DNA of 64,000 bases, taken from Quercus robur (lineage: Eukaryota > Streptophyta > Magnoliopsida > Fagales > Fagaceae). The stretch covers positions 41,454,327 through 41,518,326 of the forward strand of contig NC_065545.1 in the NCBI RefSeq assembly GCF_932294415.1. Reading direction: 5' to 3'. The notes under the pieces were generated by a model, which worked only from the letters and a program-made list of their open reading frames with translations, was not told the DNA's origin and did not search any database. Position 1 is the first letter of the stretch. Each line of letters starts with the position of its first letter. Made by a program: the position numbers and the translations under genes. Positions 1 to 64,000 of the stretch are shown piece by piece.

Positions 1-449
1 AATAAAATATAAACTTGAAGGGAAGGCTTAAGTGTAATTTTTAAAAATGGGACTAGGTTTCTAATATTATCCCAAAAATCTCTAGAAATTAGTGTAGTTT
101 ACTCAAATTTCTCTCCTTTCTTATTGTTGAAAACTATTTCTTGTTTTTAAACAAAAAACTTTCACGTTGCTGAACATATAAAACAAAATTTCCGTCCCTT
201 TGAATAAGGAATATTTGCATAGCATAATATTGCATTTTAGTCATGCTAAACAAGTTTTTTCCTGCTTTGATGAATACATTATTTTTTTTCTTACCTTAAT
301 ACAATATTTTAGCTTTGCTAAAAATATTAGACAGTTGCTAAATATACTAATCTTTTATTGTTGAATATGTTTATCTCACCTTGCTGAAAGCATACCAATG
401 TACTTTCACAAATCTTGTTGTACTTTCACAAATCTTGTTATACTTTCTT
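1..449. other. AT-rich intergenic sequence
   Basis: I see no coding exon or recognisable element here. A short direct repeat of the phrase tactttcacaaatcttgtt occurs at about 402-440. The sequence leads into the 3' flank of the duplicated FEI fragment. Confidence 0.4.
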
Positions 450-1030
450 TGGGAGCATTTCCAATTTATACAGATGTCATTTACACTTAATTTGGAGGAA
501 CAATCCTAGAGGAGACTACAGATTTTAAGAAATGGGAAAAGAAATTGTGCTGAAATCCATTCGCATCCCATGCAAAATGAGCAGTGTAAGTAGCCAAATG
601 CACCACGATGACTAACAAAAAGCTCAGTTGGTCTAGTGGACACAGATGATGCAGCACGCCTAATTCTTCAAAATCTGCAGAAAGAATGAACAAATATTAT
701 GCAGTAGTCAAGCTTTGCTGATTTTGATCCCTTTGAGCTGCTGCATTACTTTCCATAACTCACAATAAAGACATGGACGTGAACTCCACACCATCATCTA
801 TGCACAAGTCTTTCAATCAGAGTTGGAATCATAGAAGTCACTTGGGCACAGGGTCATAACCTCTGATTCAAGCAACTGGACCACCCTGTGCAATGTGGGG
901 GTGATCCTCTGGAAAAGAAGAAACACACTGAATGGCAACTGAGAGCACATCAAGACTTTCTGCCTGCAGCCCCTCACAGTGTAACAATCTCTCTTTGCCT
1001 ATTCCTGGGACCAGAAATAGTGGGTTAGCA
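450..1030 (-). pseudogene. Duplicated 3' end of FEI-like receptor kinase, broken
   Basis: This stretch matches base for base, with many differences, the last exon and 3' flank of the intact FEI-like gene at about 6507-7165. On the minus strand it still reads the end of the kinase C-lobe and the SDFYDSNSD-type tail (stop near 837). It is disabled: a 5-base loss near 980 and a one-base gain near 901 shift the frame, and the bases that form the splice acceptor in the intact copy (7135-7140) are missing here. No other kinase exon lies beside it. I read it as the remnant of a tandem duplication of the FEI locus, not as a working gene. Confidence 0.85.
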
Positions 1031-1174
1031 GAGCAGCTTCAGTTTCTTTCCGAATCTTTAATTCACCATTGGCAGAGATCCAGAAATATTTCATGTGATA
1101 GAATTAAACCACGCTTGGTGAAGCCATCGAAAAGCACATATTTATTTGACAAAACAAGAGGTTTATTCCAGGAT

Positions 1175-1594
1175 TTATGCGCTCCATGCTCTTTTTATCA
1201 CCCTTATGCATGTGAACTTAATTTCATCAACCCTCACAAATCTAATCAAAGTTAGTTTCCCCCTAAATAACAAAAGACGTCTCCCAAGATCCTCTCCATC
1301 TAAGCAATGATCAGGCGGCACTAGCTCTTCGAATGTCTCATTGTTGATATCAAATGACAAAATCATTTCACTCTTGCATCTCCCTTGAATAGGTATGTTA
1401 TCTACCAACCAATGCAAAGCTTCACCAAAAAATGGGGTTGGCAAGAAGTGATTAGAATAAACGTTAAACGCAGCATAAGGTCTCAATGAAACCCCAACCC
1501 TTCTCCAAGAATCTGAACTTTTTGTGTACACCTCAAGCTCAACGGGTTTCAAATAAAAAGAATCTGGAATTTTGACAACCTTATAAATTTTCAA
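1175..1594 (-). pseudogene. F-box protein fragment (F-box-associated domain only)
   Basis: A 139-codon minus-strand reading frame shows the pattern of the F-box-associated (FBA) domain of plant CPR1-like F-box proteins: EVYTKSSDSWRRVGVSL, then GEALHWLVDN, then ILSFDINNETFEELVPP. In full-length members this domain follows an N-terminal F-box that binds SKP1 in an SCF ubiquitin ligase. No F-box is found upstream on this strand, where the sequence turns into short repeats, so the gene is truncated. It sits between the duplicated FEI 3' end and the duplicated FEI leader. The FBA assignment is by recalled motif, so moderate confidence. Confidence 0.7.
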
Positions 1595-1935
1595 CTTATA
1601 CTAGTCTCTGCCTCATCAAACATTTTGCCAAAAAAAAAAAAAATCAGTTATCTTTGGTATAAATTAACAACTACTCTTGACTTAAATAAATTTTACAATT
1701 TATAATAGTCTCAGTCTCATCAAACATTATGTTTAAAATAAAAATAAACCAGTTAAATTTGGTATAAAATTAAAAACTACTCTTGAATTAGTAACTTATA
1801 CTAGTCTCAGCCTCATCAAACATTATTAGGGGGAAAAAATTTAACTTCGGTATAAAATTAACAACTAGCATTGAATTAACAACATTATCCAAGAAATCAA
1901 CAGCTTACATTAACTACTCTCTACACTTTACAAAG
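1590..1935. repeat. About 100-bp tandem repeat, three degenerate units
   Basis: Three units carry the shared phrase actagtctcagcctcatc followed by aaacatt (near 1600-1624, 1705-1728 and 1799-1826), each followed by A-rich sequence and a taaaattaacaactac-like phrase. The same unit, in more copies, lies at 31060-31570 upstream of the intact FEI gene, so the array was part of the duplicated block. Confidence 0.75.
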
Positions 1936-1941
1936 ACTAGG

Positions 1942-2144
1942 GGTGTGTTTGAATACCACTTATTTTGTTGAAATTAAAAAATTATTGCTGAAAGTACTGT
2001 AAATAAAAGTAAAAATTAGTTGAAATAGTACAGTGATGCCTATGAATAATGCCAAAAAATATAGTGAGGTTCATAAATAGTAACAAAAACAAACTGAATA
2101 ATGAAATAATTTTCATTTTTAATCTCTACCCAAACGCACACTGA
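1942..2144. mobile_element. MITE-like repeat, family M1 (copy 1)
   Basis: It begins with tgtgtttgaataccacttat and ends with cccaaacgcac, which are near inverted repeats of each other. Inside are phrases shared by all copies here: aaagtactgtaaataaaag and tagtacagtgatgcc. Other copies lie at about 4838, 32347, 39652, 47110, 48766 and 57603. No coding capacity. Confidence 0.65.
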
Positions 2145-2199
2145 TAGAAGCCATCCACAAGATTATTGGGAACCGAAATAAAACACTCGTTCAGATTAA

Positions 2200-2570
2200 A
2201 TTGTCCTCACAAAATTCACTTATTACATACACTACACTACTGCTTAAAGCCTTAAACTTCAGACTCAGCTACCAAAAAATAACAAGTGGTACAAAATTGG
2301 TGGAATTGAGCTAAAATCTAAGTGAAACAAGTAAGGAGATCAAAACGCGCTGTTGGGGTTCCGGTTCGATCTGAGATGCAAACACAGAGAAAGAGAGAGA
2401 AATGCAAATTGAACTGTAAAAATAAAAAAAAAAATAAAAATAAAAAGGAGAGCTAGATAACAACAGAACAAAACCGCCCCCTCTCTCTCTAGTAGTAGAA
2501 GTATTTTGAGTATCATTGTGCGAAAATATGAAGGAAAAGAAATAAAATCTGTAAACAAAATTTAGCCGAA
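2200..2570 (-). pseudogene. Duplicated FEI 5' leader/promoter
   Basis: This matches about 31630-31930, the probable promoter and non-coding first exon of the intact FEI-like gene. Shared phrases include gtggaattgag, the stretch gagatcaaaacg, and ctgagatgcaaacacagag followed by a GA-rich leader. The splice donor inferred in the intact copy (GT at 31760-31759) is GC here (near 2350). With 450-1030 it shows that both ends of a FEI-like gene are present without the middle. Confidence 0.7.
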
Positions 2571-2756
2571 CAAACCATATATATAGGATTTTATTAACTT
2601 ATTATAAGCTCACAAAGATACACATAGCAGTGATTTATTTGAGTAGGTACGCTGCTAAGCATTGATTATTTATGAGAAGAGCCTTGCAACCTTACAAAAA
2701 GCAAAACTACGTGTCGGCATGATACAGTTTCGACACAGTTACGTTAGATTTTTCAT

Positions 2757-4533
2757 CTAGGCTATAGCCCTCCTCTGAGAAGAAGATCTAGAGGATGTTA
2801 CTATAGTGATCTCTTGCTGTTCCAAATTAGATTTCAGTTCTGAAACATCTTCTGGGCTAAGTTGGAAGGCGTTGGCTAGTACGTCCGCTGGAATGGCCCT
2901 GAGGATAGAGGTTTGTCCCGCAAGAGGAGAAATCTGGGCATTGTCATTTGTCTTGAAGGCCACCCACTCGAAACCCTCACTACTACTAGCTCGTTTCACC
3001 ACAGCAAAGTTTTGTGGTACGGTTAAGATTTGATGTTGCTGCAGCTCATCTTGGAACACAGTTTGACCAAAGTCGTCAACCACTTGAACTTGGGCACGAC
3101 CTTTTACTACATAGATCACGCTGTGTGCATTCCTATTCCAGTGTGGAACATAAATAGCATCCTGCGTGTAACATGTATGACCTCTAAATTAATTAAACCT
3201 AAAATTCAAAAAAGCAAATAATATTTGTTAAATTTAATCGCTGCTTTCATTAACATTACCCTTTGGAGCCTTCCAAACTCAGCACTGAGTTGAAGCCAGC
3301 GAAGGACTGGGAGGTTGTGGCTGTTGAGGGTACTGATTCGACCGGCTTGGGGGTTGTAAATATCAGCTCGTGAAGGGTCGTGGATGTTCTCCCTGAGCCT
3401 CAAGGTGCACAGAGTCTCCTCAATGCCATTGTCACGTCCACCTCGGTGGCTCTCACGTGGTTCCCTCTCGTCTTCTCTCTCTTGCTCTCTCTCTTGTCTT
3501 TCCAATCGCTCGCGCTCTTCACGCGACCTTGGCGGCCTGGCCACTTGAAGCCTACCCTTCACTTTCACTATGTTTTTCCTGTCTTCTTGGAAGCCTTGAA
3601 GGTTTCTAATGGTATCCTCATTCACGTTGAAAGCATCAGCCAAATCCTCAGTACGGAAGCCACTGAAGAGATTGTTGCCCTGTCCCTGTTGCTGCTGATG
3701 ACCACGCTCGCGACGGCCTTGGCCTTGCTGTTGCTGGCGTCGTTGTCCTCGTGGGCTTCGACCTTGTAGCTGAAATTCATCTTCTGGGTTTCCGGCAAGG
3801 TAGAAGTGCTACATATGTATACAAAGCCAGCCATATAAGATGCATATATCGTCACTTTAATTGGAACTGATATTTGGATTTCTAATTAGTTCTTACTCTG
3901 GGGTTCTCGTCAAGCTGGTTGGCTTGGTTGTTAGTGTCAAGGAGAGAGAGTGCGACAACCTCCGAATCGCCATCATTGTACAACCAATGGGCTACTCCGG
4001 CGGGCAATGCTATGATGTCACCCTGTCGGAAGTTTCGGATCTTCTGGTGCTGGTCTGGCTGCTGTCCTTTTCGTTGTTGTTGCTGTTGTTGAGATTCTTG
4101 GTATGTGTTGGGGCAGCCAGGAAGTACGCCACCAAAGATACCATAACCTGTTATTACATAAATTAATTAAATTATACAGTTTGCACTTGCAACTTGTACA
4201 TGCACAGAACTAAATTCAGTGTAGCTTACCTCTCTCAATGTAAATGAGTTGAGGAGCACTGGCGTACTGAGGCAAGAGAAGGCCATTAGGCTCAATGGTA
4301 CGGCGAACGACGGCCACTCCGACGCACTGGAATTGCTGGTCGTTGGGGTCCCAAGACTCGATCACACCGGCTTCCGCCTCAATGCGGTGGTTTGGTTCGA
4401 GGGCATCTAGCCTGTCCAGTTGGCACTGGTTGAACTGTCGTTGCTGCCTGCTTGTTTGAGTAGCTAGGCATCCATTGAAGAGCACAAGAAGCTGCAGGCA
4501 CAGAGAAGTATAGAGCAAGATAGGCTTAGCCAT
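2757..4533 (-). CDS. 11S globulin (legumin) seed storage protein precursor
   Basis: Four exons join cleanly on the minus strand: 4533-4230, 4147-3897, 3808-3260 and 3161-2757, all with GT-AG borders, giving 502 residues, the usual length of an 11S globulin. Residues 1 to about 24 are a hydrophobic signal peptide for entry into the secretory pathway and storage vacuole. Two cupin domains follow. The Gln/Arg/Glu-rich variable region is in exon 3. The conserved Asn-Gly processing site (N312-G313, in [10 protein letters not shown]) separates the acidic and basic chains; the Cys in NQCQL and the one in ETLCTL are of the kind that pair within or between chains. The protein forms hexamers that store nitrogen in seeds. 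It strongly resembles hazelnut and walnut legumins, which are known food allergens. No frameshift or stop was found, so it looks functional. Confidence 0.95.
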
Positions 4534-4596
4534 GGTTTTGGTTTTGGTTTTGGTTTGGAGGTAGTACTGAATGAAGTGGCGACTCGAAGATGCTGG

Positions 4597-4604
4597 TATT
4601 TATA
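4597..4604 (-). promoter_or_regulatory. TATA box of the legumin gene
   Basis: The minus strand reads TATAAATA here, 64-71 bases before the start codon, a normal spacing for a short plant leader. Confidence 0.8.
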
Positions 4605-4631
4605 GGAGAGATATGTTGGTAAGGGACAGAC

Positions 4632-4699
4632 ACGTATATAATATTATACATATGGCATGCATTGGTTAAGGAATCTTCAGCCATTCTTCAGTTTGCATG
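4632..4699 (-). promoter_or_regulatory. Seed-type promoter elements (RY motifs, ACGT core)
   Basis: CATGCAT lies at 4656-4662 and, on the minus strand, CATGCAAA at 4699-4692. These are RY/legumin-box motifs, bound in known seed genes by B3 factors such as ABI3 and FUS3. An ACGT core of the kind bound by bZIP factors is at 4632-4635. Position and neighbours support seed-specific expression; this is inference from motifs. Confidence 0.7.
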
Positions 4700-4837
4700 G
4701 CTATTGTTTTGCTATTGTTTTACACCTCAATATTTTTGTTGGGGCAGGTGTCTATAGATGCCTCAGAGAAAGAGACAAACACCGTACCCACCCTATCTTA
4801 GTAAAATAAGCTGGCATTTTAGAAGAAGGGTTGTCTT

Positions 4838-5040
4838 AGAGTATCTTTGTTAACAACTTATTTAGCTTAAATTGGAAAAAATTTTACTAAAAATATTGTA
4901 AATAAAACTAAAAAGTAACTGAAATAATATAATAAGATCCATAAATAATACCAAAAAATACAATAGGACTCATAAATTGTAGCAAAAATAAATTAAATAA
5001 TAAAAAAATGACTTTTTTAAGTCAATACCAAACGCAACCT
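4838..5040. mobile_element. MITE-like repeat, family M1 (copy 2)
   Basis: It starts with tcttagagtatctttg and ends with ccaaacgcaacc. Internal phrases are actaaaaatattgtaaataa and ggactcataaattgtag, matching the other family members, closest to the copy at 57603. Confidence 0.6.
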
Positions 5041-5093
5041 TAATCTTTTCTACTTTGTTTTTGTTTTTGAGGTCTCTACTCATGAATAACGGT

Positions 5094-5215
5094 GATACCA
5101 CGAAGAACAAACTAAGGTCCTTCAGGGATTACATGGAAATTAGATAAAATGCAATCTGTTTTGGGCTAATTATCCGTTAACTAAAGAAAGAAACAATTAA
5201 TAATTATGCATTAAA
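5094..5215. repeat. Copy of FEI intron sequence
   Basis: This segment matches 28067-28195, inside the intron between FEI coding exons 2 and 3. Shared phrases are acatggaaattagataaaat and aatgcaatctgttttggg-like text, in the same direction. It may be a leftover of the duplicated locus or an unrelated dispersed repeat. Confidence 0.6.
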
Positions 5216-6489
5216 AAAAAAAACAAAACAAAAAACAATATGCTTAGTGGCGGATCTATCATTAAGCATGAATATAAAGAAAATTTCGGCCCTTGCTGCC
5301 CGTAGCATGCAACTCATTGTGGTTGCTCACTTGAACCTCCCTAAAAAGATTAATTCACTTGAAAATGTTTTTTCATAAAATGAAATATTTTCTTATGTCA
5401 AATATTTCTTAGACATTTTTTGTAGTCCAAGTTAAAGATAAAAAATAATCAAAATCAACATTAAAACTTTGTAGCATAAAACTATATATTTCATTTAAAT
5501 GCAAAAATGTCTTCTCAAATCCTCTTTAGTTTGCCAAGTTTGCTAAATGGGAGGGTGGATATATAATTATATTTATAGGATATTACCTAAAGTGTTTTAA
5601 AATGTCCATTAACAATTTGGAAAAATATTTATAAGAAGGTGGAGTAGGTGAAGAAGAAAGATCGGCAACAATTGAATTCTTCTTTTTAGTTTTAATTTGA
5701 CTTGGTTCATCCTTGAAAATTCAAATGAAACATAGATATAAACTTCTATTAAGTAATGCATTTCATTAAATAGACACCATAAATTTATGTAACTATTATC
5801 AATAAAAAATGATGATACTCAATATATTTCTTAGGAAATTTACGTACAAAAAATGTATAGCAGTCATCTAATGACTAATAATTACAAATTTTGAAATAAA
5901 ATAAAATCCCGTTGCAAAGCCCCTAGTCTATCCTTTGATAAACTATTTTACCTCTCTTGTGGAAGCTTAACCAAAATATAATCCAACTCGAAATAACAAT
6001 CAGCCACAAGATGCAAGTTTTTACGCTTTCACTAAATAATTACGTGGAGAAAGCAGGGTTAAAGAGCAGACAAATGACTTGCTCTTTGGACCCTCTTCAG
6101 ATGAGGTCTCAGAGTTAACAGAATTTTCTTCAATTCCAATGAAAACCTGACTGGCAATGATGAAAAACGTTCCTAGTCTATTCAGTTTTTGTACCAACTT
6201 GTAGGATTTGAACCATCATAACAAATACATGTCGACTATGCCTTATTACCAAATAATATTATGACTACGGCTTATCACCTGACTAATACACTGGTTAGTC
6301 ATAACACGTACGTACTCAAATCTGTTCAGAGCAAACTAGGCCAGAAAAGAAAAAGAAGAGGAAGAACAAAATTTAAGGCTTTAACAGATCTGCGAGAGAG
6401 TAACACCTAGTGGGTATGTATATCAGAGAACTAACTATTGTATTGAAAACATATTTTACAAAAATGGCATAAACAAGAATCATTTGCAA
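5216..6489. other. Intergenic AT-rich sequence
   Basis: No exon, transposon end or RNA gene could be recognised in these 1.3 kb. It separates the legumin promoter from the 3' flank of the FEI-like gene. Confidence 0.4.
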
Positions 6490-6915
6490 GGGGGAGCCCT
6501 TTTCAATTTATACAGATTTCATTTACACTTAATTTCGAGGAACAAATGCTAGAGGAGATTACAGATTAGGAAATGGGAAAAGAAGAAGGGGGGGAAGCTG
6601 GGGAAAGCATGAATAAATAACTCAATCGTGTTGAAATCCATTCACGTGAAGAAAGAAAAGTCTTCGCGCATCCATGCAAAATGAGCAGTGTAAGTGACCA
6701 AATGCACCCTGATGACTGACGAAATGCTCAGAAGGTCAAACGGACATAGATGATGCAGCACGCCCAATGACTCAAAATCTGCAGAAAGAATGAACAAATA
6801 TTATAAAGAAGTGACGCTTTGCTGATCCTGATCCCTTTGACCTGCTGCATTACTTCTGTAACTCGCAAGAAATACATGGACGCAAACTCCACACCTCCAT
6901 CTATGCACAAGACTT
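6490..6915 (-). other. FEI 3' untranslated region and flank
   Basis: This non-coding stretch follows the FEI stop codon. It is conserved in the duplicated fragment at 450-836, which supports it being transcribed 3' UTR or its immediate flank. I did not identify a single convincing poly(A) signal. Confidence 0.55.
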
Positions 6916-9900
6916 TCAATCAGAGTTGGAATCATAGAAGTCACTTGGGCATGGGGTCATGACCTCTGATTCAAGCAACTGGACCACCCTATGCATTGTG
7001 GGGCGATCCTCTGGATTAGAAGAAACACACTGAATGGCAACTGAGAGCAGTGCATCAAGACTTTCTGCCTGCACCCCCTCACACTGTGGGTCAACAATCT
7101 CTCTTTGCCTATTCTCTGTGACCAGAAAATTTAACTGCATAAAGGAAAAAAGCAGGTTAGCAAAGCTGCTTGAAAAGAAAAGTTATGCAATTGCCCAAAA
7201 TTGTGGCAATTATGTGGGTGGGTGTGGTTCTTTATGCATACAGGAGGCCACCGGCCTATCTTGCAAGGAAAGCTCCATTGTCAAAAATGGGATACGTGGC
7301 TATAGATCCAGTGAAATTAAACATACATCCAAAATCAGTTGTTCCAAAACTGGAAGACAAATAGGATATCTCAATTAACTTTAAAATATTTTATATCCGG
7401 ATTTTTTTTTTCTCTATTACAACATCTTTTAAATAACAGATTGTAAGAAACTGATAAAATAAGAATTCATGAAGTCCAAAGAGGGGAGTTGAATTTTGGG
7501 AAAGCAAAGTACAGATTATTTGTCTATTGCCAGGGGTAATTAGGTGCATTGTTGGAGATCCCCTCCCCACCCCCATCCCCCCCCCCCCCCCCCTTTCCCT
7601 CTCTTGGGGCGGGGGCAACAGTGAATTGCAAGGGCTATCAGGCTCTAGACAGATTCCTGTCTGCTTTTTTTCAAACATAGCTCCATTGGAGTTAAGGGGG
7701 ATGCTAGGACATGACATAATATATGCAGCAGAAAACTCAAAATTAACAACACAAAATTTATATATAACTTTTGGTAAAATACAATCGGCACCCTGGAGTT
7801 TTAGGCTAATGCCAAGCAGGTCCAAGATATTTCAAAAATAACCAATATGGTCCCTAAACCATGTGCTCTTGGAAATGAAATTATTGTATTTTAGCATATG
7901 GTTTAGGGACCAAATCGGTTAATTCTGAAATATCTTAGACCTGCTTGGTATTAGCCCAAACCTAAGGAGTGCTGACTATATTTTACCCTATAACTTACAT
8001 GAGATATAAAAACATGCAACATTGTAAGCACAAGAGAGATTTCCATTTCTAAATCTTTAAGACTGGTTTAGTGATTGATTTAAAGAGTCTTTTGACTGCA
8101 AGCACAAGTGTAGGGACGAGACATACCCAACCAACAACATTGAGGCCCTTCTCAATAAATGATGCATCTGTTGGTCGCTTTCCACTCAACACTTCCAGCA
8201 CCAGGACCCCAAAACTATATACATCAGTCCTCTCAGTTGCTCTCCCGCTTTGCATATACTCTGCCAGTGGGGTCAAACACAGACTTAAAAATAGATGGTA
8301 ACGGAAAACAACATATGATCCATATTATATTTCACAAAGGAGAACAGGCCAGCATATGCATGCCAAGAACCTCTCTTGTCCTTGGTCCAATCATAATGTA
8401 AATATCAAAAAAGAAGAACTTATTCTTTTTTTTTTTTTGGTTTCCCAAGGTGTCCCCAGGTTTTTATCCCAGGACTAATCCTTCAAGGTACTGTTGGGCG
8501 CCAAGGCGGGGACCTCTCCCAAGAAAGTTTGCTGCATCCACAAGGGCTCGAAACCGAGACCACTTGCTTAAGCGACCAGAGCCCCTTCCACTCAGGCCAA
8601 CCTTCGTGGGTAGAAAAACTTATTCTAGGCATCACATTAGCACAACCACACACTTACAAGACACATTATGAAAGGAGTTGCAAGTCAAATTTATCAAATA
8701 TTGTACTAGACAATAACAGAACTGTTACATTTAAAGCCTTGTACACATGGAGTTCCCACTTTATGAAAGTCAGGTCTGAATCAGTAGCTATTTATTATTC
8801 CAAGTAAATCCTCCAAGTCAGTTCTATATATACATATATGTATTCAGATATTTATTATTCCAATTAAATCCTCCAAGTCAGCTCTATATATACATATATG
8901 TATTCAGATCTTCATTTCTTTCTTGAAGCAAATTCTGTATAACTGTAAGGAAAAGGATGGAATTGGTTCACTTGGATAGAAGCATTTAAAACAAAATATT
9001 TGGAGTTAAATTTTAAGTTAAATGACTTGAATTGAGTATGAAATGGTAAATTTTTTTCTATTGATGAAATATATGGGTGGTTTTGAGCTTTATTAATATG
9101 CTCGCTTGAACGTGAACCTGAAATGACTAGGTATAAGACATTATTTCAAATCCACAATAAAAGTGTTTTTTGTTTGAGCAAAATCTTCGAAGCTCAAATA
9201 ATCATATGTTAAATTTCTATAGCAATTGTTCTTCAAATCCCTTTATTTTAGATCGTCAAATAAAAAAGCAGCCAATAAGTAAAGCTGATATTCACACCAG
9301 TTGATACATCATATTGTATATCTAAAAATTTTGGGGGCATGTGAAAGTCTGACATAGTTCGACGTCAAATCAATGATCTTCCACACTGGTTTGGGGTCAT
9401 TGGGTAGAAACCTATAAAGAGCCATTTATGCTCAAAAAACTTAAAATTAAAGGTCTAGTTGTGGTTTCACTAGACATTGCATACCTGGAGCCAGATAACC
9501 AAAAGTTCCAGCAACAATGGTCGTTTTATGGGTTTCTTCGTCCTCCAATAGTTTTGCAAGTCCAAAGTCCGAGACTCGAGCTTCAAGATTACCATCAAGC
9601 AAAATATTGCTTGACTTTATATCTCTATGTATGATCCTGGGTGAACAATCATGGTGCAAGTAGGCCAGTCCTTTTGCAGCACCCATTATGATATTCAAGC
9701 GTGCATCCCAGTCTAGCAGATCAGATCTATCTGTACAACGGATTATGAAACATTGTTAGTATCAGGACCTAAGGGATTCATTTTTTGCAACAATTTAATA
9801 CAATGCAAAGTATAAAATTAAAATTATTTAAAATAAAATAAAATAATAAAAAACCTGTGGTAAATGAGAGTAATGTTACAAAAATCAAGATACAAATATT

Positions 9901-12900
9901 TATCCTATGGTGTATAGCTATAACTAGAATTTGATGGAATTATAAAATACTTTTTGGATAATCTGGATTCTTAGTAATGCATGATGACCACCCATAAATT
10001 TTATATAAACCTATACATCTTCCTTCACTATTGAGCACAATCAGATTATAGTCATATTTATATTTGAACTTGTGTGGACATCAACTAAAGATCTATGTAA
10101 TTTTATTGACCCATTGAAATTTTAATTACATATGTTGCAGGCTTGCAGCCAACATATGAATATGATTCCTTGCAGAACAGGAAGCAACAGAATGAAAGCT
10201 CAGCCCTAAGCAGTCAACACCATAAGTAAATCAAGCAACATTGTTTTAGGGTTACACTTGTTGCACACATTACTTTACATAGTTTTACACACACGAAAAA
10301 ACAACTTAAGTCACAATTTCCAAGTGACTTCAAGTCACAATTTAGTTGGTTTTTCAGGTGTATAACTGTGTAAAATAACTTGTGTGAAAAGAACACTGCT
10401 CTCGATGTAATCAAGCAACATTGTGCCAATTTCTGGAATGGACTTGATCTAATTTTCTTCAAAGGCCTCATAAATTTCATCTCAATGAATATTATGTGTT
10501 TCTAGGTGATTGTGTAGTTAAAAATTAAGTAGAGGGATACCCTGCATACAAGCATTGAGCCTGACAAGAGCTATATGTCAGGCCCACCAATAAAAGATTA
10601 ATATAAGAGAATATCTTACCGTGAAGAGCTTCGTCAAGGCTACCACCAGGGAGGAAATCATAAATTAAATATTTTGATGTAGGAGAGTTGCAATAACCTC
10701 GCAAATTCACTAGGTACCGGTGTTTTATGCTTCCAAGAATTTCTAGCTCTCTCTCAAAAAAACGATCAAAGCCCTCATTCATCTTTACAATTCTCTTCAA
10801 CGCAAATATATTGCCATCATCCATTGCAAGCTTGTACACTGTTCCAAAGCCCCCCAAACCTATAATGTGTTCCTCATTTAAACTTTCCAGTTTCTTTATG
10901 ATGTCTTTTGAAGAGTATGGCAAGTCTCCATGAAACATTACAATTGATGCACCTGACATGATAAGACTCTGTAAATAAAGATCCTGAATTCTAGGAACTC
11001 CTACACATGGATGCAGATGAAGAATAACACAAACAGATTTTTAATGGAACAGATATTAGCTATGAAAAGAGTACCTCCACTGACATCCATTGCAAGACTT
11101 TGACCATCATTTTTACCGAACTTTTTGTACAGAAAGCAACCCCAAAAACACATAAGTGCAACCAGAAGTAGGGCACCAACTGTTGCTGAGGCACTTATAA
11201 GCAGCCGCCCGGAGTATTTCTTTTTAACACCCAGACCTTGGGCTTCAAAAAGTCAAATTCAAGAGAGTATAAGTCATCACAATTAATCCAGTATTGAATA
11301 CAATAATGTCAAATATAAATCTTTTAACATAAAAATCATTGAGTGCCATCAAGAGTACCAACTCTGCCAATTTTTTTTTTTTAATGAATTCTGCCAATTA
11401 GCAAGACAACCATAATAGTAGTAAAGTTTTCAGTCCAATAAATGGAATCTGAATGCTCTATAATCCCAAAATTGCATCCATAACACAAGCCAATCAAGTT
11501 CCTATGCATGCTACTTTACCTGAGGTTGGAGATTGGGAATTTGTTCCAGGTCCTCCAGCATCATCCTTGCATGTCACATTGATTTGCTTCCCACACAAAC
11601 CACGGTTGCCAACAAAACTGCAAGATAGCGTTTTCAAATTAATGTATTTGTTCAGCTTAATGTAATGTTAAGTGACAAAGGCAAGTTACGGATCATAAAG
11701 AAATTTTTGTCAAGAGTAGAGTAGCAAAAGGAATCTGTTGCATTCCCTTTCATCAATAATAATTTGTAATATTTCATTGATAGACTTGTTTATTAACAGC
11801 AATGAAAACTTTATTAAAAGAAAATATATGTGGAATAGATAGAGAAGACTCCCTAGAAGCTATCCTTAATTATTAGCCACTAAGCGGCTTGATGATCAAA
11901 AAACACATAACAGAACATATTATTATGAACATAACAGATGAGGATAAGCTGTACTTACGAACTTCCTGTAAAGGTGAGAAGCACACCATCAGAGGGTATT
12001 GGTCCCATAAGAAAATTGGTTGACACATTGCTTCAAAATGTCCAAAAAGACCACAATAATAATGAGTTTCAATGTAACAAATTCAAGCAACATGTCAATA
12101 AAACACCATTTTAAAGCACCAATATGACCAAAGGATCTACTCACAAATTAACAAGCTTATTCAACTTCCCAAGTGATGCAGGGATATATCCACTCAGAGA
12201 GTTGCTTGAAATGTCTCTGTAATATCAGAAAACACAATATTAACTCACATTTGTAGAACACAAAATGACCTGAATGTAATAATTTGGAATAAATAAATCC
12301 ACTTGTGTCTATGCTTAGTGTCAAATATATTGTTCACAACTAGTCCCAAGCCCGGTAAAAGGACAGCATAAAATTTAGTCACTTTATTAGAAATGGTTCC
12401 ATTACAGATACATATTGGGACGTATATGGCCAACCCTGACTAGTTTGTTGTTGTTGTCTAATAGTTTTGATAAAAATGATGAAACTTCTTAAGAATATAG
12501 TGTCACTATAACTCAGGTTCATTCATTCAAAATTAATATTTGATAGGCATAATTTAAGTTCCTTTGTTTTTGGAAAGTAAATCCTCATTAATAAAATAAA
12601 AGGGGGTACTGAAAGTGCACAGGTTTTATACTAGATGCTCCCAAAAAATATAAATTATAAATGTAAAGAATCCATAATCTCCCAAAGAGGACTACACTAT
12701 CTAGAGACATTCAATGAAAAAGTGAAATCAAAATTGATACTTCACTGTCTAAAGGAAGCTCAATCCCATCAAAAGTCCGAGAATTTCTCTTTTACACCAT
12801 AATATCCAGATCAGATATAACAACACCAAGTTCCAGATTTTATTTCTGTACCAGTCTGATCTAGAAAAGTAGCATTGTTTGGGTGGACTCTCCGCTTGGA

Positions 12901-15900
12901 GAAATCTTATAAGGCATCACAAACAGAAATTTCTTGAATTAAGGCATTTCTTGAGTTGAGATTAGAGAATCTTTATCTAATCTCATTATTTTATACTTTC
13001 CAGAATTATTTGAGTATCCTTCTTGTTTTGGGTAAGTTAACTAGAAAAGGAGGATTTTTTTTTTTTTTTTTTTGATAGGTAAACAGAAATCTATTATAAA
13101 TGAGTAAAAAAGGAAAAGTACAAGTTGTTCATGATGATGAACAACAAGAAATAAAAGAACAAACAGCACAACAAAAAGAGAAATCAGGAAACTAAGCTAA
13201 GGGAAGCCATAAACTCAGAGAGAGTAGAGCAATCCGTAAAACCCCAACAATGAGACCACTCAAATAGACTACGTTAGCATAACACCTTTAGCTCATCCAA
13301 CGTCTTCTCATTATCCTCAAAGGAACGACGATTCCGTTCCAACCACACAATCCACATTAAGCATCCTAGAATCAAATTCCAAATGTCTGAATTAAGATTC
13401 CCAAGCCACTGATGCCAACAAGATAACAAACCCGCCACTGATCCTGGCATAATCCAATGAATACCAAAAGCCTGAATCATAAAAGTCCATAGGGAATGAG
13501 TAACAGGACAATGAAGAAGAAGGTGGTCTACCAACTCTCCATCACAACAACACATCAACACCAAGAAGCCAAAGGGCGACCCCTAAGCATTAGATTATCC
13601 AAAGTGAGGATCCGACCATGAGCAGCTGTCCACAAAAAGAACGCCACTCGCCTAGGAATCTTCGGTTTCCAAACACCCTTCCAAGGAAACAAAGAATTCG
13701 AAGCACCCCGAATCGCATGATAATAAGACCGGGTGTCAAACTTACCATCACCTTTTAGCTGCCAACAAAGGGTATCACTCCTATCACCCCGAGGAACACG
13801 AGATTGGATAAGCTGGAGAAGAGAATAAGATGCAGTTAACTCCCAATCTTCAAAAGCTCTATAAAACCTTAAATCCCAAACTCTAACAATACCCCCTTAT
13901 GGAAACCACAAAACCTCAGAGATACAAGCATCCTTAGTCGCTGAACACACAAAAAGCTCAAGATAGAGATCTTTTAGAGTATTATCACCAATCCACCTAT
14001 CATGCCAAAAGCGGATACGAGTGCCTTCACCTACTACAAAAGACAGATGCTTAGAGAAGCTCACCCACCCTTCATTGATGCTTCTCCACAGGCCACACCC
14101 ATGAGTCTTCCTGCACACTTTAGTACACCACCCCCCTTGACCCTCACCATATTTTGTGGAGATAACTCGCCGCCAAAGGTGGGTAATTTCATGACCATAT
14201 CTCCACAACCATTTTCCTAATAAAGCTTGATTAAATGACACCACACTTCTTATCCCCAAACCACCCATCTCGATGGGTAAACACACATTTTTCCAAGCCA
14301 CCAAAGGATATTTGAAACTCCCCTCAGAAGACCCCCAAAGAAAATTCCTTTGAATACTTTCCATTCTAGCAGCCACAGATTTAGGAATAGTAAAAAGAGA
14401 TAAAAAGTACGTTGGAAGGCTTGAAAGCGTACTCTTTAGTAACATAAGCCTACCACCCTTAGATAAATAGAGACACTTCAACCCAGATAGCTTCTTCTCC
14501 ATTTTCTCCAAAATAGGATTATAAATCAAAGCAGTCTTAAAAGAAGTCCCCAACGGCATCCCCAAATATTTCATAGGCAAACTGCCCACTCTACATTGAA
14601 GAATATTAGCTAGTGCATCTAGATTATTCACCTCCCCAATAGGGACAATCTCACTTTTCCTAACATTGACCTTCAAACCCATAAAAGCCTGAAAACAAGA
14701 CAACACCAACCTAATGGACAGTAGTTGTTCCCTAGAGGCATCACAAAATAAGATAGTGTCATCAGCAAATAACAGATGGGAGATACGCACACCAACAGAG
14801 TTCACAGAGCCCACATGAAACCCCCGAATAAGATTACACTCCTCTGACTTCTTCAAAAGTCTACTCAAAACCTCCATTATCAAAAACGAGACCAATCAAA
14901 CAGAGTCCATATTTGTAAGGAATTAAAATGATCTATAGGACTCTCAACATCCTCAAAGGTTAACTCTACATTCAACATTTTGAATAACTATAGACTCAGC
15001 AATAAAGTGTTTATGTGAGTGTAAGGCCTGGCTACCTTGAATTAGCCATAAACTTTCTTCTATCTTTTCTCTTCTCTACTACTTTGTCATGGGTGGATCT
15101 CTCTTTTTCTTCATTGAGTCAAAATCTTTTGAATTTTCTGTTGAAGAAGGGGGTACTTTTTTCTTATTACGCATTTTTGAGAGAGGCAGAGATTCTTTAC
15201 GATCTGTGTTCATGGGCAAAGAGAGTGCTAAGAGAATGTTATACATGATGGAAGACTTTATTTCCACTAAGCCCCCTGGTCATTTTGCGCGATCTGTTAG
15301 AGATGGAGAGACGGTTTTTATTCTACAACTGGGTTCAAATGCGCATGGCTCTTTTCTTATGATTTCAGAACTTCTCCATGGCCGTCGGAAAGGCTTCTTA
15401 ATTGTGTCGGAAGGAAAATCGGGTAGTGGTTGGAGAGGATTTAGTTTGCACCTAAGGAAGGCTATAGCTCCAGGGACCCTTGCCATCAATCTGCCTCCAA
15501 AGTTTTTACCTGGGTCTATCATTAAAGACTCCAAATCTTTTGCGGAAGCGGTGGTGCAAGGCTGACGTCGTGAACCCAAAACACACAGACAGGCAGCGGT
15601 GGAGAATGCTTTGAACCAGGATACTCGTGACGTTGCGAATCCTTTGCATTTAATGTTGGATTCTCGAAACTCTAACTTACCAAATCCGGGTGTTCAGACC
15701 CAGGATTCTCGCGAGAGCTGTCTTGGGAAGGAGAATGCTCTGTTCGGGGCTGTCTTTTCAGATGATGCTGAAGGTGGGGTGCTTTTGAACCTGTATATTA
15801 GGCTGGATCGTGGGCCTCATGGTAAGTGGAGGATTAGCTGGTCCAATGTTTCTGAGGTGGACCCTCCGGTTGACCAAGCCCCTAACCCAAAGCCCATTGA

Positions 15901-18900
15901 TTTTATTAAGCCCAAACCTTCTTCAGCCCCTTCGGTTGGCCTTAATCCAAATCCAAAGCCCACTGACCCTTTTAAACCCAAAATTTATTCTGCCCCTTCG
16001 GTCAGACAAAATCCAAAGCCCACTGACTTTTTTAAACCCAAACCTTTTTCTGCCTCTTCGATCAGCCAAATTCCAAAGCCCATTGACATTTTTAAACCCA
16101 AACTTTATTCAATTCCAAAGCCTTCTGCCCCTTCAGTCAGCCAAAATCCAAACCCAAAGCCCAGTGACCATTTTATACCCAAACTTAAACGTGCTTTTAA
16201 ATGGAAACCCAAACCTTCCCAGCCCTCTTTGACTCAATCTCAGACTCACCCACGGTCTTTGTTCTCCTCGCCTGTCCCTCCCTCGCACCTTATCTCCCCG
16301 ACACCTGCAATAGCTGATAGCGTTCAGTCCAACGCTATGCTATCGCTGACCCACATGGCGCCGACATGCACAGAGAAGTGTTTCTCAGTGCTCGACAGCT
16401 CTGAGGCCTCTGTGACTGAGTCTTTGAGTTCCGATGATTCCGTGGATGAGTCCCTGTGCTCCGATGGTGATGTGGCCTTGCAACGTGACATTCAACGGAT
16501 CATCCATGAGCACACAGATAATGTCATCAAAAAATGGGGAAATTCAGAGCAATGGGTTCTTGAATTACGAGATGGGAAGAGGGTGGCTGTCCCGATCCAA
16601 TTTTCTTTGCCACCGGGAGAGGTCGTTGCCGGAGTGGACGACTCGAACCAGTTGCCGACGGCACCGGGGGTGTCATCGGAATGTAAGGAGCTAAATTCAG
16701 AATTGGAAAAAGGGGCTGATGTTACCTTGGAGGATTGGGTTTCAGATTTTTGTTCCGATGATGCTTCCCAGTTTACTGATTCTTCACCTCCTCTAAATGT
16801 CGAACCACTGGCTTTCTCTTTGCCTATGGGCGTCATGGATATTTCTGAAGGGTCAGCATCTCTGGATGAGGAGAAATTGCTGGGTAAGGACAATTACTCA
16901 GATTGGTTTCAGGAAAAATTCAGTGGCTTTGATGATTTTCTTGGGACATCCCTCAAAGGTTTGGAAGAGCCAGCAACCAAATTTCTGTTGGCTGTAGAAG
17001 CTGAGTTACAGCAGAGAGCCATTAAGGAACAAACTGATAAAGTTGTGAAGAGCTCAGGGAGGAAAGGAATTAGGGAATTGAGGGGTTTATTTAGCTCTGT
17101 CAATTATGGTTCAGCTTCTTCAAGGCGCATTGGTAATGGTAAGGACAAGGCTCTAATCACTTTCCAATGAATTTGAAGATCATATCTTGGAATGTTAGAG
17201 GTTTGAATGAGAAGGAAAAACGGCTCAAGGTTTGTAATTTTTTACGTTCTTGGAGGGCTAATATCGTTTGTTTGCAAGAGACTAAGTTGGAATGGGTTAC
17301 AAGAGGAATTGTTAGAAGCATATGGAGCTGTCCTTACATAGATTGGTTATATTTGGGTTCTGAGGGTGCTTCTGGTGGAATTCTTCTCATGTGGGACAGA
17401 AGGGTGGTTGAAGAGATAGAGGAAGCAGTGGGGTTTTATTCAATTTCGTGTAGGTTCAAAAATGTCAGTGACCAATTTGAGTGGGCTTTCACAGGTATAT
17501 ATGGTCCAAATTTGAACAGGAATCGTCAATTTATGTGGGAGGAACTAGCAGGCTTGAACAGTTGGTGGAATTTGCCATGGTGTTTGGGAGGAGACTTTAA
17601 TGTCATCCGCTTTCCTTCGGAGAGGTTAGGGGCAGGAAGATTTACTCGCTGCATGTATGATTTTTCGGATTTTATATCTCTTCATGGGCTTATGGACAAT
17701 CCTCTGGAGGAAGGCTTTTACACATGGTCTAACTCCACATCAGCTTCTAGAATAGATCGGTTTCTCCTCTCTCCGGTTTTGGCTGATTACCTCTCTCATT
17801 TTTCCCAAAAAAGGCTTCCTAGAGTGCTTTCCGATCACTTCCCTATTCTTTTGGAGAGTGGGAGTCACCGCAGAGGGCGTATTCCTTTTCGTTTTGAAAA
17901 TATGTGGTTGAAGGCGGAGGGGTTTCTAGAGAAGGTGAAGTCTTGGTGGGAAAATTACCATTTTCAAGGGACTCCTAGTTTCATTCTTGTCAAGAAGTTG
18001 AATGCTCTAAAAACGGACCTAAAGAAGTGGAATGAAACAGATTTTGGCAATATCTCAGTCAAGAAACAGCAATTATGGAGCAAGTTGAATGCTCTAGATG
18101 TAAAAGAGGACAATCAACCTCTAACTGAGGAGGAGAAATTGGAAAAAGCATCCTTACGCGCCAATCTTGAGAAGACAGCCTTGTTAGAGGAGATTAGTTG
18201 GAGGCAAAAGTCCAAAGTGTTGTTTTTAAAGGAGGGTGATTCCAATACGAGGTTTTTTCATAGGATGGCTAATTCTAATAGAAGAAATAATTGTATTGAT
18301 AACCTTATGATTGAAGGGGCTTTGTCTTCCAACCAGGATAGGATTTCTGACCATATTGTTCAATTCTATATGAACCTATACACTGAGCAGCAAGAGCAGC
18401 ATCCTTTCCAGGATGTATTAGACTTTCCAAGGATTTCAGGGGATAATGTGGATTGGTTAGAAAGACCTTTTGAGGAATCTGAGATTTTTGAAGTCATTAA
18501 GGAGTTTAATGGGGACAAATCTCCTGGGCCTGACGGTTTTTCGATGGCTTTCTTTCAAGCCTGCTGGGGGATTCTTAAATCCGACCTCATGGCTGTGTTT
18601 CACCATTTCCATGTTACAGGTCAGTTTGAAAAAAGCTTGAATGCAACCTTCATTGCTCTCATTCCAAAAAAAGCTTCAGCAGTGGAGGTAAAGGACTTCC
18701 GGCCTATCAGCCTTGTTGGGGGGGTTTATAAAATTCTTGCTAAAGTTTTGGCTACTCGTCTTCGCTTGGTTTTAGGAGAGATCATCTCAGCTCCCCAGAA
18801 TGCCTTTATTCTAAATAGGCAGATTCTTGATTCCGTTCTTATTGCTAACGAATGTCTTGATAGTAGATTGAAGTCTGGTCAACCAGGGTTGTTATGTAAA

Positions 18901-21900
18901 TTGGATATTGAAAAAGCCTTTGATCACGTGAACTGGGGATTTCTTTCTAACTTGCTTGAGCGTTGTGGTTTTTCTAATAAGTGGAGGCAATGGATTTCTT
19001 TTTGTTTATCTACCGTTCGTTTTTCTATCCTCATTAATGGTACTCCTCATGGGTTTTTTGGAAGTTCTAGGGGGCTGCGGCAAGGTGATCCTTTGTCCCC
19101 ATTGTTATTTGTGTTGGTTATGGAAGCCATCGGTAGAATGTTGAATAAGGCTGTCCATGAAGGCCGTTTGTCAGGTTTTAGTGTAGGTGCTTCTTCTGGA
19201 AGATCTTTGATGGTTTCCCATCTCCTTTTCGCTGATGATACTCTGATTTTTTGTGATGCTAATATTGATCAAATTTTGATTCTCCGTATGGTGCTCATTT
19301 GGTTTGAGGCTGTGTCTGGTCTAAAGGTAAATTTGGATAAGTCTGAACTAGTGGCTGTGGGGGAAGTTCATAACATGGATCTTTTGGTGGCTGTCTTAGG
19401 CTGCAAGCAAGGGTCTCTCCCAATGAAATATTTGGGTCTTCCTTTGGGGGCAAAATTTAAGGACAAGTCTATTTGGAATCCTATTCTAGAGAAGATGGAA
19501 AGAAAATTAGCAAGTTGGAAAAAATCATACTTATCCAAGGGAGGTAGAGTCACTTTAATTAAAAGTACTCTTTCTAATCTCCCTACTTATTTTCTTTCTT
19601 TATTCCCTATTCCTGCTTCTGTGGCTAACCGAATTGCTAGACTTCAGCGGGACTTTTTATAGGGTGGCCTAGGAGATGAGCCCAAATTTCATTTGGTTAA
19701 TTGGTCTTCAGTGTGTACTCCGCTTTCTTCAGGTGGGTTGGGGATTAGGAACCTGAGAACCTTCAATGTAGCTTTATTAGGGAAGTGGTTATGGAGATTT
19801 GGGCAAGAGAGGGATGCTCTATGGCGTCAAGTGATAGAGGTGAAGTATGGTTGTGATTGGGGTGGTTGGTGTTCTAGCTCTTTCTCTGGTCCTTATGGAG
19901 TTAGTTTGTGGAAAAATATTAGAAGGGGGTGGCATTCTTTATCTCGGTTTATTATGTATGAAATTGGAGATGGATCAAAAGTGCAGTTTTGGCTAGATCG
20001 TTGGTGTGGATCTTCTCCTCTCGCAAACCACTATCCTGATTTATATAGGATTTGTTGTAACAAAGAGGCAAGTGTGGCGGATCTAATGAGGTTCACCAAT
20101 GGAGTCCTCCATTGGGATTTTCAGTTTTGTAGGGAGGTGCATAATCGTGAATTGGAAGCCTTCAGAAGCTTCATCAATTCCATTTATTGCACTCCTGTAA
20201 GGGGGAACGGGGAAGATAAGAGATGTTGGCTGCCTTGTAAGAGTAAGGGGTTCACGGTCAGTGCTTATTACCATCTTCTAGTTGGCCATAGTGAGCAGTT
20301 TTTCCCTTGGAAAAGCATTTGGAAGCAAAAAATTCCCTCTAGAGTGGCTTTCTTTGTATGGACAGCAGCCTTGGGGAAATGCCTGACAATTGATAACTTA
20401 AGGAAAAGAAAGGTTTGCATTGTGGATTGGTGTTATATGTGCAAGTGTAATAGTGAAACTATTGACCATCTTTTCCTTCATTGCCCGGTTGCTTCGGAGT
20501 TGTGGGATATGGTTTTTGGGTTATTTGGAGTTTGCTGGGTTATGCCATTTTCTGTTGTTGGGCTTTTGGCTTGCTGGCAAGGTCATTTTGGCCACCATCG
20601 TAATGGAGATATTTGGATGGTTGTTCCTCATTGTTTGATGTGGTGTATTTGGAAGGAGAGAAATAGTAGGTGTTTTGAAGACAATGAGCGTTCCATGCCC
20701 GATCTCAAGCTTCTTTTCTTTAGAACCTTACTTGATTGGTTCTCTATGTGGAGAAACCATCAGTTTTCTTCTATTTTGGATTTTCTTGATTTTTGTAATG
20801 TTCATTTTTGATTTGTTCTCCCCTGTATACCCCCGGTGTACTTGGGTGTCTTTCTCTTTTTGATATCAATGAATTTTTATTACTTATCAAAAAAAAAAAA
20901 AAGAAACAGAAGCGGGGATAGTGGATCCCCTTGTCTCAATCCACGAGAACTACCAAAGAAACCTTCTAGGGAACCATTTACCAGGACTGAAAAACGGACA
21001 GAAGTAATACAAACCTTAATCCACCCCCTCCATTTCAACCCAAAACCCATCCAGCCCAACAAATAAAACAAGGCCTCTCGGTTCACATGGTCGTAAGCTT
21101 TTTCAATATCAAGCTTGCAAACCACACTCGGTAATCTACTCTTCAACCTGCTATCCAGACATTCATTTGCAATAAGCACTGAATCCAGGATTTACCTTCC
21201 GCCAACAAATGAATTTTGAGACTCAGAGATAAGATTATCCAAAACCGCCCTTAACCTATTAGCCAACACCTTGGATAGCAACTTGTACACACTACCCACC
21301 AAACTGATGGGGCAAAAGTCCTTAATGTTAACAGCATTACACTTCTTGGGAACTAAAGTGAGAAACGAAGCATTCATAGACCATTCAAACACAGAGTGCC
21401 GATGAAAGTAATCAAAGAAATCCATGACATCCTTTTCCACAACACTCCAACATTTGTGAAAAAAAGCCATGGTGAAGCCATCAAGACCAGGGGCTTTATC
21501 ACCCTCCATCTCCCTTAAAACCTGGATGACTTCCTCCTTCGAGAAGTCCTTCTCTAAGGATAACCTCTCTTCCTCTCCAATGCTAACCCATCCATAGTAG
21601 GACGCCACACCTCATTTTCCTCAAACAACCCTTGGTAGAAGAGAACTAACTGAGAGCGCACATTAGCCTCATCCTCATAAAGAACACCATCCACCTCTAA
21701 CCTCTTAATTAGATTAGCATTTCTATGGGAATTTGCTAATCTATGAAAGAAACGAGTATTATTATCTCCCTCCTTCACAAACAAAGCACGAGACTTTTGT
21801 CTCCAGAAAAGGAGGATTAGATGAAGAAATTATAAGTGTGAACTCCAAGCCCATCTCAAACGAAGCATTTTAAATCCTAGGATAGCTTACAAATGTGTAT

Positions 21901-24900
21901 ATGTATATATTGATAAGTAAAAAAATTCATTGATAAAGATATGAGAAAATACAATAAAAACAAGGCAAACAGGCAGTGTGCTATGGAAACAGCAGAATAT
22001 CTAAACTAACTAGCAGCGAAAGTGCAAAAATCATGCGCATATATAAAGCATCATCAAACTCACTCCTTAGCAATGTGGGACACCGCCCAAAGGCAAACCC
22101 CATGTTGAGTTGGGCTTTTAGCATTAAAAAAATATTTTTTAATAGTTAACAAAGTAATTGGACGGAAGGATCAACATTAACAACAAATATAAACTTTAAG
22201 GACTAAAACAATTAAAAACAAAACTTAAGGGACCAAAATGACAAATCACCAAACTTAAAGGGTGTAATCTAATCTGTATTTTAACCATGTATATATCACA
22301 GCTCAGAATTTTTTTTTTTTGTTGTATGTTGATAATATACTCCTTACAGTTAAGTAATTAATTGTGATATACAAGTTGAAGGCTCAGTTATATAGTGAGT
22401 TTGAGATGAAAATTTTGGATGTGGCTAACAAGAATATTTAGGAATTGGAAATTCAAAGGGATTGACAAGCAAGTTATTTTTGTCATTAAAGAAGTAAATT
22501 ATAGAATGCTTGAATGCTTTCATATAAGCCTGCTAGTACTTCATTTGCTTTTACTTTTAAGTTTTACTATTGTCACCAAAATCTGAGTAGTAGCACATCT
22601 CGTGTTCCTTATTAGTACTATTTTGCACTGGTCCAAATATTTCACAGGTTTTTGGTACTAATAACAAATACATGGCTAACCTTAGTATAGAGCATAGCCA
22701 AATTGTAAAGTGGGTCTTTTGGTATTTGAGAATACTAGAGACATTGACTTGGTATATTACAAGGCATCATCTAGTGATAACACTACGGTTGTTAGATTTG
22801 TGAATTCTGAATATGCCAGTGATTTGGATAAGAAGAGTGGCTTGACGAGCTAATTTTCACTTTCTAGTTGTGACATCAATTGGAAGGCACCTACAGTTGA
22901 GAGTCGCTATCTACTACAAAATCAGAGTATATGGTAGCAAAAGACAATAAAGGATGCAATTTGGCTAAGACTTTTCTTGGTGATTTGGGTTTGCAGCAAA
23001 GTGAGATTTTTATGCTTTGCAGTATCTTAAGTGCTAATACACTGACTAAAAAAACAAATATCATGATAGGACCAAATTTGTTGTTAAAATTCACTTCATT
23101 TGAGAGATTGTTTCTCAGGATATATTGCAGTGAAACAATTGTTATGATAAATGATCCAACACATATGATTAAATTTACACCTTTGTTCACATTCAAACAT
23201 TGCTTAGATTTTATTGATGCATCCAATTTATGATTGCTCTTAAGGGCTTTGGTAGAGGAGATGGAGGAGTTTCATTGGTGAGGCATGATCTAATTCAATC
23301 TAAGATGGAAATTTTTTCAGGTGGCTTTTAAATTGGCCAAGTTCTAGAGTCTTTAGGAAAGCCCACCCAATTATCAATATTGGGTGATATTTGGATGCCA
23401 CATCGCCAACTCCTAAAGGGATTACAACACCCTTATATTCCTTGCGCCATATTTCCAAGTTTGGTTCATTGTTGCAATCTTCTCCTTTGTGCTGGTAAGG
23501 AAAAAGAGATTTATAATTTCCTTGCTGTGTTGTGGTGTGGTATTTGCATTTAGTACATAGATAAATCTTTGGGCGTATTTGAGTTTTGAAATCAGTGAAG
23601 ATTTTGTACCAATATTTGAATCGCTCTACATTGACAGTGAAAATTACTCCTCAATGTTGCCTGTAGATTGCAGGCTTAGAGGTCAAGTCACATCAATCCT
23701 ATGTTCCCTTGTGATTACTGTATTCTATTTTTTTTTTTTTTTTCCAAAATCCAATATAAATGACTACACTCAAAGATATTCAATACTTTAAATATATTAT
23801 AATTAAGGCAATAAAAACCATGAGAAACATAACTTACAAATGTTCAAGCTCTGAAATGTTTCCCAGTTCGCTGGGAATAGTTCCGCTCATGTAATTTCCC
23901 TGCAAGAATCTGTAGAAGACAGATCAACGTTACTACTCTCAATAATAAACAAACAGGATTAGTGAGTTATAAAATACAAGATATCAATGTAACCACTTCA
24001 TTTGTAATCTATGTCACCAACTTGATATGTAAATCAAATACAATGTGATCACATCTTACTCATGCACCGGTGATTAACAAGGGCCATAAGCCGCAACAGG
24101 AAGCTTTAATACAAACTACAAAGTGCAAGCTAGCATTGTCTGCTATTAACTATTTAATTAGCAAAAAGTAAACCGCCTAAGGGTTAGACAAATCTATACA
24201 GTTTAAGCAGAGGCTCTCATGTTTGAATTATGAACCCATTGATCACACATGGTTCTCAATGGTATCCAAGGGCACTGTACTCAGTATTCTACAGAAGCAA
24301 TGGAAAGAAATAGCAAGGTATTCTCCCAGTACTAATCAATCCATGTAAGTGTGACTATTCTCAGTACTTCGAATTTCTATTTGAACAATCAACTTTGTAA
24401 GGGGCTAAATCCCAAGAACCTGTGATCAAGTTCTAGTATTCTGCCAAACAAGGAATACATTTGATTAAATCTGCATTGCTGAACCTTTTCAGTATTCAAA
24501 AGTAGAAAACTATGAAGTTAACTATAAACCACAAACTATGAAAACACCCTGAGCAAAAATATCAACTATGAAAGCATTATCGACAGAAGACAAAGTGATG
24601 CAGAACAGAAGCCTTAATGAGCTCTTATACCAATTAAGACATAGGATCTTTAGAAATTCAGCACTAAATTTTTTCTTTTCTTTTTTTAAATAAGATCTTG
24701 AAGGGTTCTTGAATAGGGATTGATGTTTAAGTGTTTAGGTAGCTTTAGGGAATAAAAGAGTGGACCTTTAATGAATTTGATGCTTGTTTGGTGTCAAAAC
24801 AGTAAATAGAAAGAGAAACAAAGAAAGATAAACCCTAGGCAATAACACCCACATTACCTAAGCGATAACACTTAGATAGGAGTAGACAATCACACTTATG

Positions 24901-27900
24901 TGTTGTAGACAGGGGAGGTAGACTAACTCCCAATCGCACTTGGGGGCTCACTCCATTTGAAAATATGTGGTTGAAGACTGCTGGTTTTGTAGACAGGGTA
25001 ATAGCTTGATGGCAGAGTTATCAGGTTATGGGTACTCCAAGCTTCATTCGTTCCTAGAAGCTAAGAGCCTTATAGGAGGACTTAACAAAATGGAACAAGG
25101 AGGAATTGGTGATGTGGGCATCGAGAAGAAAGAGTTATTAGCAGGAAAACAGTACCAGGATGAGAGGGATGGGAATGGGAATCTCTCTGTGGAGGAATGT
25201 TCAAGAAGGACTGAGGCTAAGGTGCAGTTGGGGGACATATTGCTGTTTGAGGAAATTTCATGGTGACCAAAATAAAGGGCGTTATGACTGAAAGAGGGTG
25301 ATAAACACGCGAAATTCTTCCATTGATTGGCAAATTCTCATCGGTGGAATAATTGTATCCAAAAATTATCCAATGGAGCAAACAGTTGGGAGAATCAAGA
25401 GGTAATACAGGAATAAATAGTCCACTTTTACAAGCAGCTATATTCTGAATCTGAAATTTGAAAGCCTCGCTTGGATGGTTTAAATTTCAACTTGCTTGAT
25501 AAAAAAGATGTGAATTGGCTGGAGAGATCTTTTGAGGAAGTGGAAGTTCTTGAGGCACTAAAAGATTTGAATGGCAACAAAGCTCCGGGATTGGATGGTT
25601 TCTCAATTGCTTTTTTTCAAAGCTGTTGGGATGTGGTGAAAGCCAATGTAATGTGTACTTTTCATTCTTTTCACGAAGCTGGTTTGTTTGAGCAAAGCAT
25701 GAATGCCACTTTCATTGCATTAATTCCCAAGCTGGTTTTTTTGTTTTTTGTTTTTTGTTTTTTCGATAAATAATTAGCTTCATTGAAATATAATGACAGA
25801 ATACAAAAATCCAAAGCACACAGGCAGTGTGCTAAGGAAACAGGAAAACAACAAAACTAAGATGCATGGAAAGTACATCTATCAATCAGATCAGAAAAAG
25901 AAATAAAGTGAAAAACACCCAATGCATTTGTCCATTCAAATAAAGTCTGGAAAAAGGAAAGCATGAGGTCATGAATCTCTCCCACCAAATGCACCACATA
26001 AGACATTGAGGGATCATTTCTGTGTCTACTAAACTTGCTTGGCCAGCTAGCTAGAAGCTCCACAACCCAAATAGTGAAAACACTATATTCCACAGCTCTC
26101 TAGCTACAGAGAGTAATGTAAGAGCAAATGATTACTTGTCTTCCCAGCCCTTTTACACATACAACACCACCTCAATAACAATAATCCCATGCCTTTACAA
26201 ATTATCAATAGTTAAAATTCTTCGCTACGCCACTGTCCACAGGAAGAAACTAACCTTTGTTGGCACTTTTGGTTTCCAGACAATAGTCCATGGAAAAGAC
26301 ATCTGAGAATTGGAATGTAAGACCTCATAGTAGGATTGGACTTCAAAAACTTCCTGAGAAGAAGGTTTCCAGCAAGGTTTATCTATTCCACCCCCTCTCC
26401 ACACTCCAAAATAAATCGAATCCATAAAGGAGGTAATTGACTCTTAACTCCCAGTCTTGAACCAATTGAATAAAATTGACATTCCAATGATAGCTATCCC
26501 CTGAGAAAGATATTCGCTTAACCACTGAAGCATCCTCATCACATGCAATGCCATACAATTCTGGAAAAATATCTTTCAAAGGTGGTCCCACGCACCAGGA
26601 ATCATGCAAGAATTTAATAGAAGAATCATCACCCACCTTGAAGCTAATAAAACAATGAAAAGTATCCCGCCCTTTCTTGATACTCTTCTAAGAACACCAA
26701 CCCCACCACAAACTGCCATACTTTGTGTCTACTACCCTTCTCAACAAAGCATCCTCTTCATATGAAGTGTCCCTTCAAGAAGGGCATTTTTACCATTACC
26801 TCTTCTTGATTGGTATGGAGCTAATAGACTTAAATGGCATACAGAAGGTTACTTTTCTCTAATCACACTATGGATGTGGCATATTATGTACCATTCTAAT
26901 GCACTAGCAAGCAAATTTAATATGTACATGCACAAAGTTTGCATATATTGAGGAAACTTTCTATCTTCAGTTCATGATTTTTAACAACTAATTAACACCA
27001 TTTCTTTAACATTCAGGAAGAAAATATCACATATCATTAGTTAACAAACATGAGAACATATCATTTAGTTAACAAACATGAGAACACATATTAGTCATAA
27101 GATAACCATTGGTAGTGCTTACATTGCCTGCAACTGTGTGCAGTTTCCCAATTCTGAAGGAATTGTCCCATAAAAATTGTTGTCATGCAGAGCTCTACAA
27201 CATGATACATCATAATACCATCAGCTGCAGCATCACATTTTAACATAGCAAATAAAACAAAAAAGGTCAACAAAAAAAATACATACAAAAACTTCAACTG
27301 GTCTAGCTTCCCAAGATCAGGTGATAGAGAACCACTCAATTTGTGATAAGGAAGACGCCTGGAAGATTATTAAGAACAAACAGAGTTAGTATCATAATTT
27401 CAAAGACAATACATTTCACAGTTGGTAAATTGTGTCCAATCATGTTTCCATTCCCACTTCTCCATCCCATGCATCATGCATTATATGATACACATTTTTC
27501 ACAAAATAAAAATGCAAAAAGGGAAAGTTAACTAAAAAAGAATAGGATACATGCTACTTTCAAAAAATATTTTTAAAAAGTGCATAATTTTTCACCATCA
27601 AAAGGAAGAATAAAGTTTTTTTTAATAGATCTGAAGCCGGAGTGAGAGATTCCAATCCTAGACACCTCGTTGGAAACACCGGGGAGTGCTAGTAAGGTCA
27701 TTGGCTTGAAAGGAATAATAAAGTACCCGTTGCCTGATCCAAAATATGAAATCTTTATCCTCAAACTCAATAAAATTAGCACTTAAGAACGTAAAACAAG
27801 TGCACATCACTTTAGGTCCCATTCGCCAAGTTAGGAATTTATAATTCCACAAAATTTCCTGTGATGGAACAAGACTTTTATAGGAGAATTTCCTTATGTA

Positions 27901-28981
27901 ATCTAGTATGACTGTTTTAAATTGTTATGAATGTTATAAAAACCATTTGTCAGGATTTGGAAAGAATACTTGAAGTTCTTGGAGTTTCTTATTCCAATTT
28001 GGTGGGAAATTTTGGTACCCAATTTTTGGAACAGTTTGTGCAACTGCAACCCAATGAGGGAGTTGGATGTATGTTATGAAGAACAAAGGTCCCTTCAGGA
28101 CCACATGGAAATTAGATAAAATGCAATATGTTTTGGGTTAATTATCAGTAACTACAGAAAGAAACAATCAACAATTATGCATTAAAAAAAAAGCAACAGA
28201 GGAAAATGATGATACAAGCATATTTAGAGGTTATTCTGGAAACTTACAAGTATGTTACCCTCATTGTTTTCATATCACATTTCACCCCCTTCCAATTACA
28301 TGGGTCAGGATCTTCTGGTCTCCATTGTTGAAGGACTCCATCTGAACTAACAACTGCTGTCCTGAACCTTAGAAGTGCCTCACCTACAAACCACAAAGGG
28401 AACTTGACACATTAAAAGTGAGAGAGAGAAATAAAAGAACATGTCCGTCTTTCTTGCTTGAAGCATAAACTAAGCAAACAAGGTGAACATCCACCTAGAA
28501 TTTCAATTGGTGCCCAACCTAGTGAGGTGAAAAAAAAAAGGCAATATTTATCATTATCTAGATCATATCATAATGGAGAATATATATATTCACTTTTTTT
28601 AATATCTAAATGATGGAATTGTCAAAGAAAAATACTACGGCTGAGCTATAACTTATAAGAATGATAACTTCCAACCAACCTCAACAAGTGGCTTATGCAA
28701 GAACAAGCAACAATTTGAAGAGAACCATTTCCATTATTAGTACCAAGGTTTTGATAAAATGTATATATAATAATGAAAAATATATAAATCATCAGCACTG
28801 TACCACTTTGAGATATCAAGAATAATTGGGAAGTTTAAAAAGAAAAAGAAAAAGAATTACAAATTCATAAATATATCACCATACCATCAGGACTGAGAGC
28901 TCTACTGTTGCTCATTAGGATATAAATCAGTAGAATGCAAAGAAGCGACAGTTTTTGCCATTTCATCAGACAGATGCCCAT
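6916..28981 (-). CDS. FEI1: FEI-type LRR receptor-like serine/threonine kinase
   Basis: Thirteen coding exons join in frame on the minus strand: 28981-28885, 28383-28248, 27358-27287, 27194-27123, 23909-23838, 12216-12145, 12030-11959, 11617-11520, 11242-11075, 10952-10620, 9730-9485, 8260-8127, 7134-6916. The product is 596 residues; FEI1 and FEI2 of Arabidopsis are about 590. Order: signal peptide (1-28), LRR N-cap with [12 protein letters not shown], five LRRs each on a 72-bp exon, one membrane segment (about 241-266), then the kinase. Seen in the kinase: glycine loop [10 protein letters not shown], lysine in [23 protein letters not shown] (split by an intron) and the C-terminal [14 protein letters not shown] kinases act at the plasma membrane in cell-wall and cellulose control during anisotropic growth. 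All exons are open, so the gene looks functional despite 11.6-kb and 3.2-kb introns filled with LINEs. Assignment to FEI1 rather than FEI2 is open. Confidence 0.95.
7577..7593. repeat. Poly-C tract
   Basis: A run of C broken only by its flanks, next to a ctctccct-rich stretch, in the last FEI intron. Its length is likely unreliable in any assembly. Confidence 0.8.
7774..7987. mobile_element. Foldback MITE in FEI intron
   Basis: Two arms of about 90 bases are imperfect reverse complements. The left arm holds ggtaaaatacaatcggcacc, ccaagcaggtcc and ggtccctaaaccat; the right arm holds atggtttagggacc, ggacctgcttgg-like text (gacctgcttggtatt) and tattttacc. The loop is about 30 bases. This is the structure of a foldback or MITE derived from a DNA transposon. 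It lies between FEI exons 12 and 13 and does not touch splice sites. Confidence 0.85.
8427..8616 (-). mobile_element. tRNA-derived SINE in FEI intron
   Basis: On the minus strand the element starts near ACCCACGAAGG, carries an A-box-like TGGCCTGAGTGG and a B-box-like GGTTTCGAGCCC, and ends in a poly(A) tail (poly(T) at 8427-8438). The 10-bp duplication AACTTATTCT flanks it exactly (8417-8426 and 8617-8626). It is in the intron between FEI exons 11 and 12. SINEs of this kind are RNA polymerase III-transcribed and mobilised by LINEs. Confidence 0.9.
8790..8909. repeat. 60-bp tandem duplication
   Basis: Two head-to-tail copies of a 60-base unit (8790-8849 and 8850-8909) differ by only two or three bases. 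The unit holds tttattattccaa and tatatacatatatg. It is in the intron between FEI exons 11 and 12. Confidence 0.9.
12560..12900 (-). mobile_element. Possible LINE 3' fragment
   Basis: A minus-strand sequence ends (plus-strand left side) in ggaaagtaaatcctcattaa, resembling the 3' ends of the other LINEs here. No clear open frame remains. It lies in the 11.6-kb FEI intron just before the next LINE. Weak call. Confidence 0.35.
15089..17170 (+). pseudogene. LINE B ORF1 protein, one internal stop
   Basis: One reading frame runs from ATG 15089 to TGA 17170 with a single in-frame TGA at 15563-15565. The bases TGACGTCGTGAA suggest an earlier CGA arginine codon changed by a C-to-T transition. The N-terminal part (about 160 residues) has a compact domain with [11 protein letters not shown] and [13 protein letters not shown]. 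The middle is a low-complexity proline/lysine region with repeated [12 protein letters not shown]-type units. The C-terminal part is acidic and serine-rich, then basic. ORF1 proteins of L1-type LINEs bind element RNA; no zinc knuckle was seen here. The region after the stop (15599 onward) is still fully open. Confidence 0.8.
17167..20811 (+). pseudogene. LINE B ORF2: endonuclease-reverse transcriptase, one internal stop
   Basis: 1,214 codons with one in-frame TAG at 19660-19662, where homologues including this window's LINE A (FLWGS) have Trp. Order: apurinic-type endonuclease (SWNVRGL at residue 7, QETK near 37, GGDFNV near 141, SDHFP near 220), reverse transcriptase ([13 protein letters not shown] from 578, [17 protein letters not shown] at 688-691, [10 protein letters not shown]), then the zinc-binding region of plant non-LTR RTs with W-K-I-P-S-R-V-FFVW and C-X2-C/H-X4-C residues. 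The start ATG overlaps the ORF1 stop as ATGA, which points to termination-reinitiation. The enzyme would nick target DNA and copy element RNA in place. All visible catalytic residues are kept. Confidence 0.9.
21905..22010 (-). mobile_element. LINE 3'-end fragment
   Basis: The plus strand reads ttgataagtaaaaaaattca followed by caggcagtgtgctatggaaacag. The same 3'-end sequence is found in LINE D (25745-25850), so this is the 3' tail of a related minus-strand LINE. Confidence 0.6.
22320..23250 (+). mobile_element. Ty1/copia retrotransposon relic (RT-RNase H end)
   Basis: With stops and frameshifts, the plus strand reads [11 protein letters not shown] (the YVDD box region of copia RT), [11 protein letters not shown], then the RNase H part: [18 protein letters not shown] followed by SANTLTKK, and a tail ending [13 protein letters not shown], typical of copia polyprotein C-termini. 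A purine-rich tract (ggtagaggagatggaggag, about 23252-23270) follows, as expected before a 3' LTR. No intact LTR was recognised. It lies in the large FEI intron and is clearly dead. Confidence 0.8.
24950..25735 (+). mobile_element. LINE fragment (LINE C), plus strand
   Basis: Broken ORF2 sequence equivalent to LINE B around 17900-18675: [11 protein letters not shown] at 24957, GTPSF at 25029, then a long open piece (25471-25740) with [18 protein letters not shown] and [10 protein letters not shown]. It stops exactly where the T-run of LINE D begins, so LINE D probably inserted into it. It is in the intron between FEI exons 4 and 5. Confidence 0.8.
25736..26765 (-). mobile_element. LINE fragment (LINE D), minus strand
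   Basis: A T-rich run at 25736-25760 (poly(A) of a minus-strand element) is followed by 3' UTR and broken C-terminal ORF2 pieces: [21 protein letters not shown]-like text around 26400 and [22 protein letters not shown] at 26379-26636. The 5' end is truncated near 26765. I could not find a clear target duplication. Confidence 0.75.
27605..27765 (-). mobile_element. Possible SINE
   Basis: On the minus strand, a B-box-like GGATTGGAATCTC follows a region with CCAATGACCTTACTAGC that could be an A-box, and a short A-run (T-run at 27613-27622) ends it. It is in the intron between FEI exons 2 and 3. Weak call; no flanking duplication was confirmed. Confidence 0.4.
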
Positions 28982-29090
28982 AGTGGCCCTGGTGGTTGAG
29001 TATACAGCTACTATAAATCATCTGACGCACGAAGCTCTGGAATGCCTCCTCTGAACATATTGTTATTTGGGTGGTAATAACATCTAAAGG
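28982..29090 (-). other. FEI 5' UTR part of exon 2 (spliced leader)
   Basis: Upstream of the FEI start codon the minus strand shows a strong splice acceptor, tttctttcttctgcag, ending at 29091. The stretch from 29090 to 28982 is then untranslated leader. With the donor at 31760 this implies a 2.7-kb leader intron. Inference from splice signals and from conservation of the upstream block in the duplicate at 2200-2570. Confidence 0.6.
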
Positions 29091-29284
29091 CTGCAGAAGA
29101 AAGAAAAGATATACCTGAAAACAAAGAAACTTTAGTCACAATAGCAACAAGAAACCTACTCAAGAAGATATACTAGGCAAATGCGTGATAATAAGTCATC
29201 TATACTGTCAGTTACTCTATTATACCATCAATTTCCAAGGACGCATTACCACATAAAAAAGAGGAAACTTCTTCAGAACAATAA

Positions 29285-29452
29285 GAGAGGTGCTACGTCC
29301 ACAACATTTTCACAACAAATCATAAGTGGTTAGTTGTTATTGGTCCTAATTTGAACCTACCACTGAAATTACTTTTTTACTCCACCAATAACAACCTGCC
29401 ACATAAGATTTTTTGTGAAAATGTTGTAAAAATGTTGTGGACAGCATTTCTC
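29285..29452. mobile_element. MITE, family M2 (copy 1)
   Basis: Terminal inverted repeats: gagaggtgctacgtccacaa at the left and its approximate complement, ending ttgtggacagcatttctc, at the right. The internal text tttgaacctaccactgaaat is shared with the copy at 41086. It lies in the FEI leader intron. Confidence 0.8.
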
Positions 29453-29567
29453 AAACATAAAGTCACTAGAATAGCTGCCAATACAATCATGTACACCCCA
29501 ACTTCATCCTGTAAAAAGAGAACACCACACCACACTACCTACATCTTTTTCCTTTTTGTGGTTGGAC

Positions 29568-30933
29568 ACAACAGTAACTTTTTTTTTTTTTTTTTTTTTT
29601 GATAAGTAAAGTTTATTGACAAATTTAAAACAGGTGCTACCCAAGAATACGGCTATAGTACCTATCAAAAAAAAAGAATACGGCTATATACAAGTACAGC
29701 ACAAAAACAGAAAAGAAGAATACACAAAGATAAGAAAAAATAAAAAGTAGGACACAAAGCTAGAAAAAAAACTCAAGGAATTCAGGAATTCTAGGAGTGC
29801 AGTGAGTCGCCACAGAAAATGCAATAGACAACAAAGTTCAATCAAATGCTTCAAAAATAAATATTTCAGCTTCACCAAACTTAGCTCTTGCCCCTCAAAA
29901 AGCATTCTGTTCTCTCCAAAGACACCATATCAGACGCAAAGGAGCCAATTTCAATATGACCTATTCTGCCAAAGCAACCCTTTCAACACGCAAGCAACTC
30001 TTGCAACGAATTCGGCATCACCTAGGAAGCTCCAAATAAACAAAATATCATAGCCATTGTGGCACAGCATAAATATATAATCCTCCCATGAATTTTACGC
30101 ATGAAACAGCATTCTGTAATAATTCTGGCCCTCTTACTTAAATTCTCAACTATCAAAATCCTCCCTGACACCACACCATGAATAGAAAGCCCCCCTTGGT
30201 GGGACACAATCTTTCTAAATGCTTTTCTACAGAAAACTTGCTCCCCCTTCCCCCCTCCCTTCAAAATGTTGTAGTAGCTCTTCAAGTGGAAGCCTTTGCT
30301 TTGCGAAGGGAGCCACACCAATTTATCAACATTGCCATACCAAATCTTTATTTCATAAAGATCCTCCAATAACTTTGCCAAGAAATCTACTTCCCAATCT
30401 TGAACTGCACGAATGAACAAAGGATTCCAATAAAAAAGTTCGTGTCACAACTCTAAATAATCTGCCACTATAACTTCACTATCTATTGCTATTAGAGACA
30501 AATTGTGCATCTCTCCTTAAGGGTGGTCTCCCACTGCCACAAATCGTGCCAAAATCTAACTTTCATGCCATCTCCAAAATCATATCTAATGAATCCCACC
30601 CCACGCAGCCCACTTACCTCACCCAAACACTAATACTCACCAGAGGAGCCATATTTTATCCCTATTACCCTCCTCCATAAAGCCATGTCTTCAATTGCAT
30701 TACATGACAACCACTTTCCCAACAAAAGTTTGATTAAATAGCAATAGCTTCTTGATTCCCAAGCCACCATGGTAAACTGATTCCAACGAGTATTCCAATT
30801 AACTAATTGAAACTTAAACTCATGACCCAATAACAGGTAAATTAGAGCATTCAAAACGGAGTGTTTCCAGTTGAATTACTTATTCCCAACAAAATCATCT
30901 ACAGTCAGATTAAAGAAATCTAAACAACAGTAA
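29568..30933 (-). mobile_element. 5'-truncated LINE (LINE E) in FEI leader intron
   Basis: A T-run at 29579-29600 followed by gataagtaaag is the 3' tail of a minus-strand LINE. Further right are broken C-terminal ORF2 pieces: LVWLPSQSKGFHLKSYYNIL (30022-30420) and LLGKWL with ALWRRVIGIKYG (30630-30854). The 10-mer ACAACAGTAA lies at 29568-29577 and again at 30924-30933, a good candidate for the target duplication. It is dead by frameshifts and stops. Confidence 0.8.
29643..29688 (-). mobile_element. Sixteen-base insertion shaped like a LINE 3' tail
   Basis: The 15-mer AAGAATACGGCTATA occurs at 29643-29657 and 29674-29688. Between them are only gtacctatcaaaaaaa, which on the plus strand ends in the same cctatc-poly(A) as LINE A's 3' end. 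It lies inside LINE E and so is younger than it. A plain duplication with a slipped A-run is the alternative. Confidence 0.65.
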
Positions 30934-31059
30934 GATTTTCTAAATCACAATTTTAGAGGGAAAAGGCCTAAAATCAAACCAACATCTAAAATTACAGACT
31001 CATCAAACATTAGAAATTAAAAAGAAACCTATACAATTAGAAAAATAAAAAAATTAACA

Positions 31060-31570
31060 ACTAATATTGAATTTAATAACTTTTACAATTTATACTAGTC
31101 TCAGCCTCATCAAACATTATTAAAAAAAAAAAAAAATTTTAAAAGTTCATATTTGGTATAAAATTATCAACTACTCTTGAATTCGTAACTTCTACAGCTT
31201 ATACTAGTCCCAGTCTCATCAAACATTATGCCATAAAAATTTTAATTTTAATTTTTTTTTTTTTTTAAATCAGTTTTCTTTGGTTTTAACAGCTACTCTT
31301 GAATTAGTAACTTATACAACTAATACTAGTCTAAACCTCATCAAACATTATGCCAACAAAAAAAATTCCAGTTATCTTAGGTACAAAATTAACAACTGCT
31401 CATCAAACATTATGAAGAAAAAAAAAAAAAAAAAACCAGTTATCTTTGGTATAAAATTAACAACTACTCTTGATTTAGTAACATATACTAGTCTTGAATA
31501 TTATTGGGGGAAAAAAAAAACCCATTTAACTTTGGAATAAAACTAACAACTAGTGTTGAATTAACAACAT
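31060..31570. repeat. About 100-bp tandem repeat upstream of FEI
   Basis: Five degenerate units carry actagtctcagcctcatc-like text plus aaacatta (near 31097, 31205, 31325, 31400, 31490), each followed by an A-run and a taaaattaacaactactc-type phrase. Same array as at 1590-1935, with more copies here. Confidence 0.75.
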
Positions 31571-31740
31571 TATTCAAGAAACCAACAGCTTACATATACT
31601 ACTTTCTTCAAAGAAAAAAAATACACCTATTTATGCTTATACATACACTACACAACAGCTAAAACTACAAAACTCAGCTAAAAAATTATCAAGTGGTATA
31701 GAATTGGTGGAATTGAGTTAAAATCTAAGAGGAAAAAACA

Positions 31741-31935
31741 GTGAAGAGATCAAAACGCACCGTTGGGGTTCGGGATCTGAGATGCAAACACAGAGAAAGA
31801 AAGAGAGAGAAATGCAGATTGAGCTGTAAAAAAAAGGAGAGATAGCAACAAAACGAAACAAAAACCACCCTCTCTCTCTCTCTCTCTCTAGTAGAATTGT
31901 CTGTTGAAGTATCTGAGATTTGTGTGATTACAAAG
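31741..31935 (-). promoter_or_regulatory. Probable FEI non-coding first exon and core promoter
   Basis: On the minus strand a CT-rich leader (a CT run at 31870-31890, then ctcagatcccgaaccccaac) ends in a GT donor at 31760-31759. GA/CT-rich leaders are common at plant transcription starts. The block is conserved in the duplicate at 2200-2570, where the intervening FEI body is absent, which supports a functional origin. Exact start site unknown. Confidence 0.6.
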
Positions 31936-31957
31936 AGAGAGAGAGAAAGAGAGTGTG

Positions 31958-32046
31958 TGTATAGTGAAGTGGTACTAGTGTGTGTAATAAGATGAGGGAA
32001 TAGATGAAGTGGTACTAGTGTGTGTAATAAGATGAGGGAATAGATG
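31958..32046. repeat. 41-bp tandem duplication
   Basis: The phrase gaagtggtactagtgtgtgt plus aataagatgagggaatagat occurs twice head to tail, with no difference seen. It lies just upstream of the inferred FEI promoter. Confidence 0.85.
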
Positions 32047-32346
32047 CTTGTGGTGGTGGGACCCACATGCCATTTACTTTCACTCGTGCCTATGCCGACC
32101 TTGCGCACGTGCGACCGACGCCTCTCCACACTCACAAATTACCATTCATTTTTTTTTTTTTTTTTCCCATTTCCATGATATAGATATAGACAATAAAAGT
32201 AGTGGACTTGGTACAGTCTACAGTAACCAACTCAAGTCAAGTCAAGTTAAGAACCGTGCCAGCCCTTTTGCGGCCCCCATCCCATATGCCAGCTTTGCGT
32301 TTCTCAACTCAACTCTCAACGCCCATACTTTTTAAAAGTACATAGG

Positions 32347-32599
32347 TTCCGTTTGGATTGAGCTTATTTTTGTTGAAACTGAAAATACTGTAACAAAATA
32401 ATTTTTAAATATATGAATAGTATCGTGGGACTCATTTTTAATAAAAAAGTTGCTGAAAAGTGGAATTTATGAGTCCATGAACAGTGCACGAATGCACTGT
32501 TCACAGTTGATTTAGTCAAAATATGCGGCTAAAGTAAAAAAAAAAAAATTTCAGAAAACGCAGCTTGGATTCAGCGGAAAACGCTGAATCCAAACGGCC
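32347..32599. mobile_element. MITE-like repeat, family M1 (copy 3, best ends)
   Basis: The ends are inverted repeats: ccgtttggattgagc at the left and gctgaatccaaacgg at the right. The centre holds gtccatgaacagtgcac and the complementary tgcactgttcacag, a hairpin shared with copies at 39652 and 47110. Confidence 0.75.
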
Positions 32600-32604
32600 T
32601 CATA

Positions 32605-34250
32605 GAGGCAATTTTCAAACTTGACTCCGTCTAAAAGTTTGAACTATGTCAAGCTTGAACATTATCAAATGAAGTACATTATCAAATCAATATCAAGCCA
32701 ATTTGGTTTAAACGATTGGTCTCAGCTCTCAATTAATTAAAATCTTGGTAAGATATAAGTTTATTTGTCAAGCTTGTATCAAGTTTGTTACCAGGTCTAT
32801 AACAAGCATAGGCTTTTATCGAGTCCTATTATTTACAAGGTTGTTCAAGAACAAATTTTTCAGTTGATTTTGGCTCGTTTATTAAACAAGCCTAAATTTA
32901 AGATTTAAGTTTGGCTTGTTTATAAACAAACAAATATGAGCGAATTTCTTATCAAACTAAACCCGAGTTGTTTATAAACAATTTGGTTTATTTACAATTG
33001 TAACGACGATACTCTACTCTATATTTCAAATCTTTTTTCTTACATCTATTTCATGGATGTTATTTTATGAATTTAACAATGTACATGTTATCTATACTAC
33101 TATTTAAGGGGTTTTTCCTATTAGGGATCCTCATTTTTTTTGTTCAAAAATGCCCCTACTCCCCTGTATTTAAGTATAAACAAAATTAAAGGATAATCTT
33201 GTAAAAATACAACTCTAACTCCCACTAAAACATTACATAAAAAATAGAGTTACTCTTCGTTGATTTTTAAATTTCTTTTTCTACTTATAAATTAGATTCT
33301 CAAAATAAAAATTATATATATGTATATAATAAAAACACATGTTTTTTTCTACAAAATAGAACCACTAAGGCCAACATTTTCACTTTTTTTCTCCTTATCA
33401 AGACTGTAACATTTCTCTCTCTTTTTTCGGTTTTTTTTTTTTTCTTCTAAATTCTAATATCACTTTTTTTTTTCAAGATAGAATGAATAAAAAATTATGA
33501 CACAAAAACAAAAAAGTTTCATTGCACGCGTGAAGCGCATGTGATGAGACTAATTCAAATATTTAAAGTTTTAAATGATGTGATAATATATACACAAAAT
33601 TATCATTTTCTAATGTGTACTTAGCTGCTTCAATATGATTTTTTGCCCTTCTTCCAATTTACCTCTTTTAGCTTCACTAAGCAATACATGGAGAAATTGA
33701 ACTCGAAACATATTCATATTCTCTGCTTTTGTAATGGGAAAACAGAAAAATAAAGACATCTAGAATTTTTTGTTTTGATATGGGTAACTTTGTTATCTAA
33801 AATTCACTGGATTTTACATATCATCACCAATGTGGTTGAATAATAAGGTGTGAGGAATCCTTTCACTTAAAAACTTAAGTCATTCAAAAATAACACAACC
33901 TAGAACAATGTACGGATCCAAAATGAACAATTTTTTTTTTATTTTTTATAAATCAATAGTTGGAGGTGGTGGTGATGAAAAAGCTATGTTAGGACAAGGG
34001 GACATGTACCCCTTGACCCTAACACCAGCCCCTATATATGTTGCTTGCCATCTCAAAATGAATTGTTTTTTATAAATATTTAAAATTTTGATCTCAAAAC
34101 ATATCTAAATCTTAACAATTTAATTGACCCAAATAGGTCCTAGAATGACTTTTTAACATAATTTAAAAATATATATATTTTTGGTTTTTCATGATGTAAA
34201 AAGTTTTAGTAAAAAAATATCATTTCCTAATAAAATATATATATATATAT
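32605..34250. other. Gene-free AT-rich stretch
   Basis: No exon or clear element seen. Several phrases recur with small changes at 32640-33000 (tatcaagcttg, tttataaacaa), suggesting an old unrecognised repeat. An AT dinucleotide run at 34235-34253 is the insertion site of the LTR element. Confidence 0.4.
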
Positions 34251-34253
34251 ATA

Positions 34254-34884
34254 TGTAGGGTCACGTTCCGCGACGAACCGCAGTAGTATTGGGTTCGCAC
34301 GTGAATGGGCCCAAACAATATCATTTGTAGAGAGTGGGTTCGAAAGGCTAGGCCTTGGCTACCCAGCGGTGGGTTTTTGTGGTGTTCATATGTGATTAAA
34401 GTACCTTCACCCTTGGAGTCTTTCTCCTAGAGGTGGACTGGAAGCCCTTCCTTTTTGGCCAGTCTTCCCAGCCCCCTCTTCCAGATTACTTACTTTTTTT
34501 TTATACTAACCTGCGTTCGCTTTCCTTCGTCCACGTGTAGGGTCGACATTTCCAAGACTGATACTTGTCCCGTCAATCCAAACCCAAAGTCGTTGGGGAT
34601 GGTTGATAAAGCTGACGAATATGACTCTGTTAGGTCAGAACCTTGCATGGGAAGGGCAGCTTTTCCTAGATATTTTGGATTTTCTTTCAAACTTGTTCCT
34701 ATACCGTTTTTGCCCTTCTTCTCGGTGGAATTTTGGGTCTGCCGAGGACTGAACTGTCCTCGGCAACATCTCTGGGCCCTTTTGGGCTTTATGTTATTGA
34801 GTTTGGATTGTAACCCTCTTCGGCTTGGGCCTTAAGGCTCCCCATGAATAAATGGGTTCGGCCCATAAATTGCTGGGCCCCACA
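34254..34884 (-). repeat. LTR (3' LTR of the element)
   Basis: 631 bases with TG...CA ends in either direction, matching 38979-39609. It includes gtcctcggca, cacgtgtagggtcgac and the gatacttgtcccgtcaatcc phrase that is also present, diverged, in the inverted LTR pair at 58700-60334. Confidence 0.9.
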
Positions 34885-35209
34885 ATAGCCCCTCAAAACC
34901 CTACTGTCCGACTTCCTGGTCAGAGAGGGGGGTTTTGATAATACCGAGCATTTATTATGGCTCATTTAATTCAGCCCTTGACTGACGCAGGCCACTCTTC
35001 ACCTGCCTAGGGAATGTACCGGTCTACAAGATATTCCCCTTGATTTGCGCACGATGCGTTTCTGCCGTTTGGTTATCTGAAGCGCGCCTTTATTATCTTC
35101 CCTTTACGAGACCTCTCAGGTTCAACGGTTTTTGATGACGTGGGGGAATAAAACGGGCGTATTCATGTCTGTAGATTTCCTTGGAGATCTGAACTCATTA
35201 AGTACTATT

Positions 35210-36030
35210 TTCTTCGTCCCCTATATAAAGAGAAGAAATAAGAGTGGTTTCTCCCACAAATGAATCCCTTTACTCCTACCAAAATTTGAAACTCTTAGAT
35301 TCCTTCCGGAGTTTACTCTTATTCTCCGGTTATACCTTAACCTGAAACACACTCACCGTAGTAATAAGCAATGAAAAAACTATTCTCCTCCTAGAAATAC
35401 CATGTTCTAACGAAGCTCGAAATGGCTCGATCAGGGCAAAGATGGCGGAGACTCAAGATTTGTCTCGCCTTTCTTTCAGCCAAAATCCGAAGCAGGGACT
35501 CGTCATGTCACATTTTTGGCGTGACTGAGCCGAGGACACATATCATCAGTACTATCCGCTCTCTCATGAGCATATCTAATATGGCGCCAGCGTGTTAGGA
35601 GTCAGGACTGAGGCAGGGACTAAGTGCCCCTGCTTCTTCCTCTCTTCGTTCACTGGCGCCTCCTTCCGCCTCTCTTTCTTCCTTCTCATCTTTTCCCTCT
35701 TCTTCTCCTCTTTCTTTTACTCATCTCCTCCATCTTCCTCATTCATCTCCTCCATCTTCCTCATTCATCTCCTCCATCCTCTTCTTCCTTGTCCTTCATT
35801 TTCTTCTTCCTTCTCCTTCAACTTTTTCTAAAGAAATTTCTTCTCTCAATAGGAGCAATACTGAGGCAGAGATTGGAGAGACTTTGAAGACGAGTTTAAA
35901 AGACACCTGACTGTTTACTTATCTGTATTGCGAATATTATTGTTGCTTCGGTAGTTTACCTTTTGTATAGGCTTGTTTAACCCCCTCTTTGTACGTTGTA
36001 ATAATTTTTCATATTAATAAAAATTGTTGT
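35210..36030 (+). other. Transcription-unit-like module inside the LTR element
   Basis: On the strand opposite to the element, ctatataaag (35220) is followed by a leader, a CT-rich run of 35690-35830 with ctcatctcctccatcttcc repeats, and an attaataaaaattg poly(A)-like signal near 36015. The phrase caaaatccgaagcaggg (35473) recurs at 37091 in a second, shorter module (36830-37550). No convincing protein. Could be an antisense unit of the kind known from Tat elements. Confidence 0.4.
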
Positions 36031-38009
36031 TATTTTACTTCGCATATTCTGTTTCTATGTTTTTACAAGTTTATAAGCGCTGCTCGGCACAATAATATAG
36101 CATTTGAATCAATGACAATTAAGGCCGAAATACTTGCTGATAAAAAGATGTCACCATAACTTTAATAGCATTATTTGACACAGCAATGCCTATCTGTGAA
36201 TAACGATACTTACCCAAAACAATGCCGACATTAGAACTGGATGCTCTATGTGATGTAGGAAGTAATCATCTGAAGACATATTTCCCGCAAGAATGAACAA
36301 CCCCCGTAGGCTACCAAATAGTGGGGCGTCTCGCCATCATCCTAACACTTTTATCGGCCTCAACATTTTAAAGTATTTGAGCCGAGGGCTTTCCCCATTT
36401 GAGTAGTGGGCGTCCCAATAGGTTTGAGTCTGAGGACTTCACAACGCCTTGAGTTCGCCGAGGTAGTTGGTTTCCCCACAGGCTTGAGTTCGAAGGCTGT
36501 AGTTCAGTTTCTCCCTTTCCTCAGGTATTTCGCGAGGTGCCGAGCAGGAGGTTGTCCTCGGCATCGGCTATTCCTCGGCGTGGGCCATTGTCCCTGGGCC
36601 CCCATACAGAACGGGCCTGGGCCGCGAATTCACTAGGCCCACAACTTAAAGGGTATTTATGTAGTTTTTGGTCACGCAGTACTTTTTGGCGTCCCAATGT
36701 TCGAGGTGCACCTTCCCGATACTCCTTTAATCCCATGGTTGCAGGTGGCGTTGGAGATTGAGCCAGAACCATCTTGTCTGTAGCGTTCCTTGGGACGCTG
36801 CGTGAATCAAATGCCACCACCTTATCTCTTTAAATAAATAGGAGAGAAAGTTGCTTCACCTACGCACCAATTCTTCAGTTTCCTCCCAAATCACAACTCC
36901 CATATCCAGTGCTATCCCCCCTTAGCATAACATGTTTGAGGCGAGGGTTAGGGAGAAGAAACTCTCTCCGCCACAGAGGCGTCGTGTCCTCCTGAGACTC
37001 AGAATAGTGAGGTACGGGCAAAGGAAGCATAAATTTAAGAGAATACTCCACTTCGATAGAGGGGAAAGGGTGTTTCTCCCTCTTTTAATCAAAATCCGAA
37101 GCAGGTTCTGTTCATGCCAGAATTTTGGTGTGTCAGAAGAAAGATTCTCCGCCATCAGCATCTCTGCCCTGTCGCAGGCAAATTTTTGGTGAAGGCTTCT
37201 CAACTTCCGGCTCCCTGCACCTTTCCTTCAGCGGTGTGAGGCTCAAGTTGGGTTCCCTTTGCTGCCTGAGTTATGGGCATGTAAAGGCATTGAGGAAGAA
37301 CAAGGTCTTGGAGCAGTAGCCAACCTCTCCTCTGATTTACTTCCTCGGCTTTATCTTATTCTCTTGTATCTTTCTTTCTTTTTGGTTATGTGGTTAGCTT
37401 TAGAATCCAACCTCTCGTCTGTACTGCCTCTTCTGCTTTGTGTTATTCTCTTGTATCTTCCTTTCCGATTATGTAGTGAGCTCTGACATAAGCTGATTCC
37501 AGCTTTTCATTGTACGCTGTACTGTTTCTTTGTTTTAGTAAAAATGGAAACTCACTTACTTGTTTTGAATACTGTTCTTTTGGCAACACCACTTTGTGAA
37601 TGGGTGTGCTCCATGTGTTTGTTTCTTCTCGGCGATATTTAAAGCAAGAACCCGTGAAATACAATCCAACTAATTCTAATTTGCCGACACTACCAGGCAT
37701 AATAATAACAATTCGTAGTAAGTTGGACTTAGGAAACTAACCTAGATAATGGTTGAACGTTCTGTAATAAGCGCGAGAATACTGTTTGAGAACGACAAAT
37801 TCTAAATAATTCATCTGAGGGGATGACCCAGCATTGAATGACTTCGCTTATACTTTCGGAAACATGTTGCTCCATTCCGTACTAGTCCCTTTGGTGTTGA
37901 GGATCCGAGGGCAAACTAGAGAATCCATGTAATTCAAGAATTAACCCAATTGTTAATGGAGAGTTTACCTCGGGGAGATTCTAAGGTCCACGTAACGTAG
38001 TTTTTCCTT

Positions 38010-38740
38010 TTAAATAGTTGGTTTCCCCAGAGGCTTAGGTCCGAATACCACACAAGGCCTTGGTTCTGTCCAAAACTTGTATTGTCTTTGTAAGTAGTTG
38101 GTTTCCCCAGAGGTTTGGGTCCGAGGACCATACAAGGCCTTGGTTCTATCCAAAACTTGTATTTTCTTTGTAAGTAGTTGGTTTCTCCAGAGGCTTGGGT
38201 CCGAGGACCATACAAGGCCTTGGTTCTGTCCAAAACTTGTATTCTCTTTGTAAGTAGTTGGTTTCCCCAGAGGCTTGACTCCGAGGACCATACAAGGCCT
38301 TGGTTCTGTCCAAAACTTGTATTGTCTTTGTAAGTAGTTGGTTTCCCCAGAGGCTTGGGTCCGAGGACCATACAAGGCCTTGGTTCTGTCCAAAACTTGT
38401 ATTCTCTTTGTAAGTAGTTGGTTTCCCCAGAGGCTTAGGTCCGAGGACCATACAAGGCCTTGGTTCTGTCCAAAACTTGTATTCTCTTTGTAAGTAGTTG
38501 GTTTCCCCATAGGCTTGGGTCCGAGGACCATACAAGGCCTTGGTTCTGTCCAAAACTTGTATTCTCTTTGTAAGTAGTTGGTTTCCCCAGAAGCTTGGGT
38601 CCGAGGACCATACAAGACCTTGGTTCTGTCCAAAACTTGTATTCTCTTTGTAAGTAGTTGGTTTCCCCAGAGACTTGGGTCCGAGGACCATACAAGGCCT
38701 TGGTTCTGTCCAAAACTTGTATTCTGTTTCTTAATTTATC
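38010..38740. repeat. 80-bp tandem array, nine copies
   Basis: The phrase ccgaggaccatacaaggcct starts at 38121, 38201, 38281, 38361, 38441, 38521, 38601 and 38681, with a variant at 38041, a strict 80-base period. Copies differ at one to four positions. Because 80 is not a multiple of three, each minus-strand frame meets every phase of the unit, and all three stay open for hundreds of bases. That is a property of the stop-free unit, not evidence for a protein. A diverged outlying copy is near 36405-36510. Confidence 0.95.
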
Positions 38741-38978
38741 TACTTCCTGAAGGTTAGCTCCTCGAATAAGGTGGGGGAAACTAGCTTGATGTTTAAAGCC
38801 CCTAGACTTGCCATGCAACTGGCATTACAAGGCGTAGCCCCTAGTGGGAACTTGTGTCAAAACAACAACAACGTGTCGCCAGTCGTAAAGGCATCTTAGT
38901 AGACCCTTGTTCGACAGAAGCTCAACCCCACCTCCGCTCGAGCTAACGCGCAAGCCCCTTCCCACAGACGGCGCCAAT

Positions 38979-39609
38979 TGTAGGGTCACGTTCCGCGACG
39001 AACCGCAGTAGTGTTGGGTTCGCACGTGAATGGGCCCAAACAATATCATTTGTAGAGAGTGGGTTCGAAAGGCTAGGCCTTGGCTACCCAGCGGTGGGTT
39101 TTTGTGGTGTTCATATGTGATTAAAGTACCTTTACCCTTGGAGTCTTTCTCTTGGAGGTGGACTGGAAGCCCTTCCTTTTTGGCCAGTCTTCCCAGCCCC
39201 CTCTTCCAGATTACTTACTTTTCTTTTATACTAACCTGCGTTCGCTTTCCTTCGTCCACGTGTAGGGTCGACATTTCCAAGACTGATACTTGTCCCGTCA
39301 ATCCAAACCCAAAGTCGTTGGGGATGGTTGATAAAGCTGACGAATACGACTCTGTTAGGTCAGAACCTTGCATGGGAAGGGCAGTTTTTCCTAGATATTT
39401 TGGATTTTCTTTCAGGCTTGTTCCTATACCGTTTTTGCCCTTCTTCTCGGTGGAATTTTGGGTCTGCCGAGGACTGAATTGTCCTCGGCAACATCTCTGG
39501 GCCATTTTGGACTTTATGTTATTGAGTTTTGATTGTAACCCTCTTTGGCTTGAGCCTTAGGGCTCCCCATGAATAAATGGGTTCGGCCCATAAATTGCTG
39601 GGCCCCACA
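38979..39609 (-). repeat. LTR (5' LTR of the element)
   Basis: 631 bases matching 34254-34884. The adjacent gcgccaattg at 38971-38980 is, on the minus strand, the start of the primer-binding site, which fixes this as the 5' LTR. Confidence 0.9.
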
Positions 39610-39651
39610 ATATATATATATATATATATATATAGATCTCGTGCTAGAGAG

Positions 39652-39950
39652 TATGGCAGCATTTGGATTGCGCGTTTGCACGTCCAGCATCTGCGTTTCC
39701 CTTTTTTTTTTTTTTGTTTTAGCCGCAATATTTGACTTTTCAGCAACTCCAGTAGGTCTCATGCACTGTTCATGGGACCCATAAACTTCACTTTTCAGCA
39801 ACCTTTTCATTAAAAGTGGGTTCCATGCCACTCTTTATACATTTAAAATTTTTTTTTTTTTTTTTTGAGAAAGCATTTAAAAATTATTTTGTTACAGTGT
39901 TTTCAGTTTTTTGTTTTCAGCAAAATAAGTTGTATTCAAACAGACCCTAT
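39652..39950. mobile_element. MITE-like repeat, family M1 (copy 4)
   Basis: It runs from gcatttggattgcgcg to ttgtattcaaacagaccct. Internal text catgcactgttcatgggacc and attttgttacagtgttttca match the copies at 32347 and 47110. Confidence 0.7.
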
Positions 39951-40241
39951 AAGGTTGTGCCATGTGACGCATTCCTTAAAGTTCTCTTTATTTAGTTTCC
40001 TACTTCAACAAAGTTTGCATTTATATTAAAGTATTAGTTTATTGAATTAACCAATGAAGTAAATGCATATATTAATTATCTATTGTTATGCATTAATTAT
40101 TTATATTAAATGAAATTATATGATTATTTTAATAAAATCTACATAGAAAATAATTTTTAGTTGGAATAATAATAATAAATTTAGAATATGACATTCTTAC
40201 TCATGTTCAGTTGATTTGATAACAATTGTCACAAAAGCCAT

Positions 40242-40243
<2 letters not shown>

Positions 40244-40282
<39 letters not shown>

Positions 40283-40380
40283 GAATTCACTAAAATTAAT
40301 CTTAATCCTTTAAATTTCCTAACTCGTTTGTGAGTGTGTGTGTGTGTGTGTGAGCCCATGCGTGTATGTGTGTGTGTGGA
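40244..40380. repeat. AT and GT microsatellites
   Basis: An AT run at 40246-40279 and a GT-rich run at 40331-40376. Intergenic. Confidence 0.85.
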
Positions 40381-40790
40381 AATAACACTGTAAAATGTAT
40401 TCTATGTAATTAGAAAGATTACTAATATAATAAATATGTTTATTTTGTTATATTAGTTATTTTAAGCATAATGAAATTTTAATATCATTTTTCTAAGATT
40501 TATATGATAAACAATTGGTTTTTTATGTGAGAAACAATTTATTTGAAATATGACATTTTTATTTTTTACTCAAATTTAGTTGTTTTTGCAACAATTGAAA
40601 CCATGTCCAACAAAAAGGAGAATTTTTTTTTTAGTAACACAAAATCAAGAATGTAATAAAAAATAATAATTGAAAGATATATGCATTTTTTAGTAGGCAT
40701 AAAACATGCCTATCTATATTAGCTATTATATCGTGCAATTTTCAATTTGTAACCACATATATATAGTATGGTTAAATCACTATACTATTC

Positions 40791-42045
40791 TTAAGGTCCG
40801 TTTGATTTGAGGAGTGGAAAAGTGGGAGGATGGAAAATTAGTGGAATGATGGAAAAGTGGGAGGATAGAAAATATTTAATTTTCCCTCGTGTGTGTTTGG
40901 TTGGAGGAGTGGAAAAGTGAGAGGATGAAAAACTCTTTTGTTTGGTTGAAAAGAAAAGTGGGAGGATAGAAAATGTAGTTTATATAATTTGACTATTATA
41001 CCCTTATTACATAATAAGTAATAAATAGATTTATTTGTACTCATTAAATAATATAAAATTTACCAATAATCATATATTTCAATAAGAAGTGTTACGTCTA
41101 CAACATTTTTCGCAATACTTTCACAACAAAATTTATGTGAAAAGCTGTTACTAATTCTAATTTGAATCCACCACTGAAATTATTTTTTTACTCACCAATA
41201 TTAACTAATAACAATCTATTACTTAAAATTTATTGTGAAAATATTGTGATAACATTTCTCAATTAGGATTTTTTATTCTTTATATTATTTCTCCTTTCTC
41301 TCATTTCATTTCATCCATACGTTTTGTTTTTTTTTTTCCTTGTTTTTCTCCTCCACAAATGTTGTCTTGTCTCTATCCCCCCTTCTTTTATTTTCTTTTT
41401 CTCCTTCATTCAAGAACATTCTAGCACTAGCAACTCTCATTCTCTCTCTTTTTTCTCCAACTCGCTCTCTCTATTTTTTTTTTTTTTTTACTTGATTCCA
41501 AAACAGTCGTCCCCAACGCAGTCCAAATGGGTCATCTTCGTCCCAAAGCATTTGGCCTAGCCTGGAGCCATTGCTCATCTTCATCCCCAACGCAGTCTAG
41601 ATGGGTTAGATGGCTTCTGTCTTCTATCTTCTGTCTTTTATCTTTTTTTTTTTTTTTTTTTTTTTTTTTGCTTTTATTGTTATGATTTGATTAATTTTAA
41701 AATTGTTTTTTTGAGTTTGTATTCTGATAATCTAATTATACTTGAGTTTAGAGATGTTTGAGAGAAAGATTGTTGTATTTGTAGCCATTGTGTTTGTAGC
41801 TATGAAAGGATGGAGAAACGGGGTATTTGTGTAAAAGTGCTTTCACAGCACTTTTCTCTCCACATTTTCCTCCCAATTTGGGAGGATAAAAAATGTGGGC
41901 CTGGGAGAGAAAACTTTCTCCCGAATTTTATGTCTTCCCCATTTTCCTTCCCCAACCGAACAGTGAAAAACAGCATTTTCTACCATATTTTTCTCCTTTT
42001 ATTTTCTATCCTCCATGTTTTCACTCCAACTAAACACAGTCTTAG
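40791..42045. mobile_element. Non-autonomous TIR DNA element, 1.25 kb
   Basis: The left end holds ttaaggtccgtttgatttga and gtggaaaagtgggaggat (repeated three times sub-terminally). The right end holds the complements, tattttctatcctccatg and ttttcactccaactaaac, ending acagtcttag. These long related termini mark a DNA transposon derivative. No transposase is present. A family M2 MITE (41086-41260) is inserted in it. Confidence 0.75.
41086..41260. mobile_element. MITE, family M2 (copy 2)
   Basis: Left end gaagtgttacgtctacaaca, right end gtgataacatttctc, with the shared core tttgaatccaccactgaaat. Same family as 29285-29452, more diverged. Confidence 0.75.
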
Positions 42046-42361
42046 TGTATTTCTATTTTGTCTATATATAAAATAACTAAAGATTACAATTTTTTACAAT
42101 AAAATTTATTGAAATATCTTTTTTTATACATTGATAGTTGAGGGGTAGGGATTTTGAATCCTAAATGTTTCTATTGGAAATTGAGATGTCAATTAGTTAA
42201 ATTACAAGATTTTTGGTATAACTTATTGAAATATTGAAGAAAACTAATAATAAGTTGCACTGTACATTGTGCGGAAACTTAACTAGTTATAATAAATTAA
42301 GAACAAACCAAGAAATAAGAAACAATGTTCCTCTTTTATTCATATTTTAAGGCAATTCCTT

Positions 42362-42530
42362 TTTTATTTTTTTATTTTTTTTGGAGATAGATAGAGTTAT
42401 ACTTTAACATAATCTAAGTGTATATATGTGTGAATCTCCATTCTAAAGACTTGAACCTCGATCTTTGCCCTCACATTTCACAAGCACTTATACTTGTGAA
42501 GTGACCACCACACCAAGAGTGCACGGTGGT
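42362..42530. repeat. SINE-like dispersed repeat, family R (copy 1)
   Basis: It shares agacttgaacctcgatc, cacaagcacttatacttgtg and aagtgaccaccacacca with copies at about 57946-58040 and 58075-58240. The gaacctcgatc part recalls a B-box, but no clear A-box or tail was found. Confidence 0.5.
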
Positions 42531-42539
42531 CTTTGTTTT

Positions 42540-43612
42540 TGAATATGCATGTGTGTCCTTTTATTCATCCCCAGACACAACCCAAACCCTCACATTCTCA
42601 TCTTCATTCTTTGTATCTTCTATACTACTAATAACATTATTCTTTGTTTAAGTTTTATCATTTTGTATACTAAAATATTTTCACACAAATTCTTAAACTC
42701 TCTAAAATACCCTATATTTTAGTTAAATAATTTTAAATAAAAAAATAAATGGATTAAAATAGTAATTTATTGTTCCTAAGATTTAGGCTTTTTTCTTTCT
42801 TTTCTCTATATGAATTACCACTTTTTTATTTTAAATTCAAAATTTTCAAACTTTAAACCCATTTATAAATAACTTTTTTTTAAAAATCACATAGAAAAAT
42901 ATCCTAAAATGATGACATTATATTTATCTCAGTTTTAAACATTACGATACTAAAAAAAATATATATATATATATATATATTTTTTTTAAAAGCTCAATTG
43001 CATGCACAAAGTATGTGTGATGAGGTCATTAGAGAAAACAAAAATGGTGATGAAGTGAGGGAAAATATTGTGGAAATCAAAGGAACCATGGAAATAGAGT
43101 TAAATAGGGCCAAAATGGCTATATACCACTGTTTACCGAAATATATATCAATCTACTACTATTTCAGAAATATATAGGGATCTATAATTTTTTGAGTACT
43201 CAAGTTTGGGGAACTCGAGTTCCATAAACTCGAATTCTTTAAAAAAATAGCCTTTAAATTAGCCAAAAAAAATTTTATGGAACTCGAATACCATGGGTAA
43301 CTTGAGGGCTCCCAAAAAAAAAAAAAAATTCCAATATATTTCCGAAACCGTATTAGACCAATATATATCTTGATAAATAGTGTCATTGTGTCATTTTTAG
43401 ATAAAGAATTGACTGGGCTGTGGAGCATGTGGCCCAAACTTTCAAAATGGTGACTAGGATAGTGTAGCAGTAGTATGCTGAACACTAGTACACTAACTTT
43501 CAAAAAAAAACAAACAAAAGCAAAAGCATGAGAGAGGGTTAAAAGAAGCAAGAAAAGAAGAAGAAACGGCAGAGAGAGACCCTAAAAATTAAATTAAATT
43601 AAATTCTGTCGA
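42540..43612. other. Upstream region of the RBR gene
   Basis: AT-rich, with an AT run at 42960-42980. At 43190-43310 lie short inverted phrases of the type aactcgagttcc and ggaactcgaatacc, which may be a small foldback element. The last 50 bases before the start codon are purine-rich. No TATA box was assigned with confidence. Confidence 0.4.
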
Positions 43613-44951
43613 ATGAAAATGGCTGCTCCATCTCCATCTCCATCTCCTCCTCCTCCTAATGATCCTCTTATTTTTGGGTCCTCATCCTCATCCTCATCCT
43701 CAAATCAAAGAGCCAAACTGATTCCCAAAAGAAAAAGGCATCAGCAAATGGATCAGAAACAGAATATTATAGATGTTGTCGAAGTTAACGATGATGATGA
43801 TGATGATGTTGTTGTTTTGAAAACAACGACCTCGGACAAAGGCGTTAAGGGAACCAACAAGTTCAACGCTATCTCTGTTGAACGCTACTCTGAGAACAGA
43901 GACCTTCAACTTGCTATCATGGCTTCTCTGCTCCAATCATCACCTAATTCTCAATCCTGCATCAACCTCGATGATCATCGTGATGACGGTGATGATGAAC
44001 TCCGAGTTCTTATGTTCAAACCCAAAATTCAAAACTGGCGAAGAACAACTTCTTCTGGTCCTCTTTTGGAAACTGGGCAGTCTTCTTCTTCAAAACCCAG
44101 CAATCAAAATGGCTCCGTTGAGTTTATCTGTGAAATTTGCACGGAAACCAAGAGTGGGAATGAGAGTTTTAGCATCAAGGGTTGTGATCATGCGTATTGT
44201 ACAGAGTGTATGGCCATGTACGTGGCTTCCAAGCTTCAAGACAATATTACATCTATACGTTGTCCTGTACCAGAATGTGTAGAAGGATTGTTGGAGCCAG
44301 AGCAGTGTCGTTCTATTCTTCCCAAGGATGTTTTTGACAGGTGGGGTAACGCTTTGTGTGAGGCTCTTATTCCTGGTTCACAAAAGTTTTATTGTCCCTT
44401 TAAGGATTGCTCGGCTTTGTTGCTTGATGACACCAGTGAGAGTGGAGAAAGCATAAGGGAGTCTCAATGTCCCAATTGTTTGAGAATGTTTTGTGCACAG
44501 TGTAAGGTTCCTTGGCATTCAGGGATTGACTGTGCCCAGTTCCAGAAATTGCATCAGAATGAGAGAGAAAGGGAGGATATCATGTTATTGAACCTTGCCC
44601 AGAACAAGAGTTGGAGTAGGTGTCCAAGTTGCAGATTCTATGTTGATAAAAATCAAGGCTGCATGTTTATCAAATGCAGGTCCTCATTTCTTTCTTTATA
44701 TTGCTAATTCCTTCAGATGTTCCAGCATACTTAATCTAGGACTTTGAATAGATATAGATGAATTAGACTTGTTAATTAGTATGTTTGGGTTGCTTTGCCA
44801 CTTCCTGCATATTCAATATTGTCTACCATATGCCAATTTTCATTCCATAATCTAGAATTCTAGATAAATATTTCAGCTGATGCTTACCCAGAGATTAATC
44901 AAGGCAACAAATCCAACTTATATCCCATTGCAAGCCTAGTGAAACTTACCA

Positions 44952-44990
<39 letters not shown>

Positions 44991-45779
44991 ACTGATGCAC
45001 AAATAGTTTGGATTTCTAGAAATATGATTTTGTGCAGAGGTTTGTGGTTGGACTTTGGAGTATCATTTGTCGCTTAAAATGAGGAGTAATAGCCTTTCTT
45101 GAACCATTTTCCTGGTTAACAATAGTGTTTATGTCAAAACTTTTATGTCTTTGTTCCTCAAAATGTCTATTTAGGAGCATGGTTCTTTAATTTTTTATAG
45201 GGAAAAACTTAGGTTCAATTACTAAGTGTTAAATCTTAGGTTTCCAAATTAAATTCAACCTCAGGGTTGATTGATCAATGCAGCGGTATTATCTTCTCCC
45301 ATGACCAGTTGACAGTGTAGTTCATTGGCCAATGTAACCATGTAATTAAATTTAATTGGGTAACCTATGGTACAGCACCTAAGGAACTATACCTAGGTAC
45401 CCCCCCCACACACACACACATATAATTTCCTTTATGATTGATAAAATTTTAGTTAGGTGCAGATTTTGTATATCATGTGTAATTGATGAGTTAATGTTCT
45501 TGTCCACCTACATGCTCAATCTATAGATTAAATTCCTACCTTACTCTATAAACGATAAAGTTGTTATTTAATTAAGGACCTTAGGCATGTGTTGACCCTA
45601 TTCTTGATGTATTACCTGCACAATCACTACAATTATTTTCAACTGGTATTTTTCTATGAAGTCTTGGATGCTGTAATAACTTTCTTTTTGTGTATTATCA
45701 CAGGTGTGGAATCGAATTCTGTTACAGATGTGGAACTGCAACAACTCGCTCTCATTTTTGTTCAAAGTGTAAATGTTAG
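43613..45779 (+). CDS. RBR-type E3 ubiquitin ligase (RING-IBR-RING)
   Basis: Two exons, 43613-44679 and 45704-45779, join across a GT-AG intron to 380 residues. The first 170 residues are low-complexity (Pro/Ser runs, an Asp run at about 56-62). RING1 starts at residue 173 (CEICTETKSG, then GCDHAYCTEC and CPVPEC). The IBR has YCPFKDC, CPNC, FCAQCKVPWH. RING2 has RCPSC and NQGC, with the likely catalytic Cys at 350, and finishes across the intron as KCRCGIEFCYRCG. RBR ligases take ubiquitin from E2 onto that Cys before passing it to a substrate. It resembles the plant RSL1/RNF144-like group, but it ends right after RING2 and lacks a C-terminal membrane anchor. Starts at codon 1 or codon 3 (43619) are both possible. 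Substrate unknown. Confidence 0.92.
44953..44999. repeat. 47-base poly-A run in the RBR intron
   Basis: An uninterrupted A-run. It could be the tail of an inserted retroelement, but no body or target duplication was found beside it. Confidence 0.85.
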
Positions 45780-46879
45780 TGGTTAGGAGACAAATTCCAC
45801 AATGGTCTTTGTATAGATACATTGGGTATTGTCATTTAGTGGATGGCGAAAAGTTAGATCTTTTTTGCCTGAAAATATTATAATTAGTTATGCCGGATAA
45901 TATTTGAATATTATTTATCTTTTCTAAAGGACCTCAAAGATGATATCTTGACCTTCTTGAAGGACATCTAGATTATCTTACTACCAAACCAAGTATACAA
46001 ATCTCTTTTCTTTTTCTTTTTCTTTTTTTTTTGGTGGCTTGTAATTGCTTGTTTGTTGAGAATTTATAAGCAACCCGATACTCACAATGGATGTTGTCTG
46101 GGACTAGTTTATCCACGTTGGCACTCACAATTCCAATTTATCTACCTGGTTCAAGTTCTAGTTTCAGATTATGTGCCAAATTGGTCTTATTTGAGATAAA
46201 GGAATTTTGAGTTCCTCCACAAACTTGGCATTGAAGTCTGCACCACTTAGATTCCCCACCATCTATGAATCAGTATTATCAACCACAACCACAGGATCAT
46301 TACTTCTGAACTGCACAATGTTCATTTGCAACAATAACAGAGGCTGCTGCCCAGGAGACGCGTTAGTCATTATGTTTTCCTATTGACAGGTAATTAAATA
46401 CAAGAACAGGAAATTATTTGTCTTTGTTTTAGACCAGGAGCGAAAGAATAGTCCTTATACTTCTTTGTGTCCTTCTGTTTGAAGGAATAGATTATCTAGT
46501 ACACATTTCTTGTCTCTTAACCCCTATCTTACTCCTTCCTGGTGATGATTGCATTCTTGGGATTGGTTTTCCACCTATGCTTATTTTAATTTCATGTTCT
46601 CACCAGTGTGTGTGTGTGTGTGACATGTGTTGTTGGTTGAAGTCCACTTATTTATAAGGCCACTGATTAGTCTGTGAGGTAATGGTCATCACATATCAGG
46701 CTGAGGACAACTTCATGTTTGGCTGGACATTTTAAGTGTTGCTTGTGATGCATGCTTTTTGATGGTCCTTCCTGATGAATTGCTTTAAAGAAATGGTTGC
46801 CAACATTTAATTGTGATTGTTGGGCTCTTCTTTACAAAGGTTCCATAAGTTATCACATACATATATAACTGTGATTGTA

Positions 46880-46975
46880 ATTAGCAAGCTGAAGTCTTTT
46901 CTCATTTATAATTATCATTTTACTTATCAAAAAAAAAATATATATATATATATATATATTAGCAAGCTGAAGTCT
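46880..46975 (+). mobile_element. Sixty-base LINE-tail insertion with 18-bp target duplication
   Basis: ATTAGCAAGCTGAAGTCT is repeated exactly at 46880-46897 and 46958-46975. The 60 bases between end in ttttacttatc, an A-run and TA repeats, and ttacttatc-poly(A) is the 3' end of LINE B. This is what target-primed reverse transcription leaves when it stops almost at once. Confidence 0.85.
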
Positions 46976-47109
46976 AAGTGGCTCTTGATTCTGACTTCTG
47001 AGTCAGTTGTTAAGTTGATCCAGACTTTGCTTTGAAATGCTTATGTTTCAAGAAAAAAAATACAGAAGTATGATGTTACTTACAAAATTCAAGTTGACTT
47101 CGTATTGGG

Positions 47110-47432
47110 CACTTTTGCACTTTAAGTATCCGCAAAATGCCAGCGTCTGGCATTTTGCGATTTCCTTCTTTTTTATTTATTTATTTATTTTTAATTGAGA
47201 AGCACGTGAAGATGTTGTCTGTCACTGTTCACGGGACAGTGATAGACATTTGACCAGAGAATAAACAGTGGACGGTGCACACCAGTGGGTCCCGTGCACT
47301 GTTCACAGGACCCACAAACCTCTTTTTTCAGCAATTTTTTCCTTAAAAATGGGTTCCATGGTACTATTCACACATTTAAAAATTATTTTGCTACAGTGTT
47401 TTCAGCAAAATAAGCGGTATCCAAATGGACCC
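47110..47432. mobile_element. MITE-like repeat, family M1 (copy 5)
   Basis: It contains the hairpin cactgttcacgggacagtg and cccgtgcactgttcacagg, plus gctacagtgttttcagcaaa, and ends gtatccaaatggaccct. A truncated further copy starts at about 47440 (gcgtttggattgagcttat). Confidence 0.7.
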
Positions 47433-47659
47433 TAAGTATGCGTTTGGATTGAGCTTATCAACCCTGCGTCTGCATTTTTTTTTTTTGGGAGAAGCGCGTT
47501 TCTGAGTAACCAGTGGTTTCCTTTGCTCTGAACCTAGGAAATATGACGTTTGTTATGCAAGTCCATGGACTTCTTTGATTATGCTAGGGTATTCGTGTGG
47601 TATCAGTTTGATGGAGGCTGGTTTGAGATTGGAATGCTTGGACAATGTAAGTTACTTAG

Positions 47660-48160
47660 AGTAGTTTAGGAAATGCAAACTCTTCAAGAGACACACTCTT
47701 GGTATGATACCTCTCATGTAAGTGTTCATTTAATGCTCCAAAAACTGATTATAAAGTAGTAGGCTTGGTACATTTATAGCCATCAAGGCAGGCTGCTATT
47801 GGTTGGCTGGTTTGTTGCACTTGTTGCTCTTTGATTGGCTTACAATAAAAACTTTCTAACTAACCGGCCCTAACTGACTGATCTTACCACTGCCTTATCA
47901 CTAACTGTTTTATTTCATGGATACACTATCAATCAGTTACAAGAGATCTAATACTAAGAATGCATTATATTACAAGCGCTGCAGGGCAAAGCAACCACAT
48001 AATGAACAATAGTCCAGCACTGTTATATATCTTGACTGCACTGCATCATGACTTAGCTGCATTAGCTTCATAGCTACAGCAGCATGCTCAGTAGCCACTT
48101 GCAAACACTAGGAATGCACTGCAAGTCTGCATCACAGTCCCCTGTCATACGTAATCATTC
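47660..48160. repeat. Possible LTR or dispersed repeat
   Basis: The stretch has paired phrases (aatcagttacaagagatcta, actaactgttttatttcatg) and the look of a copia-type LTR leader, but I could not fix ends or a target duplication. Weak call. Confidence 0.25.
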
Positions 48161-48765
48161 TTTTCCCTGAAATCATTGTAACAGAATGAGTCAAACTTGG
48201 TCTCCAAAGGTGCATAATAATACAAAAGAAATGGCAAGTACTTCTCTGAATGTTGATAAACATGCAATCTGTGGGCTGCATGTCATTGATTGGACCTTTT
48301 TTTACAAAATGGAAACCTTGAGTTCCTTGACATTCAAAATAATGGTATCGATTATTTTATTGTGGTATGTTTGCTCTTTTATGTTAGTTTATTATGGGTA
48401 TTCCTTTGGTACTGTCTATATTTGTATCATGATTAATACTTAAAAAGTATGTTAGGAAGTGGTTGATTTTTTAGGATAGAAATACCTTGTGCTTGTGGTT
48501 TAGTAGTCTAATCAACTGGTTGTGATGTGTATAATTGGTTCTATAACCAGTGCTTATACTATTCTGATTATTATTTTTTCTTGGTTTTGTAGCATTTAGA
48601 TATCTTTTGTATTTCAAGGCTCTGAATTTTAAGCTCAATATCTTTTAGATCATTGTTCAATAGCTGTAAAGTAAGTGATTTAAAATATGTCTTTTCATTT
48701 TGGGGTTTTTTTTTTTTTTTTGGACGAACTTTTTGGGGTTTCTAAATGAAAGTGAGTTGATTCAT

Positions 48766-48990
48766 TTTGGTGTGCATTTGGGATTGCTTAAAAAACTAGT
48801 TTTTTTTATTATTCAGCTTATTTTTGCTACTATTCATGGATTCTATTGCACTTTTTGGTACTATTTATGGTCCTACTGTACTATTCATGGTCCCACTATA
48901 CTATTTCAGCTACCTTTTAGCTTTATCTACAGTATTTTCAGCAAAAAGTTTTCAGTTTCAGCTAAATAAGTCGTTCCTAAATAGACACTT
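48766..48990. mobile_element. MITE-like repeat, family M1 (copy 6)
   Basis: It runs from tgtgcatttgggattgctta to agtcgttcctaaatagacac, with ttttgctactattcatgg and ctacagtattttcagcaaaa inside. Confidence 0.6.
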
Positions 48991-49696
48991 GAGTTGAAAC
49001 TTAAGAATAGATCATTTGATTTTATTTTTTTAGCTGAAGAGTAAGTTGTAATTGTCAAGTTAATGTAAGTACAGGATACAAGATGATAGTGAGCCTAGGC
49101 TTAACATCAACCCAATCAGTAACCACTAGGCTGATCCTGTTCTATTCTCCATAGGATTCATTTGTTGAGCTTGAGTTGGGTCAAGACTTCAAATGTGAAA
49201 AGCACACATCAAAGATGGTACTAATGATTTTGAGGCATGAGAATGCCTTTTGTCCTGTGGGTCACATAAATTTTAATTTCAAATCCAATTCTGGCATTCT
49301 TAAAGATTTCATCAGCTAAAAATGGAGCTATGTCAGTTTCTTGAAAATTAGTATGAAATTCTTTTTGGACTCCTCACCCATGCCTTCTGTTCTAGTCCCC
49401 AATATTTCGCACAATTCACTGATTCAGTCCCTGAGGTATCTTCAAACTGTGTAAGGCCACTTCCCTTCTTTTTGTTTAACCTTCACTCTCTCCCTCTCTC
49501 TCTCTTAAATATATATCTTAAATTAATGGAATTTTCTTCTTTTTGCAGGGCTTGCTTAAACCAAGTTATATTTTGTCAATATAATGTTATGGTATTCACT
49601 TAATTTGACACAATTACCGAAACTGTATTAACTATCATCAACTTGAAAATTGTGTCTGTTCTCCATAGTTCTATGTTCTATTCTTAGCTAATGCAG

Positions 49697-49720
49697 GTTC
49701 CCCCCCCCCCCCCCCCCCCC
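49697..49720. repeat. Poly-C tract
   Basis: A run of about 24 C in intergenic DNA. Copy number is likely uncertain. Confidence 0.85.
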
Positions 49721-49776
49721 CAAAAACTCAACTCTCTTTTCTTTCTTCCTTTGTACTTTTGACTAGTTTGTGTTTG

Positions 49777-50135
49777 TCGGACCATGACCCATGCCATTTC
49801 ACCTCAAAACCAATTGGTGATGAGAAAAACACATTGAAATCTTTTATGGCATTCGACATTGCGCCCCATGAGCCTACTTTTAAAGTGGTTGTAGTGAGTC
49901 AAATTTTGATCCCCCCAACAATTTCTCCCTCACAGTGACACTCTCGCGACTAGAACCCATGTCCTTGGCTCTAATATCATTTGTCGGATCGCGAGTTGTG
50001 CCATTCATCCTCAAAACCAATTGGTGATGAGAAAAGAGACTCTCAAATCTTTTATAGCATTTGACATCGCACTTCGTGAGTCTATTTTTAGAGTGGTTGT
50101 AGGGAGTTAAATTGTGGTCCTCCCAACAGTGCTCC
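49777..50135. repeat. About 200-bp tandem duplication
   Basis: Two diverged copies in a row share gtcggac/tcggatc, ctcaaaaccaattggtgatg and ttttagagtggttgtagg. The first starts near 49777, the second near 49980. Not coding. Confidence 0.7.
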
Positions 50136-50144
50136 TTTGCACAA

Positions 50145-50670
50145 AGTAGTTTTTTTTTTTTTAATTTATTTTTATTTTTTATAATTTATATAGATCCTTC
50201 TTATTTATCGAAGAAAAAAAAAAAGAAAAAAAAAAGATAATCGCTACAAAGATGTATAGATCAAAAGCCTATATGTAAGAGACTCAAAAGAAGTTTAATT
50301 TTGTAATGGTGAAGCAACTTCCTTGAAATGGACCAGCTGATTTTAAAACACAGAGAGAGATACATAGGCGAGCAAAGAAAGACAAGGAAAATGTTTCAAA
50401 AGCAAATGAGGCAATTACAAGAGAGAAAAGAACTAATGAACATAGAGAGAGATTTACTAGATGTGAATCCCCAAGTGCAAGACCAGTCAAACAAAAAGCC
50501 ACTAAAAGAAGCAAGCAACTGATTATCCGAACTATCCACATCCTCAAACGTCTGCCTATTACTCTTCCCCTAAGTACAACACATCAAACACAATGGAACT
50601 AAAACCCAGATGTCTGAAGAATGCTTCCCCAACCAATCCCACCAACCAAAAATAAAAGAGCAGGTATCAT
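50145..50670 (-). mobile_element. LINE 3' fragment
   Basis: On the minus strand, broken C-terminal ORF2 text is visible: SNRQTFEDVDSSDNQLL and FLFDWSCTWGF, equivalent to the end of LINE B ORF2 ([10 protein letters not shown]...LLDWFSMW). A T-run near 50150-50163 marks the 3' side. It ends about 35 bases before the first methyltransferase exon. Confidence 0.65.
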
Positions 50671-51315
50671 CTTTGTTCAGTGCATTCTGATTGTTGTTCT
50701 TTAGAATTTCAAATGAGTTATTACAAATTTAATGAATCTCAAAGAGAACAAACTGTGTTAAAGAGGCTGAAGCAGGGTGAGATTGTGGCATTGATAAGTG
50801 ATGCGGGGACACTTTGCGTTAGTGATCCTGGTATGGATTTGGTGAGTTTTGTAGTACATTCTGGTTTGCTGTTTGACTCTTGTTATTTTTTCATGCCCTC
50901 TAGTTTGAAAGATCAGTCATAATAAAACCTCGTTACCCTTTGGTGGGACGCATATTGTGGTAAAATGATCTTGATTGCAATTTTTAGTGGATGTAATACC
51001 TTCATTTTTCCACTTGAATTGAGTCAAATTAAAATGGGGTAGAATGATGTGGAAGTACTTCAGCAGTAATTTGGATGTGGTACATGGATATAGATATATA
51101 GTTAGGGTTGAGTACTCTTGTTTGTTTATCTTCCCTATTTATCCTCTTGTTCAGTCTTAGCATAAAGGTTAATTGTTTTTATATTATATGTCATTATTTC
51201 ATAAATGTTGATTGTGTAGAATGCTCATTTTTGCAACAAACAAGAGTTGTATTTATTTCTTCTTTCACTACAAAGTAGGCCAGCATGGTATGAATTTGGC
51301 TGGCTTTTAAACTAG

Positions 51316-51316
<1 letters not shown>

Positions 51317-51355
<39 letters not shown>

Positions 51356-51455
51356 GCTAAGGATACTTTGAGAAGGAGAGGAGGGGAGGGGAGTAGGAGG
51401 CCTGAATGCCCCCCCCCCCCCCCCCCCCCCCCCCGCCCCCCTCCCCCCCCCCCCC
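51317..51455. repeat. CT microsatellite and long poly-C tract
   Basis: A CT run at 51317-51352, then a C-tract at about 51409-51455 broken by single G and T bases. It lies in the first intron of the RsmI-type fragment. Such tracts are prone to sequencing error. Confidence 0.85.
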
Positions 51456-51751
51456 TGGTTAGCCACTTTGCTGGATGTTTGCAGTTGAGTTTTCGCTGTT
51501 GATTTATTTTGAGAATTGAAATGAATACATATTTGAAATCTTAGTGCAGGAAAGGTTATGTGTGGATGAGAATATTATTGTTATTCCCATTCCTAGGCCT
51601 TCCACTTTGATTGCTACTCTTTCTGACTCTTGTTTGGTCACTGATGGCATTGCATTTGGTAATTTTCTTACTCATAATGTGGGATAGCATGCTTATTGTA
51701 GGATTCAGTGTCCAAAATTTTAAGATGTTGAAAAACATTTTTTTTGTAAAT

Positions 51752-52015
51752 TACTGTAACGACCCAAGGAAAAACGCTAGTCACACTATACCTTAAAAAG
51801 ACTAGTCACAATTGAGGCTCTTTGTAATTGTTAATAAACCCCAGATCTACCGAGTATATGCCCGATGTGGGACTCATCACACACCCATGCACATCACACA
51901 ATCAATAAAATTGGGGCATCACAATTACAAACACATCTTGTGAGTTATGAGCCCACAACTTCACCCTTCCTCTTGTTTTTATAAGAGTGGAGGTGCCATT
52001 TGTGCACTGGGTACA
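51752..52015. repeat. LTR-like repeat starting tgtaacgaccc
   Basis: It has a TG...CA outline (tgtaacgacccaagg to actgggtaca) and the phrase gcccgatgtgggactc seen in plant LTR-derived repeats. No target duplication was found. Weak call. Confidence 0.3.
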
Positions 52016-52948
52016 ACTTTTTTTTAGGAGGTTCCATTTGTACTAGAGCTCATTGGCATTAGGATTTTAAACCTTATATTATATATACTGCAGCAATTGG
52101 ATTCCTAAACATGCTAGATCAAGAAGAGAGAGACTGATGGTTTCTGCAAATGAGTTGGTGACTCAAATATTCTATGTTCCTCCACACAAGCTTCATCAGT
52201 TTCTTAAAGAAACTTCTTTGCATTTCAGTGACTCCAGGTAAATTCCTTATCCACCTAAATGTACATATATCCTATTTGCTACTATGGAAATCTCTTTATC
52301 TGTTATATAATAGATGCAGGAAAACATATCAACAGTTTACTGGGAAGTGACAAAATTGTAAAATTCTTGCTTTGTCTGTCTGATTAGTAAACTTCTTCTT
52401 AACTTGCTTATTGGCAATATGAGCTATGTTCTTTCTTTTTCCTTTTAGTTTGCCCCTCCTTTTCTTGGAAATGTCATATTTGTTTTAAGGGAGTGCTGGA
52501 AGTATACACCCAATGTCACTGGATCAACATCAGTAACCTTTTGTTCCTGGGTGAGGATGGGTAACTTATTGATACTATAGCCTCTTGCTTTTAATTAATT
52601 CCTAGGTTATTAATTATTGTATGCAGCCAAATTTTGGTTTCTTGATACAATTAGGAGATTATCCTCAGGACTCCTGGTACAATGAGCAGTTTTACATCAA
52701 TTAGAGGGAGGCGAAATTATACGAGCTTTCACTCCTTTGAAGTTCTAATTATGGTTCATTTCATGTGACGATGGATTACAAAATGAAATTGTATTAGTAA
52801 ATTCATGTGTAATAGCTGATTTGCTGTGGATATTTACTCTTTTATAAGTAGATATACAGTTCCTTAGAATCAGCTTTGACAATTCATCATAACAATTGTA
52901 TTGCAGACGATGTTTCATAGCTCGAGAGATGACAATATGCACGAAGAG

Positions 52949-54257
52949 GTAGGTCCTACATTTTTACATCTTCTTCATGTTGCTTCAGTGAGTGAGAATG
53001 TGGATTGTAATGCTGTCTGGACTTCGGAGACTAATTTATCTGCGCTATAATATTTCCTTACCAAATTTGTGTTGAATATAATTATATTAGGCCAAATAGG
53101 CACCACAATATTGTGATGGTGACCTATTTGTGGATTGCAATGAGATCTTACTTTATCAACTGCAATAGACAAAGTCATTTATTCATTTGGTTGGGTATAT
53201 GGGGCACTATGGAGAGGTTTCTGATGCCATCAAGGCACTCAAGAATGATTTCTCTCTCTCTCTCTCATATCTTCTGTTTTTAGTACTCTTCAAGCACCCT
53301 CTCCCTTGGTCTGATTTTTATTAAAATGATGAAAACAAATACCTAAAGAGTACTTGCTGAGAACTACACTTGCTATGTCAAAGAAGGACGTTAAAGTTGT
53401 TTCAGTACTACATTTATCTTATTTTATGATGCAGCAAAAAGACCGTACCTTCATAGCCATCTGACAGTAATAGGGCTTAAGAGGAGCATCCAACAGAAAA
53501 GGCAACAAGAGATAGCAAAAGTATTGAACTTGAAACTCAAATGTTTCTAGGCTCAAGAAACCTAGGATATATTCGAGATATAAATTCATAAATGTCAAAA
53601 GACTGCTTAGGGAACTCTTAAATGACTACTGAAATGAGGCTTATTGTAATATTACAGTATAATTCTTAACTACATATGAATTTATAAACAAAAAAAAATT
53701 AACCATATATGAATTCTTTTAATTGAAGCTAACCAAGCTCATCAAAAGTCATATTCTAATCCCATAAAGTTACATAAAGAATATGAACATAAGTATTAAT
53801 TGGTTTGAATTTGAAATTTCTCTTTCAAATTGTAATTAATTTGGTTCAAGTGCTAAATGTGATAGCCATGTAGGGATATATTTGTGTCTATGCATGTATT
53901 TGTGCACAATTGTATTTTATCATATTAGTAATACTAGGGAAGTTTGTGAAAAGTAAAGGGTATGTGATTTTAATTAGGAAATTATACTGTGAGTGTGTGA
54001 TTTTAACAAAAAAACATAAAAAGGATTTGGTAATATTGTGCCTTTTGGAGCAATTAAGTTAAAATGAGTGTGTCCTTTAAAGTGGCCTTGGAGTCTAGAG
54101 GTAGAGCCTCCATGAATTTAGAAAAGTCACATGGTGAATAGTAGATATCCTTTAGTATTGTAATTCTTAAGATTTTGTTATATTAACTTCATATTACTTG
54201 TTAGACTTTACTTAATTTCAATTAACAGCTATTGGCTTTGGTATTTGCAATCTGTAG
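52949..54257. other. Sequence between gene fragments, unexplained
   Basis: No exon could be assigned. A short open phrase (GHYGEVSDAIKAL, near 53200-53240) is followed by a CT run, and I could not place it. AT-rich with short simple repeats. Confidence 0.35.
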
Positions 54258-54547
54258 ATACCTGGATAAACTTTTCAATCAGTATGTCACAATTGTTTGC
54301 TCCTTAACTTCCATTCTGGCTTTGGGGGAGGTATGCTTGTTTTACTAAATTTCATGATTTTGCTGGTTTAGCTGAGATGTTTGAAGCTACTACATTTGAT
54401 GGATTTAAATGGGATTGATTGTCCTGTTGTCATTCATTTGTCAGGTCATTCTACAAGCAATATGCACAAGATATGGACTTACTATCGGGGCCAAGTTCAT
54501 ATGGCTTGTGGGAGTTGTAATGATAATTTTCTATCCTATAGCTTGGG
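54258..54547 (+). pseudogene. DUF21/CNNM-type membrane protein gene fragment
   Basis: Two adjoining exon-like pieces match plant DUF21-domain proteins. Piece 1 (54258-54330): YLDKLFNQYVTIV and ILALGE, at a GT donor. Piece 2 (54445-54547): VILQAICTRYGLTIGAKF, then VMIIFYPIAW, after an AG acceptor. In intact members the text runs GEVIPQAICTRYGL...YPI and then into CBS domains. Here the rest is missing and the second piece runs into a stop soon after. All other exons are absent within the window. Partial, non-functional copy. Confidence 0.8.
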
Positions 54548-54769
54548 TGAGTTTATTTTGTTCTGTTCACTTGTGAATTTAGACTGATGCATGGCACTTT
54601 ATGAATTATCCTTGTGTAAATCTTGGACATAATATTTTTTTTATCCCTTTCATTTTACTGAGAAATTGATTTTTTTACTATGGGAGGTTGATAAAGAAAA
54701 AAAGCTTCCATTTATTCTTATTATTTCATGGAGAAGCAATCAACTTAATCCTTCTTCTATACTTTGCAG

Positions 54770-55509
54770 GATTAAACATCAGTCCATGCTTTGTCTGCCA
54801 AAAGGTCTGACTCTTTAGCAGAACCTTTAGATTGATATTCTTCCCTTAATCATAGAATATTTAATTTTTATGTACCTTGTGCATGCTATGCTGAATCATT
54901 TATTATTTCATTTTTCTTATTAGGTAGAGAATCACATTGTTGGAGCTCCATGTGGTGTGATGGATCAGAACTTAAAGCATGTGGTGAAGCCAACACACTT
55001 CTTGCAGTGATGTTCCAGGTATGCATATTAGCTCTGTAGAAAACTACTTGACTACAGTTTTTTCACAGATCAAAAAATGATGTCTAAATTTGAATCTATG
55101 CAACCTGCTGAGATATATCAAATTGCTTTCTTAGCTAGACATATTGACCATAGCCCAGTGCTTTTGTTGGTGCTGATTAACGTCATATGTGCTTACTCTA
55201 AGTAGCGATAACTTAGACTCATATTCCTTGTTATGGTACTGTCAGTTCATAAATATATTCTTGCTTTAAATTTCCATCTATGGTTTCTTTTTTGAGTACA
55301 TTTTGTGGACTTCATTGCTATAAGACATTAAAGATTTGAGAGATAATGTGCAGCAGAGATACCTTGTCTGTCTTAATTTTTTATTACTATAATTACATGT
55401 CTGCTGAGTTAGTTTGCTTAATTACTTGTCTCACAGGCTTTCAAAGCACTTATAACATCGGCAACTTCAGATGAGCAACATATGGGATCTTGGAGAACTA
55501 TTGTATGAG
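54770..55509 (+). pseudogene. ARA1: L-arabinokinase gene fragment
   Basis: Three exon-like pieces match the GHMP-kinase part of plant L-arabinokinase, which phosphorylates free L-arabinose in sugar salvage. Piece 1 (54770-54804): GLNISP then VCQK, with a three-codon loss. Piece 2 (54924-55018): VENHIVGAPCGVMDQ, a frameshift, then in another frame ACGEANTLLA. Piece 3 (55437-55509): AFKALITSATSDEQ, then a frameshift before LGELLYE. Exon order and direction are as in the parent gene, introns kept, but the long N-terminal glycosyltransferase-like part and the C-terminus are absent. It lies only 220 bases after the DUF21 piece. Confidence 0.85.
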
Positions 55510-57600
55510 GTATATTTAAATTTTTAGTATTGATAAATTGTTAAGCGTGTTGTGTGTTTTGAAATCCGCTTATGCATATATGTAGGTAGGCCTCAGACGG
55601 AAATAAAGCAATGGAGACTAGTGACATCTGGAGTATCAGCCCCTTGTATTCCTTGCATGGCTAGCAATAAAAAATTCTAATGATTTTTTTATATTCTATA
55701 ATGCATGATTTTAAATTCATTCTATGAACGTATGTTGTCTTTTAGTAGGCTTGTAACAGGGACTGGAAAGTTATTTCTAACACTAACGATTTGTTCTAAG
55801 GCTTTGCAGAGCACCTATTGAATTTTTCTGATTTTCTAATTGTTTTTGTGATTTAGGATTTTTGAAATGCAATGGGGACAGATTGAAGATAGCTTTTGTT
55901 GAGGACATTACACATATAGCAGGATTCAGGCCAAAAAGAAAAGGAAAGACCAATTAATTTCACTATCAAAAGTTTTTGCTTCCATCATGCAAAATTTGTA
56001 CTAAGCCCATGGTTTTCAAACCACATCAATGTTTCTAATTCAATTATCATTATGTTACTCTATAACAGGATAATCATCATGAATGAGGTTTGTAGCTTTT
56101 ATATGTCCTAGTTATGGGCATGCATGGTCAAGTTGTTTAGCTAGTTTTATATGGCCTAATAATTATGGGCATGTATGATCACCATTTTAGTCATTGTTGA
56201 TAGCTGGGAAATACACTTCATATTTGGCCAAAATTTTTTCCATTTATGCTTTGCCCAACACCTGGCTGCTACCTGGTCGGTCAAATTAGGCAATGCTCAT
56301 AGGAAAGAGTTTTCCTCCAAACCGGTTTAGAGGAAAGTTCCTTCAATTCACTATGTGGCAACTTGCAAAACTATCCGCATGTACTTTTTGAGTCACATGA
56401 CTACTTGTTTAAATGATTTAATAAATCATGTGATTTAATTCTTGTGGATGGTCTTATGAACAGCCATGTAATAGGTGATCTGGTTTTGAGGAGAATTTTG
56501 TCCATGCTTATATGGGTGGCTTAAATTAGTCATGGGAGCTGCCTACGTTCATAATAAAAATGAATCCTTATCATATGAAAATGTGGGTTGTTTACTGCTT
56601 TAGTTATGTTGGAAGTGCTCTTACTGTGTCAGTCAGAGGTAGCAACAAAAAATATGGCAATAGGAAGTCAGTGGAAGGAGTTTCTTGCGAAAAGGATGTT
56701 ATTTGTGAAGGCAACCCATAAATAGGTTGTGTTTGCCTTGTGGCTAAAATATGTCAAAATCAGGGTCAGTCTGTCAGATGTGTACTAATGTAGAAAATTA
56801 TGTCTTAGTATGGCCTGCACGGTCTGTAATTTGTTTAAGAGTATCAGTTAACATAGTTTTGTGACTTTTGTCTCAGAAAAATCTTAGCATAGGTGAATTA
56901 GCAAAGAATGAACACTCATGTATGAATGAACAAGTCCAACTATTCAGGGAAAGTCCCAGAGTGCATCAGTGCAGATGAGTCAAACTTCTGCTCATTAAAT
57001 GGGATGGAGACAATGACACAACCATATCATTCTGGTGATGGATACTCAAGGTTATCTCGAGCTCTTACATCTCAATTGTAGGAGGAATCTGTCTGTCCAT
57101 GACTACCAGTGCAGGTGAGATCACCTGTTGGATGTGATCTTCCTATATGATCTTATCTCAGTTGCTTGAATATTTTTTTGTTATATATCCAATATGTGAT
57201 ATACAGATATATTTTATCTGGTTATCGTGATAACAGTGCAGCGCAATGACAATTGTGTATTTGTGTAAGACCTTATGAAGTTATACTTAACTTTTAAAAT
57301 TTTTTGAAACTTTTGTTAATTGAGTTTTTAATCAGAGTGGTGTTTAAATTTCTTGAAACTGTGATAATAAAGTTTACCCAATAGTAAATTATCTTAACAA
57401 TTTTAAGAGCAAAATGCAAAAACATCCTTCCAACTTCAAGTGTATTGCAAACTTCAATTTTTGAAAATTTAAATCATAAGGTTCCACAAAGTGTGAAATT
57501 GATCCTTCCATTTCATTAGTGGATAAAAATTATACATATAAATATAATTTGGAAGTTGGAAGAAGCAAATTAATTTATCCTTGGAGAGAGACGCGCTCTA
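55510..57600. other. Gene-free stretch after the gene fragments
   Basis: No further exon could be assigned. A few splice-like borders occur but no protein text that I recognise. Composition is like the rest of the region. Confidence 0.4.
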
Positions 57601-57602
57601 AG

Positions 57603-57825
57603 AGTCTGTTTGGGAATAGCTAATTTAGCTGAAACTGAAAATTTTTTGCTAAAAATATTGTAGATAAAGCTAAAAACTAGCTAATATAGTACGGTGGAAC
57701 CCATAAATAATAATAAAAAGTGCAATAGGACTCATGAATAGTAATAAAAATAAGTTGAACGGTAGTAAAAATAAGCTAAATAGTAAAAAAAACAGCATTT
57801 TCCAGCCAAGCCAAACGCAATAAAG
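57603..57825. mobile_element. MITE-like repeat, family M1 (copy 7)
   Basis: It runs from agagtctgtttgggaatagc to ccagccaagccaaacgcaat and shares aaatattgtagataaagct and ggactcatgaatagtaataa with other copies. Confidence 0.65.
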
Positions 57826-57945
57826 AAAGCCACAATTTTTTTTTAACATGCTTATAATAAGTTTGCTTGATTTTATTTTGTTTGGTTTCTAAGAAAATAG
57901 ATGTTGAAGAAATTGACGAGTTCGATCAAACTAAATTGTGGCTTT

Positions 57946-58240
57946 TTTATTTATTTTTATATAAGATAGAAATTCTACTCTACACCTTACAAGCACTTAT
58001 ATTTGTAGAGTGACCATCGCATCAAAGGTGTGCGGTGGTAAAAAACATAAAGAGATTGAATTGTGGCTTTCTTTCTTTTTTCTTTTTTTGATACAAGATA
58101 GAATTTCTACTTTAGCCTAATTTAAGTGTATATGTGTGTGAAGCTCCCTCCTAGAAACTTGAACCCTGACCCTTGCTCCCCACACTCCATAAGCATTTAT
58201 ATTTGTGGAGTGACCATCGCATCAGGGTGTGCGATGGTGA
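57946..58240. repeat. SINE-like dispersed repeat, family R (two copies)
   Basis: Copies at about 57946-58040 and 58075-58240 share caagcacttatatttgt-like text and gagtgaccatcgcatca, followed by gtgtgcg and a short spacer. Same family as 42362-42530. Confidence 0.55.
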
Positions 58241-58699
58241 ATTGTGACTTTCTTAATTGGTACAATATTGTTCTATATGGGTGCATCTATTAATGAACAC
58301 TTACATTTTAGAAATGGACATTTTAGTATTAATAAGGCACAATTAATTAATTATTTTTAAAGGATTCCCTATTGAATTTTTTGAATTTAATAAGGGGGGA
58401 CAATTTGTAGATTATCAATTAAGGGGACATTAATCACTTTTGTAATATAGAGGAAGATTGACATTGATCCGATAACTTAGAGCTAAAGTGCAATTATCCA
58501 TTATAATTTAATATGTAAGCACTAATAATTATCTATTACTCTCAAATTACATGTTTTCAAACAAATGCTGAGCCCCACAAATTGAATTCATTGTGTGATC
58601 CACCGTTTATTTTTATTTCTTAATTTTTAATGAAAAAAAAATATAGTTTAATTAATATGCAAACACAATAATAACAAATAATAAATGCCTATTAGTAAC

Positions 58700-59388
58700 T
58701 ATAGGGACACGATTTGCAGCCCAAGCCCTAAAATGTATGAGATTTTGGCCCAGTAAGCTCAGTACAATAAATTTGTAGAAAGTGGGTCAAAGAACTAGGT
58801 TTTAGTGAATTATACAACGACTAATATGGATGAACTCCTTGTCCGAGGAGGCAAGTGCTCATATAAATCAAGTAAACATAGTACAAGTGCAATTCTAATT
58901 GCTACAGTGTTCTTTCCCTCTTTTCCGATCCCCTTCCTCTAAGGTCTCTATTCTCATTTATACTACATCTCTTCCTTCACCTTTACCCTACACGTGGATA
59001 GTTGATGGCTTAGGCTGATACTTGTCCCATCAGCCTCCTCTAGAAGTCTTTGGAGGATGGTTATAAGGCTGGATAAGTACTGTTCAGAGGTCACTTCCTC
59101 ATTAATGCGGCCATGAAATTAGTTACAGAGCATTTAATGTTGTGGTAGCAGTTTTCCCTTAGATATTTTTGGGTTCCCATATTTCTTGTACGTTTATGGT
59201 GCACGTCCCTATCACTAGAACTTTTTGAAAGGTCACTTTGATCATTAGGATCTATACTCGATCTGCGTTTAGCTTATCCGAGGAGATATTCCTCCTCGGA
59301 TTCGAACTTCTCACGCTCTCAGCCAAAGCCCCACACTCTCGGCCAAAGCTCAAAACCCAATTGTATGATTTGGGCCCATGACCTCACA
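58700..59388 (+). repeat. LTR of an inverted pair (left copy)
   Basis: 689 bases from tatagggacacgatttgcag to gggcccatgacctcaca, the reverse complement of 59647-60334 with modest divergence. It carries tccgaggaggcaagtgctc, cctcctctagaagtctttgg and acttgtcccatcag. Related to the LTR at 34254 through the gatacttgtccc region and the TGTGGGG end. Confidence 0.85.
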
Positions 59389-59646
59389 TGTTAGTAAACC
59401 ATTTTAGAAATTTTTTTTATGAGAAAGCAAAAAAGTGATTAACTGTTTTGACAGTTTTTTTAATTTCTTATAAAAAAAATTCTAAAATGAATAATTAATG
59501 TGTGTCTTAAGGGAACATATTAACCGGATCCTATATATAATACAGAAAAATTTAACATATATATTTTTCCTCTCTTTCTTTTTTTGAAATATAAAATTCA
59601 ATAATTATACATTTAGAATCTTTAACAAAAGGCTAATGATAGTTAC
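59389..59646. other. Spacer between inverted LTRs, with small foldback
   Basis: 258 bases, AT-rich. At 59399-59489 the phrases cattttagaa and ttctaaaatg with inner ttatgagaaa/tttcttataa form an imperfect inverted repeat, probably a small MITE. No reading frame. Confidence 0.6.
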
Positions 59647-60334
59647 TGTGGGGTCATGGGCCCAAATCATACAATTGGGTTTTAGGCTTTGGCCGAGAGT
59701 GTGGGGCTTTGGCCGAAAGCGTGAGAAGTCCGAATCCGAGGAGGAATATCTCCTCGGATAAGCTAAACGCGGATCGAGTATAGATCCTAATGATCAAAGT
59801 GACATTTCAAAAAGCTTTAGTGATAGGGATGTGCACCATAAACGTGTAAGAAAGATGAGAACCTAAAAATATCTAAGGGAAAATTGCTACCACAGCATTG
59901 AATGCTCTGTAACTAATTCCCTAGCCACATTAATGAGGAAGTGACCTCTGAACAGTACTTTTCTAGCCTTATAACCATCCTCCAAAGACTTCTAGAGGAG
60001 GCTGATGGGACAAGTATTAGCCTAAGCCATCAACTATCCACGTGTAGGGTAAAGGTGAAGGAAGAGATGTAGTATAGATGAGAATAGAGACCTTAGAGGA
60101 AGGGAATCGGAAAACAGAGAAAGAACACTATAGCAATCACAATTGCACTTATACTCTGTTTACTTGATTTATATGAGCACTTGCCTCCTCGGATAAGGAG
60201 TTCATCCATATTAGCTTTTGTCCAATTCACTAAAACCTAGTTATTTGACCCACTCTCTACAAATTTATTGTACTAGACTTACTTGACCAAGACCTCATAC
60301 ATTTTGGGGCTTAGGCTGCAAATTGTATCCCTAC
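59647..60334 (-). repeat. LTR of an inverted pair (right copy)
   Basis: 688 bases starting tgtggggtcatgggcccaaa and ending gtatccctac. The outer flanks of the whole pair are both GTAAC (58695-58699 and 60335-60339); the inner left flank of this copy is GTTAC. The pair could fold into a hairpin with a stem of nearly 690 bp. Confidence 0.85.
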
Positions 60335-60372
60335 GTAACATTTGCCCCAAACATACATTAGTAAGACCCTTG

Positions 60373-60379
60373 TATATAA
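60373..60379 (+). promoter_or_regulatory. Possible TATA box of the zinc-finger gene
   Basis: TATATAA, 169-175 bases before the start codon. Plausible with a leader of about 140 bases that is GA-rich next to the ATG. Confidence 0.4.
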
Positions 60380-60547
60380 ATTATGTAGTATCGATATAAA
60401 AATAAAACACACACATATATATATATAAACCATCTAGTCTTTAGGAGTCAATTCTCTATAATAAAGTCATACTCATACAGTGATAGATAGATACCCATAG
60501 AATTAAGAAAGGGAAAAGAGAGAGAAAGAAGAGAGAAGAAGAAAGGG

Positions 60548-60670
60548 ATGACTCGGGGAAAGCAGAAGATCGAAGCGCAGAAACGAAATGCGGAGAAGAA
60601 TCAGAAGGCAAAAGGGTCTCAGTTTGAGGCCAGAGCCGTTGCTCTCAAAGTCACCTGTCCTATCTGTAAG
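60548..60670 (+). CDS. ZNF706/4F5-type small zinc-finger protein, exon 1
   Basis: Forty-one codons from ATG to a GT donor at 60671: MTRGKQKIEAQKRNAEKNQK, then KGSQFEARAVAL and CPICK. This is the N-terminal 4F5-like basic helix plus the first Cys pair of a single C2H2 zinc finger, as in plant ZNF706-like proteins of 60-80 residues. The second exon (second half of the finger with HYASKHP-type text) was not found up to position 64000, so the gene is truncated by the window or has lost it. Function of the family is poorly known. The purine-rich leader and codon pattern argue for a real first exon. Confidence 0.75.
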
Positions 60671-61269
60671 GTATCCTCTCTCCGACGACCCAGATCTGCC
60701 TTAATCAACTATTCTTATTCTTATGTTTGAGATTATTTATTTTCACTTTCTGCCCCCCCAAACAGCCTTGTACCTCAATTGCCACTACTTAGTCTTGCTT
60801 GCTTGAGAAATTTGGCCTCACTTGATTGAGAAATCAATAACTGACACAAAAAACTAAAAATATTATGAGGTGACAAGTTGTTAATGCTAAATAAATATAA
60901 AAAAAATAATGTTAGTGGTGGAACCAAACGAGAACCAGTAAAAACTTGACAATTTAGCAGTGTTGTTTATGTAGCGTTACTCTGTTTAATCAATTCTTAT
61001 TTTTGAAGAGACCCCATATGAATGGACTTCGACATTTGATACTTTTTGTACTGTTGGATACCTTGAGTTTTTGTTAGTCTTTCTTTGTATTTTTTTGCAG
61101 TAGCCGTATTGTGCAAGTGAAGTTGTCAAGTAGGTGCATTTAAATTGTAAAAGGAAACCACAGTGCGATTGTAAATGCCGAGCTAAAAGCTTATATGTGG
61201 AACTGAAACGCTAGGATTACCACATCAAGTGTACCCAGATCAAGTGTACCCATAAGCCTTTTCCGCATC

Positions 61270-61600
61270 AAGTGTACCCAGAAACGCTATGAGGAACCTC
61301 ATCGTCTTGATTAAATGCATTTTGTGTGTCACACAATGTCTCCCAATACCCCTTTAATCTATTTGCCAAAATTTTGGCCAGAATTTCATTGATACTACTA
61401 GCAAACTAATAGGGTGGGTTCTAGTTAGCTTAACTGGTAAAATCTTTTATCGTCAAATAAGAAATCTAGGGTTTGAACCCAGCCTACACCATAAAATCAA
61501 TTGGTGTTACTTATCAAAAAAAAAAGAAAAAAGAACTAATAGGCCTAAAACCCTTCACTCCAAGTGCTCCTGCTTTGACAACTAGAGATTGATGTCAGCA
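61270..61600 (-). mobile_element. LINE RT relic interrupted by a SINE
   Basis: Read on the minus strand across the SINE, broken ORF2 text is seen: AGALGVKGFRPISLL on the right side (61544-61600) continuing as KFWPKF and the QNAF-type region on the left (61290-61403). Heavily mutated. Confidence 0.7.
61404..61543 (+). mobile_element. SINE sharing its 3' tail with the local LINEs
   Basis: A 120-base element (61414-61533) flanked by AACTAATAGG at 61404-61413 and 61534-61543. It has an A-box-like TTAGCTTAACTGGTAA and a B-box-like GGTTTGAACCCAGCC, so it is tRNA-derived, and it ends ttacttatc plus A-run. The same ttacttatc-poly(A) ends LINE B (20880-20901). Confidence 0.9.
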
Positions 61601-62800
61601 GTTAGGCCAATACAGAGATATGGTCATATTGTTGATACTACAAGAATATGGTGTGAAAGGGGTAGTGTGAATGAAGTACAAGGTTCATATGTGACAATCC
61701 GGTAAATTTGTTTGCTGTTGCAGGAGTTAGATATGAAGTAGGGTCATAATACTTGAAATTTGAAAAGTTGGTTAATACTTTACAATCTGTGGACGCAGAA
61801 ATGAGTGTCATATTTTGCAGGAAGCAGGAAGCAGGAAGGTGGCAAATACAACCCCGTAATATATTAATTTATTCAGATATTAGGAACATGTCTATGTATG
61901 TTGGACGAACATATTAAAACATTGATGTGGACATTAACTATGTTATAAATTCATTAAAAAGGCATGACTATATGTTTAAGTGTGTAAATGTGACCACTTT
62001 GATATGTCTGTAAAAAAGTGGGGCAATGAGGCAAGAGTCTTCCAAGCTGGGAGAAGCTCTTAGAATAGCAAGTTTGAAGACGAAATGTTTTCAAATTTTT
62101 ACCCCAATATAATAAGGGGCCTTGTTGTAACGGTATGAATTTGGCTGGTTAGTTATGTCTTATTTCTATGTTTTGGCCACCTGGAACCCTATGAATTTGT
62201 CTAGTTAGTTGGGCCTTATTTCTATGTTTCTTAGCATCAGACTACAGGGATTATCTTAATTAAGCTTTGTCAAATATTGCTCAGTAAGGGGAATTCTGGC
62301 AATTCTGAATATGCTGGAATGGGTTGTACCACATGTAAATGAGTATCATTTCAGTTTTAGAAGTCTCCTCCATAGCTGGTTTCCTAATTACTTTTCTTTT
62401 TAAGTTTGCATACCAACCACCTCTCTAAAAAATTGGGGTAAGACTGCCCTTTTAACCACTTTTCTTAGACCCTGAAGAAACAGGAGCTATCTGCACAGGG
62501 TATAATTTTTTATTTAGTTTATAATCCTGTTCTTGTAGCAATAAGATTGGCAATAGGCTGGATAAAGCTATCTTGGTGATCTATCAAATTCAGGTAGAGA
62601 GTTTAATAAAGAGATTTTTCACAACTTTTAAAGCTTGATTTCCTTCTCCTTCCTAAGCTTACGTTTGGAAGGAGGGAGAGGATAAAAAGGAGAGAGGAAG
62701 AGAAGGGGGGTTGCAATCCTTTTTTGGATGATTCTTTTTGGTTTTTGGGAGAAGGGGATAGGATTTCAAGGGATACGGAGGGATAATATTATTACTTATG
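61601..62800. other. Gene-free stretch
   Basis: No exon or bounded element recognised. Two similar phrases, tgaatttggctggttagtta (62136) and tgaatttgtctagttagttg (62192), form a short tandem duplication. Confidence 0.4.
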
Positions 62801-62807
62801 AAAAAAA

Positions 62808-62848
62808 GGTATAAATACATTATTGGTCCCTAAATTTACCTATAAAAC

Positions 62849-62882
<34 letters not shown>

Positions 62883-63181
62883 ACACACACATATATATAT
62901 TGGTCCCTAAATTTTTGCTCATGAGCGATAGTCCTTGAAGTTTAGAGTGATCACGTACATAACAAATTTAAAATGATAGCTTTTAGTCTTTAAAAAACTT
63001 AAAGTGATTAATTTTATTACCTAAAAAAATTTATGTGATCATTTTTAGTCCCTATAGAGTGATAATATCTCAGTTTTTAATTTGGCCAAGTCATCTAAGG
63101 GATTAAAAGTGATCACTTCAAATTTTAGGGACTAAAATCGCTTATGTGCTAAACTTTAGGGACCAACAATGTATTTGAGCC
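62808..63181. mobile_element. Large MITE with long inverted repeats
   Basis: The left end ggtataaatacattattggt plus ccctaaattt is matched by the right end aaactttagggacc and aacaatgtatttgagcc in inverted order. Inside, phrases like agtgatcacttcaaatttta repeat in both directions. An AT/GT run at 62850-62900 interrupts the left arm. A related but shorter copy may lie at 22150-22280. Confidence 0.65.
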
Positions 63182-64000
63182 AACAAGAATTACGCACAAG
63201 AATTGAAAATCAATTGTAACTCTCTGGCTTTTCACATGGTTGATACACATGTACACACCTTATCAAGGTCAAAGTCAAATCTGATTTCAGATCCAACTTT
63301 CCTCCTCTCTCTCTCTCTCTCTCTTGGCTCCTGATTTCACTCTTTTCTCTCAAAGTCCTTAATCCTCTCTTTCAAAATCAAACCTCCCTTTTTTTGGGGG
63401 GTGGGGGTGGGGGGAGGTGTTATGCCAGGCAGTATATGGTACTTTATGTTGGGCTATAAAGCAACAATGAGTGTAATTGAAATGAGAATGTTGAGATGGA
63501 TAAGTCGAAAGGTGATTAAGGATTGATATGGTAGAACTATATACCTTAAACCCTTTGTACTACTTCCTACTAGTGTTATTTTAGGTCTTCTTATTTACCT
63601 AAAATGGATAGGACTACCTTAAAAATACTTAAGGTATGTTAAGGTGATTATACATATGTGACAGTCCTGTAACTAGTGTGAGAACAAATGGAGACATCAC
63701 AAGTGAGTTTCCTCTTACAGTAAGTTTGCATCAAGGATCAACTTTCAGCCTATATTTCTTTGTACTGGTTGTGGATGAGCCTATATATATATATATATAT
63801 ATTTTTCCAAAGAATCAGGTGTCATAATATGTGTTCACATCTGTTGTCACATGGCTGCATATTTTCTACATTTCTTAGAATAAAGACTTAATTCTGATTG
63901 TGGTAAAGATAGTGCTGTTGTGTTCATCTGATTTTACAAATTTTTACAAGGGGTGGTGTTATTACACAAATTGTATTACACGAATTTTCACACTCCAAAA
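63182..64000. other. Gene-free right end of the window
   Basis: Contains a CT run (63305-63325), a G-rich run (63395-63418) and an AT run (63781-63802). No coding exon seen, including the missing zinc-finger exon. Confidence 0.4.

Follow-up and report, generated by a model that had tools for sequence, protein, structure and literature searches.

Intron-containing fragments of four unlinked genes in one block of the Quercus robur genome, and a possible origin by Helitron-like capture

Four gene fragments side by side

The window, by which we mean the whole 64-kb stretch of Quercus robur DNA that we analysed, holds a block at 49371-57237 where sense-strand, intron-containing pieces of four host genes lie side by side. 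From 5' to 3' these are an RsmI-type methyltransferase, a DUF21/CNNM protein, L-arabinokinase and a Sec1/Munc18 protein. We compared the window by blastn with sequence from the same 786-Mb plant genome, and took as parents the relatives on C2, C6, C41 (25 Mb away) and C37. Each fragment is collinear with its parent, and the fragments end inside genes. The original prediction was of a cluster of three genes starting at 50705. The RsmI, DUF21 and L-arabinokinase pieces are indeed there, on the plus strand, partial and out of frame. The extent was too small, as the Sec1/Munc18 piece had been missed and the RsmI copy begins at 49371.

The RsmI-type fragment (49371..53794, plus strand) retains introns and runs from inside exon 1 to the intron preceding the last exons of its parent at C2:10.8785-10.8832 Mb (L009 2038-6721). 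For 50683-53794 the best piece against C2:10.88 Mb has E=0 over 1310 aligned columns at 76%, and identities of the RsmI pieces to the parent range over 66-85%. The gene identity comes from an exon of the C2 gene that matches solved RsmI (5hw4) at 6e-9; its match to Pfam TP_methylase (3.9e-4) is below the cut-off. All four genes share one orientation, as had been predicted, except for one RsmI exon piece that is inverted (50230..50436, minus strand; L009 2495-2289, 64%, E 4e-10). Three repeats lie within the fragment: a high-copy repeat (49773..50128, plus strand), a remnant that is probably LINE-derived (50416..50655, minus strand), and a nested solo LTR-like repeat with TG...CA ends (51755..51923, plus strand), flanked by eye by a 5-bp duplication, ATTAC, at 51750-51754 and 51924-51928.

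The join to the DUF21/CNNM fragment is sharp, within 5 bases. This fragment (53800..54544, plus strand) includes an intron and has its parent on the minus strand at C6:49.927-49.928 Mb, with a best blastn E of 5e-104 at 80% (C6:49.93 Mb). CNNM matches window 54409-54573 at E 5e-4, below the Pfam cut-off, and the exon of the C6 parent at E 4.8e-7, above it.

The next fragment (54744..~55655, plus strand) is from a GHMP kinase gene which we take to be L-arabinokinase, a name read from the residues. Window 54744-55638 matches its parents at C41:16.36/16.39 Mb with E 2e-127 and 2e-146, at 83-87%. The alignment ends at 55638, and 55639-55655 were added by eye; weaker similarity may start at 54620. 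At an internal join (55113/55114), 2.4-2.8 kb of the arabinokinase gene is absent, with ~3 shared bases. An exon of the C41 gene hits GHMP_kinases_C at 0.0035, short of the Pfam cut-off.

The Sec1/Munc18 fragment (55794..57237, plus strand), presumably of KEULE/SEC1 type, is collinear with the minus strand of C37:55.23-55.24 Mb in pieces at 55794-55884, 56001-56307, 56787-57147 and 57147-57237 (E 1e-12, 8e-9, 8e-46 and 0.001). Pfam Sec1 matches the C37 parent exon at E 1.4e-5, below the cut-off. Directly past the fragment there is a repeat at 57292-57406.

When nine short window pieces were searched against Pfam, one matched the expected family at E<0.001 (CNNM, 5e-4), and Rfam gave no match to the window at the gathering threshold. 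As a control, the reversed window gave nothing better than E=0.001 against the same parents. In a control window (21000-36500), strong matches (E<1e-20) were confined to 6521-7231 of the SEC1 locus and 1-532 of the DUF21 locus, and both of these stretches fall outside the claimed pieces.

Intron stretches of the parents align with the window at the DNA level, so the fragments are not retrocopies, as had been argued originally. The parents had also been called unrelated; they are located on C2, C6, C41:16.4 Mb and C37 and are not neighbours. With the parents so separated within one genome, it is highly improbable that the block is a decayed duplicate, segmental or whole-genome, of a region where they were neighbours. 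Such a duplicate would fit the sense orientation and the collinearity within each gene, but the fragments stop inside genes, and 19.8 kb around the RsmI parent gave short or repeat-like matches only to the window outside the RsmI fragment.

Mismatch divergence from the parents is 15.3% for RsmI (390/2548 aligned bases) and 14.0% for DUF21. In arabinokinase it is 13.5% against gene B and, for the first part of the fragment, 10.0% against gene A. Sec1 is higher than the other three, at 24.6%. Similar divergence in three fragments with a higher value in Sec1 is the mix that stepwise capture would give.

A shorter relative on C38

A second locus, C38:20059347-20059915 together with its left edge, has RsmI followed by arabinokinase in the window's order and orientation. 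The search for other loci with the same fragment order, suggested along with the original prediction, was thus successful for these two genes; DUF21 and Sec1 pieces are absent from C38. The recurrence speaks for dispersal and makes an assembly join less likely. The idea that unrelated contigs were joined by mistake also has to contend with pieces that are 10-25% diverged from their parents and carry other insertions; nothing came up in its favour, and we find it barely credible.

The window and C38 share a 2-base indel against both the parent and a piece on C35. In the arabinokinase introns the distance between the two copies (0.164) is no smaller than their distances from the parent (0.143 and 0.134). 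In RsmI, the grouping of window with C38 comes largely from one block of ~65 columns (0.152 vs 0.214), and without that block the values are 0.156 vs 0.171 and 0.160. The solo LTR-like insertion is present in the window copy and absent from C38.

What C38 shares with the window is internal gene pieces only. We found no exact junction common to the two copies, and the outer borders that other copies had been expected to share did not turn up between window and C38. The LINE-like repeat at 50416-50655 also occurs near the C38 copy (73%); since the stretch on C38 has short matches to the window's LINE regions too, we rejected it as a border common to both copies. C35 has a further piece of RsmI only. 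We considered it as a third mosaic copy and rejected it, as 5 kb there contain no arabinokinase, DUF21 or Sec1 and give weak repeat-like matches only. C38 itself may be a deletion derivative.

Flanking repeats and searches for element ends

The left flank (46973..48671) is transposon sequence, related by eye to PIF/Harbinger, with no host gene; 47579-48267 is 95% identical to C2:41.2 Mb. Matches at 47800-48671 were tried as further captured genes and dropped because their genomic copies adjoin frames that by eye are transposase-like. Stretch 48985-49371 has no other copy.

The whole block is enclosed by two inverted, Tourist-like MITE arms of ~220 bp, at 48770..48988 (minus strand, flanked by TTG/TTG) and 57602..57820 (plus strand, flanked by TAA/TAA), which are 77-83% complementary in three stretches. 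The ends and the 3-bp duplications, which flank each arm singly, were read by eye. The arm family is abundant, with 6888 first-look candidates (the query was the arm family plus one other repeat) and four matches in the 64-kb window, both arms included. The abundance of the family and the complete look of each arm led us to reject them as the terminal inverted repeats (TIRs) of a single large element. The arms look like two separate MITEs, and 29.7 kb of sequence surrounding the C38 copy contain no match to them at E 1e-10. A composite mover, with these two MITEs as the ends of an 8.6-kb four-gene mosaic, seems to us a long shot; if true, it would mean that MITE-sized elements carried such a mosaic.

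For a Helitron 3' end we required a hairpin lying 4-12 bases before CTRRT. On the plus strand of 55640-62000 there was no perfect case (0.15 expected) and there were six with one stem mismatch (2.6 expected, sd 1.4), none of them convincing: four are G+C-poor and the other two are at 59913 and 61421. The minus strand of 44000-49371 has one perfect but G+C-poor site (0.07 expected), and the right side of C38 has no perfect site and one with a mismatch (1.4 expected). When the final T was left out of the scan, we found a perfect, G+C-rich 9-bp hairpin ahead of a CTAA near 59766, 2.5 kb past Sec1; the base after this CTAA is A. An element border (5' TC, A/T insertion site, no target duplication) could not be placed in the window or in C38. 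A Helitron end that had mutated over the observed divergence could escape the scan. The genome has many RepHel-type sequences (126 matches to the Rep domain, Helitron_like_N), and three of these lie in open frames 1431-1491 codons long, which makes them candidates for an autonomous partner.

A scan for TIRs with 8-11-bp duplications gave three matches, vs one in ten shuffles altogether. One is A/T-rich and the other two are a single place inside the MITE arms, so we found no convincing MULE-type TIR with such a duplication around the block. This bears on capture by a Pack-type TIR transposon (MULE, CACTA, hAT or PIF/Harbinger), which we think unlikely. Host DNA is reported in Pack-TYPE elements of the main TIR superfamilies, among them PIF (PMC8903248), and the inverted arms and the PIF/Harbinger-related left flank would suit one. 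Against it, the family of the arms is abundant, either arm resembles a complete MITE bounded by a duplication of its own, and no match to them was seen around C38. The non-autonomous elements described in that source (Pack-MULE, Pack-CACTA, Pack-PIF) likewise carry pieces of host genes, but here our scan for duplications of 8-11 bp found no element-level TIR with a target-site duplication.

Origin and meaning of the block

Since there are no convincing Helitron or MULE ends or shared borders, the vehicle in the original proposal of Helitron or Pack-type capture is something that we infer; the unlinked parents, the introns and the common orientation did agree with that proposal. Without a transposon, the pieces might have entered breaks singly, by template switching or end joining, in a patchwork of repair. 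We regard this as a less probable explanation, though a more serious one than the TIR transposon. The abrupt joins, where little sequence is added (at RsmI/DUF21 and inside arabinokinase), resemble the chimeric joins of the NHEJ filler mosaics described at maize p2/p1 (PMC2686159), and the RsmI-only piece on C35 and the lack of convincing ends would also fit. However, the filler DNA reported there is 1-131 bp and the pieces here are 0.75-4.4 kb, and patchwork repair would not predict four of four genes in one direction nor the same two-gene order on C38.

We put at about even an ancient, end-eroded, Helitron-like multi-gene capture with C38 as a deleted copy. An ancient mobile element would have copied exon and intron DNA of the four unlinked genes successively and in one orientation. 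The product would then have dispersed, leaving the window as the fuller copy and C38 as the deleted one, and afterwards internal stretches would have gone missing from the window copy, one of its exons would have been inverted and other repeats would have moved in. That one element made all of the captures is probable in this account, and a Helitron is suggested by the stepwise captures without TIR or target duplication. Gene-capturing Helitrons described in maize and Lolium similarly bring unrelated, intron-containing fragments into one block with parents elsewhere, with divergence that differs between fragments and copies that have internal losses. In Lolium, an Lp-psGI Helitron is reported to carry parts of three genes, of which the one from GIGANTEA is 83% (exon) and 73% (intron) identical to the parent (PMC2702305), and stepwise capture with internal loss is described for maize Helitrons (PMC3288121). 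Unlike those elements, the block has no TC...hairpin-CTRR ends, A/T insertion site or border-sharing family that we could find.

The block had been singled out as the most system-like structure of the window, which goes too far. It has the appearance of old pseudogenic debris, its four fragments are probably non-functional, and it is a familiar kind of genomic debris, most likely from mobile-element capture with decayed ends. It opens no new mechanism. For annotation it is a warning, because exon-like pieces of four genes occur here without a working gene. As a record of old multi-gene capture in a plant, accompanied by a shorter relative at another locus of that genome, it may be of use for dating the capture and the internal loss of sequence.

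Four gene fragments in one row

The window occupies C41:41454327-41518326 in a genome whose genes mark it as that of a plant. We searched this genome (785.7 Mb, 42 contigs) at the DNA level and used blastn against the fetched loci to define the fragments, and we found sense fragments of four host genes in one row within the window. The RsmI-type methyltransferase fragment (49371-53794, plus strand) is collinear with positions 2038-6721 of its parent locus on C2 (L009) and runs from inside parent exon 1 to an intron preceding the last exons. Its left edge at 49371 is sharp, and it holds an inverted RsmI exon piece (50230-50436, minus strand). The DUF21/CNNM fragment (53800-54544, plus strand) matches positions 5732-4658 of the parent locus on C6 (L010), on the minus strand in the parent. 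The L-arabinokinase fragment (plus strand; 54744-55114, then 55113-55638, which by eye extends to 55655) has two tandem parent genes, at C41:16.36 and 16.39 Mb, and its two pieces correspond to regions separated by 2.4-2.8 kb in both genes. Three tandem repeats of about 220 bp sit in an intron of the second parent gene (positions 7457-8100 of that locus, L013). The Sec1/Munc18 fragment (55794-57237, plus strand) comprises four collinear pieces with 76, 60, 68 and 69% identity to C37:55.23-55.24 Mb, the last piece being weak (E 0.001). The original prediction of a three-gene cluster had all three fragments correctly in sense, but it missed Sec1 and the first 1.3 kb of RsmI.

Divergence was counted as mismatches only, within aligned pieces. 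The rates for RsmI (390/2548, 15.3%), DUF21 (79/565, 14.0%) and arabinokinase (119/884, 13.5%, against gene B of the tandem pair; 37/371, 10.0%, against gene A, first part only) are close, and we therefore assign these three a similar age. Sec1 differs from its parent at 105 of 427 positions (24.6%): this fragment is of greater age, or the parent closest to it has been lost.

Copies elsewhere in the genome

The initial fragment search scored 40 of 775 first-look candidates; all candidates were scored for arabinokinase (6/6), RsmI 52026-53800 (5/5), DUF21 (4/4), Sec1 56500-57290 (2/2) and 48985-49775 (8/8). Copying of the RsmI region seems to have happened on more than one occasion: an RsmI-only piece at C35:41.3826 Mb (L055, 1598-2060), whose two best stretches are 84-87% identical to the parent, stands without the other block genes in the 5 kb examined there. 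The remaining short matches are 36 bases of RsmI on C1 (5/5 scored) and two from the DUF21 list (4/4 scored): 105 bases of DUF21 at C41:19.94 Mb, and 42 bases on C1 across the start of the arabinokinase piece.

A locus on C38 (L014, reverse strand; 40 of 62 candidates scored) holds RsmI pieces that correspond to window 52566-52907 and 53576-53622. No more than about 22 bases after them comes an arabinokinase piece, which corresponds to 55460-55638 and continues for about 100 bases more into parent sequence. The 3' end of a gene that we read by eye as a pectin methylesterase lies about 0.85 kb away. The RsmI parent has an insert of about 400 bp, MITE-like by eye (L009, about 4190-4590), that the window copy lacks; this says little because the C38 RsmI piece starts about at the insert.

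A post-capture history common to the window and C38 copies is only partly supported. In RsmI the two are 0.152 apart and the distance from the parent is 0.214, with a bootstrap value of 0.99 from 2000 resamplings; they also share one 2-base indel that differs from both the parent and the C35 piece. Without one block of about 65 columns the RsmI distance is 0.156 versus 0.171 and 0.160. The arabinokinase intron gives 0.164 versus 0.143 and 0.134 to the parent, and the whole 3' arabinokinase piece gives 0.206 versus 0.145 and 0.149. The solo LTR of the window (51755-51923) is absent from C38, and direct comparison of the flanks found no common flank beyond repeats. Judged from the distances alone, the copies may have had an early separate origin, while the same two-gene order arising independently twice seems unlikely. 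Taken together, the distances and the indel are consistent with the copies having separated near the time of capture.

Borders and probable capture vehicle

Scans around the block for a Helitron end (hairpin plus CTRRT, with 60 first-order random sequences per test as control, and a looser hairpin scan) and for MULE-like TIRs with TSDs (10 random pairs as control) were negative or unconvincing. The sole good hairpin, which is G+C-rich, precedes CTAA near 59766 with A as the next base, and it is flanked by inverted stretches that belong to another element (58892-59172 and 59866-60137). These stretches, which fall within 58667-60271, are also present on C6.

The block lies between inverted arms (48770-48988 and 57602-57820), each of which seems to be a complete MITE; their family has four matches in the window and very many genome candidates (40 of 6888 scored, for a query that also contained one other repeat). 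To the left of the block, at 46973-48671, there is transposon sequence (40 of 5157 scored). Just past Sec1, 57292-57406 is a repeat found on C6, C3 and C1 at 76-83% among the matches listed (40 of 204 scored), with a nearly identical left edge.

Other features of the window include a LINE (15041-20811) whose endonuclease and reverse transcriptase domains lie in long open frames, a gene with an IBR domain of the RING-between-RING type (43598-44707), and a Legumin/11S globulin-like cupin gene (2757-4599, minus strand; read by eye outside 3206-3808). There is also an element at 34357-39620: its direct repeats (34357-34887 and about 39082-39620) are LTR-like, and it has a tandem repeat of about 80 bp at 37.9-38.8 kb. 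On C6 a copy of it (83% over 3 kb) is found roughly 3-4 kb away from the DUF21 parent, probably by chance.

Because the element-end scans and flank comparisons were negative or unconvincing, we can only infer the vehicle, and we do so from the anatomy of the block, the 126 genome-wide hits to the Helitron Rep domain and published cases (PMC2702305, PMC3288121). Literature also consulted was PMC4528327, PMC8903248, PMC4683698 and PMC2686159. The vehicle was most likely Helitron-like. The mosaic is real and old, is probably non-functional, and belongs to a known kind.
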